NCBI RefSeq assembly: GCF_026616195.1
Contig: NZ_JANHDH010000003.1
Span: forward strand, 496,001-560,000
Source: Haloarchaeobius amylolyticus
Lineage (GTDB): Archaea; Halobacteriota; Halobacteria; Halobacteriales; Natrialbaceae
Length of the DNA: 64,000 nt
Direction: 5' to 3'
This document shows positions 1 to 64,000 of this stretch, one piece after another. Each line of letters starts with the position of its first letter. The first letter of the stretch is position 1. Both the position numbers and the translations under genes were made by a program. Under the pieces are notes generated by a model. It worked only from the letters and a program-made list of their open reading frames with translations. It was not told the origin of the DNA and did not search any database.

Positions 1-411
1 GGAGAAGACGCCGACGAGCACCCAGACCAGCCCGAAGACGAAGACGGCGACGAGGACGGCGGGCAGGTTCGCGACGCGAACCGAGAGCGGGGTCAGTGGA
101 ATCGAGAGCCCGCCACGCTTCGCCTCGAGTGCCCCCAGCACCATCGGGTCTGCGTCGTTCTCGGGCGGCAGCTGCGCGAACAGTCCCTCGAACGCGGCGA
201 ACGCGAGGTTGACGCCGAGGTCCCACCAGTAGACGACGAGCAGGGCCAGCAGCGACCAGTCGAGGGCGACGACGCCGACCAGCGGAACGACGTTGACGAG
301 CAGGGCCAGCAGCGACCAGTCGAGGGCGACGACGCCGACCAGCGGAACGACGTTGACGAGCAGGGCCGCGAACAGCGAGTGGCGGCGGTCGAGGGCAGGT
401 GTCGGACGCAT
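1..411 (-). CDS. DUF6498-like membrane protein (C-terminus beyond left edge)
   Basis: The reading frame opens at an ATG at 409-411 and runs leftward off the window without a stop, so only the first 137 residues are visible. It is hydrophobic, with a conserved-looking YWWDLGVNLAFAAFE stretch after the first helices and a further helix near the edge. This resembles the uncharacterised haloarchaeal DUF6498 membrane proteins, which I recognise by pattern and not by search. The oddity is a perfect 20-residue internal tandem repeat (ALLVNVVPLVGVVALDWSLL twice), produced by a 60-bp DNA duplication that adds one hydrophobic segment. Function is unknown. Confidence 0.65.
   Translation of the reverse strand, partial: MRPTPALDRRHSLFAALLVNVVPLVGVVALDWSLLALLVNVVPLVGVVALDWSLLALLVVYWWDLGVNLAFAAFEGLFAQLPPENDADPMVLGALEAKRGGLSIPLTPLSVRVANLPAVLVAVFVFGLVWVLVGVFS
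235..367. repeat. perfect 60-bp in-frame tandem duplication
   Basis: Bases 241-300 and 301-360 are identical over 60 bp, and the period-60 identity extends from 235 to 367. The two units therefore share 13 bp of flanking homology (GACGAG and CAGGGCC), as expected for slippage or unequal recombination. The unit is exactly 20 codons, so the membrane-protein reading frame is preserved. Confidence 0.97.
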
Positions 412-566
412 CGGAGGGGTATCGAGGATTTGGTTGGAGAACTGATAATCGGACGGGTTTCCGTCGTCCGTTCGGGTCGGTTGCGGTCGGTTCCCGCGTC
501 GGCACTGCTCCGCGAGTCGCGGGTGAGCCATTGCTTGAAGTACCTCGAATCGCAACCCTACACCAG

Positions 567-920
567 ATGACCCGTGGGCTGCGTCCGACCGAGACCGTCG
601 ACAACCGACTCACGGTCGTGGTACTGAGCGACAGCAGTGGGCGAACACAGCACCACTGCAACTCGTACAGTGCTGCTATCGCCACCACCAAAGAGCACCT
701 CGCCGCGGACACCGTCGTCAAGATCGAGAACCGCGACGACGAGGTCGTCTTCACGTCCGCGGAGATGGACATCGAGGCGTGGGAGGTCGAGTGGAAGAAC
801 GCGAAGCGTCGCCTCTCGGTCGACGTGCCCGAGCACGACTGTCCGTACGACACCATCAGTTGCTTCGCGGACGACCTGTGCACGCGGTGCCAGATCGACC
901 GGGTGCAAGAGGAATCCTGA
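567..920 (+). CDS. hypothetical acidic protein, 117 aa
   Basis: The ATG at 567 is chosen because upstream starts in the same frame give arginine- and serine-rich shadow sequence, while the composition from 567 on is typical acidic haloarchaeal protein. There is no signal peptide or membrane segment. Three cysteines lie in the last third (DCPYDTISC and, further on, CTRCQID), suggesting a small metal or redox site. I do not recognise the family. It lies about 90 bp upstream of the cupin gene on the same strand and might be co-transcribed with it. Confidence 0.6.
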   Translation: MTRGLRPTETVDNRLTVVVLSDSSGRTQHHCNSYSAAIATTKEHLAADTVVKIENRDDEVVFTSAEMDIEAWEVEWKNAKRRLSVDVPEHDCPYDTISCFADDLCTRCQIDRVQEES

Positions 921-1009
921 GCGACGCCTTCCCGGCCACGACGCGGACCCTCCGGCAGGCGGCGCCGACAGACTTGCGTTTTTCAGGCCGGAGCGAGTGG
1001 GTGCCGGAT

Positions 1010-1471
1010 ATGGAACACGTCGACATCGACGACGTCGAGAGCAACTTCCTCGGAGACTCGGACCTCGACCGCCGCGGCCTCTCGGACCCCCTGGGGACGA
1101 GCGACCTCGCCATCAACTACTACGCGCTCGAACCCGGCGAGTCGTTCTCCGGCGGGATGCACACCCACATGGACCAGGAGGAGGTGTTCTACGTCGTGGA
1201 GGGGACCGCGACGTTCGAGACACCCGAGGAGAGCGTCGAGGTCGGCCCGCACGAGGCGGTCCGCTTCGGCCGCGGCGAGTACCAGCAGGGGACGAACGAG
1301 TCCGACGAGCAGGTCGTCGCGCTCGCGCTCGGCGCCCCCAAGGGAAGCGAGGACGTCCGCGTCCCGATGGAGTGTCGCGAATGCGGGGAGAGCGACTCCC
1401 TGCGGTTCATCATGGGCGAGGACGGGCAGCAGTTGCGGTGTCCGGAGTGCGGGATGACGAAGGACCTCTGA
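1010..1471 (+). CDS. cupin-domain protein with C-terminal zinc ribbon
   Basis: This 153-residue protein has a cupin barrel at about residues 30-100. The first cupin motif is GMHTHMDQEEVFYVVEGTA, with paired His and Glu metal ligands, and a second motif follows (GPHEAVRFGRGEYQQ). The last 40 residues form a zinc ribbon with CRECGES and CPECGM pairs. Such haloarchaeal cupins are usually unassigned metal-binding proteins; the ribbon suggests nucleic-acid or protein contact. The start at 1010 is the first ATG giving normal composition. Its stop lies 15 bp from the convergent mutS stop. Confidence 0.85.
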   Translation: MEHVDIDDVESNFLGDSDLDRRGLSDPLGTSDLAINYYALEPGESFSGGMHTHMDQEEVFYVVEGTATFETPEESVEVGPHEAVRFGRGEYQQGTNESDEQVVALALGAPKGSEDVRVPMECRECGESDSLRFIMGEDGQQLRCPECGMTKDL

Positions 1472-1486
1472 GACGGGACCCCGGTC

Positions 1487-4150
<2,664 letters not shown>

Positions 4151-4223
4151 ACCGGGACGGCAGGTGGGTCGTGTGGAAATATCTGCTGGATTCGGGGCCG
4201 GCGCGGGCTCGCCAGCGCCGCCC

Positions 4224-4898
4224 TCACCACCGCACCGGGCGAAGGAGCCGGTGGACGGCCCGGCGCCCGTTCTCGCGGACGAACGCCACCGGCCCGACCT
4301 TCGACTCGTCGAGGGCGTATCGTGGCGGGTCCGCGTCGTCGTCGACCCGGTAGACGGTGTCGCTCGTCGTCGTCGCGTCGAGTGCCGCCCGGACTCGCGA
4401 CTCGGTCAGGTCACAGGCCGCGGCCAGTTCCGGGACCGTCTTCGGCCCCGTCTCCAGCGCCTCGGCGACCAGGTGGGTGTGGTTCAGGACCAGCAGCACC
4501 TCGTCGGACTCCATCTCCGCGGGCTCGGACTCGCCGGGCTGTCGCCCTTCCACGAAGTCGCGCCGGGTGTCGAGGAGCACCCAGAGGCCGGTGGCTGCGG
4601 CGAGCGCCGGGACCCAGACCGGGTCGCCGGTCCCGGCCCCGTGGAGTTCGAGGGCGAGCCAGCCCAGGCCGATGAGGAAGGCGAGTGCGCCGAGGCCGGC
4701 CTTCGCCCAGCGCCCGTCGACCCCGGGTGCCTCACGGGTCAGGGCCGCGCCTTCGAGGATCGGTACTGCTGCGAGCAGCGCGAGGACGACCGTCCTGTCG
4801 TCGACGAGAGCCGTCAGGACGACGACCGCGACCACGAACGACAGGACGTTCTTCGGGGTGTAGCGCTCGCGGGCGGCGCGGTGGAGGGAATCGCGCAT
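4224..4898 (-). CDS. membrane protein with C-terminal winged-helix domain
   Basis: The chosen start at 4898 gives 224 residues; a start 14 codons upstream is possible but adds atypical sequence. The N-terminal half has about four hydrophobic helices (for example [14 protein letters not shown] and [15 protein letters not shown]). After an acidic linker comes a winged-helix-like domain near residues 125-200, with the segment [18 protein letters not shown] membrane-anchored DNA-binding or sensory role is an inference. It is divergent from the gene at 4988 and lies about 70 bp after the start of mutS on the same strand. Confidence 0.75.
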
Positions 4899-4987
4899 AC
4901 CCAACCCTGGCACCTCGCGGTACTTGAATCCAGTCGACACCTCATACGACGCACACTTTCATCACCGATGCCTGCCTCTCTCCACGT

Positions 4988-6142
4988 ATGGTACTCCACG
5001 CTATCGAGGACCTGGGCGACGCGTACCAGGTGACGCGGTCGTTCCTGCGGTCGCTGGGCCGGTCGGACTGGCTGAAACTGGCGCTCGTCGTCCTGTTCGT
5101 CGGCGGCCCCGGCGCGAACTTCTCCTCGTTCCAGTTCAGCGCCCCGACGGATTCCGGTGGACGCGGCGGACCCGCGCCGGTCGACCCCGGCCAGCTCACG
5201 GTCCCGGAGCTGTGGATCATCGCCGCCATCGTGCTGGCGATCCTCGTCCTGGCCCTCGCCTTCCTCCTGCTCGGGTCGATACTGGAGTTCGTGTTCATCG
5301 AATCGCTCCGGGAGGAGGCCGTCGCGGTCAGGCAGTACTGGACGGAGCACTGGCGGGCCGGGCTCTCGCTCTTCTGGTTCCGGCTGGTCCTCGGGTTCCT
5401 CGTGTTCGGCGCGGTCGTGACGTTCGCGGGCCTGTTCTTCCTCTGGGCGGTCGGCACCGAGGTGGCCGTGCCCCTGGCCGCGTTCGCCGCGTTCGCGCTC
5501 CTGCTGATACCCCTGTTCGTCATCCTCGCCGTGGTCGTCGGGGTCGTCAACGGGTTCACGACCGTCTTCGTCGTCCCCATCATGCTCGTCGAGGAGGTCG
5601 GCGTCCTCGCCGGCTGGCGGCGCCTCTGGGGGACCATCCCCGCGAACTGGACACAGTACCTCGCCTACGCCGTCGCCGGGGCGCTCCTCTCGATGGTCGG
5701 TGCCGTCCTCGTCACCGTCGTGACCGGGGTCGCGGCGCTGGTGCTGCTCGTCCCCCTCGGACTGCTGTTCGGTGGCGGCCTCGTACTGTTCTCCGCCGTC
5801 GAGTCCCTCGGCATCGTCGTGATGGGACTCGCAGCACTCCTGTTCGTCGTCGGGATCATCGCGGTCGCCGCGGTCGCGCAGGTGCCCGTCCAGACGTACC
5901 TCCGGTACTACGCGATGCTGGTCCTCGGCGACATCGCGCCCGAGCTGGACCCGGTGCCCGCCCAGCGTGACCGTGTCCGGGACGACCACAGCCCGGGAGG
6001 TGATGCCGGTGACGGCGATGCGGACGAGACCAGCGATGACGGGTGGAACGGTGGCGACGATGTCAGCGAGAGCGATACTCCCCCGAGTTCGGCCGATACG
6101 GACGACAGAGAAGAGACCGACGACGGCGACCAGCGTCCCTAA
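4988..6142 (+). CDS. polytopic membrane protein (DUF7544-like)
   Basis: This 384-residue protein has an N-terminal amphipathic region (MVLHAIEDLGDAYQVTRSF), then six to eight strongly hydrophobic helices between residues 30 and 310, and an acidic, disordered C-terminal tail of about 60 residues rich in Asp, Ser and Gly. The N-terminus resembles a haloarchaeal membrane family annotated as DUF7544, recalled from memory. No catalytic motif is visible, and I assign no function. The stop at 6140-6142 lies in an AT-richer stretch. Confidence 0.75.
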   Translation: MVLHAIEDLGDAYQVTRSFLRSLGRSDWLKLALVVLFVGGPGANFSSFQFSAPTDSGGRGGPAPVDPGQLTVPELWIIAAIVLAILVLALAFLLLGSILEFVFIESLREEAVAVRQYWTEHWRAGLSLFWFRLVLGFLVFGAVVTFAGLFFLWAVGTEVAVPLAAFAAFALLLIPLFVILAVVVGVVNGFTTVFVVPIMLVEEVGVLAGWRRLWGTIPANWTQYLAYAVAGALLSMVGAVLVTVVTGVAALVLLVPLGLLFGGGLVLFSAVESLGIVVMGLAALLFVVGIIAVAAVAQVPVQTYLRYYAMLVLGDIAPELDPVPAQRDRVRDDHSPGGDAGDGDADETSDDGWNGGDDVSESDTPPSSADTDDREETDDGDQRP

Positions 6143-6399
6143 TTCAACTCTACTTTATCTATTTCAATCTGATTGGGAAGCACTTATCAGGGAGCGGTAG
6201 CACAGGAGAGATTGCGGCCAGAACAAGCTCCCGGCGTGCGGTCTCCCACCGAGTGACGGGCCGGTGAGAGGCATCTCTGCCGACGCCATCGGCGAGCGAC
6301 GCGTCCACGCTGACGCCCGCCACGAGGGGACCGCGATGGGCCCCACCGGCCCATCCCCGGGAGAGCCAGCCGCACCGAGTCGTTCGCCACACCGCATCT
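6143..6399 (+). other. 257-bp intergenic leader before nrdA
   Basis: This gap has an AT-rich stretch with TATA-like elements (CTTTATCTA near 6155 and CACTTATCAG near 6181) followed by about 200 bp of GC-rich, self-complementary sequence up to the nrdA ATG. If transcription starts near the TATA elements, nrdA has an unusually long leader for a haloarchaeon. I found no cobalamin-riboswitch box and no convincing small reading frame in it. Confidence 0.4.
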
Positions 6400-8856
6400 A
6401 TGAGCCAGCAATCTACCACGACGACCACGGACGCCCGGTCCATCCTCGACCGGGCACGCACAGGCCACGAGACCGACCTCACAGGGACCGACTGGGAGGA
6501 CGTCCACACCGAGATCGAGCGCAACCTCTACGACGGCGCGAGCGTCGACGAGGTGTACCAGGCCGTCCTGCAGTCGCTGACCGCCCGGATCGAGCGCGAC
6601 CCGGAACTCAAGCGGGTCGCCGCCGCGGTCTTCCGCCAGCAGTACTACCGCGAGGTCATCGGTGAGGACCTGACCGGGTTCGACCTCGACCAGGCGTACC
6701 GCGCGACGTTCGTGACGAACCTCGAACGTGGGGTCGAGGTCGGCCTCCTCGACGAGCGACTCCGCGACCGCTTCGACGTCGAAGCCCTCGCCGAGTACCT
6801 CGACCTCGACCGCGACGAGCACTTCGAGTACATGGCGATGGAGACGCTCTCGCAACGCTACTTCCTCAAGACCGAGGAAGACGGCGACCACCTCGAACTC
6901 CCGCAGGCGTTCTGGATGCGCGTCGCCATGGGCCTCGCCATCGAGGAGGACGACCCCCAGCAGCGCGCGAAAGCCTTCTACGATGTGCTCTCGAAGCTCG
7001 AGTTCACGCCCTCCTCGCCGACCCTGTTCCACAGCGGGACCACCCACCCGCAGCTCTCCTCCTGTTACCTCACAACGGTCGAGGACGACCTCGAGGGCAT
7101 CTTCGACGCCTACAAGCACCACGCCCAGCTCTCGAAGTGGAGCGGCGGCCTCGGCAACGACTGGACCAACCTCCGGGCCGCCGGGTCGCTCATCCAGTCG
7201 ACCGGTGTCGAATCGACCGGCGTGGTTCCCTTCCTGCGCATCAGCAACGACGTGACCGCCGCCATCAACCGCTCGGGCAAGCGCCGCGGCGCGGCGTGTG
7301 CCTACCTCGCGTGCTGGCACCTCGACTTCCCCGCGTTCATGGACCTCAAGCGGAACACCGGCGACGAGCGCCGGCGCACCCCCGACATGAACACGGCGGC
7401 CTGGATACCGGACCTGTTCATGAAGCGGGTGCAGGCCGACGAGCAGTGGACCCTGTTCAGCCCGGACGAGGTGCCCGACCTGCACGAACTGACCGGCGAA
7501 GCGTTCGCAGAACGCTACCGCGAGTACGAGCAGCAGGCAGAGAACGGGGAGCTCCGGCAGTACGAGCGCGTCGACGCGACCGACCTCTGGCGACAGTTGC
7601 TCACCCGCCTCTTCGAGACCGGCCACCCGTGGGTGACGTTCAAGGACCCCTGCAACGTCCGGTCCCCGCAGGACCACGTCGGCACCGTCCACTCCTCGAA
7701 CCTCTGCACCGAGATCACCCTCAACACGAGCCAGGACGAACACGCCGTCTGCAACCTCGGGAGCGTGAACTACGCGACGCACGTCTCCGACGGCGAACTC
7801 GACCGCGACCACCTCGCCGACACCATCGAGACGGCGATGCGGATGCTCGACAACGTCGTCGACCTGTGCTTCTACCCGACCGAGGAGGCCGAGGACTCGA
7901 ACATGCGCCACCGCCCGGTCGGCCTCGGGACGATGGGGTTCCACGACGCCCTCATGCGCCTGGAGGTGCCCATGGCTTCGGAAGCGGCCGTCGAGACGGC
8001 GAACCGCTGGCAGGAGTTCGTCTCGTACCACGCCATCCTGAACTCCTCGAAGCTCGCCGCGGAACGCGGCTCCTACTCCTCCTACGAGGGGTCGAAGTGG
8101 GACCGCGGGCTGCTCCCGCAGGACACCGTCGACCGCCTCGAAGACGAACGCGGCCGGGAGATTCCGACGGACCGAGAGGAGACCCTCGACTGGTACGTCG
8201 TCCGCGAACACGTCGCGGAACACGGGATGCGGAACTCGAACACGATGGCCATCGCCCCGACGGCGACCGTCTCGACCATCAACGGGACGACGCCCTCCAT
8301 CGAGCCGCTGTACTCGAACCTCTACGTCAAGTCCAACATGTCCGGCGACTTCACCGTCGTCAACGACCAGCTCGTGGCCGACCTCCGTGAGCGCGGCCTG
8401 TGGGACGACGAGATGGTCGACCGCATCAAGTACCACGACGGCTCGATACGGGCGATAGATGCGATTCCGGACCACCTCCAGGAGCTGTACCGCGGCGCGT
8501 TCGAGATCGACCCGCGCCACCAGCTCCGACTGACCGCACACCGCCAGACGTGGATCGACCAGTCGGTCTCGCACAACGTCTTCTTCCCCTCGACGGATGG
8601 CTCCCTGCTCACCGACGTGTACGAGACCGCGTGGGAGCTCGGCCTGAAGACGACCTACTACCTCCGCACCCTCGGCGCGTCGCAGGTGGAGAAGTCGACG
8701 CTCGACATGGCCGAGTACGGGAAGACCCAGCACCGCGACGGTGACGGCGCGACCGCCGTCGAATCAGACGGTGGCACGCCACGGAGCCGGACCGACGATT
8801 CGGACGGCCGCGACCTCTGTGCCGTGGAGGACCCGACCTGCGACGCCTGCCAGTGA
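6400..8856 (+). CDS. nrdA: class I ribonucleoside-diphosphate reductase, alpha subunit
   Basis: NrdA reduces ribonucleotides to deoxyribonucleotides with a radical supplied by the beta subunit. In this 818-residue protein the active-site residues are all visible: Cys222 (SSCYLTT) and Cys451 (AVCNLGS) as the redox pair, Cys436 as the thiyl radical site and Glu438 beside it in NLCTEI, the radical-transfer tyrosine pair in TTYYLRT, and a C-terminal CxxC (CDAC). The N-terminus lacks the usual KRDG motif of an ATP cone, so allosteric activity control may be reduced. It is 33 bp upstream of nrdB, forming an operon. Confidence 0.97.
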   Translation: MSQQSTTTTTDARSILDRARTGHETDLTGTDWEDVHTEIERNLYDGASVDEVYQAVLQSLTARIERDPELKRVAAAVFRQQYYREVIGEDLTGFDLDQAYRATFVTNLERGVEVGLLDERLRDRFDVEALAEYLDLDRDEHFEYMAMETLSQRYFLKTEEDGDHLELPQAFWMRVAMGLAIEEDDPQQRAKAFYDVLSKLEFTPSSPTLFHSGTTHPQLSSCYLTTVEDDLEGIFDAYKHHAQLSKWSGGLGNDWTNLRAAGSLIQSTGVESTGVVPFLRISNDVTAAINRSGKRRGAACAYLACWHLDFPAFMDLKRNTGDERRRTPDMNTAAWIPDLFMKRVQADEQWTLFSPDEVPDLHELTGEAFAERYREYEQQAENGELRQYERVDATDLWRQLLTRLFETGHPWVTFKDPCNVRSPQDHVGTVHSSNLCTEITLNTSQDEHAVCNLGSVNYATHVSDGELDRDHLADTIETAMRMLDNVVDLCFYPTEEAEDSNMRHRPVGLGTMGFHDALMRLEVPMASEAAVETANRWQEFVSYHAILNSSKLAAERGSYSSYEGSKWDRGLLPQDTVDRLEDERGREIPTDREETLDWYVVREHVAEHGMRNSNTMAIAPTATVSTINGTTPSIEPLYSNLYVKSNMSGDFTVVNDQLVADLRERGLWDDEMVDRIKYHDGSIRAIDAIPDHLQELYRGAFEIDPRHQLRLTAHRQTWIDQSVSHNVFFPSTDGSLLTDVYETAWELGLKTTYYLRTLGASQVEKSTLDMAEYGKTQHRDGDGATAVESDGGTPRSRTDDSDGRDLCAVEDPTCDACQ

Positions 8857-8889
8857 CGACAGCAAACCACGCCATCTCAGAACACGACC

Positions 8890-9882
8890 ATGCCGATACT
8901 CGACACCGACACCGACCACGACCCGAACAAGATACTGCCGGTAGAGTACGACTGGGCCCGCGAGTACTACGAGGCCGGGGTGAACAACAACTGGGTCCCC
9001 GAGGAGATACCGATGCAGGAGGACGTCTCCCAGTGGAACGGGGACGCCCTCACAGACGCCGAGCGACAGCTCGTCGAGTGGAACCTCGGGTTCTTCTCGA
9101 CGGCCGAGTCGCTCACCGCCAACAACATCGTGCTCGCCGTCTACGACTACGTCACCGCCCCCGAGTGCCGCCAGTACCTGCTCCGGCAGGCCTACGAGGA
9201 GGCCATCCACACGGACACCTTCATCTACTGCTGTGACTCGCTCGGGTTCGACCCCGAGTACCTCTACGGGATGTACGACCGCGTCCCCTCCATCGCGGAG
9301 AAGGACGAGTTCGTCGTCGACCTGACGCGGGTCATCACCGAGGACGGGTTCACCATCGAGACCGAGGCGGACCGCAGGGACTTCCTTCGCGACCTCGTCG
9401 GGTTCTACGTCATCATGGAGGGCATCTTCTTCTACGCCGGCTTCGCCATGATGCTCGGGCTGAAACGCCAGAACAAGATGGTCGGCATCGGCCAGCAGTT
9501 CGAGTACATCATGCGCGACGAGTCGCTCCACCTCGGGTTCGGCGTCGACCTCATCGACGAGATCCGCACCGAGCATCCCGGCGTCTGGACCGACGAGTTC
9601 GGCGACGAGGTGGTCGACCTCGTCACCGAGGCCGTCGACCTGGAGAAGATATACGCGTACGAGGCCTGTCCGGACGACATCCTTGGGTTGAGCCCGGACC
9701 AGTTCGCAGAGTACGTCGAGCACGTCGCGGACCGCCGGCTGGGCCAGCTCGACCTGCCGGAGCAGTACGGGACGGACAACCCCTTCCCCTGGATGTCGGA
9801 GCAGGTCGACCTCAACAAGGAGAAGAACTTCTTCGAGACGCAGGTCACCGAGTACCAGAGCGGTGGGAGCCTCGACTGGTAA
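8890..9882 (+). CDS. nrdB: ribonucleotide reductase beta subunit, class Ic-like (R2c)
   Basis: This 330-residue ferritin-like protein carries the dimetal ligands Glu73, Glu104, His107, Glu177, Glu211 and His214. The residue four after His107, which in class Ia enzymes is the radical tyrosine, is Phe111 (EAIHTDTF). Ligand spacings (31, 3, 70, 34, 3) equal those of the Chlamydia R2 protein, and the first ligand is Glu rather than Asp, as in that class. Class Ic enzymes use a Mn(IV)/Fe(III) cofactor in place of a tyrosyl radical. The C-terminal tail (EYQSGGSLDW) would dock on NrdA. The start has a short spacer after nrdA. Confidence 0.95.
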   Translation: MPILDTDTDHDPNKILPVEYDWAREYYEAGVNNNWVPEEIPMQEDVSQWNGDALTDAERQLVEWNLGFFSTAESLTANNIVLAVYDYVTAPECRQYLLRQAYEEAIHTDTFIYCCDSLGFDPEYLYGMYDRVPSIAEKDEFVVDLTRVITEDGFTIETEADRRDFLRDLVGFYVIMEGIFFYAGFAMMLGLKRQNKMVGIGQQFEYIMRDESLHLGFGVDLIDEIRTEHPGVWTDEFGDEVVDLVTEAVDLEKIYAYEACPDDILGLSPDQFAEYVEHVADRRLGQLDLPEQYGTDNPFPWMSEQVDLNKEKNFFETQVTEYQSGGSLDW

Positions 9883-9903
9883 TCTAATAGAACCGAGAGG
9901 TCC

Positions 9904-9938
9904 CCTGCGGCGTGGGCTCCGTCTCACATCGCCGCAGG
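9904..9938 (+). terminator. hairpin downstream of nrdB
   Basis: CCTGCGGCG (9904-9912) and CGCCGCAGG (9930-9938) are perfect 9-bp inverted arms separated by 17 bases, 22 bp after the nrdB stop. It could mark transcript termination or 3' processing; no T-run follows, so the call is tentative. Confidence 0.4.
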
Positions 9939-9987
9939 CCCGGCAGGGCGCATCAGTCCCGTGTCGTGGCCGTTTCGAGAACTGATT

Positions 9988-10003
9988 TTTAGGCATGGCG
10001 AAA
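9988..10003. promoter_or_regulatory. weak DtxR-type half-palindrome upstream of dpsA
   Basis: TTTAGG-CATG-GCGAAA keeps the left half of the palindrome found in the neighbouring metal-uptake promoters but has two mismatches in the right half. It lies 56-71 bp before the dpsA start. A perfect 11-bp palindrome CTACTAAGTAG follows at 10024-10034. Regulation of dpsA by iron is common, but binding here is only a suggestion. Confidence 0.3.
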
Positions 10004-10058
10004 AATTGTTTGTTCGCTGGAAACTACTAAGTAGGTCCGTTCCGTATCTACAGACGCG

Positions 10059-10595
10059 ATGAGCACCCAGAAGAACGTCCGTCAACAGGCTGGCACAGTC
10101 GAGGAGAACCCCGTCCGGCTCGACAAGGAGAAGGCAGAACAGATCGTCGAGGCACTGAACACCGACCTCGCCAACGCCTACGTCCTCTACCACCAACTCC
10201 ACAAGCACCACTGGAACGTCGAAGGTGCCGAGCACCTTCCGCTTCACAAGTTCCTCCAGGAGGCGTACGAGGACGTGGAGGAGGCTGCCGACGAGGTCGC
10301 AGAGCGTCTCCAGTCCATCGGCGGCGTCCCGCACGCCAGCATGACTGCACTCTCGGAGAACGCGACCGTCGAACCCGAGGACGAGGACGTCTACGACATC
10401 CGTACCTCGCTCTCGAACGACCTCGAGATGTACGGCGACATCATCGAGGGCTACCGTGACCACATCGAGCTCGCACAGGGGCTCGGTGACCCGACGACCG
10501 CGCACATGCTCCGCGAACAGCTCGAAGAACTGGAAGAGCACGCACACGTCATCGACCACTACCTCGCGGACGACACGCTCGTCACGGACGCATAG
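10059..10595 (+). CDS. dpsA: DpsA, ferritin-like iron-storage/DNA-protection protein
   Basis: This 178-residue protein matches halobacterial DpsA. It has the Dps four-helix pattern, with the ferroxidase helix YHQLHKHHWNVEG at residues 44-56 and an acidic second helix (EAYEDVEEAADEVAERLQ). Dps dodecamers oxidise Fe(II) with peroxide and store the mineral, limiting Fenton damage. Its position next to an iron-type uptake island and a metal-dependent reductase fits iron homeostasis. The ATG at 10059 gives the usual short N-terminal tail. Confidence 0.93.
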   Translation: MSTQKNVRQQAGTVEENPVRLDKEKAEQIVEALNTDLANAYVLYHQLHKHHWNVEGAEHLPLHKFLQEAYEDVEEAADEVAERLQSIGGVPHASMTALSENATVEPEDEDVYDIRTSLSNDLEMYGDIIEGYRDHIELAQGLGDPTTAHMLREQLEELEEHAHVIDHYLADDTLVTDA

Positions 10596-10621
10596 AGCGA
10601 GAGAATCGACTGGAACAGCCC

Positions 10622-10993
10622 TCAGCGAACGTCGGGCGCCGTCTCGTCGGTGCGCCCCGGAATCTCTACCTCTACCTCGAGTTCGGGGTCGCCGACGCCC
10701 TCGAAGTCTATCTCCAGTTCGACCGGTTCGCCGAAGGGGAACGGGAGCTCCCACTCGTCGGTCGAGATGGTCAGTTCGTCGTCTTCCTGTAGCTGCTCGC
10801 CGAGTTCGACGAGGAACGCCCCCGCCTCGGCGGCCGAGAGCCGGTACTCCTGCTCGAAGTCGCGACCCGCCCGGATCGTCGTTCGCTCGGGGTCGTCGTT
10901 CTCTGGCGTGTCATCCTCGGGCGATCCGTTCTCTGACGGTTCGTTCTCGAGCGCTTCCTCGTCGGGCTCTGTGGTATCGTGTTCGTCTGACAT
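10622..10993 (-). CDS. amphi-Trp domain protein
   Basis: This 123-residue protein has an acidic, repetitive N-terminus (residues 1-40, rich in Glu, Asp and Asn) and a C-terminal amphi-Trp domain at about 42-115. That domain has the typical ending DEWELPFPFGEPVELEIDF. The domain is small, common in haloarchaea and of unknown biochemical role. It lies 33 bp downstream of the small gene at 11027-11230 and probably shares the operator-controlled promoter there. Confidence 0.85.
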   Translation of the reverse strand: MSDEHDTTEPDEEALENEPSENGSPEDDTPENDDPERTTIRAGRDFEQEYRLSAAEAGAFLVELGEQLQEDDELTISTDEWELPFPFGEPVELEIDFEGVGDPELEVEVEIPGRTDETAPDVR

Positions 10994-11026
10994 GGGTGGG
11001 AGAATGGAAAGGGTGGTCGCTGTCTG

Positions 11027-11230
11027 TCACTCCTCGACGTCGACGACGACGTCGCTCGATATCCACCCGTCGGAGTTCCCGGATTCGAGGAAGACGACGG
11101 TGCCGGGCGCACTCTCACAGGTGGATATCTCCGGTTCCTGTCGCGGTTCGGGCTCGGTTCGGGAATCGAGGTCGTTCAGGGACTCGGAGTCGGTCTCGGA
11201 ATCGGAAGACGAGGGGGTTCCGACGGCCAT
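11027..11230 (-). CDS. small acidic protein with WISS motif, 67 aa
   Basis: The first 35 residues are Ser/Glu/Asp-rich and likely disordered. The C-terminal half (CESAPGTVVFLESGN followed by WISSDVVVDVEE) resembles a family of very short haloarchaeal proteins, possibly the one named DUF7331; the name is from memory. An ATG one codon upstream (11231-11233) is also possible. The gene starts 8 bp after a perfect metal-regulator palindrome with a TATA element beyond it, so its expression is probably tied to the metal-uptake operons. Function is unknown. Confidence 0.6.
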   Translation of the reverse strand: MAVGTPSSSDSETDSESLNDLDSRTEPEPRQEPEISTCESAPGTVVFLESGNSDGWISSDVVVDVEE

Positions 11231-11238
11231 CACGAGGA

Positions 11239-11262
11239 TTTAGGCAAACCTAAACCTTAAAG
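11239..11262 (-). promoter_or_regulatory. TATA element plus TTTAGG-N4-CCTAAA operator
   Basis: Read on the minus strand, CCTTTAAGG (TATA-like, 11254-11262) is followed directly by the palindrome TTTAGG-TTTG-CCTAAA at 11239-11254 and, 8 bp later, by the ATG of the small gene at 11230. The half-sites TTAGG and CCTAA with a four-base spacer match the core of the corynebacterial DtxR box. A bound repressor would cover the transcription start. Confidence 0.75.
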
Positions 11263-11286
11263 GATACGGTTCCGGCCGCTGGCACG

Positions 11287-11646
11287 TCAGTCGTCTGATA
11301 GCAACGTCGCCGCGAGTCGTTCGGTCACGGTGGGACTGACGCTGCCAGCGACCCTGATCGCCTCCTGCTCGTGGTCCTCGACGTCGAGGACGTCGCGGAA
11401 GAAGCGCGAGAGGGTGACGAAGGAGTCGTGGACCTCCTCGGCGCGGTGTCGGCCCTCCTCGGTCAGGGTGGCCCCCTCGTAGGGTTCGTACGTGACGAGG
11501 TCGTTCTCCTCGAGGCGCTGGAACATCTCTGTCGTCGCGGCCGGCGAGCGGTCCATCCGGTCCGCGACGTGGCCGGACGAGATCGGCGGCGACTGCTCGC
11601 GTTCGGCGCGGTAGAGCCCGAGCAGGTACCGCGAGACCTCGTTCAT
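11287..11646 (-). CDS. DtxR/SirR-family transcriptional regulator with degenerate metal site
   Basis: This 119-residue protein aligns without gaps to the first two domains of DtxR: a winged helix (residues 4-60, HVADRMDRSPAATTEMFQRL) and a dimerisation domain (SRFFRDVL, then SPTVTERLAATL). It has no SH3 domain. By eye, against DtxR recalled from memory, Met10, His79, Glu83, Cys102, Glu105 and His106 become Arg, Phe, Ser, Ile, Ala and Gly, so the usual metal sites look lost. It is the last gene of a metal-uptake operon, implying autoregulation through the paired operators at 17335-17386. Confidence 0.85.
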   Translation of the reverse strand: MNEVSRYLLGLYRAEREQSPPISSGHVADRMDRSPAATTEMFQRLEENDLVTYEPYEGATLTEEGRHRAEEVHDSFVTLSRFFRDVLDVEDHEQEAIRVAGSVSPTVTERLAATLLSDD

Positions 11647-11682
11647 CGGTCCGGTCCCCCGCGGCCACCGGTGTCGCCCATC

Positions 11683-12624
11683 TCACGACACCTCCTCGAT
11701 GGGCGCACTGACGATGCCACCCGGGTCGTCGTCGGTCGAGCGCGCTCCGGTCCGGGCGGCAGCGCCCGGCGGTGTGAACCGCAGTTGCCACGCGCCGTCG
11801 ACAGCGACGGCGCGGACCGACGAGGGAGTGTGTTCGGGCCGCCGGCGGGAGATGTCGAGCACGAGCGGGAGCACCGGGAGACGACCCTGCTGTGGCGAGA
11901 GCGCGTAGTCGGCGATGCGAACGACGGTCGGCTGCTCGCCCTCGAGGCGACCGTTCATCTGGTCGACGGTCGCCGGGTCCACGACGCTGTACTGCGAGAG
12001 CATCCCCCGGTTCTGCAGCGAGGAGAGCGTCTGCGTGACCGGGTCGTCGTCGATGCCGGAATCGTCGTGGCCGCCGGCTGGCAGTCGGCTCGCGGCTGCA
12101 GTGAGGACCTCGGTCTGCTCGGTCGGGTCGAGTCGCGCGTCCAGCACGGTCGCGAGCCGTTCGAGCAGGCAGAGACAGAGCTCGTCGGGGTCGACGACCG
12201 TCTCGGCCAGGTCGAAGTACTCGTCCATCACGGCGGTCTCCGCGGCGCGGAGTCCCGACGCACCGAGTGCCTCGAACACCGCCCCGGCGGCGTGGTGACA
12301 GAACTCGACCAGCGGCGAGCGGTCGACCGTCGAGGCCGGAGCCGAGACCGGGGGCTGTCGGCCGCCGGTTCCGGCCGCACCGCCACGCGCCTCGCAGGCG
12401 ATGAGGTCGTGGTACCGAAGCGTCGGGTCGTATCGCCGGAGCCGGGTCCGGTACTGCATCGCAGCCTGTGCCGCCCGCTCGGCGAGCGACCGCGTCTCGA
12501 AGCGCATCGACCCCGTGGGCACCGGCCGTTCGCCCGTCCGGGCACAGACGACGACGTAGTCGCCGTCATCGCTGGCGAGCGCCTCGACGTGGTCGCGAAT
12601 CGCGGTGAGTGTCGTGCCGAACAT
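11683..12624 (-). CDS. uncharacterised haloarchaeal protein in the metal-uptake operon
   Basis: This 313-residue soluble acidic protein begins with a small domain containing YVVVCARTGERPVP. A helical middle part at about residues 100-240 includes EFCHHAAGAVFEALG and YFDLAETVVDPDEL. The C-terminal part contains RIADYALSPQQGRLPVLPLV. I recall similar haloarchaeal proteins annotated only with DUF numbers (possibly DUF7551/7552). It sits between substrate-binding protein 1 (31-bp gap) and the DtxR gene (36-bp gap) in the same operon, so a role in sensing or handling the imported metal complex is plausible but unproven. Confidence 0.65.
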   Translation of the reverse strand: MFGTTLTAIRDHVEALASDDGDYVVVCARTGERPVPTGSMRFETRSLAERAAQAAMQYRTRLRRYDPTLRYHDLIACEARGGAAGTGGRQPPVSAPASTVDRSPLVEFCHHAAGAVFEALGASGLRAAETAVMDEYFDLAETVVDPDELCLCLLERLATVLDARLDPTEQTEVLTAAASRLPAGGHDDSGIDDDPVTQTLSSLQNRGMLSQYSVVDPATVDQMNGRLEGEQPTVVRIADYALSPQQGRLPVLPLVLDISRRRPEHTPSSVRAVAVDGAWQLRFTPPGAAARTGARSTDDDPGGIVSAPIEEVS

Positions 12625-12655
12625 CGGTGTGGTAGCGGTCTGGTGGGTCGCGAGT

Positions 12656-13927
12656 CTATGCTGACGAGTCGCCCGTCACGATGTCAGCGACGCGCTGGCG
12701 GTCGAACAGCTGTTCGTCCGTCGGAATCTCGGGGTAGGGCTGTCCCGGGTCGTAGCCCGGCCACTCGCCGAACTGGTCCGGGTAGAGCTGCTTCGCGGTC
12801 ATCTCCAGCTGGAACAGGTTCGCGATGGGGCCCTGGAACCGGACGCCGCCGGCGAAGAACCGGTCGTTCTGGATGGCCGAGAGCTGGCTCCCGACGGGGT
12901 CGTCCGTGACCGTCTCGCGGATGTCGTCGATGTAGTAGCCCGGCGCCATCCCCCAGAGGTGGAGGATGACGTCCGGGTCGGTCTCCAGCATCGTCTCGTA
13001 GTCGAACCGACCCCACGTCCCCTCCCACTCCACGTCGGCGAAGGCGTCGGTCGCCCCGAGCGGGCGGGTGTCGGCGTGCCAGAATCCCGGCGCGTTGAGC
13101 TTGTAGGCGTAGAACGTCCCGCCGATGAGGGTGACGCGGGCGGCCGTCGGTCGCTCGGACGCCGGCGGCAGCGACGACTGGATGGTCGACAGGAGGTCGT
13201 CGTGGACCGCCCGGAGGGCCTCGTAACGCTCTCGTTCGCGGTAGACCGCGGCGACCTTCTCGAACAGGTCCCAGAGCGTGTAGTACCGGTAGTCCTCGGC
13301 GTAGGGGTCTGCGGGCTGGTCGTGCAGCCCGCTGTGGTAGTTCCCGAACCACGGGCCGACGTTCTCGGCGACCTCGGTCACGTCGCTCGGGTCCCAGCCC
13401 TCCTGTGCCCCGACGACGTACGACGGGTCGATGAAGTGGACGTCGCTGTCCAGTTCGTACAGCTGCTCCTTGTCGACGCCGTCACCGAGTGGGTCGGGCA
13501 GGCCCTCCCACTCCAGCGAGACGCCGTCGAGGCGGTCGTAGAACGTGTTCAGGGACTTCCCAGCGAACTCCGGCGCGTAGAGCGTCTGTACCGTATCGGC
13601 CTGCCCGAGGGCGACCGCCATGTCCGCGTAGTGCGAGAAGGCGACCATCGCGCGCTCGGGCGGCTGCTCGAACGCGACCTCGCCGACCGGCGAGAGTTCG
13701 ACAGAGTACGGACCCTCGTCGGCTGTCGTGGTCGGCTTGCTCTCGGTCTCCTCGTCGGTGGCTGGCGCGCTCGTGGCGGTGTCGGTTACGGTCCCCGTCT
13801 CGGTCGCGGTCGATCCGGCGCTGTCGCCGCCGAGGCAGCCGGTGAGCAGTCCGGTGCCGGTGAGTACGCCACCGACCCGGAGGTAGTCGCGTCGCGAGTA
13901 CCGTCTCGTGGTGTCGTCGTCTGTCAT
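12656..13927 (-). CDS. metal/siderophore ABC substrate-binding lipoprotein 1
   Basis: This 423-residue protein has a twin-arginine signal (RRDYLRVGG), the lipobox LTGC with the modified cysteine near residue 31, a Thr/Ser-rich linker and a type III (FepB/BtuF-like) binding-protein body. It shares with three paralogues in this island the acidic membrane-distal lobe, a segment of the form YRYYTLWDLFEKVA, and the C-terminal tail EQLFDRQRVADIV. It would hold the ligand outside the membrane for the FecCD permease. Its start overlaps the flavoprotein A stop by 4 bp (ATGA), so the two are translationally coupled. Confidence 0.88.
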   Translation of the reverse strand: MTDDDTTRRYSRRDYLRVGGVLTGTGLLTGCLGGDSAGSTATETGTVTDTATSAPATDEETESKPTTTADEGPYSVELSPVGEVAFEQPPERAMVAFSHYADMAVALGQADTVQTLYAPEFAGKSLNTFYDRLDGVSLEWEGLPDPLGDGVDKEQLYELDSDVHFIDPSYVVGAQEGWDPSDVTEVAENVGPWFGNYHSGLHDQPADPYAEDYRYYTLWDLFEKVAAVYRERERYEALRAVHDDLLSTIQSSLPPASERPTAARVTLIGGTFYAYKLNAPGFWHADTRPLGATDAFADVEWEGTWGRFDYETMLETDPDVILHLWGMAPGYYIDDIRETVTDDPVGSQLSAIQNDRFFAGGVRFQGPIANLFQLEMTAKQLYPDQFGEWPGYDPGQPYPEIPTDEQLFDRQRVADIVTGDSSA

Positions 13928-14829
13928 CGTCGAATCTCGTCCTCCTCGGTCGCGGGCAGGGACCGCGCGTACTCACGCACGACGTCGTCGTCGAGCTGTT
14001 CCAGGAGGCGTCGCTGGCCCTCCCGGTCCCGACGCTCGCGTTCGGCCTCCTCGATACCGCGGTCGAGGAACGCCGTCTTCATGTCCTCGCGAGCAGCCAG
14101 GAGCGCGTCCTCGTCGAGAGCTGGTGCCCCCGGCCGTATCTCGCGGTCGAACCAGTCGTCGAAGTTCTCGTGCCAGTCCTCGCCGCCGTAGCGGTCGTCG
14201 TCGACGACCCAGTCGACGTACAACTCGCCGACCTCGGGCCAGTACCGGTCCGTCAGGTCGTCCCGGGCGAGCGCGACCGCGGCCCGGGCACCATCGCCGG
14301 CGTTCACCACGACCTGGTGGACGGTGTCCTCGGTGAGCCAGCCGGCCGCGTAGAGACCGTCGACCGAGGTCCGTCCGGCGTCGGTCGCGACGAACCCGTG
14401 CTCATCGTCGGTGTCCAGGTCGTCCCCGAACGGGTCCAGGTAGTCGCCGTCGTACGCGCTGGCGACGAGGACGTACTGCGTGACGAGGTCGCGCCCATCC
14501 TGCGTCTCGACCGCGAAGCCCTCGTCGTGGGGTTCCACGACCTCGACGAGGTCCTCCTCGACGGTCGCGCCCTCGTGCTCGGCCTGTGCGCGCCCGAGGG
14601 CGACGAACCGCTCCGGGCTGACGCCGCCCGGGAAGCCGAGGTAGTTCTCGATGTGGGCGCACTGGTGGATGGCCGACTGCCCGCGGGCCAGCACCAGCGT
14701 CTCCAGCCCGTACCGGGCGAGGAACACGGCCGCCGACAGGCCGGCCGCACCGCCACCGACGACGACCACGTCCCGGTCGACCACGGATTCGGAGTCACTC
14801 GCGAGCGTCTCCTCCGGCAGCGTCGTCAT
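13924..14829 (-). CDS. thioredoxin-reductase-like flavoprotein A lacking the NADPH domain
   Basis: This 301-residue protein has an N-terminal FAD dinucleotide fold (VVVVGGGAAG, glycines 25-30), a QCAHIENYLGFPGG segment with Cys57, the strand VASAYDGDY (about 122-130), and then directly the second FAD half (TSVDGLYAAG, 154-163). The roughly 120-residue NADPH-binding domain with its CxxC pair that normally lies between these halves is absent. A 110-residue charged helical extension follows. It is coupled by TAG/ATG adjacency to binding protein 2 and by overlap to binding protein 1. A ferric-ligand reductase or redox partner role is an inference. Confidence 0.8.
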   Translation of the reverse strand: MTTLPEETLASDSESVVDRDVVVVGGGAAGLSAAVFLARYGLETLVLARGQSAIHQCAHIENYLGFPGGVSPERFVALGRAQAEHEGATVEEDLVEVVEPHDEGFAVETQDGRDLVTQYVLVASAYDGDYLDPFGDDLDTDDEHGFVATDAGRTSVDGLYAAGWLTEDTVHQVVVNAGDGARAAVALARDDLTDRYWPEVGELYVDWVVDDDRYGGEDWHENFDDWFDREIRPGAPALDEDALLAAREDMKTAFLDRGIEEAERERRDREGQRRLLEQLDDDVVREYARSLPATEEDEIRR

Positions 14830-16092
14830 CTACAGGTCACCTGCGATGATGTCCCGGACGCGCTGGCGGTCGAAGAGCTGGTTCTCCGTGGGGACCTCGG
14901 GGAACCGCTCGGGGTCGAACGCACCGAACTCCTCGGGGTAGAGCTGCTGGGCCTTCATCTCCGTCTGGAGGAGGTTCACGATGGGGCCCTGCTCCCCGTA
15001 GGCGCCGGGGTAGACGTCCCCGTTCTCGACCGCGGTGAGCTGGCTCCCGACGGCGTCCGCCTCCATGGGCGCGACGTACTGCTCGTGGAACGCCTTCGCA
15101 GAGAAGGAATCCTGCTCGCCGGTCGTCCCGATACCCCAGTGGACGACGATGATCTCGGGGTCGACCTCCAGCAACTGCTCGTAGTCGATGGTGCCGCCGT
15201 CCTCCATCGACTGCGGGAACGCGCTCGCCACGTCGAGGTCGCGGTAGGGCTTCATTTCGTAGCCCTCGTCCTGGGTGTTCAGCGGGTAGAACTTGCCCTT
15301 GCTCGGCTCCGACCCACCGTTGATGAGGCCGATCTCCGGGCGCTCGCTCTCCGGCGGGAGCCGCGACTGTATCTCGGTGCGGACCTCGTCGTGCAGCGAC
15401 GCGAACGCCTCGTAGCGCTCGCGCTCCTGGAAGAGGGTGGCGAGCTTGTCGAACGCCCCGTAGAGGCTGTAGAGCTTGTAGTCGTGGAAGCTACGCCGAC
15501 GACGGCAGTTGTTCCCGAAGAACGGGGCGACGTTCTCCTGGAGTTCCTGCGTGTCGGACTTGTCCCACGAACTGTCCCAGCCGGTCCCATGCAGGTAGTT
15601 CGGGTCCATGAGGAACACGTCCGGGTCGACCTCGTAGAACGACTCCTTGTCCCAGCCGCCCTCCGACCATATCGACGGGAGCGTGTCCTGCGCGGGCACG
15701 TCGAGGTCGAACGGCTCGTAGAAGAACCCCGGGATCATGTTGCCCGCCGTCTCGAAGCCGTCGCGCTGGCCGAGTGCGAACGCCATGTCGGCCCACGCGC
15801 CGTTGTAGACGGCGTAGGTCTCCGGGACCGACTCGAACGTGAGACAGCCCGAAGGAACGATACAGGCCTCGTACGACCCGGACGCCGCTGTCTCGGTGGC
15901 ATCGTCGGCGGGCCGGTCCGTCCCGGTCTTCTGGCTCGTCCCCGTCGATTCGTCGGCGGCAGTCGTGCCGGCCTCGGTCGCCCCGTCGCCGAGGCACCCG
16001 GCGAGGAGGCCACTGCCGAGGGCCGTCCCTCCGACCTGGAGCAGCCGTCTGCGCGTCGGTGCGTCGCGTCCTGTCGTGTCGTCGTTCGTCAT
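14830..16092 (-). CDS. metal/siderophore ABC substrate-binding lipoprotein 2
   Basis: This 420-residue lipoprotein has a short N-terminus with an arginine-rich twin-arginine-like signal (TRRRLLQVGGTALGSG), the lipobox LAGC and a Thr/Ala-rich linker. The binding-protein body carries the island-specific tail NQLFDRQRVRDII. The lobe near residue 210 contains an unusual NNCRRRRSFHDYKLYSLYG basic patch not seen in its three paralogues, which may indicate a different (anionic) ligand. Its stop codon directly abuts the flavoprotein A start, and 2 bp separate it from binding protein 3. Confidence 0.88.
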   Translation of the reverse strand: MTNDDTTGRDAPTRRRLLQVGGTALGSGLLAGCLGDGATEAGTTAADESTGTSQKTGTDRPADDATETAASGSYEACIVPSGCLTFESVPETYAVYNGAWADMAFALGQRDGFETAGNMIPGFFYEPFDLDVPAQDTLPSIWSEGGWDKESFYEVDPDVFLMDPNYLHGTGWDSSWDKSDTQELQENVAPFFGNNCRRRRSFHDYKLYSLYGAFDKLATLFQERERYEAFASLHDEVRTEIQSRLPPESERPEIGLINGGSEPSKGKFYPLNTQDEGYEMKPYRDLDVASAFPQSMEDGGTIDYEQLLEVDPEIIVVHWGIGTTGEQDSFSAKAFHEQYVAPMEADAVGSQLTAVENGDVYPGAYGEQGPIVNLLQTEMKAQQLYPEEFGAFDPERFPEVPTENQLFDRQRVRDIIAGDL

Positions 16093-16094
16093 TC

Positions 16095-17330
16095 TCAGAA
16101 GTCTCCGTCGATGATATCTGCAACCCGCTGGCGGTCGAACAGCTGTTCACCCGTTCCCAGGTCGTCGAGCGTGGAGAACGCCCCAAACGTCTCGGGATAG
16201 AGCTGCTTGGCGAGAATCTCGGTCTGGAACAGGTTGAGAATCGGGCCCTGGTAGCGTCCGCCACCGCGGTAGACCCTGCCCGCCTCTACCGCACTCAGTT
16301 CGCTCCCGACCTCGCTCTCTTCGAGGGGCGTGACGAACTGCGTCTCGAACTCCGAACGGCTCATCGAGAGGGTCGAATCGAAGAACAGGTAGTCGGGGTC
16401 CGCCTCGAGGAGACCCTCGTAGTCGGTCTTCCACCCGTTGGTGAGGTCGACGTCCGAGAAGGCGTCCTCGACGCCGAACGTCCGGTACTGTCGGGTGGCG
16501 ATGCCGTCCAGGGTCGGATCGGTGACCATGAACTTCCCCTGGGCTGGCTGCGATGCGCTGTAGAGCAACCCGATGCTCGGCGATGCAGCCGGCGCTCGGT
16601 CCTGGAGGTCGCGCCGGAACGACTCGTGGAGAGACACCCACGCGTCGGCACGGTCGTGGTCCTGGAACAGTCGGCCGGTGAGTTTCACGGCCTCCGTCAG
16701 CGTGTAGTACGGGAACGAGAACTCCATGCCGAGTGCGGAGCCGCTCCACTCGTTGCGGAGATACGTCCCACAGAAGGGCGCGACGTTCTCGCCGACCTCC
16801 TCGAAGTCGTCGGCGTCCCAGCCGGCGTAACTGTTGAGGAGGACCCTGTCGAGCAACAGCGCGTCGACGTCCAGTTCGTAGAACTGCTCCTTGCTGTACT
16901 CGCTCGGACCACCGAGGTTCGTGATCTCACCCGCGTCGAAGGTCACCCCCGGCAGCCGGTCGTAGTAGTGGGTCGGGTAGGCGTCGATGCGGGACATCGC
17001 GGTCGGCTCCGTGCCGAACGCGAACCCGATGTCGGTCCACACGCCACCACTCGTCGCGTAGGTCTCTGGCGGGCGCTCGAACGTGGTACTGCCGTAGGGC
17101 TTCACCGTGACCTCGAACGACTCCGTCTCCGTCGACTGGGTGCTGCTCTCGGTCGCGGTCTCCGCCGGCTTCTCCGTCGTTTCGGCCGGTGCACCGGTCG
17201 ACGTCGAGTCCGTTCCGCCGCCACCGTTACTTGAACAACCTGCGAGCAACCCGGTCCCGACGACGGTGCCGCCGTACCGGAGACAGTCCCGTCTCGTGGG
17301 GCGGTCGAGGCCGTCCGAATCTTCAGGCAT
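16095..17330 (-). CDS. metal/siderophore ABC substrate-binding lipoprotein 3
   Basis: This 411-residue protein is the first gene of the left-hand operon. It has a twin-arginine-like signal (RRDCLRYGGTVVGTG), the lipobox LAGC and a Ser/Thr/Glu linker. The binding body includes a segment of the form FPYYTLTEAVKLTGRL and ends EQLFDRQRVADIIDGDF. The ATG at 17328-17330 lies 4 bp after the nearer operator, so the transcript is probably leaderless or nearly so and strongly repressible. Confidence 0.88.
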   Translation of the reverse strand: MPEDSDGLDRPTRRDCLRYGGTVVGTGLLAGCSSNGGGGTDSTSTGAPAETTEKPAETATESSTQSTETESFEVTVKPYGSTTFERPPETYATSGGVWTDIGFAFGTEPTAMSRIDAYPTHYYDRLPGVTFDAGEITNLGGPSEYSKEQFYELDVDALLLDRVLLNSYAGWDADDFEEVGENVAPFCGTYLRNEWSGSALGMEFSFPYYTLTEAVKLTGRLFQDHDRADAWVSLHESFRRDLQDRAPAASPSIGLLYSASQPAQGKFMVTDPTLDGIATRQYRTFGVEDAFSDVDLTNGWKTDYEGLLEADPDYLFFDSTLSMSRSEFETQFVTPLEESEVGSELSAVEAGRVYRGGGRYQGPILNLFQTEILAKQLYPETFGAFSTLDDLGTGEQLFDRQRVADIIDGDF

Positions 17331-17334
17331 ATGT

Positions 17335-17386
17335 TTTAGGCCAGCCTAAAAGAATAAAGTAGTTCCGATTTTTAGGCCAGCCTAAA
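17335..17386 (-). promoter_or_regulatory. double operator flanking the TATA box of the left-hand operon
   Basis: Two identical perfect palindromes TTTAGG-CTGG-CCTAAA (minus-strand reading) lie at 17335-17350 and 17371-17386, exactly 36 bp apart. Between them on the minus strand is TTTATTC, a TATA element about 28 bp before the ATG at 17330. One operator covers the transcription start and the other sits upstream of TATA. The half-sites match the DtxR box core. The next gene upstream ends at 17439. Confidence 0.85.
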
Positions 17387-17438
17387 CCAGTGAAGTTCGG
17401 CTCCCGGAGTGGCAGTACCGCTGGACGAGACGGTGAGG

Positions 17439-17873
17439 CTACGACGATGCGACGCGGGCAGACACCGCGTCGGCCACGACGACGACCGAGAGCAGCGTCC
17501 CGACCACGAACGAAAGTAGCCCGCCCCAGCGGACGCCCGCCTGGACGGCGTAGTACTCGTAGAGGCCCCAGCCCGAGACGATGAGACACGGGGTCGCGAA
17601 CGCGGCGATGGCCACGTCGGCCGAACTCTCGGCCCACACCGCCCGGGCGACGAGTGTCAACCAGAGCGCGAACGTGGCGAGCACCAGCACCGGGACCGCG
17701 GCGAGGAAGCCACCGGCCGACCCCGACGACGGAGCGCCCGGCAGCGACCCGACGCGGAGCGCCTCGGTAGGCAGGACCGCGAGCGCGACGAGTGCCAGGA
17801 ACCCGCCCGCGAGCAGGTACGACGCGACGCGGGCGGTGCGAGCCGGTCGGGGGAGCAGGGTAGCGTCGGTCAT
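17439..17873 (-). CDS. four-helix membrane protein of the uptake operon
   Basis: This 144-residue hydrophobic protein has four predicted membrane helices, starting near residues 18-35 (SYLLAGGFLALVALAVLP), 55-75, 88-105 and 115-135. Its start overlaps the ATPase stop (ATGA). It is the last gene of the right-hand operon, ending 52 bp before the double operator of the next operon. No motif is recognised. An accessory transporter subunit or a small independent membrane protein are both possible. Confidence 0.7.
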   Translation of the reverse strand: MTDATLLPRPARTARVASYLLAGGFLALVALAVLPTEALRVGSLPGAPSSGSAGGFLAAVPVLVLATFALWLTLVARAVWAESSADVAIAAFATPCLIVSGWGLYEYYAVQAGVRWGGLLSFVVGTLLSVVVVADAVSARVASS

Positions 17874-18760
17874 TCCGGGTCGGTGTCGAGTGCAGAGTGC
17901 GGTGAGATGTGCGGGCCGGTCGGACTCTCGCTGTCGACGGTCGCGTCCACCTCGAAGACGTCCGCGAGGAGTTCCTCGGTGACGACCTCCTTCGGCGGGC
18001 CCCAGTCGTACAGCTCGCCGTCTTTCATCGCGACGAGGTTGTCCGCGAACCGGGCGGCCTGCCCGATGTCGTGGAGGACGACGCCGACGGTGACGCCCTC
18101 CTCGCGGTTGAGCGTCTGGACGACCTCCATCACGCGGAGCTGGTGATGCAGGTCGAGGAACGTCGTCGGCTCGTCGAGCAACAGCACGTCGGTGTCCTGT
18201 GCGAGCACCATCGCGATCCAGGCGAGTTGCTTCTGGCCGCCGCTGAGGTTGTTCATGGACTTGTCGCGGAGGTGTTCGACCCCGGCGAGGTCGATGGCGC
18301 GTTCGACCGCGGCCTCGTCCTCCTCGGTGACGGACTCGAAGAAACCACGGTGCGGGTAGCGCCCGTGGTAGACGAGTTTCTCGACGGTGAGGCTCCCCGG
18401 CGACTCGTTCTCCTGCGAGAGCAGACCGAGGCGCTGGGCGAGCGTCTTCGCGTCGACCGACTGTATCTCCTCGCCGTCGAGCATGACCCGACCCTTCCAG
18501 GGGTCGAGCTGGTTCGCCATCGACTTCAGGAGCGTACTCTTCCCGCTCCCGTTCGGGCCGACGAGTGCCGTGACCTCGCCCTGCGGGAGGACGACGGTGT
18601 CGATCTCGACGACGGGTTCCTCGGTCGCCGGGTAGCCGATGACGAGGTCGTTCCCGGTCAGCTCCGAGGAGTCGTGGGCTACCCCGTCGCTTCGGGTCGT
18701 GGGGTCGCTGCGGGCGGTTTCGCGTGTCGAGTCCTCTCGTGGTGGCTGGTTCCCGGCCAT
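17870..18760 (-). CDS. FepC/FhuC-type ABC transporter ATPase
   Basis: This 296-residue protein has a 40-residue disordered N-terminus and then the ATPase core: Walker A GPNGSGKST, Q-loop region LGLLSQENESPG, signature NLSGGQKQ, Walker B VLLLDEPTT and H-loop VVLHD. The DLHHQLRVMEVV segment after Walker B is typical of iron-siderophore and cobalamin importers. It powers the FecCD-type permease encoded just upstream; the permease stop codon directly abuts this gene's ATG. Confidence 0.95.
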   Translation of the reverse strand: MAGNQPPREDSTRETARSDPTTRSDGVAHDSSELTGNDLVIGYPATEEPVVEIDTVVLPQGEVTALVGPNGSGKSTLLKSMANQLDPWKGRVMLDGEEIQSVDAKTLAQRLGLLSQENESPGSLTVEKLVYHGRYPHRGFFESVTEEDEAAVERAIDLAGVEHLRDKSMNNLSGGQKQLAWIAMVLAQDTDVLLLDEPTTFLDLHHQLRVMEVVQTLNREEGVTVGVVLHDIGQAARFADNLVAMKDGELYDWGPPKEVVTEELLADVFEVDATVDSESPTGPHISPHSALDTDPE

Positions 18761-19876
18761 TCAGACTTCACCCAGGTTCTCCTGTTTGCGCATCAGGTAG
18801 AGGAAGTACGGCCCGCCGACGAGCCCCGTCACGATGCCGACCGGTATCTGGACGGGGTTCAGCGCGAGGCGCGCACCCACGTCCGCGGCCACCATCAGGG
18901 CGGGGCCGGCGAAGACGCAGCCGACGATGAGCTTCTTGTAGTCGCTGCCGACGGCGGTCCGGACCATGTGCGGGACGATGAGGCCGACGAAGCCGACGAT
19001 ACCGGCGACGGCGATGCTCGCCGCGGCCGCGAGCACGGCCACGCCAGAGAGCGCGAACCGGACCTTCTCGACGTTCATCCCGAGGGACTTCGCGGTGCTC
19101 TCGCCGAGCAGGAGGACGTTCAGCTGGCGCGAGCCGACCAGCGCCAGGAACAGCGCCAGGACGGTCCAGGGCAGCGCCATCCGGACCTGCTCCCAGTCGG
19201 TCCCGGTGAGCGACCCGGTCGTCCACGCGATGGCGGACTGGACGACGCCGATGTCGTCCGCGAAGAAGAACAGCCCGGTCTGGAGGCTGTTGAACACCGT
19301 ACCGACGATGACACCGGCGAGTACCAGCCGGACCGGCGAGGTGCCGTTCTTCCAGGCGATGGCGTAGACGATGAGGAAGGCGACGGCGCCACCGACCGCG
19401 GCGATGAGCGGCAGGAACGTCGTGAGCCCGGAGAAGACGACGAGCGTGAGCAGTATCATCAGCCCGGCACCCGAGGAGACGCCGAGGATGAACGGGCTCG
19501 CCAGCTCGTTCCGGGTGACCGCCTGGAAGATTGCCCCGGAGACGGCCAGGTTCATGCCGACCAGCACCGCCACGAACACCCGCGGCAGGCGGATGTTCCA
19601 GACGATGAGACTGCGCTTGTTCATCTCGGGGACCTCCCCGCCGAGGATGAACGCCTCCCACGCCTTCAGGTTGAGTATCACGTCGGGGTTGAAGACGGCC
19701 TGCCAGGCCTCGACGAGCGTCATGGAGAACGCGCCGAAGCTCACCTGCACGAGCCCGCCGAGGACGATGACGACGAGGCTCGCGAGACACAGCGTGAGGA
19801 GCGAGCTGTCAATCCAGGCGAGCCAGCCCTCGCTGGTGGTGCCAGCGTGCGACCCGGACGTCGGTTCCCCTGCCAT
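18761..19876 (-). CDS. FecCD-family ABC permease
   Basis: This 371-residue protein has about ten membrane helices and the hallmark FecCD sequences: NIRLPRVFVAVLVGMNLAVSG early, FILGVSSGAG, the coupling region LLLGESTAKSLGMNVEK and GFVGLIVPHMVRT near the C-terminus. It forms a homodimeric channel for ferric siderophores, haem or cobalamin. It is the only permease in the island although four binding proteins are present. The gene begins 2 bp after the flavoprotein B stop. Confidence 0.95.
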   Translation of the reverse strand: MAGEPTSGSHAGTTSEGWLAWIDSSLLTLCLASLVVIVLGGLVQVSFGAFSMTLVEAWQAVFNPDVILNLKAWEAFILGGEVPEMNKRSLIVWNIRLPRVFVAVLVGMNLAVSGAIFQAVTRNELASPFILGVSSGAGLMILLTLVVFSGLTTFLPLIAAVGGAVAFLIVYAIAWKNGTSPVRLVLAGVIVGTVFNSLQTGLFFFADDIGVVQSAIAWTTGSLTGTDWEQVRMALPWTVLALFLALVGSRQLNVLLLGESTAKSLGMNVEKVRFALSGVAVLAAAASIAVAGIVGFVGLIVPHMVRTAVGSDYKKLIVGCVFAGPALMVAADVGARLALNPVQIPVGIVTGLVGGPYFLYLMRKQENLGEV

Positions 19877-19878
19877 GG

Positions 19879-20814
19879 TCAGTCGTCAGCCTCCGGCGAC
19901 TGTTCTGTCGGTGTCTCTCGCTCGGCCTCTAGCTGACGGGCGTACGCGAGGATACGGTCGTCGTCGAGGTGCTCGAGGAGGCGGTCGTGGGCCGCCTCGG
20001 CGCGGCGGTCGACCTCGTCGTCGGAGATGTACGTCTCGAACCGGCGGTCGATCTCGCGGTCACGGAGTTCCTCCCACTCGTCGTCTGCGAGGTCGTGGTC
20101 CTCGGGCCGGTTCTCCTCCGCCCACTGGACCCAGCGCTCGCGTTCGGCCCACTCGCCCTCGAGACTCGACTCGCGGCGCAGCCAGTCGTAGTGGTCCACG
20201 ACCGGGTCGAAGAAGCCCTGTTCGGCGCGGATATCGTCGACGACGGTCAGTGCGACCCGGGCGCCGCGGCCGGCCGCGACGATTGCCTGTCGGTCGGTCT
20301 CCTCGGCGGGCGAGGCGACGTAGAGCCCGTCGACGGGCGTCGTCCCGTCCATCTCGGGGTAGGCGCGGTCGAAGTGCGTGTGCTCCTCGCCGTCGTGTTC
20401 GTGGGTGAAGAACGCCTCGTCGCCGACGAGGGGGCGCATGTACTCGCCGTCGTACCGGGTCGCGGCGACGACGCGGGTCGCGGTGACGGCCTCGCCATCC
20501 TGCAGTTCGACGACGAATCCCGCCCCGTCCTCGGTCCGGGTGACCGATTCGACCATGTCGGCGACGAGCTCGCAGCCCGCCTCCTCGACGTGGTCGTGCA
20601 GCAGGGCGTACAGCGTCTCGATGTCGATGCCGGCCGGGAACCCCGGGTAGTTCTCGAGGTGGGCGCACTGCTGGATCGACGAGCGACCCCGGTCGAACAC
20701 CGCCGTATCGAGGCCGTACCGGGCCGTGAAGACGCCTGCCGCGGTGCCGGCCGGGCCACCGCCGACGATTACCACGTCGAAGTCGTGTGTCTGCGCACCC
20801 TGTTCCGTGGGCAT
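19879..20814 (-). CDS. thioredoxin-reductase-like flavoprotein B lacking the NADPH domain
   Basis: This 311-residue paralogue of flavoprotein A has VVIVGGGPAG (glycines about 18-23), QQCAHLENYPGFPAG with Cys50, AATRYDGEYMRP near 118-128 and then the second FAD half (VDGLYVAS, 161-168). There is no intervening NADPH/CxxC domain. The C-terminal 120 residues are charged and helical, ending in a region like DDDRILAYARQLEAE, which also occurs in A (DDDVVREYARSLPA). The start at 20814 is chosen because it follows the stop of binding protein 4 by 2 bp and gives a normal flavoprotein N-terminus. A redox role in metal release is inferred from context. Confidence 0.82.
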   Translation of the reverse strand: MPTEQGAQTHDFDVVIVGGGPAGTAAGVFTARYGLDTAVFDRGRSSIQQCAHLENYPGFPAGIDIETLYALLHDHVEEAGCELVADMVESVTRTEDGAGFVVELQDGEAVTATRVVAATRYDGEYMRPLVGDEAFFTHEHDGEEHTHFDRAYPEMDGTTPVDGLYVASPAEETDRQAIVAAGRGARVALTVVDDIRAEQGFFDPVVDHYDWLRRESSLEGEWAERERWVQWAEENRPEDHDLADDEWEELRDREIDRRFETYISDDEVDRRAEAAHDRLLEHLDDDRILAYARQLEAERETPTEQSPEADD

Positions 20815-20816
20815 GC

Positions 20817-22031
20817 TCAGAACTCCCCGTTGACGATATCTGCGACGCGCTGGCGGTCGAACAGCTGCTCTTCGACGCCGTAGAGCTGGCCCGCCGTGCG
20901 CTCGGTCAGGACCATGTTCGTGATGGGCCCCTGGTAGAGGCCGCCGGCGCGGTACACGTCGCCGTTCTGGACGGCGGTGAGGGCACTCGCCGTGCTGTGG
21001 TCCTCGAGCGAGGCGACGACGGTGCTCTGGAACTCCGACTCGGACTTGGCCTCGTAGCCGCGAAGCAGGAGGACCTCGGGGTCGACCTCCAGCAGCGTCT
21101 CGAGGTCGATGGCGGCCCGGCTCCCGTGGAAGTCCTTCACGTCGCTGTCGGCGAGCGCATCCTTGACGTTGAGGTCGCGGAGGTGCTTGAACCCGGTGCC
21201 GCCGCCGATGATGTACGGGTAGAACTTCTCCGGCGCCTCGCCGACGCCCCAGAGGACCGCGGCCTCGGGTGCCTCCGCCTTCGTGGGGACGTGCGGGGCG
21301 AGGTTCGCCTGGAACTCGTCGTGCAGGCTCTCGAACGCCTCGTAACGGTCGGTGCGCTGGAAGACCTGCGCGAGCTTCTCGAAGCCCTCGTAGAGGGTGT
21401 AGTAGCGGTAGTCCTCGTGCCACGGGTAGTGCTGGGCGTAGATGCAGTTCCCGAAGATGGGCCCGACGTTCTCGGTGACCTCCTCGACGTCGCCCTGCTT
21501 CCAGCCCTGGAAGCGGTTCAGCAGGAAGTTCGGGTCCATCACGTGGACGTCGGCGTCGAGTTCGTAGAACAACTCCTTGCTGACGCCGTCCTGGTAGAGC
21601 GAGACCATGTCGCTCTTGTCGACGGAGAGGCCCGGAATCTCGTCGTAGTACTGGGTGTGGTACCGGTTCGTCAGCCAGACGCCCTTCGGCGGTTCGAGGC
21701 CGAGCGCGATGCCCATGTCGGCCCAGCTCCCGTTGTTCGCGACCCACGTCTCGGGGACGGCGTCGAAACTGACCTCGCCGACGGGCTCGATGGCGACCGA
21801 GTACGGGGTGTCCTGTGCATCACCCGTCTCGGTATCCGTCGCCTCCTCGGTCGCGGTCCCGGTGGCCGTCTCCGTCGCGGTCCCGGTGGCAGTGTCGGTC
21901 GGGTCACCGGTGGCCCCGTCACCGGCGTTCCCGACACAGCCGGCCAGCAGCGCGCCCCCGAGCAACGCGCCGCCGTACTGCAGATACTGCCGCCGTGTCG
22001 CGTCCTGTCCGTCCGTCGTATCTTCGTTCAT
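20817..22031 (-). CDS. metal/siderophore ABC substrate-binding lipoprotein 4
   Basis: This 404-residue protein is the first gene of the right-hand operon. It has a twin-arginine signal (TRRQYLQYGGALLGG), lipobox LAGC, and a long Thr/Ala/Glu linker made of degenerate TATGTAT-like repeats. The binding body contains YRYYTLYEGFEKLA, AGGLYQGPITNMVLTE and the tail EEQLFDRQRVADIV. It is the paralogue directly linked to the permease and ATPase genes and so is the likely core binding protein. The ATG lies 4 bp from the nearer operator. Confidence 0.9.
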   Translation of the reverse strand: MNEDTTDGQDATRRQYLQYGGALLGGALLAGCVGNAGDGATGDPTDTATGTATETATGTATEEATDTETGDAQDTPYSVAIEPVGEVSFDAVPETWVANNGSWADMGIALGLEPPKGVWLTNRYHTQYYDEIPGLSVDKSDMVSLYQDGVSKELFYELDADVHVMDPNFLLNRFQGWKQGDVEEVTENVGPIFGNCIYAQHYPWHEDYRYYTLYEGFEKLAQVFQRTDRYEAFESLHDEFQANLAPHVPTKAEAPEAAVLWGVGEAPEKFYPYIIGGGTGFKHLRDLNVKDALADSDVKDFHGSRAAIDLETLLEVDPEVLLLRGYEAKSESEFQSTVVASLEDHSTASALTAVQNGDVYRAGGLYQGPITNMVLTERTAGQLYGVEEQLFDRQRVADIVNGEF

Positions 22032-22035
22032 ATGG

Positions 22036-22088
22036 TTTAGGCCCCCCTAAAGGAATAAACCACTTGCGATTTTTTCGGTTTCCCTAAA
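22036..22088 (-). promoter_or_regulatory. double operator flanking the TATA box of the right-hand operon
   Basis: A perfect palindrome TTTAGG-N4-CCTAAA lies at 22036-22051 and a one-mismatch copy TTTCGG-TTTC-CCTAAA at 22073-22088, 37 bp apart. On the minus strand TTTATTCC lies between them, about 28 bp before the ATG at 22031. The arrangement is the same as at 17335-17386, so the two operons are very likely controlled by the same repressor. Confidence 0.82.
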
Positions 22089-22165
22089 CCAGAGTGTAAT
22101 CTACTGGTAGACAGGACTCTGACCGGCAGAAATCGTCGATTCGACGGAGAGTGACGACGGCCGTC

Positions 22166-22702
22166 TCACACCGTGGTCGGTCGGACGTGGAACTCGAGGT
22201 CCACGTCCCGACGCTCGCCTTCGAGGTCGGCGATGGCGCGCTCGAACACCACCTTCGCCTCCCGGAGCGCGATGGGCTTCAGGCGGTCGAGGACCCAGTC
22301 GAACGAGACCATCGGCGGGAGCCTGAGCCGGCCGAGGCGGGAGGCCGACCGGTCGAACTCGATGCGGAGCCGCACCCGCGTCGCCGGGCCGCCGTCCGCC
22401 TGTGCGGCATCGGCTTCGGGGTCGAGGTCCTCCAGTGCCCAGTAGCCCTGCGCCCGCACGTCGCGGGGCACGTCCCAGTCGATGCGCGCCGGGCGGTCCA
22501 GCGCCGTCACGCGCGGCGAGAGCGTGTACTCCAGTTTCCACCACTGGAGGGTGATGTCGAACTGGGCCCCCACGCCCTCGCCGCGTCTGGTCACGTCCGA
22601 GACGTACTCCGAGTACTTCTCGTGGTTGGTGAAGTCGAGGAGGAAGTCGAACGCCTCCTCCTTCGGGACGTAGACCACGGTCGAGAGCTCTATCGCGTCC
22701 AC
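22166..22702 (-). CDS. SRPBCC (START-like) family protein
   Basis: This 178-residue protein begins with GTG at 22700-22702 and has the helix-grip pattern of SRPBCC proteins: an opening strand LSTVVYVPKEEAFDFLLDF, a central antiparallel sheet (RVRLRIEFDRSA) and a long C-terminal helix (IALREAKVVFERAIADLEGE). These proteins bind hydrophobic ligands such as lipids or polyketides. The specific ligand is unknown. It stands apart from the uptake island, with the island's double operator between them. Confidence 0.85.
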   Translation of the reverse strand: MDAIELSTVVYVPKEEAFDFLLDFTNHEKYSEYVSDVTRRGEGVGAQFDITLQWWKLEYTLSPRVTALDRPARIDWDVPRDVRAQGYWALEDLDPEADAAQADGGPATRVRLRIEFDRSASRLGRLRLPPMVSFDWVLDRLKPIALREAKVVFERAIADLEGERRDVDLEFHVRPTTV

Positions 22703-22745
22703 AGCGGGGGATAGGACCGGGTCGAATTCAATCCTCGGCTACCGG

Positions 22746-23387
22746 TCAGTTACTCGGCTCCCGCAGGGAAGCGAGGACCTCCCGCGCCTCCGGCGGCGTC
22801 ATCGGCTCGTCGTAGATGGCCGACCCCGGCTCCTGCAGCCGCCCACCCTCGACCAGCCCGCCGGTGTCCATAGCGACGAAGCCGACCTCCCGCACGAGGT
22901 CCGCCACCACGTCCTTGGCGTGGCGGTCGTCGCCGGCCATGAAGATGACCAGCCGGTCCTCCGCGGGCGCGTCTGGCCTGGCCTCGTCACGGAGCGTCTC
23001 CCAGTACATCGTGTTGAACGCCTTGACGAGCCGGGCGTCCGGTAGCTGCTCGGCGATGACCTCGCTCGACGTCTCCTCCCCCAGGTCCATGACCTCGAAG
23101 TCCGCGGAGTAGGGGTTCGTCGCGTCGACGACGATCTTGTCCGCGAACAGTTCACCGGCAGGAAGCTCGTCGCGGGCCCGCCAGGGGAGCGCGAGGACGA
23201 CGACTTCGGCGTGATCGACAGTCTCTGCAGGCGTCGTCGCACAGGCGTGCTCGCCGAGGTCCTCGACGAGATCAGACAGCGACTCCGGGCCACGCGAGTT
23301 CGAGAGGATCACGTCGTGGCCGGCCGCCACGAGGTGTCGCGCGAGCGTCTCACCGATGTTCCCGGTGCCGATGATGCCGACGTTCAT
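22746..23387 (-). CDS. NADPH-dependent F420 reductase family protein
   Basis: This 213-residue Rossmann protein starts MNVGIIGTGNIGETLARHL (GxGxxG at residues 7-12) followed by SNSRGPESL, the NADPH 2'-phosphate loop typical of F420H2:NADP oxidoreductases. Further motifs are VVLALPWRA, VVDATNPY and LVKAFNTMYWETL, all characteristic of the COG2085 group. It would transfer hydride between NADPH and coenzyme F420, though some haloarchaeal members may act on other substrates. It lies 43 bp upstream of the SRPBCC start on the same strand. Confidence 0.85.
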   Translation of the reverse strand: MNVGIIGTGNIGETLARHLVAAGHDVILSNSRGPESLSDLVEDLGEHACATTPAETVDHAEVVVLALPWRARDELPAGELFADKIVVDATNPYSADFEVMDLGEETSSEVIAEQLPDARLVKAFNTMYWETLRDEARPDAPAEDRLVIFMAGDDRHAKDVVADLVREVGFVAMDTGGLVEGGRLQEPGSAIYDEPMTPPEAREVLASLREPSN

Positions 23388-23447
23388 AGGGGACGACAGG
23401 GCCCCAGCGGGGAAACCTGTAGCGCCGGACGACAGTTGCCCACTCCG

Positions 23448-23843
23448 TCAGGGGATGACCGAGACGCCGATGGTGTTCGCCCGGGTGACCGTCTCCGTGG
23501 CGCTGCCCAGCACGAGCCTGTCGACCGTGTTCCCGCCGTGGTGGCCCATGACCACGTGGTCGATGTCCCGGTCCTCGACGAGTTCGAGGATGTCCTTCCC
23601 GATCTTGTTCGCGTAGCGCATCCGGGAGATGCCGACGGAGTACGAGAGTTCCGGGGTGGTCTCGCGGCCTCGTTCCTCGCAGAACGCCCGGGCACGCTCC
23701 AGCAGCTGGTCGACCTCCTCGTCCTCGTGGTCGGTGATGTGGACGACGTCCAGTTTGCCCCCGAACCGCTCGGCGAGTTCGATGGCGAACTCCAGGGCCC
23801 TGAAACTACACTCGGAACCGTCTATCGGTGCGAGCACGTGCAT
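23448..23843 (-). CDS. universal stress protein UspA family
   Basis: This 131-residue protein starts MHVLAPIDGSECSFRALEFA, with the Asp and Gly of the nucleotide-binding loop. It has DIDHVVMGHHGGNTVDRLVLGSATE near the end, close to the ATP-binding GxxG(9x)GS pattern. The start at 23843 is preferred because the 36 extra residues from an upstream ATG are unlike the family. These proteins act in stress tolerance, usually as ATP-binding dimers. It is separated from the F420 reductase by 60 bp. Confidence 0.9.
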   Translation of the reverse strand: MHVLAPIDGSECSFRALEFAIELAERFGGKLDVVHITDHEDEEVDQLLERARAFCEERGRETTPELSYSVGISRMRYANKIGKDILELVEDRDIDHVVMGHHGGNTVDRLVLGSATETVTRANTIGVSVIP

Positions 23844-24104
23844 GGCAGAACAGAGTGGCCCCGAGAGAATAACGATTAGCACGGTAGCAGATTCCGGGTG
23901 ACGGGTCGCCCGACCGTGACCTCGAACGACCGGTTCTTGGCGCGTGGCCACGGTCCTAACCGGGAGTTACGAGCGCGGCGTGCTCGCTAACGGTCGATTC
24001 GGCCTGACATGAAAATCCCGGTTCATTATTTAAACCTGATGGCCATTCAAGGCATACAGCTATATCCCTAGACAACGAGTAACGTAATGGAGGGGGAGTA
24101 ACCG
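23844..24104. other. divergent intergenic region with AT-rich promoter elements
   Basis: About 260 bp separate the divergent UspA and DUF7344-like genes. It contains CATTATTTAAACC near 24024 and TATATCCCTAG at 24060, either of which could be the TATA element for the gene at 24105, and a GGAGGGGGAG purine run just before its GTG start. No gene is seen in it. Confidence 0.5.
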
Positions 24105-24692
24105 GTGTCAATCAGCACGCCATCTGTAGATAGTAGAATCATCCCTACAGCGAGCGAGAACCGACTCGACGAGGGGGATATTCACTCGATATTGAGCAAC
24201 GAACGTCGGCGCGAGGTGTTGAAGCACCTCCGGAGCCACGGCGGAGAATCGACCCTCAGGGACCTCTCTGAGGCGATCGCCGAGGCCGAGACTGGGGAGT
24301 CGCCGCCGCCACGAAACATCAGGGACAGCGTCTACGCGTCCCTGCACCAGACGCACCTGCCGATGCTCGACAAACTGGGTGTTATCGAGTACGAGTCGAA
24401 CCTGAAGACCGTCACGCTGACCGAACGGTCCCGCGACCTCGTACCCTACACCACCGTCATGAGCTCGACGGGGCTCGCCTGGTACCAGCACTACCTGCTC
24501 ATCGGACTGGTGGCGATGGTCACGGTCTTCGCCGCCGAGGTCGGTGTGCCGGTCGTCGACATGCTCGGCACGGCCGTCTGGGCCGGGCTGTTCACCGTCG
24601 TCCTGGTCGCGTCCTTCGTCGTCCAGCTCTCGGCTGGAACGGCCCCGCTGGCGCGTGTCGGTCGCTTCATCCGGGACTTCCGGACGAGCTAG
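24105..24692 (+). CDS. winged-helix membrane regulator (DUF7344-like)
   Basis: This 195-residue protein starts with GTG at 24105, with a purine-rich Shine-Dalgarno-like run (GGAGGGGGAG) about 7 bp before. Residues 25-115 form a winged-helix domain: ILSNERRREVLKHLRSHGG, then RDLSEAIAEAE and LPMLDKLGVIEYES, as in haloarchaeal DUF7344 proteins. Two membrane helices follow (LLIGLVAMVTVFAAEVGVP and LFTVVLVASFVVQLSAG). It is probably a membrane-tethered transcription factor; the target is unknown. Confidence 0.85.
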   Translation: MSISTPSVDSRIIPTASENRLDEGDIHSILSNERRREVLKHLRSHGGESTLRDLSEAIAEAETGESPPPRNIRDSVYASLHQTHLPMLDKLGVIEYESNLKTVTLTERSRDLVPYTTVMSSTGLAWYQHYLLIGLVAMVTVFAAEVGVPVVDMLGTAVWAGLFTVVLVASFVVQLSAGTAPLARVGRFIRDFRTS

Positions 24693-24744
24693 ACCGACCG
24701 CAGTATCACACCTTCTGTGGCACCCATCTTCACCGCCAGAGGCC

Positions 24745-25704
24745 TCACCACGACTCGTCGACCTCGTTCTCCGGCGCCTGACCGTCCAGCACCCGCTTCA
24801 CGTCGCGTGCGACCGTCTCGTTCACGTCGCGTCGCGCCTCCTCCGAGTACCAGCCGGCGTGGGGCGTCACGATGGTATCTTCACGCCCGACCAGCGGCGA
24901 GTCCTTCGGCGGCTCCTCCGTCAGCACGTCGAGCCCGGCCGAGGCGACCTGTCCCGACTCCAGCGCCGCGACCAGTGCGTCCTCGTCGATGACGGCACCA
25001 CGGCCGGTGTTCACGAGGATGGCCCCCGGCCCGAGTCGCTCGAAGGCGTCGCCGTCGAGCATCCCCCGGGTGTCGTCGGTCAGGGGCGCGTGCACCGAGA
25101 GCACGTCCGAATCGTCGAGTAGCGTCTCGAAATCGACCCTTTCGACGCCGTAGTCGGCCATTGTCTCGGCCTCGACGTACGGGTCGTGGGCGAGCAGCCG
25201 GCAGTCGAACCCGGAGACGAGTTCCGCGAACCGGCGCGCGATGGGGCCGAACGCGAGCATCCCGATGGTCTGGCCCCGGAGCCGGTGGAGCTCGCGGGTC
25301 GCGCCCCACGCCCACTCGCCGTCCCTGACCGAGCGGTCGTAGGCGGGAATCGACCGGGCGCAGGCGAGCACGAGCGAGAGCGCGTGCGTGGCCACCTCGT
25401 CGGTGCAGTACTCGGGGCAGTGCACCACGGGAACGCCGGCCGCGGCTGCCGCACCGAGGTCGATTCCCTCGATACCGACCGCCGAACGGGCGATTACCGC
25501 GAGGTCGAGCGCCTCGATGACTGTGGCCGGGACCGGCGTGTGGACGTCCGTGACGACCGCGTCGGCGTCCACCTCGCGGGCCGCCTCGAGGAGTGCCTCC
25601 CCCGACCCGAGGTCTCGCTCGTGTATCTCGACGCCGGGGCCGAGGACCTCGCGGTAGATTTCGGGGTCGAGCATCGGGTAGTCCGAGAGGAGCACCGAGT
25701 GCAT
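24745..25704 (-). CDS. D-isomer-specific 2-hydroxyacid dehydrogenase
   Basis: This 319-residue protein has the family fold. The NAD-binding region (GQTIGMLAFGPIARRFAEL) keeps a GxLxFGxIA version of the usual GxGxxG. The catalytic triad is present: Arg in LVNTGRGAVID, Glu in DVLTEEPP and His in TPHAGWYSEEA. It resembles the C-terminal-binding/phosphoglycerate dehydrogenase-like group, which reduces 2-keto acids with NAD(P)H; the substrate cannot be inferred. It stands alone, convergent with the gene at 24105. Confidence 0.9.
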   Translation of the reverse strand: MHSVLLSDYPMLDPEIYREVLGPGVEIHERDLGSGEALLEAAREVDADAVVTDVHTPVPATVIEALDLAVIARSAVGIEGIDLGAAAAAGVPVVHCPEYCTDEVATHALSLVLACARSIPAYDRSVRDGEWAWGATRELHRLRGQTIGMLAFGPIARRFAELVSGFDCRLLAHDPYVEAETMADYGVERVDFETLLDDSDVLSVHAPLTDDTRGMLDGDAFERLGPGAILVNTGRGAVIDEDALVAALESGQVASAGLDVLTEEPPKDSPLVGREDTIVTPHAGWYSEEARRDVNETVARDVKRVLDGQAPENEVDESW

Positions 25705-25855
25705 GCGCGGGGGTTGGGACCTCGGCTACTTCACCGTTCGCTGCGTTGTCGACCGCTGGGAACCCCGGGAGGGCGGTGGCCTCGGGCGACGAACCGGCAA
25801 CCCCGCAGTCGGGCAGAACGGTCTTTAGGACCGACACCGATTGACGGGACGATTG

Positions 25856-26611
25856 ATGAGCGCGATACGAACCGAGAACCTCCGCAAGACCTACGGCGAC
25901 GTGACCGCCCTCGCCGACCTCTCGCTCGACATCGGGCGTGGCGAACTGTTCGGCGCACTCGGGCCGAACGGGGCGGGGAAGACGACGACCATCAAGATAC
26001 TCACCGGGCAACTCGAACCGGATTCGGGCAGCGCCTCGGTGCTGGGCCACGACCCCGTCGCGGACCCGGTCGAGACGCGCCGGCACATCGGCATCCTCCC
26101 CGAGCAGGAGTCCCCGCCGAGCTTCATGACCCCCCGCGAGTACTTCGACTTCGTCGGGACGGTGCGCGACCTCGACCAGGGTGTGGTCGACTCCCGCGTC
26201 GAGACGTGGGCGAACCGCCTCTCGTTCGCCGAGAAGCTCGACACCCTGAACACCGACCTCTCGCGGGGGCAGCAACAGAAGGTGATGATAACGCAGGCGT
26301 TCCTCCACGAACCCGAGGTCGTCTTCATCGACGAACCCCTGGCGAACCTCGACCCCATCGTCCAGGAGCGCACGAAGCGGTTCCTGACGAACTACCGCGA
26401 CGCGGGCAACACGATATTCATCTCGACGCACCACATCGAGGTCGCCGAGGAGATCTGTTCCCGGGTGGGCATCGTCTACGGCGGCGAACTCATCGCGGAG
26501 CGCCAGCCCGGCGAACTGGGCGAGGACGAGTCGCTGCTCGACACCTTCATGGCGAACGTCGACGACGGCGCCGACTGGGAGGAACCGGAGGCGGTGCTGG
26601 GTGACGACTAG
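25856..26611 (+). CDS. ABC-2 type exporter ATPase
   Basis: The start at ATG 25856 gives 251 residues beginning MSAIRTENLRKTYGDVTAL; the TTG 15 bp upstream is less likely. It has Walker A GPNGAGKTT, signature LSRGQQQKV, Walker B VVFIDEPLANLD and H-loop ISTHH. The last 10 bp overlap the permease gene, whose GTG start lies inside this gene's final codons, so the two are translationally coupled and form an exporter. Confidence 0.93.
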   Translation: MSAIRTENLRKTYGDVTALADLSLDIGRGELFGALGPNGAGKTTTIKILTGQLEPDSGSASVLGHDPVADPVETRRHIGILPEQESPPSFMTPREYFDFVGTVRDLDQGVVDSRVETWANRLSFAEKLDTLNTDLSRGQQQKVMITQAFLHEPEVVFIDEPLANLDPIVQERTKRFLTNYRDAGNTIFISTHHIEVAEEICSRVGIVYGGELIAERQPGELGEDESLLDTFMANVDDGADWEEPEAVLGDD

Positions 26612-28034
26612 CCTCGACCGCCGGCTCTTCGTCGAGATGTTCCGCGAGGAGTGGCGCCTCCACAGCCAGCTCTTCGGCGGCGGCCGCTTCGCCGGCTTCC
26701 CGGTGTTCGTCACGGCCATCACGGCCGGCGCGGTCTACCTGCTCACCACGACCGGGACCGCGGTCGGCTCGGTCCTCGCAGGGGTCCACGCCCTCGCGTT
26801 CTTCTTCGGCCTGCACACCGGCAGCGTCGGGTTCGTCGGCCGCGATGCCATGCGGAACCTGCTCGGCGACATGACCCTCGTCGTGTTCACGGCGCGAACC
26901 CTGCCCATCTCCCAGCGCAAACTGCTCGGCATCTTCCTCGTGAAGGACGCGGTGTACTACGCGCTGCTGTTCCTGCTCCCCATCACCATCGGGTTCGTCC
27001 CCGCCGTCCTGACGGGGGCCGGTATCGGCTGGCTCGCGCTCCCGGCGCTCTGGGCGACGACGACGGCGACGTTCGTCCTCGGCGTGGCCGTCACCTTCGC
27101 CGCCATCGGCCTCTCGACCCGCGGCGCGCCCGGGAAGCTCCTCCTGCTCGGGCTCGCCGCCGCGGCCGGCCTCGCCTACGCCGCCGGCATCGACTTCGTC
27201 GCATACACACCCTACGGCCTGTTCGACGGCGCGACCGCGGTCGAAGCCGTCGCGGCGCTCGCGCCGATTCCGGTCCTGCTCGGTACCGGCGTCGCGGTGT
27301 ACGACACCAGCTACGTCACGCCCGCCAGAACCGCAGGTCGGACCTTCCTGAACTGGCAGAACGCCCTGCCCTTCGACGCCGACGGTCTGACCGTGAAGTC
27401 ACTGCTCGACGTGCATCGCTCCTCCGGCGGCTTCGTGAAGGTGCTGTTCTCCGGCGGCGTACTGTTCGCCGTCAGCGCGTTCCTGCTGAACCTCGCGGAG
27501 ACCATCACCGGCCTCGCGCCCTCGACCGGCATCTCCTTCGGTGCGATTCTGGGGCTCTCCGCGTTCACGACCTACAACTGGGTCACGCAGTTCGACGACG
27601 TCCGGGAGTACCAGCTCTACCCCGTCTCGGTGGCGGCCGTCTTCCGCGCGAAGTTCCGGGCGTTCCTCGTCCTCGGCGTGCCCACCGGCCTGCTCTACTT
27701 CCTCGGAGCCGTGGCGTGGCGTGGCGCCAGAGTCGAAGAAGCCGTCGTCGGCGTGCTCCTCCTGCTCGGCCTGGAGTGCTACCTGTTCGGTCTGACCGTC
27801 TACCTCGCCGGCTTCCAGCCCAACGAGTTCCTCTTCGACACCGTGCTGTTCGCGGCCTTCGGCGGGGCCGTGGCGGTCGTGCTCGTCCCGGTGCTCGTGG
27901 TCGGGCTGGTGCTCGCGCCCGTGGATGCGACCCTGCTGGTGGGCCTGGGCGCGGCGGGTGTCGTCGCGGGGGGTCTTGGAATCGGGCTGTATCGCCGGGC
28001 GGTGCCGAAGTGGGAACGGCATCATCGGCAGTGA
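26601..28034 (+). CDS. ABC exporter permease, about 12 membrane helices
   Basis: This 477-residue protein starts with GTG at 26601 inside the end of the ATPase gene. It has about a dozen hydrophobic helices and short basic loops, as in large ABC-2-like integral membrane components. The C-terminal helix ends LGIGLYRRAVPKWERHHRQ. That same tail, with two frameshifts, reappears as a relic at 30699-30874. The exported substrate is unknown. Confidence 0.88.
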   Translation: MTTSLDRRLFVEMFREEWRLHSQLFGGGRFAGFPVFVTAITAGAVYLLTTTGTAVGSVLAGVHALAFFFGLHTGSVGFVGRDAMRNLLGDMTLVVFTARTLPISQRKLLGIFLVKDAVYYALLFLLPITIGFVPAVLTGAGIGWLALPALWATTTATFVLGVAVTFAAIGLSTRGAPGKLLLLGLAAAAGLAYAAGIDFVAYTPYGLFDGATAVEAVAALAPIPVLLGTGVAVYDTSYVTPARTAGRTFLNWQNALPFDADGLTVKSLLDVHRSSGGFVKVLFSGGVLFAVSAFLLNLAETITGLAPSTGISFGAILGLSAFTTYNWVTQFDDVREYQLYPVSVAAVFRAKFRAFLVLGVPTGLLYFLGAVAWRGARVEEAVVGVLLLLGLECYLFGLTVYLAGFQPNEFLFDTVLFAAFGGAVAVVLVPVLVVGLVLAPVDATLLVGLGAAGVVAGGLGIGLYRRAVPKWERHHRQ

Positions 28035-28211
28035 CGGACCCGGGGTGCGAGTGAACCCCCGGCATTCCTGACGAGTTCGTGTACTCTTCTCAGTACCATA
28101 CTGAATAGAGGGCTCGATTCGGGAGACGGCCACGGGCCGACTGGGAACAGAGGAGTTGGTACTCGAGCACGGATGATTCGCACGGTTATCTCTGGCTCGG
28201 GAGGTGGCTAT
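28035..28211. other. intergenic stretch, start of lower-GC islet
   Basis: There is no gene in these 177 bp. GC content drops visibly from about 28060 onward, and lower-GC, more A/T-third-position sequence continues to about 29450, unlike the flanks. Confidence 0.4.
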
Positions 28212-28391
28212 TTATTCCAGTCTCTCAGCTAATACCACGATCTCTACATCTAGAGTCGGGAGCGATGGATCCTCATTTCGGATGCTCCACCCACCCTCGA
28301 CGGGCACCCCATTCTTCGTAGCTTCGTTGACGATATTCCGCAGTTGCTTCTCGAACTGCTCTTCGCTTTCTATAGGTTCCTCACCCACCAT
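28212..28391 (-). CDS. small hypothetical protein, 59 aa
   Basis: The ATG at 28389-28391 follows a clear Shine-Dalgarno sequence (AAGGAGAGAGAAA) on the minus strand, which decides the start over one 28 codons upstream. The protein is helical at its N-terminus (SEEQFEKQLRNIVNEATKNG) and ends in a strand region (GGWSIRNEDPSLPTLDVEI). It resembles very short haloarchaeal proteins that I recognise only as a type, with no known role. Its GC content is lower than that of surrounding genes. Confidence 0.6.
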   Translation of the reverse strand: MVGEEPIESEEQFEKQLRNIVNEATKNGVPVEGGWSIRNEDPSLPTLDVEIVVLAERLE

Positions 28392-28549
28392 TTTCTCTCT
28401 CCTTAGATGTTCAATAGTCGGAAGATACCGTAACATTTGCGCCAGCACAGACTGGCCAGAGCAAAAGCCCACCACGTGCTATCTCGAATCTACCGCGCTC
28501 TCCCCGATTGCGGAGAAGATTCATTTTCTCTCCGGCGGTACCCCCAGTC

Positions 28550-29029
28550 ATGAGTTCGGTCTCCCTTGACGAGGTCGACCGGGGTATCCTCTTCGCGCTC
28601 CAGGAGGACGCCCGGAACACGACTATCGACGAGATTGCACAACAGGTCGAGGTCTCTCCGAGCACGGTCCGTAACCGTATCGAGCGCCTCGAAGACGAAG
28701 GCATCATCGAGGGGTACTACATCAAGGTCGACTACGAGAAAGCCGCCTTCCCGCTGCACGTCCTGTTCATCTGCAGTGCCGCCACCGAGGAGCGCGAATC
28801 ACTCGCCCGGGAGGCGCTGGAGTCCCGTGGGGTCGTCGACGTCCGTGAGATGCTCACCAGCAAACGCAACCTCTTCATCGAGGCCGTCGCCACGGATACA
28901 CAGGACCTCACGGACATCAGCAATCAACTGTCGGGACTCGGGTTCGATATCGAATCCTCCGAGATCATCACCAACCACCACACTCGCCCCTGGGAACATT
29001 TCGAGTACGCGGAGGACACCGGCGGATGA
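28550..29029 (+). CDS. Lrp/AsnC-family transcriptional regulator
   Basis: This 159-residue protein has the AsnC-type winged helix at residues 5-60 (LDEVDRGILFALQEDARNTT, then SPSTVRNRIERLEDEGIIEG) and a RAM-like ligand domain after it. It starts at ATG 28550; an upstream in-frame ATG at 28508 adds sequence atypical for the family. Such regulators sense amino acids or related metabolites. It is in the lower-GC islet and has its own terminator-like hairpin downstream. Confidence 0.9.
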   Translation: MSSVSLDEVDRGILFALQEDARNTTIDEIAQQVEVSPSTVRNRIERLEDEGIIEGYYIKVDYEKAAFPLHVLFICSAATEERESLAREALESRGVVDVREMLTSKRNLFIEAVATDTQDLTDISNQLSGLGFDIESSEIITNHHTRPWEHFEYAEDTGG

Positions 29030-29055
29030 GTCACCATCCTGAAGACCAATTAGGT

Positions 29056-29075
29056 TGCGAAATTCGCAGTTTTTA
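29056..29075 (+). terminator. hairpin plus T-run after the Lrp gene
   Basis: TGCGAA-A-TTCGCA is a perfect inverted repeat at 29056-29068, followed by GTTTTTAG. It lies 27 bp after the Lrp stop and has the form of an archaeal terminator. Confidence 0.45.
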
Positions 29076-29166
29076 GTACACTACTCCTCGAAAACCGCAA
29101 TCTATGTTGTGGTTTGCGCAAATGGTTTTGCTCTGGGGAACATTCACACATCCAGTGAGTTCGGGA

Positions 29167-29376
29167 ATGACTTCGGATACCAATCGGGACGGAACCCTGA
29201 CCGACGCGCAACGGGAGCTCCTCCGGAGTGCAGTCCGCGAGGGGTATTTTAAAGTACCACGTGAGGTATCGCTGGTCGAACTAGCAGAGCTCAACGATAT
29301 CTCGGATGTAGAGCTGTCCCAACAGCTCAGACGTGGGCTGGATGTGGTCGTCCGAGATGCAACGCTCGAGGACTAA
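29167..29376 (+). CDS. stand-alone HTH_10 (Bat-type) DNA-binding protein, 69 aa
   Basis: From the ATG at 29167 the protein is essentially one bacterio-opsin-activator-type helix-turn-helix domain: LTDAQRELLRSAVREGYFKV, then PREVSLVELAELNDISDVEL and SQQLRRGLDVVV. In most haloarchaeal proteins this domain is the C-terminal output module of a larger sensor; here nothing precedes it apart from an optional 21-residue hydrophobic extension from an ATG at 29104. It may act as a mini-regulator or be the remnant of a longer gene. Confidence 0.75.
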   Translation: MTSDTNRDGTLTDAQRELLRSAVREGYFKVPREVSLVELAELNDISDVELSQQLRRGLDVVVRDATLED

Positions 29377-29524
29377 TTCCAGCACCTCGGAATCGGCCTC
29401 GAGTGCTGACTGCACTCCCTCTTCAGCACGGCACTCCTGACAAGGTTTATTCAGAACACCAGATGAAGCGACAGACCGAGCCCGCTACCTCTGTCACCTG
29501 TCCAACTCCGACGCCTGCCCGCAG

Positions 29525-30127
29525 TCAGGGGATCTCGGCGACCGCATCCGCGAGGTCCGCCGATGCCTCCCAGTCGATGACCCGCTCGCCGGCGGCTTCC
29601 TCCAACGCTGCCAGGTGCGAGGCAGCCATCCCGTTGTCGTAGTGGTCTCGCATCGCGTCCTCGGAGTCGTACACCCGCTTCAGGAGCCAGAGGATGTCCC
29701 GGATGGTCGTCTGGTAGTGGTAGAGGAAACCGAGTTCCCAGACGTGGCCGCCGTCGAAGTCTTCGAGGATACCAACGATGTGGGTGGCCATCTCGGAGAG
29801 GATATCGAACGCGGGCACCCAGAGGTCGATGTCCTCGCCGGTGAAGCCGAAGTCTTCGAGCCGGAACGCCGTCGCCCCCGGCCGGTCGTCGAGGCGTTCA
29901 CAGACCTCGAGTCGCCGCTCCCCCGGGCCATCCTCGCCGCCACGGCCGACGACCAGGTACCGCCGGTCCGACCGCTTGAGCGTCTTGAACCGCCGGCCGT
30001 GAAGCCCATCCTTCAACCGTTCGTGCTGCTGCGGCGTGAGCCGGAGTTCGTCGTCGTGGACCAGTTCGTCGGGGTCGACGTTCTCGAGGTACTCCCGGTG
30101 GGACGGGTCCGTGGGGTCGTCGGCCAT
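29525..30127 (-). CDS. uncharacterised haloarchaeal protein, 200 aa
   Basis: The start at 30127 is chosen because upstream in-frame codons are atypical. The N-terminus is acidic with ELRLTPQQHERLKDGLHGRR, followed by a strand-rich section (RYLVVGRGGEDGPGERRL). A helical C-terminal half includes DILSEMATHIVGILEDFDGG and TIRDILWLLKRVYDSEDAMR. There is no signal peptide or membrane segment. I do not recognise a characterised homologue. It is divergent from the winged-helix gene at 30256. Confidence 0.7.
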   Translation of the reverse strand: MADDPTDPSHREYLENVDPDELVHDDELRLTPQQHERLKDGLHGRRFKTLKRSDRRYLVVGRGGEDGPGERRLEVCERLDDRPGATAFRLEDFGFTGEDIDLWVPAFDILSEMATHIVGILEDFDGGHVWELGFLYHYQTTIRDILWLLKRVYDSEDAMRDHYDNGMAASHLAALEEAAGERVIDWEASADLADAVAEIP

Positions 30128-30255
30128 GCTACACGGGAGAACAGTTGCAGGACTGAAATAGATACTGCTCAGCAGAATGGTTGTGAAACTATTTTGGGTA
30201 TCGGTTTCATTTGACGACCTAGTGTTTAATGGCGGGTGAGACCGTAGACACGAGT

Positions 30256-30690
30256 ATGCGTCCGGAAGCACAGCGGCCGAGCGACGGCGGGGACCGCGGG
30301 CTGGGTGACGAGTTCGACACGTGGACCGCACTCCAGAAGGCGACCGACAAGACGCGGGCGAACCTCATCGCCGACATCGTCGGGCACCCCGAAGGCGCAC
30401 CGAGCGTGAAGGAACTCGACTACATGAACCCGAGCCTCGAAGCCGACGCGATCCGCCGGCACCTGCGGACGCTCCAGTCGGTCGGCGTGGTCGAGGAGCT
30501 CGTCGTCGAGCCGGGCGAGCGCATCCGGGGCTACCCGTACAAGTTCTACCGGCTCACGGCCGAGGCTCGTGCCCTGTTCGACCGGAACGACCTGTTCCCG
30601 GAGGACGCGTGGCGTCGCCAGTACGCCCGCGTCGAGAAGACCGGCGAGATCACCGAACTCGAAGAGATGCCGCGACCGACCACAGACTAG
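30256..30690 (+). CDS. winged-helix transcriptional regulator (ArsR-like)
   Basis: The ATG at 30256 is preferred to one at 30229 because GTTTAAT at 30223-30229 sits about 30 bp upstream, where a TATA box would place a leaderless start; with 30229 the protein is nine residues longer. The 144-residue protein has a winged helix at about 25-110 (KTRANLIADIVGHPEG, LEADAIRRHLRTLQSVGVVE) and a wing with RGYPYKFYRLTAEARALF. Its target may be the neighbouring transporters, by position only. Confidence 0.78.
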   Translation: MRPEAQRPSDGGDRGLGDEFDTWTALQKATDKTRANLIADIVGHPEGAPSVKELDYMNPSLEADAIRRHLRTLQSVGVVEELVVEPGERIRGYPYKFYRLTAEARALFDRNDLFPEDAWRRQYARVEKTGEITELEEMPRPTTD

Positions 30691-30698
30691 GACCGCCA

Positions 30699-30874
30699 TC
30701 GACAAGATGCGGTTCCCGACTTTCGCTCCGTCGTGCTCGTCGTCGGCCTCGTGTTCGCACCCGTAGATGCGACCTGTTAGCAGGGCTCGGCGTCGCCAGC
30801 GTCGTGGCTGGCGCGCTTGGGCCCGGGCTGTACCGCCGGCGGTCCCGAAATGGGAGCGACACCACCGGCAGTGA
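30699..30874 (+). pseudogene. decayed 3' end of an ABC permease gene
   Basis: Allowing two single-base deletions (after codon GACC near 30776 and after CGCCGG near 30840), this stretch encodes LVVGLVFAPVDAT, LLAGLGVASVVAGALGPG, LYRR and AVPKWERHHRQ followed by a stop. About 40 of 46 residues are identical to the end of the permease at 26601-28034. In the unshifted frame a TAG interrupts it. Weaker similarity extends left to about 30699. It is a relic of a second permease copy in the same orientation. Confidence 0.85.
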
Positions 30875-30911
30875 CCCCGGCCTGAATACCTCCCCCTCCT
30901 CTTTTCCGGCC

Positions 30912-31727
30912 TCAGTAGTCCCCGAGCACACCGAGCTTCCGCGCCCGCGTCGTCGTGTACTGGAACACGGCGTAGCCCGCGAGCACGTAGCCGAGCGCGG
31001 TCCCGAACAGGACGGCGAGGTCGAGCAGGGGGAACTCCCAGAGCTGGGTCCCCTCGAGCATCGTCCGCTGGAGCAGGGCGCTCCCCTGGACCAGCGGGAG
31101 GACCCGCGTCCAGCCGAGGTCGAACGCCGGCGCGGAGATGAGGACGATGAAACTGAACTGGAGCAGGTTCAGCCAGTTCCCGACCTGCTTGTAGAGGACG
31201 GTGACCCCGCCGGCGGCGAAGCCGAGGCCGAGGACCGACGCGATGGAGAGGCTCGCGACGACGACGATGGTGAGCACCTTGAGCTGGAGGACGGTCCCGG
31301 TGATGAGGAGCATCACCGCGAGGACGACGATGGACGTGATGAACGTCCGGACCACCTTCGCGACGCCCTTCGCGAGCGCGACCGGCGCGAACCCGAACGG
31401 CGTCATGAAGTGGCGTTCGAGGGTGCCCCACTGCACCTCGCTCCCGATGTCGTTCGAGAGCGAGCTGTAGGCCCCGACCGAGAGCGTCCAGAGGAAGTAC
31501 CCGACGATGATGCCCTCGATGGAGTCGGTCAGGGCCTGCCCGGCGAGCATCCGCCCGCCGTAGAACAGCAGGCCGAAGAAGAACAGCGAGACGACGATGC
31601 CGCCGATTGCGTTCGCCGGGTACCGGACGAACAGCAGGAACTCGCGGTAGAGGACGGCCTTCGAGAGGTCCCAGTAGGTGGCGGGCTGTGGCCGGTCGTC
31701 GACTGCCGGCGACGCGTCCGGACTCAT
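30912..31727 (-). CDS. ABC-2 type exporter permease
   Basis: This 271-residue protein has six membrane helices, beginning near residue 35, and the ABC-2 transport signature region GFAPVALAKGVAKVVRTF between helices, with a C-terminal cytoplasmic tail (TTTRARKLGVLGDY). It forms the channel for the ATPase encoded immediately upstream; the genes overlap by 4 bp (ATGA). Drug, polymer or lipid export are all possible. Confidence 0.92.
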   Translation of the reverse strand: MSPDASPAVDDRPQPATYWDLSKAVLYREFLLFVRYPANAIGGIVVSLFFFGLLFYGGRMLAGQALTDSIEGIIVGYFLWTLSVGAYSSLSNDIGSEVQWGTLERHFMTPFGFAPVALAKGVAKVVRTFITSIVVLAVMLLITGTVLQLKVLTIVVVASLSIASVLGLGFAAGGVTVLYKQVGNWLNLLQFSFIVLISAPAFDLGWTRVLPLVQGSALLQRTMLEGTQLWEFPLLDLAVLFGTALGYVLAGYAVFQYTTTRARKLGVLGDY

Positions 31728-32755
31728 CGCCCCTCACCCCCCGTCATCTCGAGGAACGCCTCCTCGAGGTCCGGCGCGACCGTCTCGACCGAGTCGATGG
31801 TGACGCGATGGGCCCGCAGCAGGTCCATCAGGTCGTAGATGCCGTCGGAGTCGGTCGCGACCTCCAGCCGGGTGTGGCCGTCGTACTGCTGGCAGTCGGT
31901 CACCTCGAACTGCTCGCGGACCTGTGCGAGGGTGTCCGCGCCGAGGTCCGGGCTGGACACCCGGAACCCGCGCGTCTCGAACCCGCGGAGCAGGTTCGCG
32001 ACCGTGTCGTCGGCGATGATGCGCCCCTGACTGATGATGACGACCCGGTCGCAGACGTCCTCGATGACGTCCATGTCGTGACTGGAGAGGACGACGGTCA
32101 GCCCGCGCTCGCTCACGATGCGGCGCAGTTCCCGCCGGAGCTTCAGCGAACTCTCCACGTCCAGCCCCAGGGTCGGTTCGTCGAGGAACACGACGTCGGC
32201 GTCGGTCGCGAGCACGCTCGCCAGCGACGCCTTCTGCTTCATCCCGCGGGAGAGGTCCCTGACGGGCGTGTCCGCCTTCTCGGCGAGGTCGAGCTGGTCG
32301 AGCAGGCGCTCGTGGCGCCCGCGGACCGAGTCCGGCTTCACCCCGCTGATGGTCGCGAAGTAGCGCAGGTTCTCCCGGACGGTCAGCCGCCAGTAGTCGT
32401 TGCGCGCGCCCTCCAGCATGGCGTCGACGTGTCGGTACGCCCGCCGCGGGTTGGCGTGGACGTCGACGCCCTTGATGCGGACCGTCCCGGCCTCGGGCAG
32501 TATCATCCCGAGGATGGACTTGATGGTCGTCGTCTTCCCCGCCCCGTTGGGGCCGAGCAGGCCGACGACCGACCCCTCCTGCACGGTGAAGGAGACGTCG
32601 TCGACGGCGGTGACGGCCGCCTCGCCGCTCCCGAAGGTCTTCGAGAGCCCCTCGACGGCGATGGCTGGCGGCCCCGCCGTCTCGTCCGGTTCGGACCCGG
32701 TACGGTCCGTCGTCGCCGACCCGTCACGTCCACGCTCCCCCGACTGCGGTTCCAT
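31724..32755 (-). CDS. ABC-2 type exporter ATPase
   Basis: The start at 32755 gives 343 residues: a 35-residue charged N-terminal extension, then the ATPase with Walker A GPNGAGKTT, DLSRGMKQKASLA signature, Walker B VVFLDEPTLGLD and SSHDMDVIEDV. A C-terminal domain of about 90 residues (GFRVSSPDLGADTLAQV, then DLEEAFLEMTGG) is typical of drug-export ATPases. It is coupled to the permease downstream. Confidence 0.93.
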   Translation of the reverse strand: MEPQSGERGRDGSATTDRTGSEPDETAGPPAIAVEGLSKTFGSGEAAVTAVDDVSFTVQEGSVVGLLGPNGAGKTTTIKSILGMILPEAGTVRIKGVDVHANPRRAYRHVDAMLEGARNDYWRLTVRENLRYFATISGVKPDSVRGRHERLLDQLDLAEKADTPVRDLSRGMKQKASLASVLATDADVVFLDEPTLGLDVESSLKLRRELRRIVSERGLTVVLSSHDMDVIEDVCDRVVIISQGRIIADDTVANLLRGFETRGFRVSSPDLGADTLAQVREQFEVTDCQQYDGHTRLEVATDSDGIYDLMDLLRAHRVTIDSVETVAPDLEEAFLEMTGGEGR

Positions 32756-32881
32756 CGGGCCGGGGTAGGGTCCCCGGTAGCAAAAAGGCCCGGCGTAGGC
32801 GCCAGAGACCGCCATACCGTGAACCGCCCTCCGAGGTGTCGAAAGAGGTACCATTATCTTGCCGAGGGCCGACGTGCGAAC

Positions 32882-33445
32882 GTGCCGAACCTGTCCCTCC
32901 GCTACGTCATCGTCACCCTCCTGCTGGTCGGACTCCTCGTCGGAGCTATCGCCATCGTCGGCGTCATCGGCGTCGACACGAGTCGGTTCGCCGTCACCGA
33001 TGCCGCGGTGAACGAGACCGACCTCTCGGTCCGGTTGAACGACGAGTTCGACCTCCCCGAGAGCGAGAACGAGTCGGTGATGACGTGTACGAGTTCGGGG
33101 ACCCCGGGCGACAGCATCGGCGTGTACGGAACCGTGACCGTCACCGTCCCGACGGACGACGATGACGGCCTCGCCGGTGACGACCCCTACGAGGTCGAAC
33201 TGGCGCTCACCGAGGTCGGTGAGACCACCACGAAGGGCGTCGACGGGTCGGGGCGGCGAGCGACAGCCCGGTTCTTCTGGATTCTCGAGGACGACGAGAC
33301 CCTGGAGGTAGGGCAGACGACGACCATGCGAATCCGGGTCCTGGACGGGGGTGAGACCATCGCAGAGGAGACCAGACAGGTCACCGTCGAGGAGGGGTCC
33401 CGGACCTTCGACTGCGACGACGAGGAGCGTCGGAGAGCGCCCTGA
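32882..33445 (+). CDS. membrane-anchored extracellular protein, 187 aa
   Basis: The protein opens with GTG at 32882; no ATG fits. Residues 7-30 are a signal anchor (YVIVTLLLVGLLVGAIAIVG) and the remainder is an acidic, strand-rich exported domain with Cys in MTCTSSG and FDCDDEE that could pair. Segments such as YGTVTVTVPTDDDD and TTTMRIRVLDGG suggest an immunoglobulin-like sandwich. I do not recognise a family. It is divergent from the exporter ATPase by about 125 bp. Confidence 0.65.
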   Translation: MPNLSLRYVIVTLLLVGLLVGAIAIVGVIGVDTSRFAVTDAAVNETDLSVRLNDEFDLPESENESVMTCTSSGTPGDSIGVYGTVTVTVPTDDDDGLAGDDPYEVELALTEVGETTTKGVDGSGRRATARFFWILEDDETLEVGQTTTMRIRVLDGGETIAEETRQVTVEEGSRTFDCDDEERRRAP

Positions 33446-33453
33446 CCTCAGAC

Positions 33454-34227
33454 TCAGACCTGGTCGATTGTCGTCTCCGGGTTGACCACGAGGCTCCCCC
33501 GGACCGTCTGGGTCGCGACGTTCACCGCGTCGGTACACTGGGCGACGTTCGTCGCCTCGTAGTTCTCGATGTCGAGGAAGGTGACGAGCGAGAACGCGTA
33601 GTAGCGCTTCTCGCCGTCGCCGTAGGGCAGGTAGGCCGTGTAGCTGTTCACGTCGACGTTCGGGAACGCCACGAAGCGGACGGCCTCGCCGCCGAACTCG
33701 TCCTCGTAGGCCACGCCGGAGCTGTCCTCGCGGTCGATGGCGGCCTCGACCTCCGCTTCCGCCTCGCTCGCGGTGACGGGCTCGAAGGACTGGCCCACCC
33801 GGACCGTGGCGCTCGAGGTCGCGCCCTCGCTGGTCAGCGCCGGGCTGACGATGCGCTGGATGCGGGCCCCGGTGCGGTCGAGTGGGTCCTCGACGGTCCA
33901 GCTGTCGACGTAGTCGAACGCGAAGACGTAGGGCGTCCCGGCCACGTCGTAGGGGGTCGGCGACCCGGTCATCGGCTGGCAGAACGATGCGGACCCGCTC
34001 GCGGTCGCGTCCTGCTCGTCCGTGGCAGTCTCCGGGTTCTGACCGGTCGTCGTCTCCCGAACTGTCGTCGCAGCCTCTCTCGTCGTCTCGCCCGCGGTCG
34101 CCGTGGCGTCGCCGCCGTTCCCCGCGGGTGCGTCGGCTCCCTCGCTGGTACAGCCCGCGAGGGCGGTCGTCGCCGTCGCCGAGGCCGCGCCGAGGAGGAA
34201 CCGTCGGCGAGTTTGCCGGTCGGCCAT
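33454..34227 (-). CDS. twin-arginine lipoprotein, paralogue 1
   Basis: This 257-residue protein has a Tat signal (RRRFLLGAASATATTALAGC) with lipobox LAGC, an Ala/Thr/Glu-rich linker, and a globular domain from about residue 85. That domain opens PYDVAGTPYVFAFDYVDSW and contains EDEFGGEAVRFVAFPN. The pattern recalls PsbP/DcrB-like exported domains, which is only a resemblance. It shares about a third of its domain residues, by eye, with the next gene, 4 bp upstream, so the two are tandem duplicates in one operon. Confidence 0.8.
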   Translation of the reverse strand: MADRQTRRRFLLGAASATATTALAGCTSEGADAPAGNGGDATATAGETTREAATTVRETTTGQNPETATDEQDATASGSASFCQPMTGSPTPYDVAGTPYVFAFDYVDSWTVEDPLDRTGARIQRIVSPALTSEGATSSATVRVGQSFEPVTASEAEAEVEAAIDREDSSGVAYEDEFGGEAVRFVAFPNVDVNSYTAYLPYGDGEKRYYAFSLVTFLDIENYEATNVAQCTDAVNVATQTVRGSLVVNPETTIDQV

Positions 34228-34231
34228 CGGC

Positions 34232-34990
34232 TCAGACCTCCCCGATGGTCGTCTCGGGGTTGGGAGCGATGCTCTCCCGGACCGTCTCGATGCCAGCCAC
34301 CGTCTCCGCCAGGCAGAGTGGCTGCGTGCCCTCCTCGTCCTCCACCCGGAGGATGCTCGTCGTGAGCATCAGCCGGACCATGTGGTACCGCGCCTCCGCC
34401 TCTCCGTACGGCAGCCAGCACTGGTAGAACGGGATGTCCGTATCCGAGAGGCCGAGAACCTGCACGGTCTCACCGCCGAACTGCTGCTCGTGGGCGACGG
34501 TGCCGCGGGCGTAGTCCCCCGAGACGCTCTCGGCGATGACCTCGTCGACCTCGGCCTTCGTGACGGCCTCGAAGGACTGCATGACGCTGAGGTTCGCCGC
34601 CTCCGTCTCCCCGTCGACGGTCACGATGGGGCTGGTGAGTCCCTGGACCCGCCCATCCGGACCCGACAGTGGGTCCTCGACCTGCCAGGAATCGACGTAG
34701 TCGAAGGCGAAGACGAATGGCGTCCCCGCCACGTCGAACGGTGTCGGCTCCCCATCGAGAAGCGCGCAGTCCGGGTCCGGACTGCTGGACTGGGTCGTCG
34801 TGTTATCCCCTCCGGTGGACGAAGCCCCCGACCCCGCACCTGCTGACTCCCCTGTCGCGTCTGGCTGGCCGTCGTCGGTGGTCCCCCCACCACCCTCGGC
34901 GGCAGTCTGGCCGCCGCCGAGACAGCCTGTCAGTCCGGCCGTCGTCGCTGTCGCGCACAGCAGGAACCGTCGTCGAGACACTTCATCCAT
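34232..34990 (-). CDS. twin-arginine lipoprotein, paralogue 2
   Basis: This 252-residue protein has SRRRFLLCATATTAGLTGC as Tat signal and lipobox LTGC, a low-complexity Gly/Ser/Thr linker to about residue 75, and the same domain as its neighbour (PFDVAGTPFVFAFDYVDSW, then EQQFGGETVQVLGLSD). Both proteins end with a matching NPETTI tail. It is the promoter-proximal gene of the pair. Function is unknown; the repeated FDYVDSW motif could be useful for a family profile. Confidence 0.8.
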   Translation of the reverse strand: MDEVSRRRFLLCATATTAGLTGCLGGGQTAAEGGGGTTDDGQPDATGESAGAGSGASSTGGDNTTTQSSSPDPDCALLDGEPTPFDVAGTPFVFAFDYVDSWQVEDPLSGPDGRVQGLTSPIVTVDGETEAANLSVMQSFEAVTKAEVDEVIAESVSGDYARGTVAHEQQFGGETVQVLGLSDTDIPFYQCWLPYGEAEARYHMVRLMLTTSILRVEDEEGTQPLCLAETVAGIETVRESIAPNPETTIGEV

Positions 34991-35077
34991 AACGACGGTT
35001 CGAAGCAGTACAGTATCAGGTTACTTCGTGACCGCCCGTTCACGGTGTGAACGGACGCGCTGGAGGTGGACCAGCAT

Positions 35078-35875
35078 TCAGGTGCCTGCGTCGGGGTCGA
35101 AGGCCCCGACGTCCAGTGGTGTCGCCTCCGCCCGCAGTCGCTCGTACTCGTCGAGGACCCACTCCCGGACCGCGGGCGACTCCGTCACGACGATGCCCCG
35201 CGGGACCCCCTGCTCGTCGTCCGCGGAGATGATGGCCGTCTCGTCGTAGACGCCGACCTGGAAGGGCACCGACGGTCGCTCGAACAGTTCCAGCCCTCCC
35301 GTCTGGACCATCTCGACGACCTGCGCCCTGACGGTGTCGTTCGCCCGGATGGCGTCGGTCACCTCGGGGGTGACGACTCCTCTGGTGACGTGGGCCTCCG
35401 CCCGGGCGGCCTCGTGGCTAGAGGCGACGATCTCCGGCGAGACGGCGTGGACGACCATCGAGACGGTCGTCGCCGCTTCGAACAGCGCCGCGAGCCGGGA
35501 GATGTGCTGGTTCGGCGACGTCGGCGTCGGCGCGACGACCTCCGCGTCGTGGAGGACCGACACCTCGAAGTCGAACGCCCGGACCGGGAGGTACTCGAAG
35601 AGGTCCTCGAGGTGGCGTGTCGTGTCGACGACGTCGCGGAAGCGCTGGTAGGCCCTCGCGACCGTCTGGCCCGCCCGGGTCGCGCGATACCGGGTTCCCT
35701 CGCGCTCGACCCAGCCGCGAGCTTCGAGGTCGGTCGTGATGCGACCGATGGTCACCCGCGACGCGCCGATCCGGTCCCGGAGGCCGGCCCGGTCACATGG
35801 GGCGTCCACGAGGGCTGTCAGCACCGCTGCCCGGTTCGGCGCCCTGACGAGGAACGCGACGTCGTCCACACCCAT
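35078..35875 (-). CDS. winged-helix regulator with FilR1-type C-terminal domain
   Basis: This 265-residue protein has an N-terminal winged helix (RAPNRAAVLTALVDAPCDRA, then GASRVTIGRITTDLEARGWV) and a C-terminal sensor domain of the FilR1/methanogenesis-regulator middle type. Visible segments of that domain are SVLHDAEVVAPTPTSPNQHI, RGVVTPEVTDAIRANDTVR and PFQVGVYDETAIISADDE. Haloarchaea have many such regulators with unknown ligands. It lies upstream of the lipoprotein pair on the same strand, which it may control. Confidence 0.87.
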   Translation of the reverse strand: MGVDDVAFLVRAPNRAAVLTALVDAPCDRAGLRDRIGASRVTIGRITTDLEARGWVEREGTRYRATRAGQTVARAYQRFRDVVDTTRHLEDLFEYLPVRAFDFEVSVLHDAEVVAPTPTSPNQHISRLAALFEAATTVSMVVHAVSPEIVASSHEAARAEAHVTRGVVTPEVTDAIRANDTVRAQVVEMVQTGGLELFERPSVPFQVGVYDETAIISADDEQGVPRGIVVTESPAVREWVLDEYERLRAEATPLDVGAFDPDAGT

Positions 35876-35899
35876 GTCACCTCTCGCTCGCTGCGTGGC

Positions 35900-35908
35900 T
35901 ATAATACC
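35900..35908 (-). promoter_or_regulatory. TATA box of the FilR1-type regulator
   Basis: The minus strand reads GGTATTATAGCC with TATTATAG centred about 28 bp before the ATG at 35875, the spacing expected for a leaderless haloarchaeal transcript. Confidence 0.55.
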
Positions 35909-35966
35909 TCACCTCGCGTGAGTGTGGACGAGCGAGAACGAGTCCGAACACACCGCAGGCACCCAG

Positions 35967-36518
35967 CTACGGGAGCAACACGTCGGCTTCGGGGTTCTGG
36001 AACGGGTAGACGAGCAACTCCCCGCGCTTTCGCAGGTCGTCGATTCGTTCGGTGGCGCCCTGCCGGCTCATCCCCCCGAGGACGACCATCGCGTTCAGCA
36101 GGTGTTCCTTCGGGACGCGGGGATGGAACCGGCTGCTGGCGTCGGCCGCGGTCGGGTCGACGTCCTCCTGCATCACGGCGACGTACTCCCGGGGGTCCGT
36201 CTCGTCCGTCAACTTGTCGTGCCACGCCGGCGGGTAGTAGCTGATGCGGTCGTCGCCGACCTCGTGGACGGTCAGCCGGGACCAGCCATCGTCCGTGAGG
36301 TGGCGCTGGATCCGGCGTTCGAGTGCCTCGACGGTGAAGGGGGCGGCACCACCGAGGTCGTCGACGAGTGCCTGCGCGTAGGCGTCGAGGACCGCCCGCG
36401 GGAGTCCGGGTTCGTCGTGTGGGTGGCCGCCCTCGACGATCCTGACGAAGTCGGGGAAGGTGAGCCAGCGACCGCGCTGGAAGAGCGAGTCCAGCGTCCG
36501 TGAATCGAGCGAGACCAT
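35967..36518 (-). CDS. uncharacterised protein, 183 aa
   Basis: The ATG at 36518 is chosen over one three codons upstream because CTTATTCGG lies about 26 bp before it as a TATA element. The protein has a Trp/Phe-containing N-terminus (FQRGRWLTFPDFVRIVEGGH), a helical stretch with VLDAYAQALVDDLGGAAPF, and a possible winged-helix segment near the C-terminus (HLLNAMVVLGGMSRQGATER followed by IDDLRKRGELLVYP). A DNA-binding role is conceivable, but I assign no function. Confidence 0.7.
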   Translation of the reverse strand: MVSLDSRTLDSLFQRGRWLTFPDFVRIVEGGHPHDEPGLPRAVLDAYAQALVDDLGGAAPFTVEALERRIQRHLTDDGWSRLTVHEVGDDRISYYPPAWHDKLTDETDPREYVAVMQEDVDPTAADASSRFHPRVPKEHLLNAMVVLGGMSRQGATERIDDLRKRGELLVYPFQNPEADVLLP

Positions 36519-36657
36519 GGCTAGCATACGGTGGAGGGCCGAATAAGCGATTGCGACGGTCCACTGAGGAATCCGGCGGCGGGAGGTGCGCCCCCGGTTC
36601 GGACAGTGATACCTGTCCGGTAGATTGAAGACTGCACGGGCAGTCCGTCGACCTCCG

Positions 36658-37293
36658 ATGCACCTCGTCCTCGACTACGGCGGCGTCATCGTCGACCACG
36701 GCGACGAACGCGAACAGGCCCACGTCCTCGGCGTCGACCCCGAGACGGACCCCTATCCCGGCTGGCTCGCGTACTTCGCGTTCCGCGACGGCCTCGTCCA
36801 GAGTACGGCCGGGTACATCGACCTCCTCTCGACGCTCACGGGCGCCTCGGAGGCGTCGTGTCGGGAGTATCTCTCGAAGACGTGGCTCGACCCGACCTTC
36901 CCAGAGGAACACGTCGACCTCCTCCGGGACCTCGCGGGCGACCACACGCTCGTCCTCTTCGGGAACATGGCGCGCCCGTGGGTCGAGACGGTCCTCGCGG
37001 ACCACGACGTCCTGGACTGCTTCGACGACCTCGTCGTCTCGTCGGACCTGCGACGGTCGAAGCCCCATCCCAGAGGCTACTACGAGTGTCTCCCCGAGGG
37101 CGACGACCCGGTCGCCTTCGTCAGCGACGAGTACAACGAGGACCTCATGATGGGCGAGACCGTCGGGATGACCTCTGTGTGGGTCGAGAACGAGGACGAC
37201 GAGCCGCCGTACCGGGAGCCAGACGTGACGATATCCAGCCTCGCCGAGCTGCCGGCGGTCCTGCCGACCCTGCAAGAGCGCTCCGGGCAGTAG
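36658..37293 (+). CDS. HAD-superfamily hydrolase
   Basis: This 211-residue protein starts MHLVLDYGGVIVDHGDE, the HAD motif I in the DxxGV form. It continues with a helical cap, motif II (VLFGNMARPW, with Asn in place of the usual Ser/Thr neighbourhood), the motif III Lys in RRSKPHPRGYY, and the motif IV acidic pair in FVSDEYNEDLMMG. It is most like the haloacid-dehalogenase/YjjG-type small-molecule phosphatases; the second catalytic Asp of motif I is replaced by Gly, so phosphatase activity is uncertain. Confidence 0.82.
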   Translation: MHLVLDYGGVIVDHGDEREQAHVLGVDPETDPYPGWLAYFAFRDGLVQSTAGYIDLLSTLTGASEASCREYLSKTWLDPTFPEEHVDLLRDLAGDHTLVLFGNMARPWVETVLADHDVLDCFDDLVVSSDLRRSKPHPRGYYECLPEGDDPVAFVSDEYNEDLMMGETVGMTSVWVENEDDEPPYREPDVTISSLAELPAVLPTLQERSGQ

Positions 37294-37375
37294 TTCCGCC
37301 GGGGTATTCTGCCGGCCTGTACTCGCACGACCGCCGCACCGTTCCTCACCTCGATAGCGACAGGGGGACCCCTAG

Positions 37376-37420
37376 ATATTTAAAGGTGTAAAACAAGCTT
37401 TACTGTAAAGGTAGCTTTAC
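37376..37420 (+). promoter_or_regulatory. TATA box with two tandem palindromic operators
   Basis: ATATTTAAA at about 37376-37384 is a TATA element. It is followed by GTAAAA-CAAG-CTTTAC (37388-37403, one mismatch from perfect symmetry) and GTAAAG-GTAG-CTTTAC (37405-37420, perfect), spaced 17 bp. They lie just before the DUF2178/XRE operon and are the probable binding sites of the XRE repressor encoded there. Confidence 0.75.
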
Positions 37421-37438
37421 ACGCTGCCGGCACGACCC

Positions 37439-37846
37439 ATGACGCTCACCGAAACCGACGCGACCGACGAACTGACGTACCGACGACTCTACATCGGCCT
37501 CTGGATACTCTCGGGGGTCGCCCTCGGGGCACTCGTCGCCCTGGGCGAACCCCTCGCCGGCGTTGCAGCCTTCGTCGCCTGTGCGGTCGGCGCACTGGTG
37601 CTCTTCAGACGCTACAGCGGCCCACTGTTCGACGAACGCGACCAGCGACAGCAGGAGGCCGCGAGCCAGCGCACCCTCGCCATCATGGGCATGAGTTCGG
37701 CCGTCGTGTTCCCGACCGTGACCGCCCTGTGGGGGCTCGGTATCATCGAGTGGCCGGTCTGGCTGACCCCCATCGCGTTCTTCGTGGCCGCCCTCTCGTT
37801 CGTCCACGTCGGCTCGACGATGTACGAGGCGTCGAACACCGCATGA
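37439..37846 (+). CDS. DUF2178-type four-helix membrane protein
   Basis: This 135-residue protein has four membrane helices in two hairpins separated by a hydrophilic loop with FRRYSGPLFDERDQRQQEAA. The PLFDERDQR element is the hallmark of DUF2178 proteins, which usually occur, as here, directly before a small XRE regulator. The stop overlaps the start of the next gene (ATGA). In other prokaryotes the pair behaves like a membrane-linked regulatory module of unknown signal. Confidence 0.87.
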   Translation: MTLTETDATDELTYRRLYIGLWILSGVALGALVALGEPLAGVAAFVACAVGALVLFRRYSGPLFDERDQRQQEAASQRTLAIMGMSSAVVFPTVTALWGLGIIEWPVWLTPIAFFVAALSFVHVGSTMYEASNTA

Positions 37847-38055
37847 ACAACAGCCTCCGGGAGTACCGCGAGGAGAAAGACATGACCCAGGGTGACCTCG
37901 CCTCGGCCGTCGACGTCACCCGCCAGACCATCAACAGCATCGAACGCGGCCGGTACAACCCGTCGCTGGAACTGGCGTTCGAGCTCGCGGCGTTCTTCGA
38001 GTGCCAGATAGAGGACCTGTTCCACCCGGAGACGGGCGAAGACGGGAAGGGGTGA
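37843..38055 (+). CDS. XRE-family helix-turn-helix regulator, 70 aa
   Basis: This short Cro/C1-type protein begins MNNSLREYREEKDMTQGDLA and has the recognition region VDVTRQTINSIERGRYNPSL followed by ELAAFFECQIEDLFHPE, the YozG-like pattern. It is translationally coupled to the DUF2178 gene by a 4-bp overlap and probably binds the tandem palindromes at 37388-37420 to repress its own operon. Confidence 0.93.
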   Translation: MNNSLREYREEKDMTQGDLASAVDVTRQTINSIERGRYNPSLELAFELAAFFECQIEDLFHPETGEDGKG

Positions 38056-38132
38056 CCGGAGACGGGTGACCGGACTCCGATACGAGCCACCACCCAAACG
38101 CCGAAGTGGCCGCCGTGCGGACCTCGACCCGT

Positions 38133-38768
38133 ATGCCCTCCCTGCTCGAACGACTGCTCGGCGACGAGACCAGCGACGAAGAGGTCGACCTCGAATCGCG
38201 CCAGGAGACGGCCGACGACGCCCTGACGCAGGCCATCGACCGCGGTGGCTACGCCGTCGAGGACTGCGGCGTCACCGGCGTCGCGGTCGTCAACGAAGGC
38301 CCCGACGGGGAGCCCGTGACGGTCCCCATCGCCCGGTTCTCCCTCGGCGAGGACGTCGAGGACCCCGACATGGACCTCGTCTGGACCCTCGTCGGCGAGG
38401 CCGCAGACGCGTTGCAGGGCCCCTTCGACGACGTGTTCGTCCGCCACTTCGACGTGCAGTTCACCTTCGATGGCGACGAGCTGTTCGAGGCCGAGGAGTG
38501 TCGGCGCGTCGCGCTCACGACCGAACTCGTGGACCGCTACGCGAGCGACCCCGGCTTCGACGTGGGGTCGCTCCGCGACGCCGTGACGGACGCGGACGAC
38601 ATCGACGACGAGGTCGCCCCGGTCGCGTGGGGCGAGTGCAAGGACTACAGTAACGCGACGAACGCCGCGGTCGTCTTCGGCGGGACCGCCGCCGCTGCCG
38701 GCGCCAGTGCGAGTGCGGCGAGCTGTGCCGGGGCGGGAGCCGCGGGCGGCGCCGGTGGCGGCTGCTGA
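38133..38768 (+). CDS. uncharacterised protein with Ala/Gly/Cys-rich tail
   Basis: The ATG at 38133 gives 211 residues starting MPSLLERLLGDETSDEEVDL; an upstream ATG adds nine untypical residues. The main body to about residue 175 is an acidic alpha/beta domain (VRHFDVQFTFDGDELFEAEE). The last 30 residues switch to a low-complexity small-residue tail (GGTAAAAGASASAASCAGAG and then AAGGAGGGC), ending in cysteine. The tail might insert in a membrane, bind metal or be lipid-modified; none of these is established. Family not recognised. Confidence 0.65.
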   Translation: MPSLLERLLGDETSDEEVDLESRQETADDALTQAIDRGGYAVEDCGVTGVAVVNEGPDGEPVTVPIARFSLGEDVEDPDMDLVWTLVGEAADALQGPFDDVFVRHFDVQFTFDGDELFEAEECRRVALTTELVDRYASDPGFDVGSLRDAVTDADDIDDEVAPVAWGECKDYSNATNAAVVFGGTAAAAGASASAASCAGAGAAGGAGGGC

Positions 38769-38806
38769 CGCTCGCGTCGAATCGTCGAAAGAAAGACAGC
38801 GACCGA

Positions 38807-40396
38807 TTATCGCTCGCCTGGTTTCTCCTCGCGCCGGGGGCCGCGCTCGGCCCCGTCCTCCGGCATCGGCCCGCCGCCCATCGGGCCGCCTTCACCCATC
38901 GACCAGTCGTCCATGGGGCCGGGCTCTCCCATCGGCGGGCGTGGACCACCGGGACCCATCGGGCCGGGGACGCGCGCGTTCGGGTCGTAGGGGTCCGGCG
39001 TGCCCGGCCGGATGGGCGGCTCGACGGCGAGGCTCTCCTCGAACTCGTCGGCCACGTCGAACAGCTGGTCCACGAGGAACCCGGCCTCGGTCGAGATGTC
39101 ACGCTCCTCCCGGGGGTCCGCCTCGACGTTGACGATCCGGGGCGACCCGAGTTGCTGGAGCGTGCCGGTCTCGGGGTCGACCCACGAGAAGTGACACTTG
39201 AAGCGCTGCCACTTCACCGCGACCAGCTCGTGATTCACGACGATTGGGAAGCCCTCGCGCGCCGATTCCGCCGACTTCGCGGAGAACAGGCGACGCTGGT
39301 CGAGGCCGTCGACGATCCGATCGTCCGGGAAGCCGACGCCCGCGATGGCGGCCAGCGTCGTCGGCACGTCCACCGCGTGGACGACCTCGTTGCTCACCGT
39401 CATCGGCGGGACGGCCCCGGGCCAGTTCGCGACGAAGGGAACCCGGAGTCCGCCCTCCAGCGCCGAGCCGGCGGTCCCGCGGAACGGGCCGACGACCGTC
39501 TCGGCGACGGCCGGGTCGGTCGGGGCCGACGCGCTCGTCACGACGACGACCGTCTGCTGGTCGATGCCGGCCTCCTCGAGGGCGCGCAGGAGCTGACCGA
39601 CGCGGTGGTCGAGTTCCAGCAGCCGGTCTGCGACCGGCCCGTTGCCCGAGCGACCCTCGAAGGCCGGGTGGGGAACGACCGGCTCGGCGAGGCCGGTGAA
39701 GGAGACGGTCGCGAAGAACGGCGTCCCGGCCTCGGCCTGCCAGTCGACGAACTCGACGACGCGCTCGGTGAGCGTCTCGTCGAAGGTCGCCCGGGTGGCC
39801 TCGTCGAACGATTCGACCTCCGTCGGTGTCTCGCCGGCGTCACCCTCCAGGACCACGGGGACGTCCATCGTCGCCTGGTCGAAGGCCGGGTTCGCGGTGT
39901 AGCTCGCGACCGCCGGCCCGTCGACGATACCGTACCACTCGTCGAAGCCCTGGTCGGTCGGGAACCGCCCCTGCTGGTCGCCGAGTTCCCAGGTCCCGAA
40001 GTAGCCGGTGGCGTAGCCCGCGCCCGTCAGCACCTCCGCGATGGTGGTCTCCCAGGTGGTCAGCCCGGTGAGTTCGCCCGGATACCCGGGGACGCCGGTC
40101 CCCGAGCGGATCGGGTGCCGGCCGGTCATCATGGCAGAACGTGTCCCCTCCGCGGTCGGCTCGACGGAGAAGTTCGTCAGTTTGAGGCCCGTGCGGGCGA
40201 TGCTGTCGAGGTTCGGCGTCGGTGCCCCCAGCACCGCGCCACCCCCGTAACAGCCGGGGTGGCCGTAGCCGAGCCCGTCCGCGAGGACGAGCAGGAGGTT
40301 CGCGGGCGTCGTCCCGCCGTCCGTGCGCGGTTCGGCGCGTGGGCGTTCTGCCGGGACTGTCAGCTGGGTCGTCGTGGAAGGCTGTCGTCGTGTCAT
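38807..40396 (-). CDS. sulfatase-fold protein lacking catalytic residues
   Basis: This 529-residue protein keeps the sulfatase layout. LLVLADGLGYGHPGCYGG replaces the metal Asp-Asp with Asp40-Gly41. The formylglycine motif CxPSR is A-E-G-T-R (Ala82 to Arg86) before SAMMTGRHP. GKWHLG is GTWELG (134-139), and TSDNG is TSASAP (287-292). Fold motifs such as DQGFDEWYG are intact, so it is probably an expressed pseudo-enzyme and not a random relic. The C-terminal 55 residues are a Pro/Gly/Met-rich tail. There is no signal peptide from the start at 40396; longer starts add atypical sequence. Confidence 0.82.
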   Translation of the reverse strand: MTRRQPSTTTQLTVPAERPRAEPRTDGGTTPANLLLVLADGLGYGHPGCYGGGAVLGAPTPNLDSIARTGLKLTNFSVEPTAEGTRSAMMTGRHPIRSGTGVPGYPGELTGLTTWETTIAEVLTGAGYATGYFGTWELGDQQGRFPTDQGFDEWYGIVDGPAVASYTANPAFDQATMDVPVVLEGDAGETPTEVESFDEATRATFDETLTERVVEFVDWQAEAGTPFFATVSFTGLAEPVVPHPAFEGRSGNGPVADRLLELDHRVGQLLRALEEAGIDQQTVVVVTSASAPTDPAVAETVVGPFRGTAGSALEGGLRVPFVANWPGAVPPMTVSNEVVHAVDVPTTLAAIAGVGFPDDRIVDGLDQRRLFSAKSAESAREGFPIVVNHELVAVKWQRFKCHFSWVDPETGTLQQLGSPRIVNVEADPREERDISTEAGFLVDQLFDVADEFEESLAVEPPIRPGTPDPYDPNARVPGPMGPGGPRPPMGEPGPMDDWSMGEGGPMGGGPMPEDGAERGPRREEKPGER

Positions 40397-41230
40397 AGAG
40401 AGATACCCCCCGACCGGAGTCCGCGACCGCCCCGTGGCCGTCTCCGCGCCGGGGGCGGGGCCAGCGACTGGCCGCCGTGAGCCGCGACGCGAGGGAGCGC
40501 TCGCGCTCCGGAAGGTCACCTGTAACTAGCCCCACGGAGACGTATAGCAGATACTGGGTGAGGACTGAGTTATCACCGGAAGGAACCGTCTTCGCGGACG
40601 GGAGGTCGCGGGCCGAGGACGCCGCCGGCTAGCGAACGTCGTTACCAGCCGGTAGGGGAATCACCGGTCGGAAAGTGGACAGGTTATCTATCGGGGGCAC
40701 CTACGAGATAGTGAGGGTGAGGAAATCACCCGACAGGCAGCATCGAACCGGGGCGCCAGTCTGCCATACTCTACCACGGCCCCGCCGACGCGGTCTGCCA
40801 CCCAGTGCCCTTTCGGCCGACGTGGGCTGCCACCCACGCCGGCCACGTCGCTCATCCGGGTCTGCCACCCGATGACCGACCCGACGCTACATTCTCCAGA
40901 GAGAAGTCCTCCTTGTCGAGTTCTCAGCCATCGACCGCCGGCTACGACGCACGCTGTCGGTCGATACGATGGACCCGTCGCTGGCGGGTGCAGGACAGCG
41001 AAAAAGCGACAGATGTGGAAGTGGATCGGCTCACGCGCGCCAACTCGTGAAGCCGTGTACACGATTGTAGGTTACAGTTAAGTAAGTACTCCACAATGCA
41101 ACTGTTGCCCCCTTTCCTCATCATCGACGCTCCGAGACCCGCCCGGCCAGCGTCGAGACGGCCCGGGAGCGTTCCCAGTCGATGGACACCACCCCCCAAA
41201 GATAAGCCCCCCTCGGGTGTAACGCGTGGT
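40397..41230. other. 834-bp gene-free region with tRNA-like scrap and CTGCCACCC repeats
   Basis: No convincing protein gene is seen. The motif CTGCCACCC occurs three times (about 40795, 40827 and 40862). On the minus strand, 40741-40777 holds a T-loop-like GGTTCGATG and a D-arm-like GTGGTAGAG sequence without an anticodon arm. Near 41070 the sequence GTTACAGTTAAGTAAGTA is AT-rich and could be a promoter for the UspA gene at 41231. Confidence 0.4.
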
Positions 41231-41623
41231 ATGTACGAGGTACTGCTCGCAGTCGATTCCGACGAGGAACGTGCCCGCGCACAGGCAGAGGCCGTCGCAG
41301 ACATGCCCGGCAAGGACGAGGTCTCGGTGACCCTGTTCCACGTGTTCAAGGACAACCCCGAGGGGGCGTCGGTGTCCCAGCTCAGCACCGTCCGACAGGT
41401 CCGGGAGATACTCGAGGAGGCCGGGATGGAGACCGAACTCGCGGAGTCCAGCGGGAACGCGGCCGTCGAGATCGTCGAGCACGCGAAGGAGATCGACGCG
41501 GACTGCATCTGCGTGAGTGGGCGCAAGCGCTCGCCGGCCGGCAAGGCCCTGTTCGGGTCGACCGCACAGGGCGTCATCCTCGACGCCGAGCGGCCGGTCC
41601 TCGTGGCCCCGCCGCAGGGCTGA
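41231..41623 (+). CDS. universal stress protein UspA family
   Basis: From the ATG at 41231 this 130-residue protein reads MYEVLLAVDSDEERARAQAE, with the nucleotide-loop Asp. Near the end CVSGRKRSPAGKALFGSTAQ gives a GxxxxGS-type ATP-binding motif. The middle segment VSQLSTVRQVREILEEAG is helical as expected. Earlier in-frame starts give non-protein-like sequence. It is monocistronic as far as can be seen. Confidence 0.93.
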   Translation: MYEVLLAVDSDEERARAQAEAVADMPGKDEVSVTLFHVFKDNPEGASVSQLSTVRQVREILEEAGMETELAESSGNAAVEIVEHAKEIDADCICVSGRKRSPAGKALFGSTAQGVILDAERPVLVAPPQG

Positions 41624-41796
41624 CGACTACTGTCGGGGTGGCCAGCGCGGTGGGACCGCCCGGTCGAGAGTGACTATTCTGCGACCGGGGCACGGCCGTC
41701 GCCACATCGGGCGACCGGCCAGTTCTCGTATTCCTCCTCCAGAGTCGTCTGTACGAGTCGACAGCACTTGTCCAGGGGCCTCGCTGTGTCGGCGTG

Positions 41797-41851
41797 GAGG
41801 GCCGAAGGCAGCGGGTTGAGGGCCGAAGCGACCATGAGTGGAGGGCCGAAG
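41797..41851. repeat. three short direct repeats of GAGGGCCGAAG
   Basis: The 11-mer GAGGGCCGAAG occurs at 41797-41807, 41818-41828 and 41841-41851 with 21- and 23-bp spacing, in the 250-bp gap between the UspA stop and the HNH-like gene stop. No function is apparent. Confidence 0.7.
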
Positions 41852-41874
41852 CGTCAGCAGGATTCCGCCCCAGC

Positions 41875-42660
41875 TCAGGCGTCCTGCAGGTCGACACAGG
41901 GCTCGAAGCCGCCGCCGATGACCGTGTCCTCGTCGACCGCCTGCTCCCGGTAGCTGTCGCGTTCGTGTGCGGTCAGCAGCTCCCACCGCTGGCTGAGCCG
42001 GCGCTGCATCGTCGAACAGGCCTGCTGCTCGTCGAGGACGAGTTCCTCGCCGAGCGCGACCGCGACCGCGGCGTCGGTCGTCCGGGCGAGACAGGCGTCC
42101 CGGGCGACCGGCTGGTTGACGCCGGTCCGCCCGTCTGTCGAGACGTCGACCCGGCCGGCCAGCTGCTCGCGGAGCCAGACCTCCCGGCCGGTCAGGGGCA
42201 GGCGCTCGACCGCGACGCGAGGGTCGCAGGTCCACACCGGGAACTGCGGCGCGTTCTCGTACTGGGTCCCGAAGGCGCCGATGTCCTCGGGGCAGTCCGT
42301 CGTCAGCAGGTCGTAACACGGCTCGCAGACCGCGACGAGGTTCGCCAGCGCCCACTCCTCGCCACGGCCCGTGGCCGTCGCCAGCGAGTAGAGGTACCCC
42401 ACCTCCAGGTCGGGCGTCGTGCTGTCTCCGATGCGGCAGGCACAGCGCCCGCAGCGGTGCCCGTAGAACGCGAGCATCGCGGCGCGTCGCTCGCTGTAGT
42501 CCGGCGGGGCGTCGTCCTTCCCCGTGCGGGGGTCGGTACAGCCCGCGTCGAACTCGCGGTCGACATCGTACTCGTGGTACAGGTGCGAGCGGTCGTCGAC
42601 GAGGTGTGCGAGGTTGTACGGTGCCTGTGCGGGGTCGGGCGCGAACGTGAAGTCGGTCAT
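41875..42660 (-). CDS. HNH-like zinc-finger protein
   Basis: This 261-residue protein has, at about residues 60-120, a pattern like an HNH nuclease finger: RRAAMLAFYGHRCGRC (first CxxC), LEVGYLYSLATATGRG where the catalytic DHI/EHI strand normally is, and NLVAVCEPCYDLL (second CxxC preceded by Asn-Leu). The first catalytic His appears replaced by Tyr (VGYLY), so nuclease activity is doubtful. The C-terminal half (RRLSQRWELLTAHERDSYRE) is helical and unlike anything I recognise. Free Cys residues are abundant. Confidence 0.65.
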   Translation of the reverse strand: MTDFTFAPDPAQAPYNLAHLVDDRSHLYHEYDVDREFDAGCTDPRTGKDDAPPDYSERRAAMLAFYGHRCGRCACRIGDSTTPDLEVGYLYSLATATGRGEEWALANLVAVCEPCYDLLTTDCPEDIGAFGTQYENAPQFPVWTCDPRVAVERLPLTGREVWLREQLAGRVDVSTDGRTGVNQPVARDACLARTTDAAVAVALGEELVLDEQQACSTMQRRLSQRWELLTAHERDSYREQAVDEDTVIGGGFEPCVDLQDA

Positions 42661-42808
42661 CGTGTTGGATGGAGTCGTGACTGGGCGGTCGACGGGCGAT
42701 GCGAGAACGTCCGCGCAGGCGACACGTCACCCTCGGGTGCTGGGTGCGTGTGCCCGGTGCGGACGCCGCCGGCTGACGGGTGGTGTCGCCGACGTGCCGG
42801 AACCGACT

Positions 42809-42910
42809 TCAGTAGAAGACCGGCGTACCAGTGGCTGAGGTGGACGCTTCGTCCCCGTGTGCCGTGTAGCGGTGGTCGCCGCCGGTGCGGGCCTCGTTAC
42901 CCGCAACCAT
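42809..42910 (-). CDS. possible 33-aa small protein
   Basis: An ATG at 42908-42910 opens a frame of MVAGNEARTGGDHRYTAHGD followed by EASTSATGTPVFY and a stop. Immediately upstream are a 16-bp inverted repeat and AATTAAG, a TATA-like element, giving a plausible regulated promoter. Its short length means it could equally be a chance frame in the leader of the HNH-like gene 150 bp downstream. Confidence 0.4.
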   Translation of the reverse strand: MVAGNEARTGGDHRYTAHGDEASTSATGTPVFY

Positions 42911-42957
42911 GGTACGCGTCATGTACACTGACGTACACAGGGTACCCTCTTAATTTT
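42911..42957 (-). promoter_or_regulatory. nested inverted repeat beside a TATA-like element
   Basis: TGTAC-ACTGAC-GTACA is a perfect inverted repeat at 42922-42937, nested inside GGTAC (42911-42915) and GTACC (42942-42946). On the minus strand AATTAAG follows at about 42950-42956 as the likely TATA element. It probably controls the small frame at 42910 and/or the HNH-like gene. Confidence 0.5.
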
Positions 42958-43067
42958 TTCTCTCACCCCTCAGCATTCAGGACAGTTCCGGAGCCGGTCC
43001 TGTCCCGGATGGATTCAGGAAAGGACGCGGGTGGTGGAGTGTGTCTAGCCCGGGAGCGGTCGGCGGT

Positions 43068-43688
43068 TCAGCGCTTCTCGTACTGGAAGCTCCCGGTCCA
43101 CTTCCCGTAGACGTCGTCGCTGTTGCTGTCCTGGTCGAACAGCCAGACCGTGATCTCGTGCTGGCCCTCGTCGAACTTCTCGAGGCCACCGGGGTGGACC
43201 TGGACGACCCACTCGCCGTCTTCCTTCATCGCGAGGTAGTCCGACCGCTCGATGCGGGTGCCGTCGACGGCCACCATGAAGTAGGGCTCGCCCTCGACGT
43301 CCCCGTGTTTCGCGGGGTCGACGTCCTTCATCATCGTGTTCGCCTGGATGCGCAGGTCGAAGTCCGAGACGCCGTCACCGGTGTTCACCTTGTTGATCAA
43401 CTCGACCGACCTGATGCGGTTCTCGCCCTGGCCCATCTTGCTCTCGGTGGGGACGTTCGGCGGGGCCGGTGGTTCGTAGGCCGACGCGGTCGGCGTGGCC
43501 GTCTGGCCCGTCGTGGTCGCGGTCGTGGTCGTCGTCGATTCTCCCTCGGTCGCACTGTCCGTCGCACTCGTCGGCGCGTCTGTCGTCGGTTCCCCGGTCG
43601 GGTCCTCGCCGACGCCCCCGAAGCCGGCACAGCCGGCGAGGACGACGGTCAGGACGAGGCCGAGGACGACCCATGGTCTGTTCTCCAT
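43068..43688 (-). CDS. predicted lipoprotein, 206 aa
   Basis: The start at 43688 gives a Sec-type lipoprotein signal (RPWVVLGLVLTVVLAGC) with lipobox LAGC, a Thr/Ser/Glu stalk to about residue 75, and an exported domain containing NRIRSVELINKVNTGDGVSD and YFMVAVDGTRIERSDYLAMK, ending DDVYGKWTGSFQYEKR. The domain looks like a beta-sandwich. No family is recognised. It is divergent from the thiolase gene by about 190 bp. Confidence 0.78.
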   Translation of the reverse strand: MENRPWVVLGLVLTVVLAGCAGFGGVGEDPTGEPTTDAPTSATDSATEGESTTTTTATTTGQTATPTASAYEPPAPPNVPTESKMGQGENRIRSVELINKVNTGDGVSDFDLRIQANTMMKDVDPAKHGDVEGEPYFMVAVDGTRIERSDYLAMKEDGEWVVQVHPGGLEKFDEGQHEITVWLFDQDSNSDDVYGKWTGSFQYEKR

Positions 43689-43877
43689 GGACCGCGATTG
43701 TCGGCACCCGGCCATTATTATGAGTCGCGTAGGCACCGTTGAACCGTCAGAACGGTCCGGAACGGTCGCGTTCCCAACGGTTTCCATGCGAGACCTGACG
43801 GTTCGTCGGGGCCGCGGGATGGTGGGCGACGTGCCCAGTGGCGAAAGAAACAAGTAAATCGTTGTCCAGTTGGAACC

Positions 43878-45077
43878 ATGAGAGAAGCCGTCATCGTGGA
43901 CGCGGTCCGGACGCCGTTCGGCAAGCGCGACGGCGCGTTCCGCGACACCCACCCACAGGACCTCGCGGCCGCGCCGCTGCGGGCGCTCGCCGAGCGCAAC
44001 GACCTCGACACCTCCCTCGTCGAGGACGTCATCCTCGGCTGTGTCACCCCGAAGGGCGACCAGGGGTCGAACATCGCGCGAATCGCCCCCCTCGTCGCGG
44101 GCTGGAGCGAGGAGGTCGACCCCGACGCCGGGCCCGGCGCGTCGTGGCAGGGCAGCCACGGCGCCCCCGGCGTCCAGCTCAACCGGATGTGTGGCTCCGG
44201 CCAGCAGGCCATCAACTTCGCCGCGGGGCAGGTACGGGCGGGCTTCCAGGACGTTGTCGTCGCCGGCGGCGTCGAGCACATGACCCGCGAACCGATGGGC
44301 ACCGACGGCGGCTCGATGGCCGAGACCTACTTCGAGGAGTACGAGGAACTGATTCCCCAGGGCGAGAGCGCAGAGCGCATCGCGGAGACGTGGGGGTTCA
44401 CCCGGCAGGACCTCGACGAGATCGCGGTCGACTCGCAGTCGCGCTGGGGCGAGGCGTGGGAGGAGGGCCGGTACGACTCCCAGATAGCTCCCGTCGAGAC
44501 CGAACTCGACGACGAACCCATCACGGTCGAGAAGGACGGCCACCCGCGGCCCGGGACCGACGTGGAGACGCTTTCGGGACTCCCGCTGGCCTTCCGCGAC
44601 GAGGGCGAGGGCGTCGTCCACGCCGGCAACTCCTCGGGCATCGTCGACGGTGCCTCGGCCACGCTCGTCTGCTCGGCCGAGGTCGCCGAGGAGCAGGGCT
44701 GGGAGCCGATGGCCCGCATCGTCCAGACCGAGGTCTGCGCCGTCGACCCCGTGATGATGCTCACCGGCCCCATCCCCGCGACGAAGAACGTGCTGGCGAA
44801 GGCCGACATGACGGTCGAGGACATCGACCTGTTCGAGGTCAACGAGGCCTTCGCCAGCGTCGTCGCGGCCTGGCTGGAGGAGACGGGTGCACCGTGGGAC
44901 CGCACGAACGTCAACGGCGGCGCCATCGCCCACGGCCACCCGCTGGGGGCGACCGGGTCGGCTCTGATTACGAAGCTCGTCCACGAGATGGAGCGCACCG
45001 GCGCCCAGACCGCGCTCTCGACCATGTGCATCGGGTTCGGGCAGGGTATCGCGACGATTCTGGAGCGCGTCGAGTAG
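43878..45077 (+). CDS. acetyl-CoA C-acyltransferase (thiolase)
   Basis: This 399-residue enzyme joins or cleaves acyl-CoA units. The nucleophile is Cys105 in NRMCGSGQQA. NEAFASV, His354 in GGAIAHGHPLGATG and Cys384 in TMCIGFGQG complete the active site. The CIGFGQG motif has Phe where GG is usual. It could serve fatty-acid or aromatic degradation or polyhydroxyalkanoate precursors; no partner beta-oxidation gene is adjacent. The ATG at 43878 follows a 20-bp AT-richer leader. Confidence 0.96.
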   Translation: MREAVIVDAVRTPFGKRDGAFRDTHPQDLAAAPLRALAERNDLDTSLVEDVILGCVTPKGDQGSNIARIAPLVAGWSEEVDPDAGPGASWQGSHGAPGVQLNRMCGSGQQAINFAAGQVRAGFQDVVVAGGVEHMTREPMGTDGGSMAETYFEEYEELIPQGESAERIAETWGFTRQDLDEIAVDSQSRWGEAWEEGRYDSQIAPVETELDDEPITVEKDGHPRPGTDVETLSGLPLAFRDEGEGVVHAGNSSGIVDGASATLVCSAEVAEEQGWEPMARIVQTEVCAVDPVMMLTGPIPATKNVLAKADMTVEDIDLFEVNEAFASVVAAWLEETGAPWDRTNVNGGAIAHGHPLGATGSALITKLVHEMERTGAQTALSTMCIGFGQGIATILERVE

Positions 45078-45134
45078 GGACGACTCGGTTCCGCTACTCC
45101 CAGTCTTTTGGTGGCCGGACGAGGACGGAAGCGT

Positions 45135-46166
45135 ATGGACTATCGACGACTCGGTTCGACCGGGACGAAGGTCTCCGAACTCTGCTTCGGCACGTGGCGC
45201 TTCGGGCGAGAGACCGGCGGCGTCCTCGAAACGGACCGCGAGGAGGCACACGCGTTGCTCGACACCTTCGAGGCCCACGGCGGGAACTTCATCGACACGG
45301 CCAACGTCTACGGGAACCCCAACGGGACGAGCGAGGAGTACATCGGCGACTGGCTGGCCGAGCGCGACCGCGACGACTTCGTCCTGGCCTCGAAGGTCTA
45401 CTTCCCCTTCGACGGCCGGGGTGAGCCTGGGCCGAACGACTCCGGCCTCGGGCGGAAGCACATCCGCACCCAGATAGAGGGGACGCTCGACCGTCTCGAC
45501 ACCGACTACCTCGACGTGTACTACATCCACCGCTGGGACGACGAGACGCCCATCGAGGAGACCCTCGAAACGCTCACCCAGCTCGTCGAGGACGGGAAAG
45601 TGAACTACCTCGGCGCGTCGACGATGGCCGCCTGGCAGTTGACCAAGGCGCTCTGGAAGTCGGAGGTCGAGGGGCTCGAACGGTTCGAGGTGACCCAGCC
45701 CCTGTTCCACGCGGCCTACCGCGACGACGTGGCGGACTACCTCGACGTCTGTGCCGACCAGGACCTCGCGGTCTGCCCCTACTCGCCGCTCGCCGGGGGC
45801 TTCCTCACCGGGAAGTACGAGCGCGCCGACCCGGACGACCCGACCCAGGTGGAGGCGCCCGACGGCTCCCGCGGGAGCTTCGACGAGCGGTTCTCGAACT
45901 TCTACCTCTCGGCGCGCGGCTGGGAGGTCCTCGACGCCATCCGGGGTGTCGCCGACGAGGTGGACGCGACCCCCGCCCAGGTCGCGCTGCGCTGGCTGAT
46001 GGACCAGGAGGACTTCACCTGCATCCCCATCGTGGGCGCGCGGACGACCGACCAGCTGGAGGAGAACGTCGGGGCGGCCGAGATATCCCTCGACGCGGCC
46101 CAGTTCGAACGCATCTCGGAGGCACGGTACGACGAGGAGGGGAACCGCTGGGGCCACCGGGACTGA
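45135..46166 (+). CDS. aldo/keto reductase
   Basis: This 343-residue TIM-barrel enzyme begins MDYRRLGSTGTKVSELCFGT. The catalytic tetrad is visible: Asp and Tyr in FIDTANVYGNPNG, Lys in VLASKVYFP and His in YYIHRWD. The C-terminal NADPH-binding part contains CIPIVGARTTDQLEENVGA. It reduces carbonyls with NADPH, most like the YajO/Kv-beta group; the substrate is unknown. Its TATA-like upstream CCCAGTCTTTTGG suggests an independent promoter. Confidence 0.94.
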   Translation: MDYRRLGSTGTKVSELCFGTWRFGRETGGVLETDREEAHALLDTFEAHGGNFIDTANVYGNPNGTSEEYIGDWLAERDRDDFVLASKVYFPFDGRGEPGPNDSGLGRKHIRTQIEGTLDRLDTDYLDVYYIHRWDDETPIEETLETLTQLVEDGKVNYLGASTMAAWQLTKALWKSEVEGLERFEVTQPLFHAAYRDDVADYLDVCADQDLAVCPYSPLAGGFLTGKYERADPDDPTQVEAPDGSRGSFDERFSNFYLSARGWEVLDAIRGVADEVDATPAQVALRWLMDQEDFTCIPIVGARTTDQLEENVGAAEISLDAAQFERISEARYDEEGNRWGHRD

Positions 46167-46216
46167 CCGCGCGGCGGAACACCGCACTTTTCCCGCCGCT
46201 TTCCCACCTGCCTCGT

Positions 46217-46576
46217 ATGGGAACCATCGATTCGCTGCCGTCGCGCCCCCTCACCGGCGAGGAGGTGCAGTCGCTGGCCGAGCAGGACGCCGAGTTGACG
46301 GTCGTCCCCGGGAACTACGTCCCCGAGATCGACCGCGTCTACGCGCTCTTCTTCATCTACTCGGGCAAGGGCCACGCCGTCGGCTTCGAGCCCGAGGCCG
46401 AGGAGTGGACCATCGTCGAGACGGTCGACGAGGGGACCGAGAACGGGTTCACCGTGCTCCAGCAGGCCATCGCCGAGTGGGGCCAGGACACCTACGACGA
46501 CGACTTCCTGCAGGGCGGCACGACGGTCGACTTCGACGACGAGGAGGCCGTCGTCGAGGACATCGAGGAGCTCTGA
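46217..46576 (+). CDS. small conserved haloarchaeal protein, 119 aa
   Basis: This acidic soluble protein starts MGTIDSLPSRPLTGEEVQSL and includes RVYALFFIYSGKGHAVGFEP and EWGQDTYDDDFLQGGTTVDF. The composition and typical codon use support a real gene, and I have seen similar haloarchaeal proteins of unknown role. It is convergent with the ABC permease at 46584, leaving only 7 bp between stops. Confidence 0.72.
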   Translation: MGTIDSLPSRPLTGEEVQSLAEQDAELTVVPGNYVPEIDRVYALFFIYSGKGHAVGFEPEAEEWTIVETVDEGTENGFTVLQQAIAEWGQDTYDDDFLQGGTTVDFDDEEAVVEDIEEL

Positions 46577-46583
46577 GACGGCT

Positions 46584-47426
46584 TCAGCTCAGGTCGGCGC
46601 GTTCGAACGCCCGGTAGCCGACCAGCAGGGGCACCGCCGCCCACGCCGCGAGGACGAGCAGGAGGAACCACGGTTCGAGGTAGAACGGGAGATCGCCGGC
46701 GATGAGGCCAGAGAGCCCCGGCAGGCCAGCCTCCCAACTGACGACCGCGGTCACGAGCGAACTGTACGCGCCGGTCGGACTCAGGCTCTGCAGCAGGACG
46801 AACCAGCCCGGGAGCGGCGGTTCCGGCTGCGAGCCCTGGACGAGCAGGTGGGCGCCCTGGGGCACGAGGTCCCAGAACAGCGTCAGCACGAGGTAGACCG
46901 CGATGGAGGCGGTCATCGCCCGCGAGCGCGTCCCGGTCGTGGCCGAGAGACCGACCGCGATGCCGACGAACACGACGCCGAGCAGGGCCGTGAGCAGCAG
47001 GGTGAGGACGAACGCCGTGACCGGCAGCGTCCCGTAGACCGCCACGGTGACGACGCCGGAGACCGCGTAGCCGGCCGAGATGGCGGCCGCGACGACCGCA
47101 CCGCGGCCGAGGAACTTGCCCGCGACGACCTCGGCGCGGGAGGGCGGGAACCCGAGCAGGACCTTCACGCTACCCGATTCGCGCTCGCCGGCGATGGCGA
47201 GGTAGGCCGCGACGAGGGCGACGATGGGCACCAGCAGCCCCGCGAACTCGGTCGCGCCGTTGATGCCCGCGAGGGCGTCGGCCTCGACGCCGGGGACGAA
47301 CTTGAGCGCGCCCGCGGCGACCGAGGTCAACCCGGCCACGAGGACGACGATGGTCCAGACGAGGCGGGAGCGGACGCTGTCGGAGACCTCCTTGCGCGCG
47401 ATGGTCCCGATGCGGCGGGCCTTCAT
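46584..47426 (-). CDS. ABC-2 type (NosY-like) exporter permease
   Basis: This 280-residue protein has six membrane helices, a cytoplasmic N-terminus with TIARKEVSDSVRSRLVW, and the segment ERESGSVKVLLGFPPSRAEV between helices 2 and 3, characteristic of NosY/ABC-2 permeases. It overlaps the ATPase gene by 4 bp. In haloarchaea such pairs occur widely and their cargo is seldom known. Confidence 0.92.
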   Translation of the reverse strand: MKARRIGTIARKEVSDSVRSRLVWTIVVLVAGLTSVAAGALKFVPGVEADALAGINGATEFAGLLVPIVALVAAYLAIAGERESGSVKVLLGFPPSRAEVVAGKFLGRGAVVAAAISAGYAVSGVVTVAVYGTLPVTAFVLTLLLTALLGVVFVGIAVGLSATTGTRSRAMTASIAVYLVLTLFWDLVPQGAHLLVQGSQPEPPLPGWFVLLQSLSPTGAYSSLVTAVVSWEAGLPGLSGLIAGDLPFYLEPWFLLLVLAAWAAVPLLVGYRAFERADLS

Positions 47427-48367
47427 CGCTGTGCCTCCACGGCTGCCGCCCCGGCTGGCGTGTCCGCGCCGGTGTAGGTCGTGAACAGCTCCTCGAGGGA
47501 GGCCTCGGTCGTCCCGAAGTCCTGGACGGCCGCCCCGGCTGCCCGCACCTCGTCGAGGACCGCGAGCTTGGCCTCTGGCGTCCGGCAGTTCGCCTCGATG
47601 GTCCGGCCGTCGGTGTGGACCGAGGTGACACCCTCGATGGTCGCGAGGTCGAGGCCGGTCGGGATGGCGTCGACCGTGACGCTGATGAGCGACCCGGTCT
47701 CCAGCGTCTCGCGCAGACCGTCGATGGTGTCGACCGCGACGAGCCGGCCCCGGTTCAGGATGCCGACGCGGTCACAGACCGCCTCGACCTGCGGGAGGAT
47801 GTGACTGGAGAAGAACACCGTCCCGCCCGAGGCGGCGTGGTCCTGGGCGATGTCCCGCACGAGTCGGACCCCGTTCGGGTCCAGCCCGCTGGAGGGTTCG
47901 TCCAGGACGAGCAGGTCCGGGTCGCCGACGAGGGCGATGGCCAGCGCGATGCGCTGGGTCATGCCCTTGGAGTAGCCCCCGACCGGACGCTCGGCGGCCG
48001 CGGGGTCGAGGTCGACACGGGCGAGGAGGTCGTCCGGGTCGTCGGCGGCGTCCTTGAGGTCGATGGCGAACTCGAGGTGGCGACGGCCCGAGAGTCGGTC
48101 GTAGAGGCCGTAGCCGTCGGGGAGGATGCCCACGCGCTCGTGGACCTGCTCCGTCTCGGTCTGGGCGTCGTAGCCCAGAACCAGCGCCGACCCCTCGGAG
48201 GGCCGGACGTAGTCCATGAGCATGTCGATGGTCGTCGACTTGCCGGCCCCGTTCGGGCCGAGGAAGCCGAACACTTCGCCCTCCTCGACGGTGAGGTCGA
48301 GGCTGTCCACCGCGACGACGGACTCGCCGTATCGCCTGGTGAGGTTCCGTGTCTCTATCGCTGCCAT
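47423..48367 (-). CDS. ABC-2 type (NosF-like) exporter ATPase
   Basis: This 314-residue protein has Walker A GPNGAGKST, signature YSKGMTQRIALA, Walker B LLVLDEPSSGLDP and SSHILPQ. Its C-terminal 80 residues (SLISVTVDAIPTGLDLATIE, then EASLEELFTTYTG) resemble the regulatory domain of export ATPases. It is the first gene of the operon and is preceded by a TATA-rich region and a 22-bp inverted repeat. Confidence 0.94.
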   Translation of the reverse strand: MAAIETRNLTRRYGESVVAVDSLDLTVEEGEVFGFLGPNGAGKSTTIDMLMDYVRPSEGSALVLGYDAQTETEQVHERVGILPDGYGLYDRLSGRRHLEFAIDLKDAADDPDDLLARVDLDPAAAERPVGGYSKGMTQRIALAIALVGDPDLLVLDEPSSGLDPNGVRLVRDIAQDHAASGGTVFFSSHILPQVEAVCDRVGILNRGRLVAVDTIDGLRETLETGSLISVTVDAIPTGLDLATIEGVTSVHTDGRTIEANCRTPEAKLAVLDEVRAAGAAVQDFGTTEASLEELFTTYTGADTPAGAAAVEAQR

Positions 48368-48396
48368 ACCGGCACTGCGCCGCCGCCGGGGATAAG

Positions 48397-48418
48397 TATT
48401 ATCATAGAATTGATAATA
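48397..48418 (-). promoter_or_regulatory. 22-bp inverted repeat before the ABC-2 exporter operon
   Basis: TATTATCA-TAGAAT-TGATAATA is a perfect inverted repeat with 8-bp arms. It lies 30-51 bp upstream of the ATPase ATG at 48367 and overlaps the only AT-rich (TATA) stretch there. It is likely an operator, possibly of the regulator encoded just upstream at 48445-49362. Confidence 0.65.
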
Positions 48419-48431
48419 TAACAGAGCAGTA

Positions 48432-48449
48432 ACTAAACCGCGTTTTAGT
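48432..48449 (-). terminator. inverted repeat at the regulator stop codon
   Basis: ACTAAA-CCGCGT-TTTAGT spans the stop codon of the regulator gene at 48445. It could terminate that transcript or be a further protein-binding site; its arms are only 6 bp. Confidence 0.35.
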
Positions 48450-49362
48450 CATCGAGTTGACTCGAATGCCGGGGCTGCGCCGCGTCCGGGGACCGCTCGT
48501 CGAGTATCTCCACCCCGAGGGCCGCGTCGAGGCCGACCAGCAACGACTCCGCCTCGTCGGGAACCCGGACCCGGATTTCGGCCGCGAAGGGGTCACGGTC
48601 GGTGACCGTCTTCTCCCAGGCGTCGGTGTGGCCCAGCAGTTCCCACAGGGGTATCTCGGTCGCGTCGACGCCGTGGCGCCAGTACAGCGCCAGCACCGCG
48701 GGATGGTAGAGGAGGCGTAGTTCGACCGGCGCGAACACCTGCAGGTCGCAGGTCGCACACTGCGAGAGCGCCATGTCGTGGGTGCCGCAGTCCTCCTCGA
48801 CGGCCTCGATATCGAGCGTCATCTCGCCGCCACAGCTGTTGCAGATGCCGTCGAGCGCCATCTCGTACTCGTGGCGGACCCGGCGGTCGCAGGCGTGGAG
48901 GACGGCGTCCGACCCCGCGCCGGACGCCTGCCCCGGCGGCAGGTCGAACCTGACGATGCCGGTTCCACAGTCCGCACAGGAGAGCACGACGAGTGCCCCC
49001 TCCAGGGTCGCCTCGAGGGTTTTCCATCCACAGTTCGGGCAGTGTCCATCGACCGTCGTCGGCTCGAACGTGGGGTTCGACTCGTACGCGCTCGCCCGGG
49101 CGGCGCGGACCACGCGGTCTCCGGCGGGCGTGAGCCGGTAGCCAGCCTCGGTCTTGCTGACGAAGTGCGGGGCGAGCCGGGAGAGGTGGTAGGAGAAACT
49201 CGGCGTGTTGTCGGCGTCGACGCGGTCGTAGAGGGTCGAGAAGCTACAGACGGGGTCGCCGGCGGCGTCGGCGCTGGCCAGTTCGTCGAGGATGGCCAGT
49301 CGCAACTCGCTGCTCAGGACCTCGAAGGCGTCCTCGGTCGACGGGTCGTCGCTTCCGGTCAT
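48445..49362 (-). CDS. ArsR-like winged-helix regulator with zinc-finger C-terminal region
   Basis: The start at 49362 (MTGSDDPSTEDAFEVLSSEL) gives 305 residues. Residues 10-90 form a winged helix (SSELRLAILDELASADAAGD, then SFSYHLSRLAPHFVSKTEAG). The C-terminal region has paired cysteines (CPNCG, CADCG, CNSCG, CATCD), as in haloarchaeal DUF7347/DUF7351-like regulators. Two paralogues occur at 58334 and 59409. It lies upstream of the ABC-2 exporter on the same strand and may regulate it through the inverted repeat at 48397. Confidence 0.85.
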   Translation of the reverse strand: MTGSDDPSTEDAFEVLSSELRLAILDELASADAAGDPVCSFSTLYDRVDADNTPSFSYHLSRLAPHFVSKTEAGYRLTPAGDRVVRAARASAYESNPTFEPTTVDGHCPNCGWKTLEATLEGALVVLSCADCGTGIVRFDLPPGQASGAGSDAVLHACDRRVRHEYEMALDGICNSCGGEMTLDIEAVEEDCGTHDMALSQCATCDLQVFAPVELRLLYHPAVLALYWRHGVDATEIPLWELLGHTDAWEKTVTDRDPFAAEIRVRVPDEAESLLVGLDAALGVEILDERSPDAAQPRHSSQLDD

Positions 49363-49509
49363 TCGCTCGCTGGCGCTACGGGGCGAGGGGAGAAAACGTT
49401 CCGGCATCGTGTCGGCGGGCGACAGCGAAAGGTCGAAGGCCGGCCTCCGACGACGTTCTGTCATGAACGATTGTCGGACCCTCCACGACAGCCCCGAGGT
49501 GCCGCCGCG

Positions 49510-51078
49510 ATGACCGTCGAACTCGACGGGCAATCACTGACCCCCGAGGACGTGGCCGCGGTCGCCCGCGAGGACGAACCGGTCGCGGTCCCGGAGCCAG
49601 CCCGCGAACGCGTCCGTGACGCCCGCGAGCGCGTCGAACACGTCGTCGACGCGGGCGAGGCGGTCTACGGCCTCAACACCGGCTTCGGCGAACTCGTCAA
49701 CGAGCGCATCCCGCGCGAGAAGATCGAGACGCTCCAGACCAACCTCATCCGGAGCCACTCGGCCGGGTCGGGGCGCGAGTGCACCCGCGAGGAGGTCCGC
49801 GCGATGCTCGTCACCCGGGTCAACGCCCTCGTGAAGGGCTACTCGGGCATCCGCGAGCACGTCGTCGACCACCTCGTGACGTTCCTGAACGAGGGCGTCC
49901 ACCCGGTCGTGCGCTCCCGCGGGAGCCTCGGCGCGAGTGGCGACCTCGCCCCACTCGCCCACCTCGCGCTGGTCCTGCTCGGCGAGGGCGAGGCCGACCA
50001 CGACGGCGAGCGCGTCTCCGGAGCCGAGGCCCTCGACGCGGTCGGGCTGGACCCGGTGACGCTGGCGCCGAAGGAAGGTCTCGCGCTCATCAACGGGACC
50101 CAGCTCACTGTCGGGAAGGCCGCACTCGCCGTCGTCGACGCCGAGCGCATCGCCCAGGCCGCCGACGCAGCCGGCGCGCTCACCACCGAGGTCACCATGG
50201 GCACGACCGCGAGTTGCGACCCGGTCATCCACGACGTGCGCCCCCACGACGGCCAGCAGGCCAGCGCCGACAACGTCCGGCGCCTCTGTGCCGACTCCGG
50301 CATCGTCGAGTCACACCGCAACTGCGACCGGGTGCAGGACGCCTACGCCATCCGGTGCATGCCGCAGGTCCACGGCGCGGTTCGGGACGCCATCGAGCAC
50401 ACCAGAGACGCGGTCGAGACCGAACTCAACAGCGCCACCGACAACCCGCTCGTCTTCGACGCCAGCGACGTGGACGCCCGCGCCTCCGGGACCGAGAAGG
50501 GCGCCATCATCTCCGGCGGGAACTTCCACGGCGCGCCCCTCGCCCACCGGCTGGACTACCTGACGGCGGCGATGACCGACCTCGCGGCCATCTGTGAGCG
50601 CCGGGTGGACCGGATGGTCAACCCGAACCTGCAGGAGCCACACCTCCCACCGTTCCTCACCGCCGAGAGCGGCCTGCGCTCTGGCTACATGATCGCCCAG
50701 TACACCGCCGCCGCGCTGGTCAACGAGTGCCGGTCGCTCGGCCGCGCCGCGACCGACAACACGCCCGTCTCCGGCGGGCAGGAGGACCACGTCAGCATGT
50801 CGGCGCAGGCGGCCCATCACACCGCGACGGCTGTCGAGCACGCGGCCACGGTGGTCGGCGTCGAACTGCTCTGTGCGGCCCAGTCGCTGGAGTTCGTCGA
50901 CGACGACCTCGAACCCGCCGCCGGGACCCAGGCGGTCGCCGACGCTGTCCGCGAGGTCGTGCCACCACTGGACGAGGACCGCGTCCTGGCGCCCGAACTG
51001 GACCGGGCCGCGACGCTGGTCAGGAGCGGCGTCCTCGTCGAAGCGGTGGACGAGGGACTGGACGAACCGTTGCGATGA
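49510..51078 (+). CDS. hutH: histidine ammonia-lyase
   Basis: This enzyme converts histidine to urocanate and ammonia. The 522-residue protein has the self-forming MIO prosthetic-group triad Ala142-Ser143-Gly144 in GASGDLAPLAH, at the same positions as in Pseudomonas HutH. It also has YGLNTGFGELV, SATDNPLVF and NLQEPHLPPFLTAESGLRSG. The ATG at 49510 gives a standard N-terminus. No hutU, hutI or hutG lies next to it here, so the rest of the pathway must be elsewhere or absent. Confidence 0.96.
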   Translation: MTVELDGQSLTPEDVAAVAREDEPVAVPEPARERVRDARERVEHVVDAGEAVYGLNTGFGELVNERIPREKIETLQTNLIRSHSAGSGRECTREEVRAMLVTRVNALVKGYSGIREHVVDHLVTFLNEGVHPVVRSRGSLGASGDLAPLAHLALVLLGEGEADHDGERVSGAEALDAVGLDPVTLAPKEGLALINGTQLTVGKAALAVVDAERIAQAADAAGALTTEVTMGTTASCDPVIHDVRPHDGQQASADNVRRLCADSGIVESHRNCDRVQDAYAIRCMPQVHGAVRDAIEHTRDAVETELNSATDNPLVFDASDVDARASGTEKGAIISGGNFHGAPLAHRLDYLTAAMTDLAAICERRVDRMVNPNLQEPHLPPFLTAESGLRSGYMIAQYTAAALVNECRSLGRAATDNTPVSGGQEDHVSMSAQAAHHTATAVEHAATVVGVELLCAAQSLEFVDDDLEPAAGTQAVADAVREVVPPLDEDRVLAPELDRAATLVRSGVLVEAVDEGLDEPLR

Positions 51079-51206
51079 ACCGCGGAAAGAGTGGCGTCGG
51101 GCAGCAGGAACGGTCCGAGGTATGGGGGGAGTGTGGGGGGTGCCTCCGACCGTCGTATCCCCGCCGCGTGAGACGTGTTACCACCCATACAAGATAAAAG
51201 TACTGG

Positions 51207-51929
51207 TCATTCCCAATCGCAATTTTCCGCGAGCCGGGCGAGTACGGGGATCTCGGAGAGTCGCTCCTCGTCGAGCAGGTCCCAGTCGAGCCCGGTCGGT
51301 TTTGGCCGCGGTTCCGGGCGATAGGTCGTCGACGGCGTGGCGACGAGGTCGAGCGACACGTCGTGTGGGCCCACCGGAACGTCCTCGTCGACGACCTGGA
51401 GGTCGTGGACCGTCGTCACGACCGGCGTGTCGTCGTCCACCAGCCCGAACTCGCGCAGGACCGCGAACTCCAGGTCGGAGTAGCCCTCGCCCTTGCCGAC
51501 GCGGTCGCCGTCGGGGGTGACCGCGACGCTCCCGGAGACGATGCAGTCGATCTCCGGGACGTCCTCCGGCGCGACCTGCACCCCGAGTTCGGACGAGCCC
51601 GCGATGGTGACCGCCCGGTCGATGTCGTCGATGCGGGCGGGGTCGAGTTCGAGGAACGGCTTCTCGTCGCGCAGTCGCGGGACCGCCATGTAGACCGTCT
51701 TCCCGGCTTCGAGCGCGGCGCGTCGGAGCGGTTTCTGCGGCGAGTCCGGGTTCGCCTTGATGCTCTCCGCGGCCTGCCACACCGCCGTCTCTACGACGCG
51801 CTCTGCGGCCGCTTCGCACCCCTTGAAGTTCGGGATGCGCCCGTGAGGTGGGAACGGGAACCGCGCCTGGTTCTGCTCCTCCAGCGCGTCCCACACCCGC
51901 TCGCGGAGCGCCTGCTTGTCCACCGTCAT
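51207..51929 (-). CDS. 5-formyltetrahydrofolate cyclo-ligase family protein
   Basis: This 240-residue protein begins MTVDKQALRERVWDALEEQN and has GRIPNFKG, TVYMAVPRLRDEKPF and the nucleotide-binding loop GKGEGYSDLEFAVL. That layout matches the archaeal cyclo-ligase/MTHFSD-like group. The enzyme would make 5,10-methenyl-THF from folinate with ATP. The exact substrate in haloarchaea is not certain. It is coupled by a 4-bp overlap to the esterase gene upstream. Confidence 0.85.
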   Translation of the reverse strand: MTVDKQALRERVWDALEEQNQARFPFPPHGRIPNFKGCEAAAERVVETAVWQAAESIKANPDSPQKPLRRAALEAGKTVYMAVPRLRDEKPFLELDPARIDDIDRAVTIAGSSELGVQVAPEDVPEIDCIVSGSVAVTPDGDRVGKGEGYSDLEFAVLREFGLVDDDTPVVTTVHDLQVVDEDVPVGPHDVSLDLVATPSTTYRPEPRPKPTGLDWDLLDEERLSEIPVLARLAENCDWE

Positions 51930-52747
51930 CCGAGCAGGAACCGCATGGCGTCCGGGAATCGCCTCGCCCACGCGGACTCGCGGTGGATGGCGCCCTCGTC
52001 GAGGACGAACTCGAGCTGGGAGTCGTCGTAGCCTTGCTCGCGAAGCACGTCGCGCATCCGCGTCGCGTCGTTCACGTACGACTCCCGCAGTTCCTCGTCG
52101 TCGCTCTCGTCCGTGCCCACGTCCATGTAGATGCGACCGGTGTCCCGGGTCTGGTCCGTCATGTAGTCGAATATCCGCCCGTGGGTCCACCAGAACGCCG
52201 GGCTGAAGACCCCCGCGAACCCGAACGTCTCGGGGTACTCGAAGAAGCCGTAGAGGCTCACCAGTCCACCGAGCGAGGAGCCCGCGATGCCGGTCGCCTC
52301 GGGGTCGCTCTCGGTGCGAAAGCGCTCGTCGATGGCCGGTTTGATGCGATCGACCAGCACCGCGAGGTAGTCGTCGGCATCCCCGCCGCCGTACTCCTCG
52401 TGGGCGTAGGGCGTGTACTCCTGCCCCCGGTCGTCGTCGGCGTTCGGGATGCCGACGACGATGGCCTCGATGCCCTCGTCGGCCAGGGCGTGCATCGTCT
52501 CGTCGACCTCCCACTCGCCGGAGTAGCTCGCCACCTCGTCGAAGAGGTTCTGCCCGTCGTGCATGTAGACGACGGGGTAGTGCTTCTCGGAATCTTCGTA
52601 TCCGGGCGGGAGGTGGACCAGTAGCTCCCGGTCGGCGGCGAGGCGCGGGTCCGAGACCGGCGAGGAGACGCGCAGGTCCCCGACGACGGTCGCGTCGTCG
52701 TCGCCCTCGTAGGGCCGCCAGTCGAGTGTCGTGGTCGTGCTCGTCAT
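51926..52747 (-). CDS. alpha/beta-hydrolase esterase (enterochelin-esterase/esterase D-like)
   Basis: The start at 52747 gives 273 residues with no signal peptide. YPVVYMHDGQNLFDE is typical of the enterochelin-esterase-like (COG2819) family. The nucleophile is Ser in IAGSSLGGLVSLYG, an acid lies in DVGTDESDDEEL, and the His is in EGAIHRESAWA. It probably hydrolyses an ester; a link to siderophore release is conceivable given the family but it lies 30 kb from the uptake island. It overlaps the cyclo-ligase gene by 4 bp. Confidence 0.9.
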   Translation of the reverse strand: MTSTTTTLDWRPYEGDDDATVVGDLRVSSPVSDPRLAADRELLVHLPPGYEDSEKHYPVVYMHDGQNLFDEVASYSGEWEVDETMHALADEGIEAIVVGIPNADDDRGQEYTPYAHEEYGGGDADDYLAVLVDRIKPAIDERFRTESDPEATGIAGSSLGGLVSLYGFFEYPETFGFAGVFSPAFWWTHGRIFDYMTDQTRDTGRIYMDVGTDESDDEELRESYVNDATRMRDVLREQGYDDSQLEFVLDEGAIHRESAWARRFPDAMRFLLG

Positions 52748-52826
52748 TGCCACTGGGTTTCCGCGTACCGGTCCTAAAACTTCGTGTCCGGGCACAACTG
52801 CCGGGACCGGGTCCGAGGTCTCCCGC

Positions 52827-53438
52827 CTACCGCCGCCAGAGGTCGTAGACCTGGTCCGGGAACGACGAGAACCAGAACGTGACCGCGACGTAGACCCAGA
52901 ACAACTGTTCGAGGCCCGAACTCGCCAGCACGAGTTCCGCGGCGGAGAAGACGACGACGCCCAGCACGGCCGGCATCGCCCTGACGAGCGCGAGTTCCCA
53001 CCGGCCCCAGTGCGGGGCCGGCTCGAACGACAGGTAGGCGTCGCCGCCGAGGACGACGACGAGAGATTCGACCCTGCCCCGGCAGCAGACCACGCCGAGT
53101 GCGTGGGCGAGTTCGTGTGCGATGGAGGCCGGGAGGGTGAACAGCGAGTAGAAGACGGCGACGTAGGAGGGACCGCCGGGGGCCACCCCGACCGGCTCGC
53201 CCCGGTCGCCGTAGAGGACGATTGGTCTGGCGGCGCGAGGTGGAAGCGGCCCCCTCGCGACCGTGAGGGCGGCGGCGGCGGCGCCGACCCCCGAGACGAG
53301 GATGGCCAGCGTCAACCAGGTGTTGGTCCCGCCCTGGAGTGCGACCATCAGGCTCGCGAAGACGAGGATACCCCCGTTCAGGGCGAGGTTACCGCGGGCG
53401 TCGACGAGCGGGTTCACTGTCTCTTGACTAGCCCCCAC
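52827..53438 (-). CDS. membrane protein with HELAH zinc-protease motif
   Basis: This 203-residue protein begins with GTG at 53438 and has about five membrane segments. Between helices it carries SIAHELAHALGVVCCRGR, an HExxH motif placed at the start of a helix, as in membrane-embedded metalloproteases (M50-like). A possible third ligand lies beyond (FPDQVYD near the end). The short length and the lack of a clear NPDG motif make protease function uncertain. Confidence 0.75.
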   Translation of the reverse strand: MGASQETVNPLVDARGNLALNGGILVFASLMVALQGGTNTWLTLAILVSGVGAAAAALTVARGPLPPRAARPIVLYGDRGEPVGVAPGGPSYVAVFYSLFTLPASIAHELAHALGVVCCRGRVESLVVVLGGDAYLSFEPAPHWGRWELALVRAMPAVLGVVVFSAAELVLASSGLEQLFWVYVAVTFWFSSFPDQVYDLWRR

Positions 53439-53512
53439 CCCAGATAAGCACCCACGTGAGGTATCAGAAAGTCGCTGCGTCCGGTGTCACCGGACGACGA
53501 TGCCCCCAACGC

Positions 53513-54226
53513 CTAGTCGACGATCCTGTTCCGGAGCGTCCCGATGCCCTCGTAGTGGATATCGACCGTCTCGCCGGGTTCGACCAGTCCGGGATTGGCC
53601 GGACTCCCGAACGCGACGACGTCGCCGGGCTGGAACGTGAACCGCTTCGAGAGGTAGGAGATGATCTCGTAGGGGTCGAACAGCATCAGTTCCGTGCTCG
53701 CCTCCTGCCGGCGCTCGCCGCCCACGTCGGTCCACATCTCGATGTCGGTCGGGTCGAGGTCCGTCTCGATCCAGGGACCGAGTGGACCCGAGTTGTCGAA
53801 CGCCTTCCGGGCGGTCCGACCCTGTTGGTCGAGCGCGTCGAGGTCGTTCATGATGGTGTAGCCACGGACCGCGTCTGGGACCTCCTCGACGGTCAGGTCC
53901 CGGCAGCGCTCGTCGATGACGGCGGCGAGCTCGCCGGCGTAGGTCAGTTCGTCGGTGAACTCGGGGTACGGAATCGGCTGCCGGTGGGCAGCCAGTGCGG
54001 TCCGTGGCTTGATGAAGAAGTCCGGCTCCTCGGGACGTTCGTACTCCATCTGGTCCAGCGTCTCCGCGTAGTTCCGGCCGACGCAGTACAGCGTCGAGGG
54101 GCGACACGGCGGTAACAACCGACCGTCTCGCCCGACCTCGTACGTTCCATCGGGTCCGTGGACGACACCGTCTTCGTAGGGGCCACCGACCGGCCCCTCC
54201 GGCGTTGCGATTCGTGCGAGTCGCAT
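53513..54226 (-). CDS. fumarylacetoacetate hydrolase family protein with altered metal site
   Basis: This 237-residue protein has the FAH fold motifs FFIKPRTALAAH, VRGYTIMNDLDALDQQ (Asp128), KAFDNSGPLGPWIET and FQPGDVVAFGSPAN. The metal-binding ExE normally seen as YEAEL is TYAGEL here: Ala97 replaces the first Glu and Glu99 remains. That could weaken metal binding or change the chemistry. Members include acylpyruvases and oxaloacetate decarboxylases. No catabolic partner gene is adjacent. Confidence 0.87.
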   Translation of the reverse strand: MRLARIATPEGPVGGPYEDGVVHGPDGTYEVGRDGRLLPPCRPSTLYCVGRNYAETLDQMEYERPEEPDFFIKPRTALAAHRQPIPYPEFTDELTYAGELAAVIDERCRDLTVEEVPDAVRGYTIMNDLDALDQQGRTARKAFDNSGPLGPWIETDLDPTDIEMWTDVGGERRQEASTELMLFDPYEIISYLSKRFTFQPGDVVAFGSPANPGLVEPGETVDIHYEGIGTLRNRIVD

Positions 54227-54302
54227 ACCCGGAGCATGGGACCGGGCTGGTTTGTAAGGGTCGGTCCCCGGGCGAGGTACCGGGGCAGCCGGCCGGTGCC
54301 GG

Positions 54303-54923
54303 TCAGTCCGCGAGGAAGTCGGCGGTCTCGCGGACGATCCGGCGCTGGTCGGTCCGGAAGGAGTGGTCCTCGCCGGTGAGTTCGACCAGGTCCCCGCTCG
54401 GGAGGTGCTCGGCGAGGTCCGCCGCGTTGTCGAGGGAGACGACCTCGTCCTCGTCGCCCTGCAGGATGCGCGTCGGGACCGCGACGTTGGCGAGTTCGTC
54501 CGCGTCGATAGACGGGAACTCGTCGTGGGCGCCGAACTTGATTGCGGGTGCCCAGAGCACGAGTCGGTCGGCGACCGCGGGCGCGTGCCGGAGCGCGAGG
54601 CGGCCGCCGAAGCTCTTGGCGACGACCGTCACGGCCTCGCAGTCGCGGCCGCGCAGGAACTCGACGCCGGCGTGCATCTCGGCCCGGAAGTCGGCGTGGG
54701 TCTTCTCCCCTATGTCGCTCCGGTCCTCCCACGTCACGAAGCGCGCGACCACGTAGCCGCGCTCGGCGGCGGCCTCGGCGAAGCGGTCGAACACGTCGCC
54801 GTAGGGACCGTGGCCCGCGCCCGGAACGACGAGGACGCCGCCCTTGACCGGGCCCTCGGGTTCGTTCAGTCGTCCCTGGTAGGTCGTCCCGTCGACCGCG
54901 AGCGTCGCGTCGGTCCGGTTCAT
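54303..54923 (-). CDS. alpha/beta hydrolase (dienelactone hydrolase-like)
   Basis: The start at 54923 gives 206 residues. GVLVVPGAGHGPYGDVF supplies the oxyanion region, the nucleophile is Ser in VVAKSFGGRLAL, the acid is Asp in LQGDEDEVV and the His is in TGEDHSFR. The small size fits the KANL3/Tex30-like or dienelactone-hydrolase groups. Substrate unknown. It lies 75 bp from the start of the FAH-family gene on the same strand. Confidence 0.88.
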   Translation of the reverse strand: MNRTDATLAVDGTTYQGRLNEPEGPVKGGVLVVPGAGHGPYGDVFDRFAEAAAERGYVVARFVTWEDRSDIGEKTHADFRAEMHAGVEFLRGRDCEAVTVVAKSFGGRLALRHAPAVADRLVLWAPAIKFGAHDEFPSIDADELANVAVPTRILQGDEDEVVSLDNAADLAEHLPSGDLVELTGEDHSFRTDQRRIVRETADFLAD

Positions 54924-55027
54924 GTCGGGAACGTCCGGGAGAAGCCACTTCAACGTGGTCCCGAAGGGGTCCGACCCCGCCGCCCGGTCCCGAAACTATA
55001 TCTCGGCCGCGGGTCCAGTCCGGGGAC

Positions 55028-57214
55028 GTGGAGTTCATCGCGTCTGGCGAAACCGCGGGTCATTCGGGTGCGGCTGCGGAGCAGGCGGTCTGGCAGACCA
55101 TCAGACGAGCCTTCGGGCCGGGCGACGAGGGCGTGGCGTACTGGCGCTACCCCATCATCGACCCGAACGGCGCGGCCTTCGACCGCGAGGCCGACTTCCT
55201 GCTGTTGCACCGCGACATCGGCCTCGTGGTGGTCGAGTGCAAGGGCTATCGACTCGACCACATCGGGGCCATCCAGGGCGACCGCTGGCAACTCCAGGGC
55301 ACGCGACAGACGAGTGCGACCCCCTACACGCAGGCCCGTGACCAGGGGTTCCGGCTGGTCAGACACCTCCGGGACGAGCCCGCACTGGTCGACGACCGCG
55401 GCAACTGCACCGTCCCGCTGCACTTCTTCGTGGCGCTCCCGAACGTCGGTCGCGACGAGTGGGACGACCGCTTCGGCGGCCTGCCGTCCGCGCCCCCGGT
55501 CATCACGGACGACGAACTCACGCCGGGGAGCCTGCGCGACCGGCTGGAATCCGTCCCCGGCAACGGCCTGACCCACGATGAGTTCCGGGCCGCCAGAGCC
55601 GTCCTCTCCGGAGGGCAACCCATCTCTGGCGAGCGCGGCGGGAGAGACGAAGACGCCGCTTCCAGCCCCGGCGACACCAAGGCCGACCTCGCCGCCCGCG
55701 TCGAGCGCGGACTGAAGCGACTCGACCGCGAGCAGGAGGAACTGGCCCTGCAGGTCCCGGACGGCCCACAGCAGATTCGCGGCATCGCGGGGTCGGGCAA
55801 GACGGTGCTGCTGGCGGGGAAGGCCGCCCAGTTGCACGCCCGGCACCCGGACTGGCGCATCGTGGTGACGTTCCAGACCCGGAGCCTCTACGAGACGGTC
55901 ACCGAGACCATCGCGGCGTACTACCGCCACTTCACCGGCGGCGACCCGGACTGGTCCCGGCTGCAGGTGATGCACGGCTGGGGCGGCAGGACCCGCCGCG
56001 GCCTCTACTTCGAGGCGGCGCAGGCGGCCGGGGTCGAGCCACGGACCTACAGCGAGGCGCGGGAAGCCTTCGCGGACGCCGACCCGGGCGACGAGGACGA
56101 CCCCTTCGCCGGCGAAGGCGACGATGACGACGACCCGGAGCACGACCTCCTGCACCACTGTTGCGCCGAGGTCCTGGATTCGGGCGAGCCACAGGAACGC
56201 TACGACGCCGTCCTCGTCGACGAGGCACAGGACTTCGACCCCGCGTTCTTCCGGCTCTGTCACGCCGTGTTGCGGCCCCCGAAACGGCTCGTCTGGGCCT
56301 ACGACGAGGCCCAGAGCCTGCAGTCGCTGTCGGCGCCGAGTCCCACCGAGATATTCGGGACCGACTCGCGGGGGCGGCCGACGGTCGACCTCAGCGGAGC
56401 CTACGAGGGCGGCGTCCAGAAGAGTCGCATCCTGCGGAAGGCCTACCGGACGCCCCGCCCCGCGCTCCTCCTCGCGCACGTCTTCGGCATGGGATTGTGC
56501 CGGGACGCGGGGGCGGTCCAGGCGCTGACGACCCAGTCCGGGTGGGAGGACCTCGGCTACGATATCGAGGGCGACTTCCGGCGGTACGGGACGCCGGTCA
56601 CCCTCCGGCGACCCGCCGAACACAGCCCACACCCGCTGTCGGAGGTGTCCGCGGCGCGGCCCTTCGTCCGGGTCGAACGGTTCCCGGACCGCGGCGCGGA
56701 ACTCGACCACGTGGCCGACGCCATCGCCCGCGACGTGCGCGAGGACGACCTCGACCCGTCGCAGGTGCTCGTCGTCACGCTCGGGAGCGTCGGCGGCTCC
56801 CGCGACGCCGGCGAGCGACTCGCCCAGCGTCTCGGCCGCCGCGGCATCGACGCGAACCTGGTCTGGGACGGCGACCCCGACGTGTTCACGGAGGACGGCG
56901 CGGTCACCATCGCCCGCATCAACCGGGCGAAGGGGAACCAGGCGCCACAGGTGTACGTCGTGGGTGTCGACACCGTGGCCGACGCGACCCGCCGGGCGTC
57001 GCTCGTCCAGCGCCGGAACGAGGCCTTCGTGGCCATCACCCGGACGACCGCTTGGGTGACCGTCACGGGAAGTGGGGGTCCCGACAGGGTGTTCGCGGAG
57101 TTACGCGACGTGACGAGTCAGGTGACCGGCGACGACCCGGTCGTGACGTTCCCCGCACCCGAACAGGGCGCGCTGGAGCGGACGATGCTGGACGCGACCC
57201 TCGACGCGTTCTGA
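55028..57214 (+). CDS. NERD nuclease domain fused to SF1 (UvrD-like) helicase
   Basis: This 728-residue protein opens with GTG at 55028. Residues 10-160 form a NERD domain with the nuclease-type Glu54-x-Asp56 (READFLLL) and Glu70-x-Lys72 (VVVECKGY) pairs. The helicase has Walker A GIAGSGKT (252-259), Walker B DEAQ (398-401), motif III-like WAYDEAQSLQSL and a C-terminal motif VAITRTTAWVTVTG. An acidic insert lies at about 345-375. Such fusions act on DNA, in repair or in defence against invading DNA; the choice cannot be made from sequence alone. It is monocistronic. Confidence 0.9.
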   Translation: MEFIASGETAGHSGAAAEQAVWQTIRRAFGPGDEGVAYWRYPIIDPNGAAFDREADFLLLHRDIGLVVVECKGYRLDHIGAIQGDRWQLQGTRQTSATPYTQARDQGFRLVRHLRDEPALVDDRGNCTVPLHFFVALPNVGRDEWDDRFGGLPSAPPVITDDELTPGSLRDRLESVPGNGLTHDEFRAARAVLSGGQPISGERGGRDEDAASSPGDTKADLAARVERGLKRLDREQEELALQVPDGPQQIRGIAGSGKTVLLAGKAAQLHARHPDWRIVVTFQTRSLYETVTETIAAYYRHFTGGDPDWSRLQVMHGWGGRTRRGLYFEAAQAAGVEPRTYSEAREAFADADPGDEDDPFAGEGDDDDDPEHDLLHHCCAEVLDSGEPQERYDAVLVDEAQDFDPAFFRLCHAVLRPPKRLVWAYDEAQSLQSLSAPSPTEIFGTDSRGRPTVDLSGAYEGGVQKSRILRKAYRTPRPALLLAHVFGMGLCRDAGAVQALTTQSGWEDLGYDIEGDFRRYGTPVTLRRPAEHSPHPLSEVSAARPFVRVERFPDRGAELDHVADAIARDVREDDLDPSQVLVVTLGSVGGSRDAGERLAQRLGRRGIDANLVWDGDPDVFTEDGAVTIARINRAKGNQAPQVYVVGVDTVADATRRASLVQRRNEAFVAITRTTAWVTVTGSGGPDRVFAELRDVTSQVTGDDPVVTFPAPEQGALERTMLDATLDAF

Positions 57215-57416
57215 CCCGGCAGAAGTTGTTGTTTCCTCAACAGTATCTCAGTGCGCAGAATCGGTATATGTCCACCAGTAGAGATAGCAGATATCGGACA
57301 GGGACGGGAGTTACAATGGACAGCCATCACCGAGATACCTGTAGCGAGAGTCGAATCACAGACCCGGCGTCGTGCCAGTCGAGACACGAATCTGTTAGTC
57401 TGGGGAGGGGGCAGCG

Positions 57417-58241
57417 ATGAGCCGGGGCGACGAACTGTTCCCGACGGCGGGTGACGACACGGCCCTGACCGAATCGATCCTCTCTCAGCTCGCGGCGGCG
57501 GGTGCCGACGTCGAGACCCTCACACCGCAGGACATCGACGTGTTCGAGGACCTCACCGTGATGGGCCAGGAGGCGACGCTAGAGATGGCCGCGCTCGCGG
57601 GTATCGACGAGGAGACCCACGTCCTCGACCTCGCCGCCGGCCTCGGCGTCACCGCCCGGACCCTCGCGGCGGAGTACGGGAGCCGCGTGACCGGCGTCGA
57701 CCTCTCGACCGGGTTCTGTCACGCCGCAACCGAGCTGACACGGCGTGTCGGGCTCGACGACCGCGTCTCGTTCCACGCCGAGCACGCCCTCGACCTCCCC
57801 TTCGAGGACGACACCTTCGACGTGGTGTTCATGCAGGACCTCGCCAGCGACATCGAGTACAAGACCGCACTCGCTGCCGAGGCACACCGCGTGCTCGCAC
57901 CCGGCGGGCGGCTGGTCGTCCTCGAGTTCGTCACCGGAAGCGTCGAACCGCGACTGACGCAGCTCCCCATCGCGAGAGACGGCCTGTCGCGGTCGATGGC
58001 CAGCGAGGAGACGTTCCTCGACGTCGTGCGAGACGCCGGGTTCGACGTCCGCCACTGGCTGGACACGTCCATCGAGGCGGCGGAGTGGTACCAGACGATG
58101 ATACAGCAGGTCCAGACCGGCGACCTCCCGGCGGTGCTCGACGCGGTCGTCCGCGACGACCTCGTCCCCCTCTGCCGGACGACCTACAGGAACCTCGACG
58201 AGGACCGCGCCCGCCTCTACATGGGACTCTTCGAGGCATGA
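57417..58241 (+). CDS. class I SAM-dependent methyltransferase
   Basis: This 274-residue protein has an N-terminal helical lead, then SAM motif I VLDLAAGLGVTARTLA (about 70-85), the acidic ribose-binding loop VTGVDLSTGFC, LDLPFEDDTFDVVFMQD and VLAPGGRLVVLEF. It is of the UbiE/SmtA small-molecule type. The substrate is unknown. A 200-bp gap with AT-rich stretches (57215-57416) precedes it; no gene was seen there. Confidence 0.88.
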   Translation: MSRGDELFPTAGDDTALTESILSQLAAAGADVETLTPQDIDVFEDLTVMGQEATLEMAALAGIDEETHVLDLAAGLGVTARTLAAEYGSRVTGVDLSTGFCHAATELTRRVGLDDRVSFHAEHALDLPFEDDTFDVVFMQDLASDIEYKTALAAEAHRVLAPGGRLVVLEFVTGSVEPRLTQLPIARDGLSRSMASEETFLDVVRDAGFDVRHWLDTSIEAAEWYQTMIQQVQTGDLPAVLDAVVRDDLVPLCRTTYRNLDEDRARLYMGLFEA

Positions 58242-58300
58242 ACGAAGACGCCGCCGGGGGCTGGCAGAGAGCCTCTGGCAGGACCCGACGGGAGAACGAG

Positions 58301-58333
58301 ATTTATTATCCTCGTTCGAAAACGTACGTATAG
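58301..58333 (+). promoter_or_regulatory. promoter of the first twin regulator
   Basis: ATTTATTAT at 58301-58309 is a TATA element about 29 bp before the ATG at 58334, implying a leaderless transcript. The following sequence, with AACGTACGTATAG, is nearly repeated before the second twin gene (AACGTGTATCC after ATTTATA), so the promoter was duplicated with the gene. Confidence 0.6.
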
Positions 58334-59281
58334 ATGCCGAAGGAGGGGCAAGAGGGTGCAACGGCGGTCCGGCCAGAGGAGGCCTTCTCGCTGCTGGGCA
58401 ACGAGACGCGGTTCGCAATCCTCAGGGCGCTGTGGGAGTTTTTCGACCCGCCGGACTCCAGTCCGGTCAGCTACTCGGACCTGATGGACGCGGTCGGGGT
58501 CCGCGACTCCGGGAACTTCAACTACCACCTCGGGAAGTTAGAGGGTCACTTCGTCGAGTCCACCGACGACGGCTACGTCCTGACCGCCGCGGGCGAGCAG
58601 ATCGTCCAGACCGTCGTCGCCGGGACCGCCGTCGACCAGACCTCGATGGAGGCGGTCCACGTCGGCGTCGTCTGCCCCGTCTGTGGGGGCACCGAGACGA
58701 CCATCGAGTACGACGACGAGACCCTGACGGTGCAGTGTCACACCTGTGACGGCCTGTTCCCGTCGCCGCCGGGGAAACTCGCCGAGTTCCAGCTCCCACC
58801 GGCCGGCCTCGCCGGGCGAGAGCCCGAGGCCATCTTCCGGTCCGCCATCGCGCACGTGACCCTGGAGACGCGGTCGATGATCGCCGGGGTCTGTCCGCGC
58901 TGTGCCTCCGAGCCGACCGTCGACGTCGAGTGGTGCCCGGAACACGACGACAGGCGGGACCGGTGTGAGGTACCGGGCTGTACCTGTTCGCCCATCGTCG
59001 AGTACCTCTGCCAGCGGTGCAAGCACATCTGGCGGTTCCCGACCTGGTGTAACGTGCTCTGGCACCCGGCGACCATCGCGCTGTTCCACGAGCAGGACGT
59101 GGACATCGAACCGCTCTCGTGGAACTACTACGCCCGCGGCCGCGAGTTCGACCAGACGGTCCACGACACGGACCCGCCACGTCTCTCGGTGACCGTCGGG
59201 GCCGAGGACGCGGCACTGGAGTTCACCTTCGACGAGACGATGTCCGTCCTGTCGGTTGAGCGAACCGACGCCGAGCACTGA
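58334..59281 (+). CDS. winged-helix zinc-finger regulator, twin A
   Basis: This 315-residue protein has an ArsR-like winged helix at residues 13-85 (PEEAFSLLGNETRFAILRAL, then SGNFNYHLGKLEGHFVESTD) and a long C-terminal region with cysteine pairs CPVCGG, CHTCDG, CPRCAS and CQRCKH. It ends in a strand-rich part with EFTFDETMSVLSV. It belongs with the regulator at 48445 (DUF7347/DUF7351-like). It is a tandem duplicate of the next gene. Ligand and targets are unknown. Confidence 0.87.
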   Translation: MPKEGQEGATAVRPEEAFSLLGNETRFAILRALWEFFDPPDSSPVSYSDLMDAVGVRDSGNFNYHLGKLEGHFVESTDDGYVLTAAGEQIVQTVVAGTAVDQTSMEAVHVGVVCPVCGGTETTIEYDDETLTVQCHTCDGLFPSPPGKLAEFQLPPAGLAGREPEAIFRSAIAHVTLETRSMIAGVCPRCASEPTVDVEWCPEHDDRRDRCEVPGCTCSPIVEYLCQRCKHIWRFPTWCNVLWHPATIALFHEQDVDIEPLSWNYYARGREFDQTVHDTDPPRLSVTVGAEDAALEFTFDETMSVLSVERTDAEH

Positions 59282-59377
59282 GACCGTTCCATCTGCTGTC
59301 ATTGTCCCGTCGTTCGTCTTTCCGGGAGGTCGTCGGGCCACAAGACATATTTCAGACATGCGATAGCAGGCAGTTCG

Positions 59378-59408
59378 ATTTATACCGTTCCTCCTAGAAC
59401 GTGTATCC
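59378..59408 (+). promoter_or_regulatory. promoter of the second twin regulator
   Basis: ATTTATA at 59378-59384 lies about 28 bp before the ATG at 59409. It and the downstream AACGTGTATCC match the promoter of twin A, so the two genes are probably transcribed separately but similarly. Confidence 0.6.
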
Positions 59409-60353
59409 ATGTCACAGGAGGGGTTCGAGGCCGATGTCGAGGTGCGGCCGGAGAAGGCGTTCTCGTTGCTGGGCAACGAGACGCGATTCGGTATCCTCCA
59501 GGCGCTGTGGAAGCTCTCCGAACCCCTCGACTCCAGCCCGGTCAGCTACTCCGACCTGATGGACGAGGTCGGGGTGCGTGACTCCGGGAACTTCAACTAC
59601 CACCTCGGGAAGTTAGAGGGCCACTTCGTCGAGTCCACCGACGACGGGTACGCACTCTCGGACGCCGGCGAACAGATCGTCCAGACCGTCGTGTCGGGCA
59701 CCGGCGTCGAACACGTCTCGATGGAACAAACGCACGTGGGCGTGACCTGTGCCGTCTGCGGGGGGACGGAGACCACAGTACAGTACGACGACGAGACGCT
59801 GACGCTCCGGTGTACCGAATGTCCGGGCTCGTACCCGTCGCCGCCCGGGAAGCTCGCGGCGTTCCAGGTGCCACCGATGGGGCTGGCCAACCGGGACCCG
59901 CGGGAGATATTCGACGCGGGCATCGCACGCGTCTCGCTCAAGACCCAGTCGATGCTCGCGGGCGTCTGTCCGACCTGCTCGACGGAGCCGACTATCGACG
60001 TCAAGGTCTGTCGGGACCACGAGAGCGAGGGGAGCGACCCCTGCGAGAACTGCGGGTCGACGATGTGGGCCATCGCCTACTACGGGTGTCCAGCCTGCAA
60101 GCTCACCTGGCGGTTCCCCACCTGGGCGACCGTGATGTGGCACCCGGCGGTCATCTCGTTCTTCTACCAGCGCGAGCCCGGTATCGACCCGCTCTCGTGG
60201 GACTACTTCGTCCGGGGGCGGGAGTTCGGCCAGGAGCTCGTCGGCGAGGACCCGCTCCGCATCGCCATCACGGTCCCCTGTGACGGCGACGAACTCGAAC
60301 TCGTCTACGACGAGTCGATGGCCGTCATCGACATCGAGCCGGAATCCGTGTGA
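59409..60353 (+). CDS. winged-helix zinc-finger regulator, twin B
   Basis: This 314-residue protein is near-identical to twin A over its DNA-binding part (EKAFSLLGNETRFGILQALW and SGNFNYHLGKLEGHFVESTD) and diverges in the C-terminal sensor part. There it keeps CAVCGG, CTECPG, CPTCST and CPACK pairs and an extra CENCGS motif. Conserved recognition helices imply overlapping DNA targets, while the divergent sensor halves imply different signals. Confidence 0.87.
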   Translation: MSQEGFEADVEVRPEKAFSLLGNETRFGILQALWKLSEPLDSSPVSYSDLMDEVGVRDSGNFNYHLGKLEGHFVESTDDGYALSDAGEQIVQTVVSGTGVEHVSMEQTHVGVTCAVCGGTETTVQYDDETLTLRCTECPGSYPSPPGKLAAFQVPPMGLANRDPREIFDAGIARVSLKTQSMLAGVCPTCSTEPTIDVKVCRDHESEGSDPCENCGSTMWAIAYYGCPACKLTWRFPTWATVMWHPAVISFFYQREPGIDPLSWDYFVRGREFGQELVGEDPLRIAITVPCDGDELELVYDESMAVIDIEPESV

Positions 60354-60402
60354 GACGGCCGCAACCCGCACACTCTTGTAGGGGCCACGAGACGCACCGG
60401 GC

Positions 60403-61179
60403 ATGGACCTCGGACTCTCCGATAGGACCGCACTGGTGACCGGCGGGGCCGGTCGTCTCGGCAGCGAAGACGCACGACACCTCGCCCGCGAGGGCGCGGA
60501 GGTCGTGGTGCTGGACGTGGACGAAGCCGGCGCAGAGCGCGTCGTGAGCGACATCGAGGACGACGGTGGCGACGCGCTGGCGGTCACCTGTGACCTGACC
60601 GACCGCGAGGACGTCCGCGAGACGCTTTCGACCGTCCGCGAGGAGACCGGCGGCGTCGACGTGCTGGTGAACAACGCCGGGTTCGTCGACGCCGTCGCCC
60701 GCATGGGGGACTTCGACGACGACCTCTGGGACCGCGACCTCGAACTCAACCTGACCGGTGCCTACAACGTCACGAAGGAGGTGTTCCCCCGCATGCGAGA
60801 GCGGGGCTGGGGCCGGGTCATCACGATGGCCTCCATCGCGGGCACCCACGGCAGTTTCGGACAGGTGTCGTACTCGACCACCAAGATGGGGCTGGTCGGC
60901 TTCGGGAAGACGCTGGCGCTGGAAGGCGCGAAAGACGGCGTCACCTCGAACGTGCTCGCGCCGAGCATCGTCGTGGAGGACCTCGCCGACCTGCCACCCG
61001 AGCAGCTCGAGCAGATGAACCCGCAGTTCGAGCGCCTCCGGCAGGCCACCCCGATGAAGGAACTGGGCCGCGAGGACGACGTGGCCCCGATGGTGTGCTA
61101 CCTCGCCAGCGAGCACGCCCGCTACATCACCGGGCAGGTCATCGGCATCACCGGCGGCGCGGACCTGCTGTCGACCTGA
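60403..61179 (+). CDS. short-chain dehydrogenase/reductase
   Basis: This 258-residue Rossmann enzyme has TGGAGRLGSEDA (a TGxxGRLG form of the cofactor loop), LVNNAGFVDA, the Ser in MASIAGTHGSFG and the catalytic YxxxK in SYSTTKMGLVG. After beta-3 the loop VLDVDEAG carries Asp, suggesting NAD(H) preference. The substrate is unknown. It begins 49 bp after twin B and is followed by a methyltransferase, possibly co-transcribed. Confidence 0.93.
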   Translation: MDLGLSDRTALVTGGAGRLGSEDARHLAREGAEVVVLDVDEAGAERVVSDIEDDGGDALAVTCDLTDREDVRETLSTVREETGGVDVLVNNAGFVDAVARMGDFDDDLWDRDLELNLTGAYNVTKEVFPRMRERGWGRVITMASIAGTHGSFGQVSYSTTKMGLVGFGKTLALEGAKDGVTSNVLAPSIVVEDLADLPPEQLEQMNPQFERLRQATPMKELGREDDVAPMVCYLASEHARYITGQVIGITGGADLLST

Positions 61180-61226
61180 TACCTGCGGCGCCGAGGTCGA
61201 CCACATCGACGGTGTATACCGGACAC

Positions 61227-61925
61227 ATGACCAGGAGAGAGAAGCCAGCGGACCACGGTCGACGTGACCGCGGCCACCGCCGGGAACTCGAACGGAGCAA
61301 GCGCCGATGGGACTTCTGGAGCTCCCACTGGGGGCTGATAGAACGCGATACCGTCGAGATACGTCGGGAGACCGTCGAGCAACTGGGGGTCGAACCCGGC
61401 GACACCGTGCTGGACCTCGGCTGTGGACCGGGCGTCAACCTCGCGATGCTCCGGGAGGCCGTCGGCCCCGGCGGGCAGGTCATCGGCCTCGACCTGAGCC
61501 GGAAGATGCTGGACAGGGCCCGAACCCGCCTCGAGGAAAGAGGCTGGCAGAACGTCTCACTCGTCCAAGCCGATGCCACTGCCCCACACGTGCAGGCCGA
61601 CCAGCTCGACGGCGTACTCGCCACGACCGCCGTGAGTGCAACACCTGACGTCCGGTCGACCGTCAGGAACGTCTCAGAGGCGCTCTGTCCCGGAGGCCGG
61701 TTCGCGCTCTACGACATCCGCCTCGTCCCGGCGGGCCCGGGGACCGTCCTTAACCCGGTCGTCCGCAGGTTCTATCGGCTCTTCGGCAACTGGAACGACG
61801 AGGAATCGGTCCTCGACGAACTCCACGCGGCATTCGACCGGACCGAACTCGTGAGAAGCTTCGCCCTCGGGACCAACTACATCGCCGTCGCTGAGAACCG
61901 GCGCGAGGACCCGGGGACCGGGTGA
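61227..61925 (+). CDS. class I SAM-dependent methyltransferase
   Basis: The start at 61227 follows a TATA-like TGTATACC by 15 bp and gives 232 residues. A basic N-terminal helix (GRRDRGHRRELERSKRRWDF) precedes motif I VLDLGCGPGVNLAMLREAVG, VIGLDLSRKMLDRAR, LVQADATAPH and LCPGGRFALYDIR. It is similar to UbiE/phospholipid methyltransferases. The basic helix could contact membranes or nucleic acids. It is convergent with the MaoC gene. Confidence 0.88.
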   Translation: MTRREKPADHGRRDRGHRRELERSKRRWDFWSSHWGLIERDTVEIRRETVEQLGVEPGDTVLDLGCGPGVNLAMLREAVGPGGQVIGLDLSRKMLDRARTRLEERGWQNVSLVQADATAPHVQADQLDGVLATTAVSATPDVRSTVRNVSEALCPGGRFALYDIRLVPAGPGTVLNPVVRRFYRLFGNWNDEESVLDELHAAFDRTELVRSFALGTNYIAVAENRREDPGTG

Positions 61926-61948
61926 GGAGTCGACCCCAATATGGGACC

Positions 61949-62380
61949 TCACTTCACCAGCGCCAGCAGTTCACACGAGAGCACCGTCTTCTCGTCGTCG
62001 GCCACGACGTCGGCCTCGTACCGGACCACGCCGGTCGCGGTCGGGTGCTCGCGACGCTCCTTCTCGACGACCTCCGTCTCGACGTGGATGGTGTCGCCGA
62101 CGAACGCCGGGTTGCGAAACCGCACCCGGTCGACCCCGTAGAGGGCGACCAGTCCGCTGTCGGCGTCGCGTGCCTGCCAGAGCAGGCCGGTCATCATCGA
62201 GAAGACGAGGGCGCCGTGGGCGATGCGCTCCCCGAAGTCGGAGTCGGCCATCGACGCCGCGTCGGTGTGGAGGTGGTTGAAGTCGCCACTGACCCCCGCG
62301 AAGTTCACGAGGTCGGCCTCGGTGATGGTCCGGCCAGCCGTCGTGAGCGTGTCGCCGACCGCGATGTCCTCGAAGTGCAT
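61949..62380 (-). CDS. MaoC-family hot-dog hydratase
   Basis: This 143-residue protein starts MHFEDIAVGDTLTTAGRTIT and has the MaoC/R-hydratase motif GDFNHLHTDAASMADSDFGE, with catalytic Asp and His, followed by RIAHGALVFSMMTGLLW. These enzymes hydrate enoyl-CoA with R stereochemistry, feeding polyhydroxyalkanoate synthesis or fatty-acid metabolism. The start at 62380 is the only one giving the family N-terminus. It is convergent with the methyltransferase gene. Confidence 0.93.
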   Translation of the reverse strand: MHFEDIAVGDTLTTAGRTITEADLVNFAGVSGDFNHLHTDAASMADSDFGERIAHGALVFSMMTGLLWQARDADSGLVALYGVDRVRFRNPAFVGDTIHVETEVVEKERREHPTATGVVRYEADVVADDEKTVLSCELLALVK

Positions 62381-62536
62381 GCCGGGACGTGCGCCGGGGC
62401 GTGACGTAAACCCGGGGGTGCCGGCGAAGGAACGGAGGAGGGCAGGCCAGCAGACCATCGTCGGCTGCCCGAGGATTTCCTGATGTGACCGGAATCGAGA
62501 CAAAAGGAAGACCATCTCTCGGGCCCTACATCTCAC

Positions 62537-64000
62537 ATGACTGCTGTCCGTGTCCTCCACGTCGAAGACGATGCGAGCTTCGGGGAGGTGACGGCCGAGC
62601 TGCTCGGACGTGACGACAGCGGGTTCGAGATCGTCACCGAGACGAACGTCGCCGATGCGATAGCGGTACTCCACGGCGGCGAGATAGACTGCGTGGTCAG
62701 CGACTACGACATGCCAGAGGTCGACGGGCTGGAGTTCCTGAAACTCGTCCGCGAGTACGACGCGGACCTGCCCTTCATCCTCTTCACGGGGAAGGGGTCC
62801 GAGGAGATCGCCAGCGCCGCCATCTCCGCGGGCGTGACCGACTACCTGCAGAAGGGCACCGGTATCGAGCAGTACACCATCCTCGCGAACCGCATCCGGA
62901 ACGCGGTCGAGGCCTACCGCGCCAGCAAGGACCTCGAAGACTGGAGTCGCCAGCAGGAGGCGGTCGCAGAACTGGGCCGGGCAGCCCTCGGTCGGCTCGA
63001 CCTCGCGTCCCTGTTCGACCAGGCCTGCGACGCCCTCGTCGACTGCCTCGGGACCGAGTACGCGAAGGTGCTGGCGCTCTCCGACGACGGGACCCACCTG
63101 CGGCTGGTCGCGGGCAAGGGCTTCGACCAGGGCCTCCTCGGCACCGCCACGGTCGGCGTGGACGAAACCTCGCAGGCGGGCTACACCCTGTCGGTTGCGG
63201 GGCCGGTCGTCGTCGAGGACCTCGCGAACGAGGACCGGTTCCAGCGTCCCTCCTTGCTCGTGGACCAGGGTATCGTCGCCGGCGTCAGCGTCGGAATCGG
63301 GCCGGTCGAGGAGCCCTGGGGCGTCCTCGGGACGCACTCCACCGTCTCGCGGACCTTCTCCGAGAAGGACGTCACGTTCGTCCAGAACGTCGCGAACGTC
63401 CTCGCGGCCACCATCGAGAACCGCGGGACGGTCGAGGAACTCCGCGAGAGCGAGCAACGCTTCCGCGAGATCGCGGCGGTCAGTCCCGACACCATCTTCC
63501 GAACCACGGACGCCGGGACGTTCGTCTACCTCTCGAACGCCGTCGAGACGTTGCTCGGGTACGAGCCCGAGGCGATGTTGCACCTGCCGTTCCACCGGTT
63601 CGTAGCCGAGGAGAGCCGCGAGGACGCACTCGAGAACTTCATGCGGGTCAGAGACGGTGGCGTCGAGAAGAACGTCGAGTTGACGCTGGTCGACGTCGAC
63701 GGGGAGCACGTCACGGTCGAGGTGAGCGCCAGTCAGGTCCACGACGGCGACGGGAACGTCTTCGTCCAGGGCGTCGTCCGCGACGTCAGCGACCGGAAAC
63801 GCCGCGAACACGAACTCGAACTGAAAGAGCGCGCCATGGGCGAGGCGCCCGTCGGCATCTCCATCAGTGACCCGTCGCTCCCGGACAACCCCATCGTCTA
63901 CACGAACCGGCGGTTCGCCGAGTTGACCGGGTACGGCCAGGACGAACTCTTCGGCCGGAACTGCCGCATCTTGCAGGGCGAGGACACCGACCCGGCAGCC
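62537..64000 (+). CDS. REC-GAF-PAS-LOV sensor protein (runs off right edge)
   Basis: The first 488 residues are visible. A receiver domain (1-115) has Asp11/Asp12, phosphoacceptor Asp56 in SDYDMP, Thr84 and Lys106. A GAF domain follows at about 140-285 ([15 protein letters not shown]), then a PAS domain at 295-415 ending [21 protein letters not shown] second PAS begins [20 protein letters not shown] and contains [14 protein letters not shown], the LOV signature with flavin-adduct Cys476. The output module lies beyond the edge: a histidine kinase or an HTH_10 domain, as in Bat, are the likely choices. Confidence 0.9.

Follow-up and report, generated by a model that had tools for sequence, protein, structure and literature searches.

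Pseudoenzymes have been well studied among kinases and phosphatases. Among the formylglycine (FGly) sulfatases, no named pseudo-sulfatase was found in the searchable literature, and a literature search on pseudo-sulfatases or haloarchaeal FGly-sulfatases found no dedicated papers. By definition, a pseudoenzyme is homologous to an enzyme family but is without the conserved catalytic motifs of that family (PMC10211241). In the S1 (FGly) sulfatases, these motifs comprise the Cys or Ser of C/S-x-P-S/A-R, which is converted to formylglycine, a metal site made of Asp, Asp/Asn, Asp, and Asn, and the Lys, His, and His that hold the sulfate. Among solved structures, the haloarchaeal protein described here is closest in sequence to PsFucS1 of Pseudoalteromonas (7aj0) and human arylsulfatase A (1auk, 1n2l). 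Both are formylglycine enzymes whose active site is intact, and their identity to it is 28-29%. Bacterial arylsulfatases of the same S1 family (L031, L044, and L038) are ~45-46% identical over residues 33-472 and share a conserved C-terminal PPI..GTPDPY motif, but they carry Cys, Lys-Trp-His, His, and Asp-Asn-Gly in the active site and lack the C-terminal tail of the haloarchaeal protein.

A more remote relative is the periplasmic domain of YejM/PbgA/LapC, a membrane-anchored and largely regulatory protein with an alkaline phosphatase/sulfatase-like fold, whose usual catalytic residues were reported missing (PMC7018646). A Thr nucleophile, a bound metal, and phosphatase activity have since been reported for it (PMC7576196), whereas the haloarchaeal protein has neither the nucleophile nor the metal loop. 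Membership in the YejM/LapC family was rejected, given that the NCBIfam model LapC_YejM_PbgA, whose cut-off is 825, gives 19.5 bits; in the NCBIfam profile search of the protein, no model reached its cut-off.

The gene lies on the minus strand at 38807..40396 of the window (the whole stretch of 64,000 nucleotides that was analysed). Its frame is open for 529 codons, as had been predicted, plus a stop, from an ATG at 40396 down to 38807, and its GC content is 72%. The protein matches the Pfam Sulfatase model at 118 bits (E 5e-34), far over the 25-bit cut-off. Such a match calls for caution, since genes of this kind score as sulfatases in family models despite missing catalytic residues. Judged by its sequence and evolution, the gene is a genuine, selected pseudo-sulfatase, and annotation as an active sulfatase is unwarranted. 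It represents a new pseudoenzyme lineage within a known superfamily.

Active-site residues in the two orthologs

Genomes were searched in three overlapping samples (392 from the order, 125 from the family, and 391 from the class), and an ortholog turned up in a single other genome, that of a sister species of the same genus (G356), with 75-76% identity. A closer intact ortholog was sought among the same haloarchaeal genomes and none was found; the next matches are 37-39% identical, with Cys intact. Residues were compared in an alignment of 98 sequences scoring above 150 bits, and all positions given below are on the minus strand. The motifs quoted in the original prediction (VLADGLGYG, EPTAEGTRSAMMTGRHP, YFGTWELGD, VVTSASAPTD, and the structural motif GFDEWYG, which is unchanged) are all present in the frame.

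The former C-x-P-S-R (40139..40153) now reads Ala82-Glu-Gly-Thr-Arg86, and the nucleophile has been lost. Cys occupies this position in 93 of the 98 aligned sequences, and the only other Ala is that of the G356 ortholog, so that the predicted exchange of the formylglycine Cys/Ser for Ala82 was correct. For the remaining sites, we take Lys123/His125 of arylsulfatase A to correspond to Thr135/Glu137 here, His229 to Ala237, and Asp281-Asn282-Gly to Ala289-Ser290-Ala291. The former Lys-Trp-His (39986..39994) has become Thr135-Trp-Glu137, the change from GKWHLG to GTWELG that had been noted; Thr135 is common to both orthologs, and position 137 is Gln in G356. The former Asp-Asn-Gly metal loop (39524..39532) is Ala289-Ser290-Ala291 in both, in keeping with the reported replacement of TSDNG by TSASAP. 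A further catalytic loss, which the original prediction did not contain, affects the former substrate-site His (39686..39688): His is found in 95 of the 98 aligned sequences, and Ala237 in both orthologs. The codon for Ser290 is TCG in one ortholog and AGC in the other, and because more than one change is needed to interconvert them, Ser290 itself seems to be held.

Two other differences are of another kind. In the metal motif (40274..40279), Asp40 is kept and is followed by Gly41 (Glu in the other ortholog), where the closest relatives have Asn and arylsulfatase A has Asp. The Gly had been correctly read, but the ancestral pair was Asp-Asn, as in the closest bacterial relatives, and not the Asp-Asp that had been assumed. 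Similarly, the position of arylsulfatase A Lys302 (39470..39472) is Ala309 in both orthologs and mostly Tyr or Leu in the bacterial relatives; thus, Lys does not appear clearly ancestral here. Since the closest bacterial relatives already have Asn and, usually, Tyr/Leu, neither difference is a loss from the textbook state.

The claim that every catalytic motif has been replaced is consequently true of most residues: four of five metal or nucleophile positions and all three sulfate-holding Lys/His residues are lost, and both orthologs retain only Asp40 (the first metal Asp) and Arg86 (the Arg of C-x-P-S-R). Given the retention of these two residues, the fold might catalyse a different reaction with new residues placed around them. 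Migrated catalytic residues are known from some so-called pseudoenzymes (PMC10211241), and YejM, with its related fold, was first described as lacking catalytic residues and only later as a phosphatase. Such a relocated active site is nevertheless unlikely here: nothing evidently replaces the metal ligands or the nucleophile, positions 137 (Glu/Gln), 238 (Glu/Gln), and 41 (Gly/Glu) differ between the orthologs, and YejM retains its Thr nucleophile at the position that is Ala in this protein. The kept fold and Arg86 would also suit a sensor that still binds sulfate esters but leaves them uncleaved. However, Thr, Glu/Gln, and Ala now stand in place of the sulfate-holding Lys, His, and His; the anion pocket has thus been dismantled, which makes a sensor of sulfated ligands very improbable.

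Selection on the gene and conservation of its locus

Comparison of the two orthologs gives a dN of 0.19 and a dS of 0.56 for the whole gene (dN/dS 0.34). Over the fold (residues 32-475), dN/dS is 0.28 (bootstrap CI 0.21-0.37), a value that indicates purifying selection rather than decay, and the differences between the orthologs fall 73/59/153 by codon position. By comparison, the five other reading frames give 0.55-1.83 over the whole gene. Together with the finding that most of the substitutions are common to both species, these results support the earlier view that selection maintains a non-catalytic protein. Neighbouring clear genes have dN/dS values of mostly 0.07-0.19, with one at 0.31, and so the constraint on the gene appears real but moderate. 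Because only two orthologs are known, their conserved losses amount to one shared event.

A set of 103 positions that are at least 95% invariant in 79 bacterial relatives was used to follow the distribution of these losses. Both orthologs keep 78 of these positions and both have lost 18, the losses comprising 5 of 7 catalytic but only 13 of 96 other invariant positions (Fisher p 0.0016). This concentration on catalytic sites would not be expected from general decay. If the gene were nonetheless decaying, its catalysis would be gone, and its open frame would be explained solely by recent decay or by the rarity of stops at 72% GC. The very long stem branch described below is in line with such a history, as are the dN/dS above that of most neighbouring genes and the slowness with which stops arise in a GC-rich gene. 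Yet the losses predate the species split (dS 0.56), and both frames are intact with the fold under constraint; the retained family-invariant positions and the conservation of a presumed promoter block likewise speak against decay, and we consider it highly unlikely. In a neutral simulation at 0.28 changes per site, just 0.4% of runs stayed free of stops. An ortholog with an intact active site would have pointed to a decaying copy, but that of G356 is not intact; intact sites occur only in distant bacterial proteins of ~45% identity, which are evidence of ancestry rather than of recent decay.

The presumed promoter is a TATA-like block at 40519..40562 (minus strand), with TATAC at 40546-40542, that is near-identical in the ortholog; a promoter function for this block is putative. 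It ends at an in-frame GTG at 40519, an alternative start that extends the frame upstream of the ATG. Directly upstream of the ATG at 40396, a CTCCGGTCGGGGGGTATCTCTCT block (40397..40419, minus strand) is almost identical in the ortholog, and the stretch between the two blocks has diverged. This pattern favours the ATG over the GTG, although the start is uncertain. About 700 bases (40397-41095) separate the gene from a divergent universal stress protein gene, and they align with G356 at ~78%.

Positions 38871-57960 of the window are collinear with G356 (inverted) in large blocks, and the gene was therefore present at this place in the common ancestor of the two species. At the corresponding loci, four further species in the genus have no copy of it but retain the stress-protein, HNH-like, and thiolase genes. 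The neighbouring genes were also examined for clues to function: the divergent universal stress protein gene alone adjoins the pseudo-sulfatase in both species, and the other flank differs. On that flank, the G356 contig is without the ~8 kb (30698-38870) next to the gene, and alignment resumes there with positions 29422-30697 of the window. Part of the missing segment (33500-36500) can be aligned at another place on that contig, as by insertion or rearrangement. A 220-amino-acid protein with no Pfam match, encoded on the plus strand at 38106-38768 and convergent with the pseudo-sulfatase, has a C-terminal Ala/Gly/Cys-rich tail ending AGGAGGGC.

Predicted fold, tail, and possible role

An AlphaFold2 model, built with a 48-sequence alignment, contains a sulfatase fold at residues 30-469 (38990..40309, minus strand) with pLDDT mostly above 90, and both ends of the model are disordered. 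When overlaid on arylsulfatases, as had been proposed, the predicted fold superposes on PsFucS1 with a Z of 48.8 (rmsd 2.1, 440 residues) and on human arylsulfatase A with a Z of 47.6; rmsd is 2.0-2.1 across both structures. Since the input alignment came from sulfatases and so favours that fold, the model demonstrates compatibility more than it provides a test.

The Pro/Gly/Met-rich tail (residues 477-529; 38810..38968, minus strand), which had also been predicted, is real and is unique to the ortholog pair. Beyond the shared GTPDPY motif, which ends at residue 472, the bacterial relatives have 0-19 residues and the two orthologs have 57 and 61. The tail is predicted to be disordered (pLDDT under 50). 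Residues 477-512 are identical between the orthologs at 27 of 36 positions (75%), compared with 3 of the last 16, and the first 36 residues thus look more constrained than the tail end.

The explanation that we regard as probable is that a bacterial sulfatase, acquired laterally, has turned into a non-catalytic protein of the cytoplasm, with a binding or scaffold role and a newly gained disordered tail. In this model, a bacterial arylsulfatase gene would have been taken up by the ancestor of the two species. The encoded protein would have been inactive there from the outset or have lost its activity early, because the host would lack the formylglycine-generating enzyme (FGE), which is needed for the formylglycine nucleophile. 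The active site would then have drifted, while the folded protein was retained for a different function. Given that no secretion signal is apparent in the frame, that the anion pocket has been emptied, and that the flexible tail is new, this function would most likely be a cytoplasmic binding or scaffold role. The partner would be a protein or a neutral small ligand, not a sulfate ester, and the tail may extend or tether the protein. A partner paralogue within the same genome was considered and rejected: the other five PF00884 proteins fall in distant groups and, as judged by eye, carry Thr or Ser at the position of the nucleophile.

Origin and the undetected maturation enzyme

In a tree of 80 rows, from whose alignment of relatives one locus with a stop codon was left out, the ortholog pair nests among bacterial arylsulfatases whose active sites are intact (clade support 99). 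Halobacterial FGly-sulfatases have been attributed to transfer from bacteria (PMC5066984). Plasmid-borne relatives were also sought and rejected, the best matches being bacterial arylsulfatases at 30-44% identity. The stem of the pair is 2.6 changes per site, about ten times longer than the median tip of 0.27; salt-adapted composition, flagged by the program for both rows, may have lengthened it. Its length could also reflect the acquisition, from an unsampled lineage, of a form that was inactive already.

No FGE gene was detected in any of the six genomes of the genus, and FGE was found in all seven of the haloarchaea carrying related sulfatases. Furthermore, matches to the anaerobic maturase in G000 and G356 score ~31 bits, far under the cut-off of 349. 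These observations have led to a more tentative proposal, in which a bacterial FGly-sulfatase entered an archaeal lineage that had no enzyme for its maturation and was co-opted there for an exclusively structural or regulatory role, founding a stable pseudo-sulfatase family. If so, missing cofactor machinery can drive the birth of a pseudoenzyme. With a single haloarchaeal lineage, intact bacterial relatives, and hosts that have no detectable maturation enzyme, the gene offers a testable case for the reuse of an enzyme that cannot be activated. The argument from FGE is not strict, however, because the sister species, with no detected FGE, keeps a sulfatase-family protein with C-S-P-A-R and T-T-D-H-G motifs (L118; G356:C2:146480-146797). 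In the tree, a record labelled Thermoplasmata archaeon (L039, 8001-9329) carries a bacterial-type arylsulfatase beside a Phycisphaerales sequence, a placement that would reflect either transfer or mis-binning.
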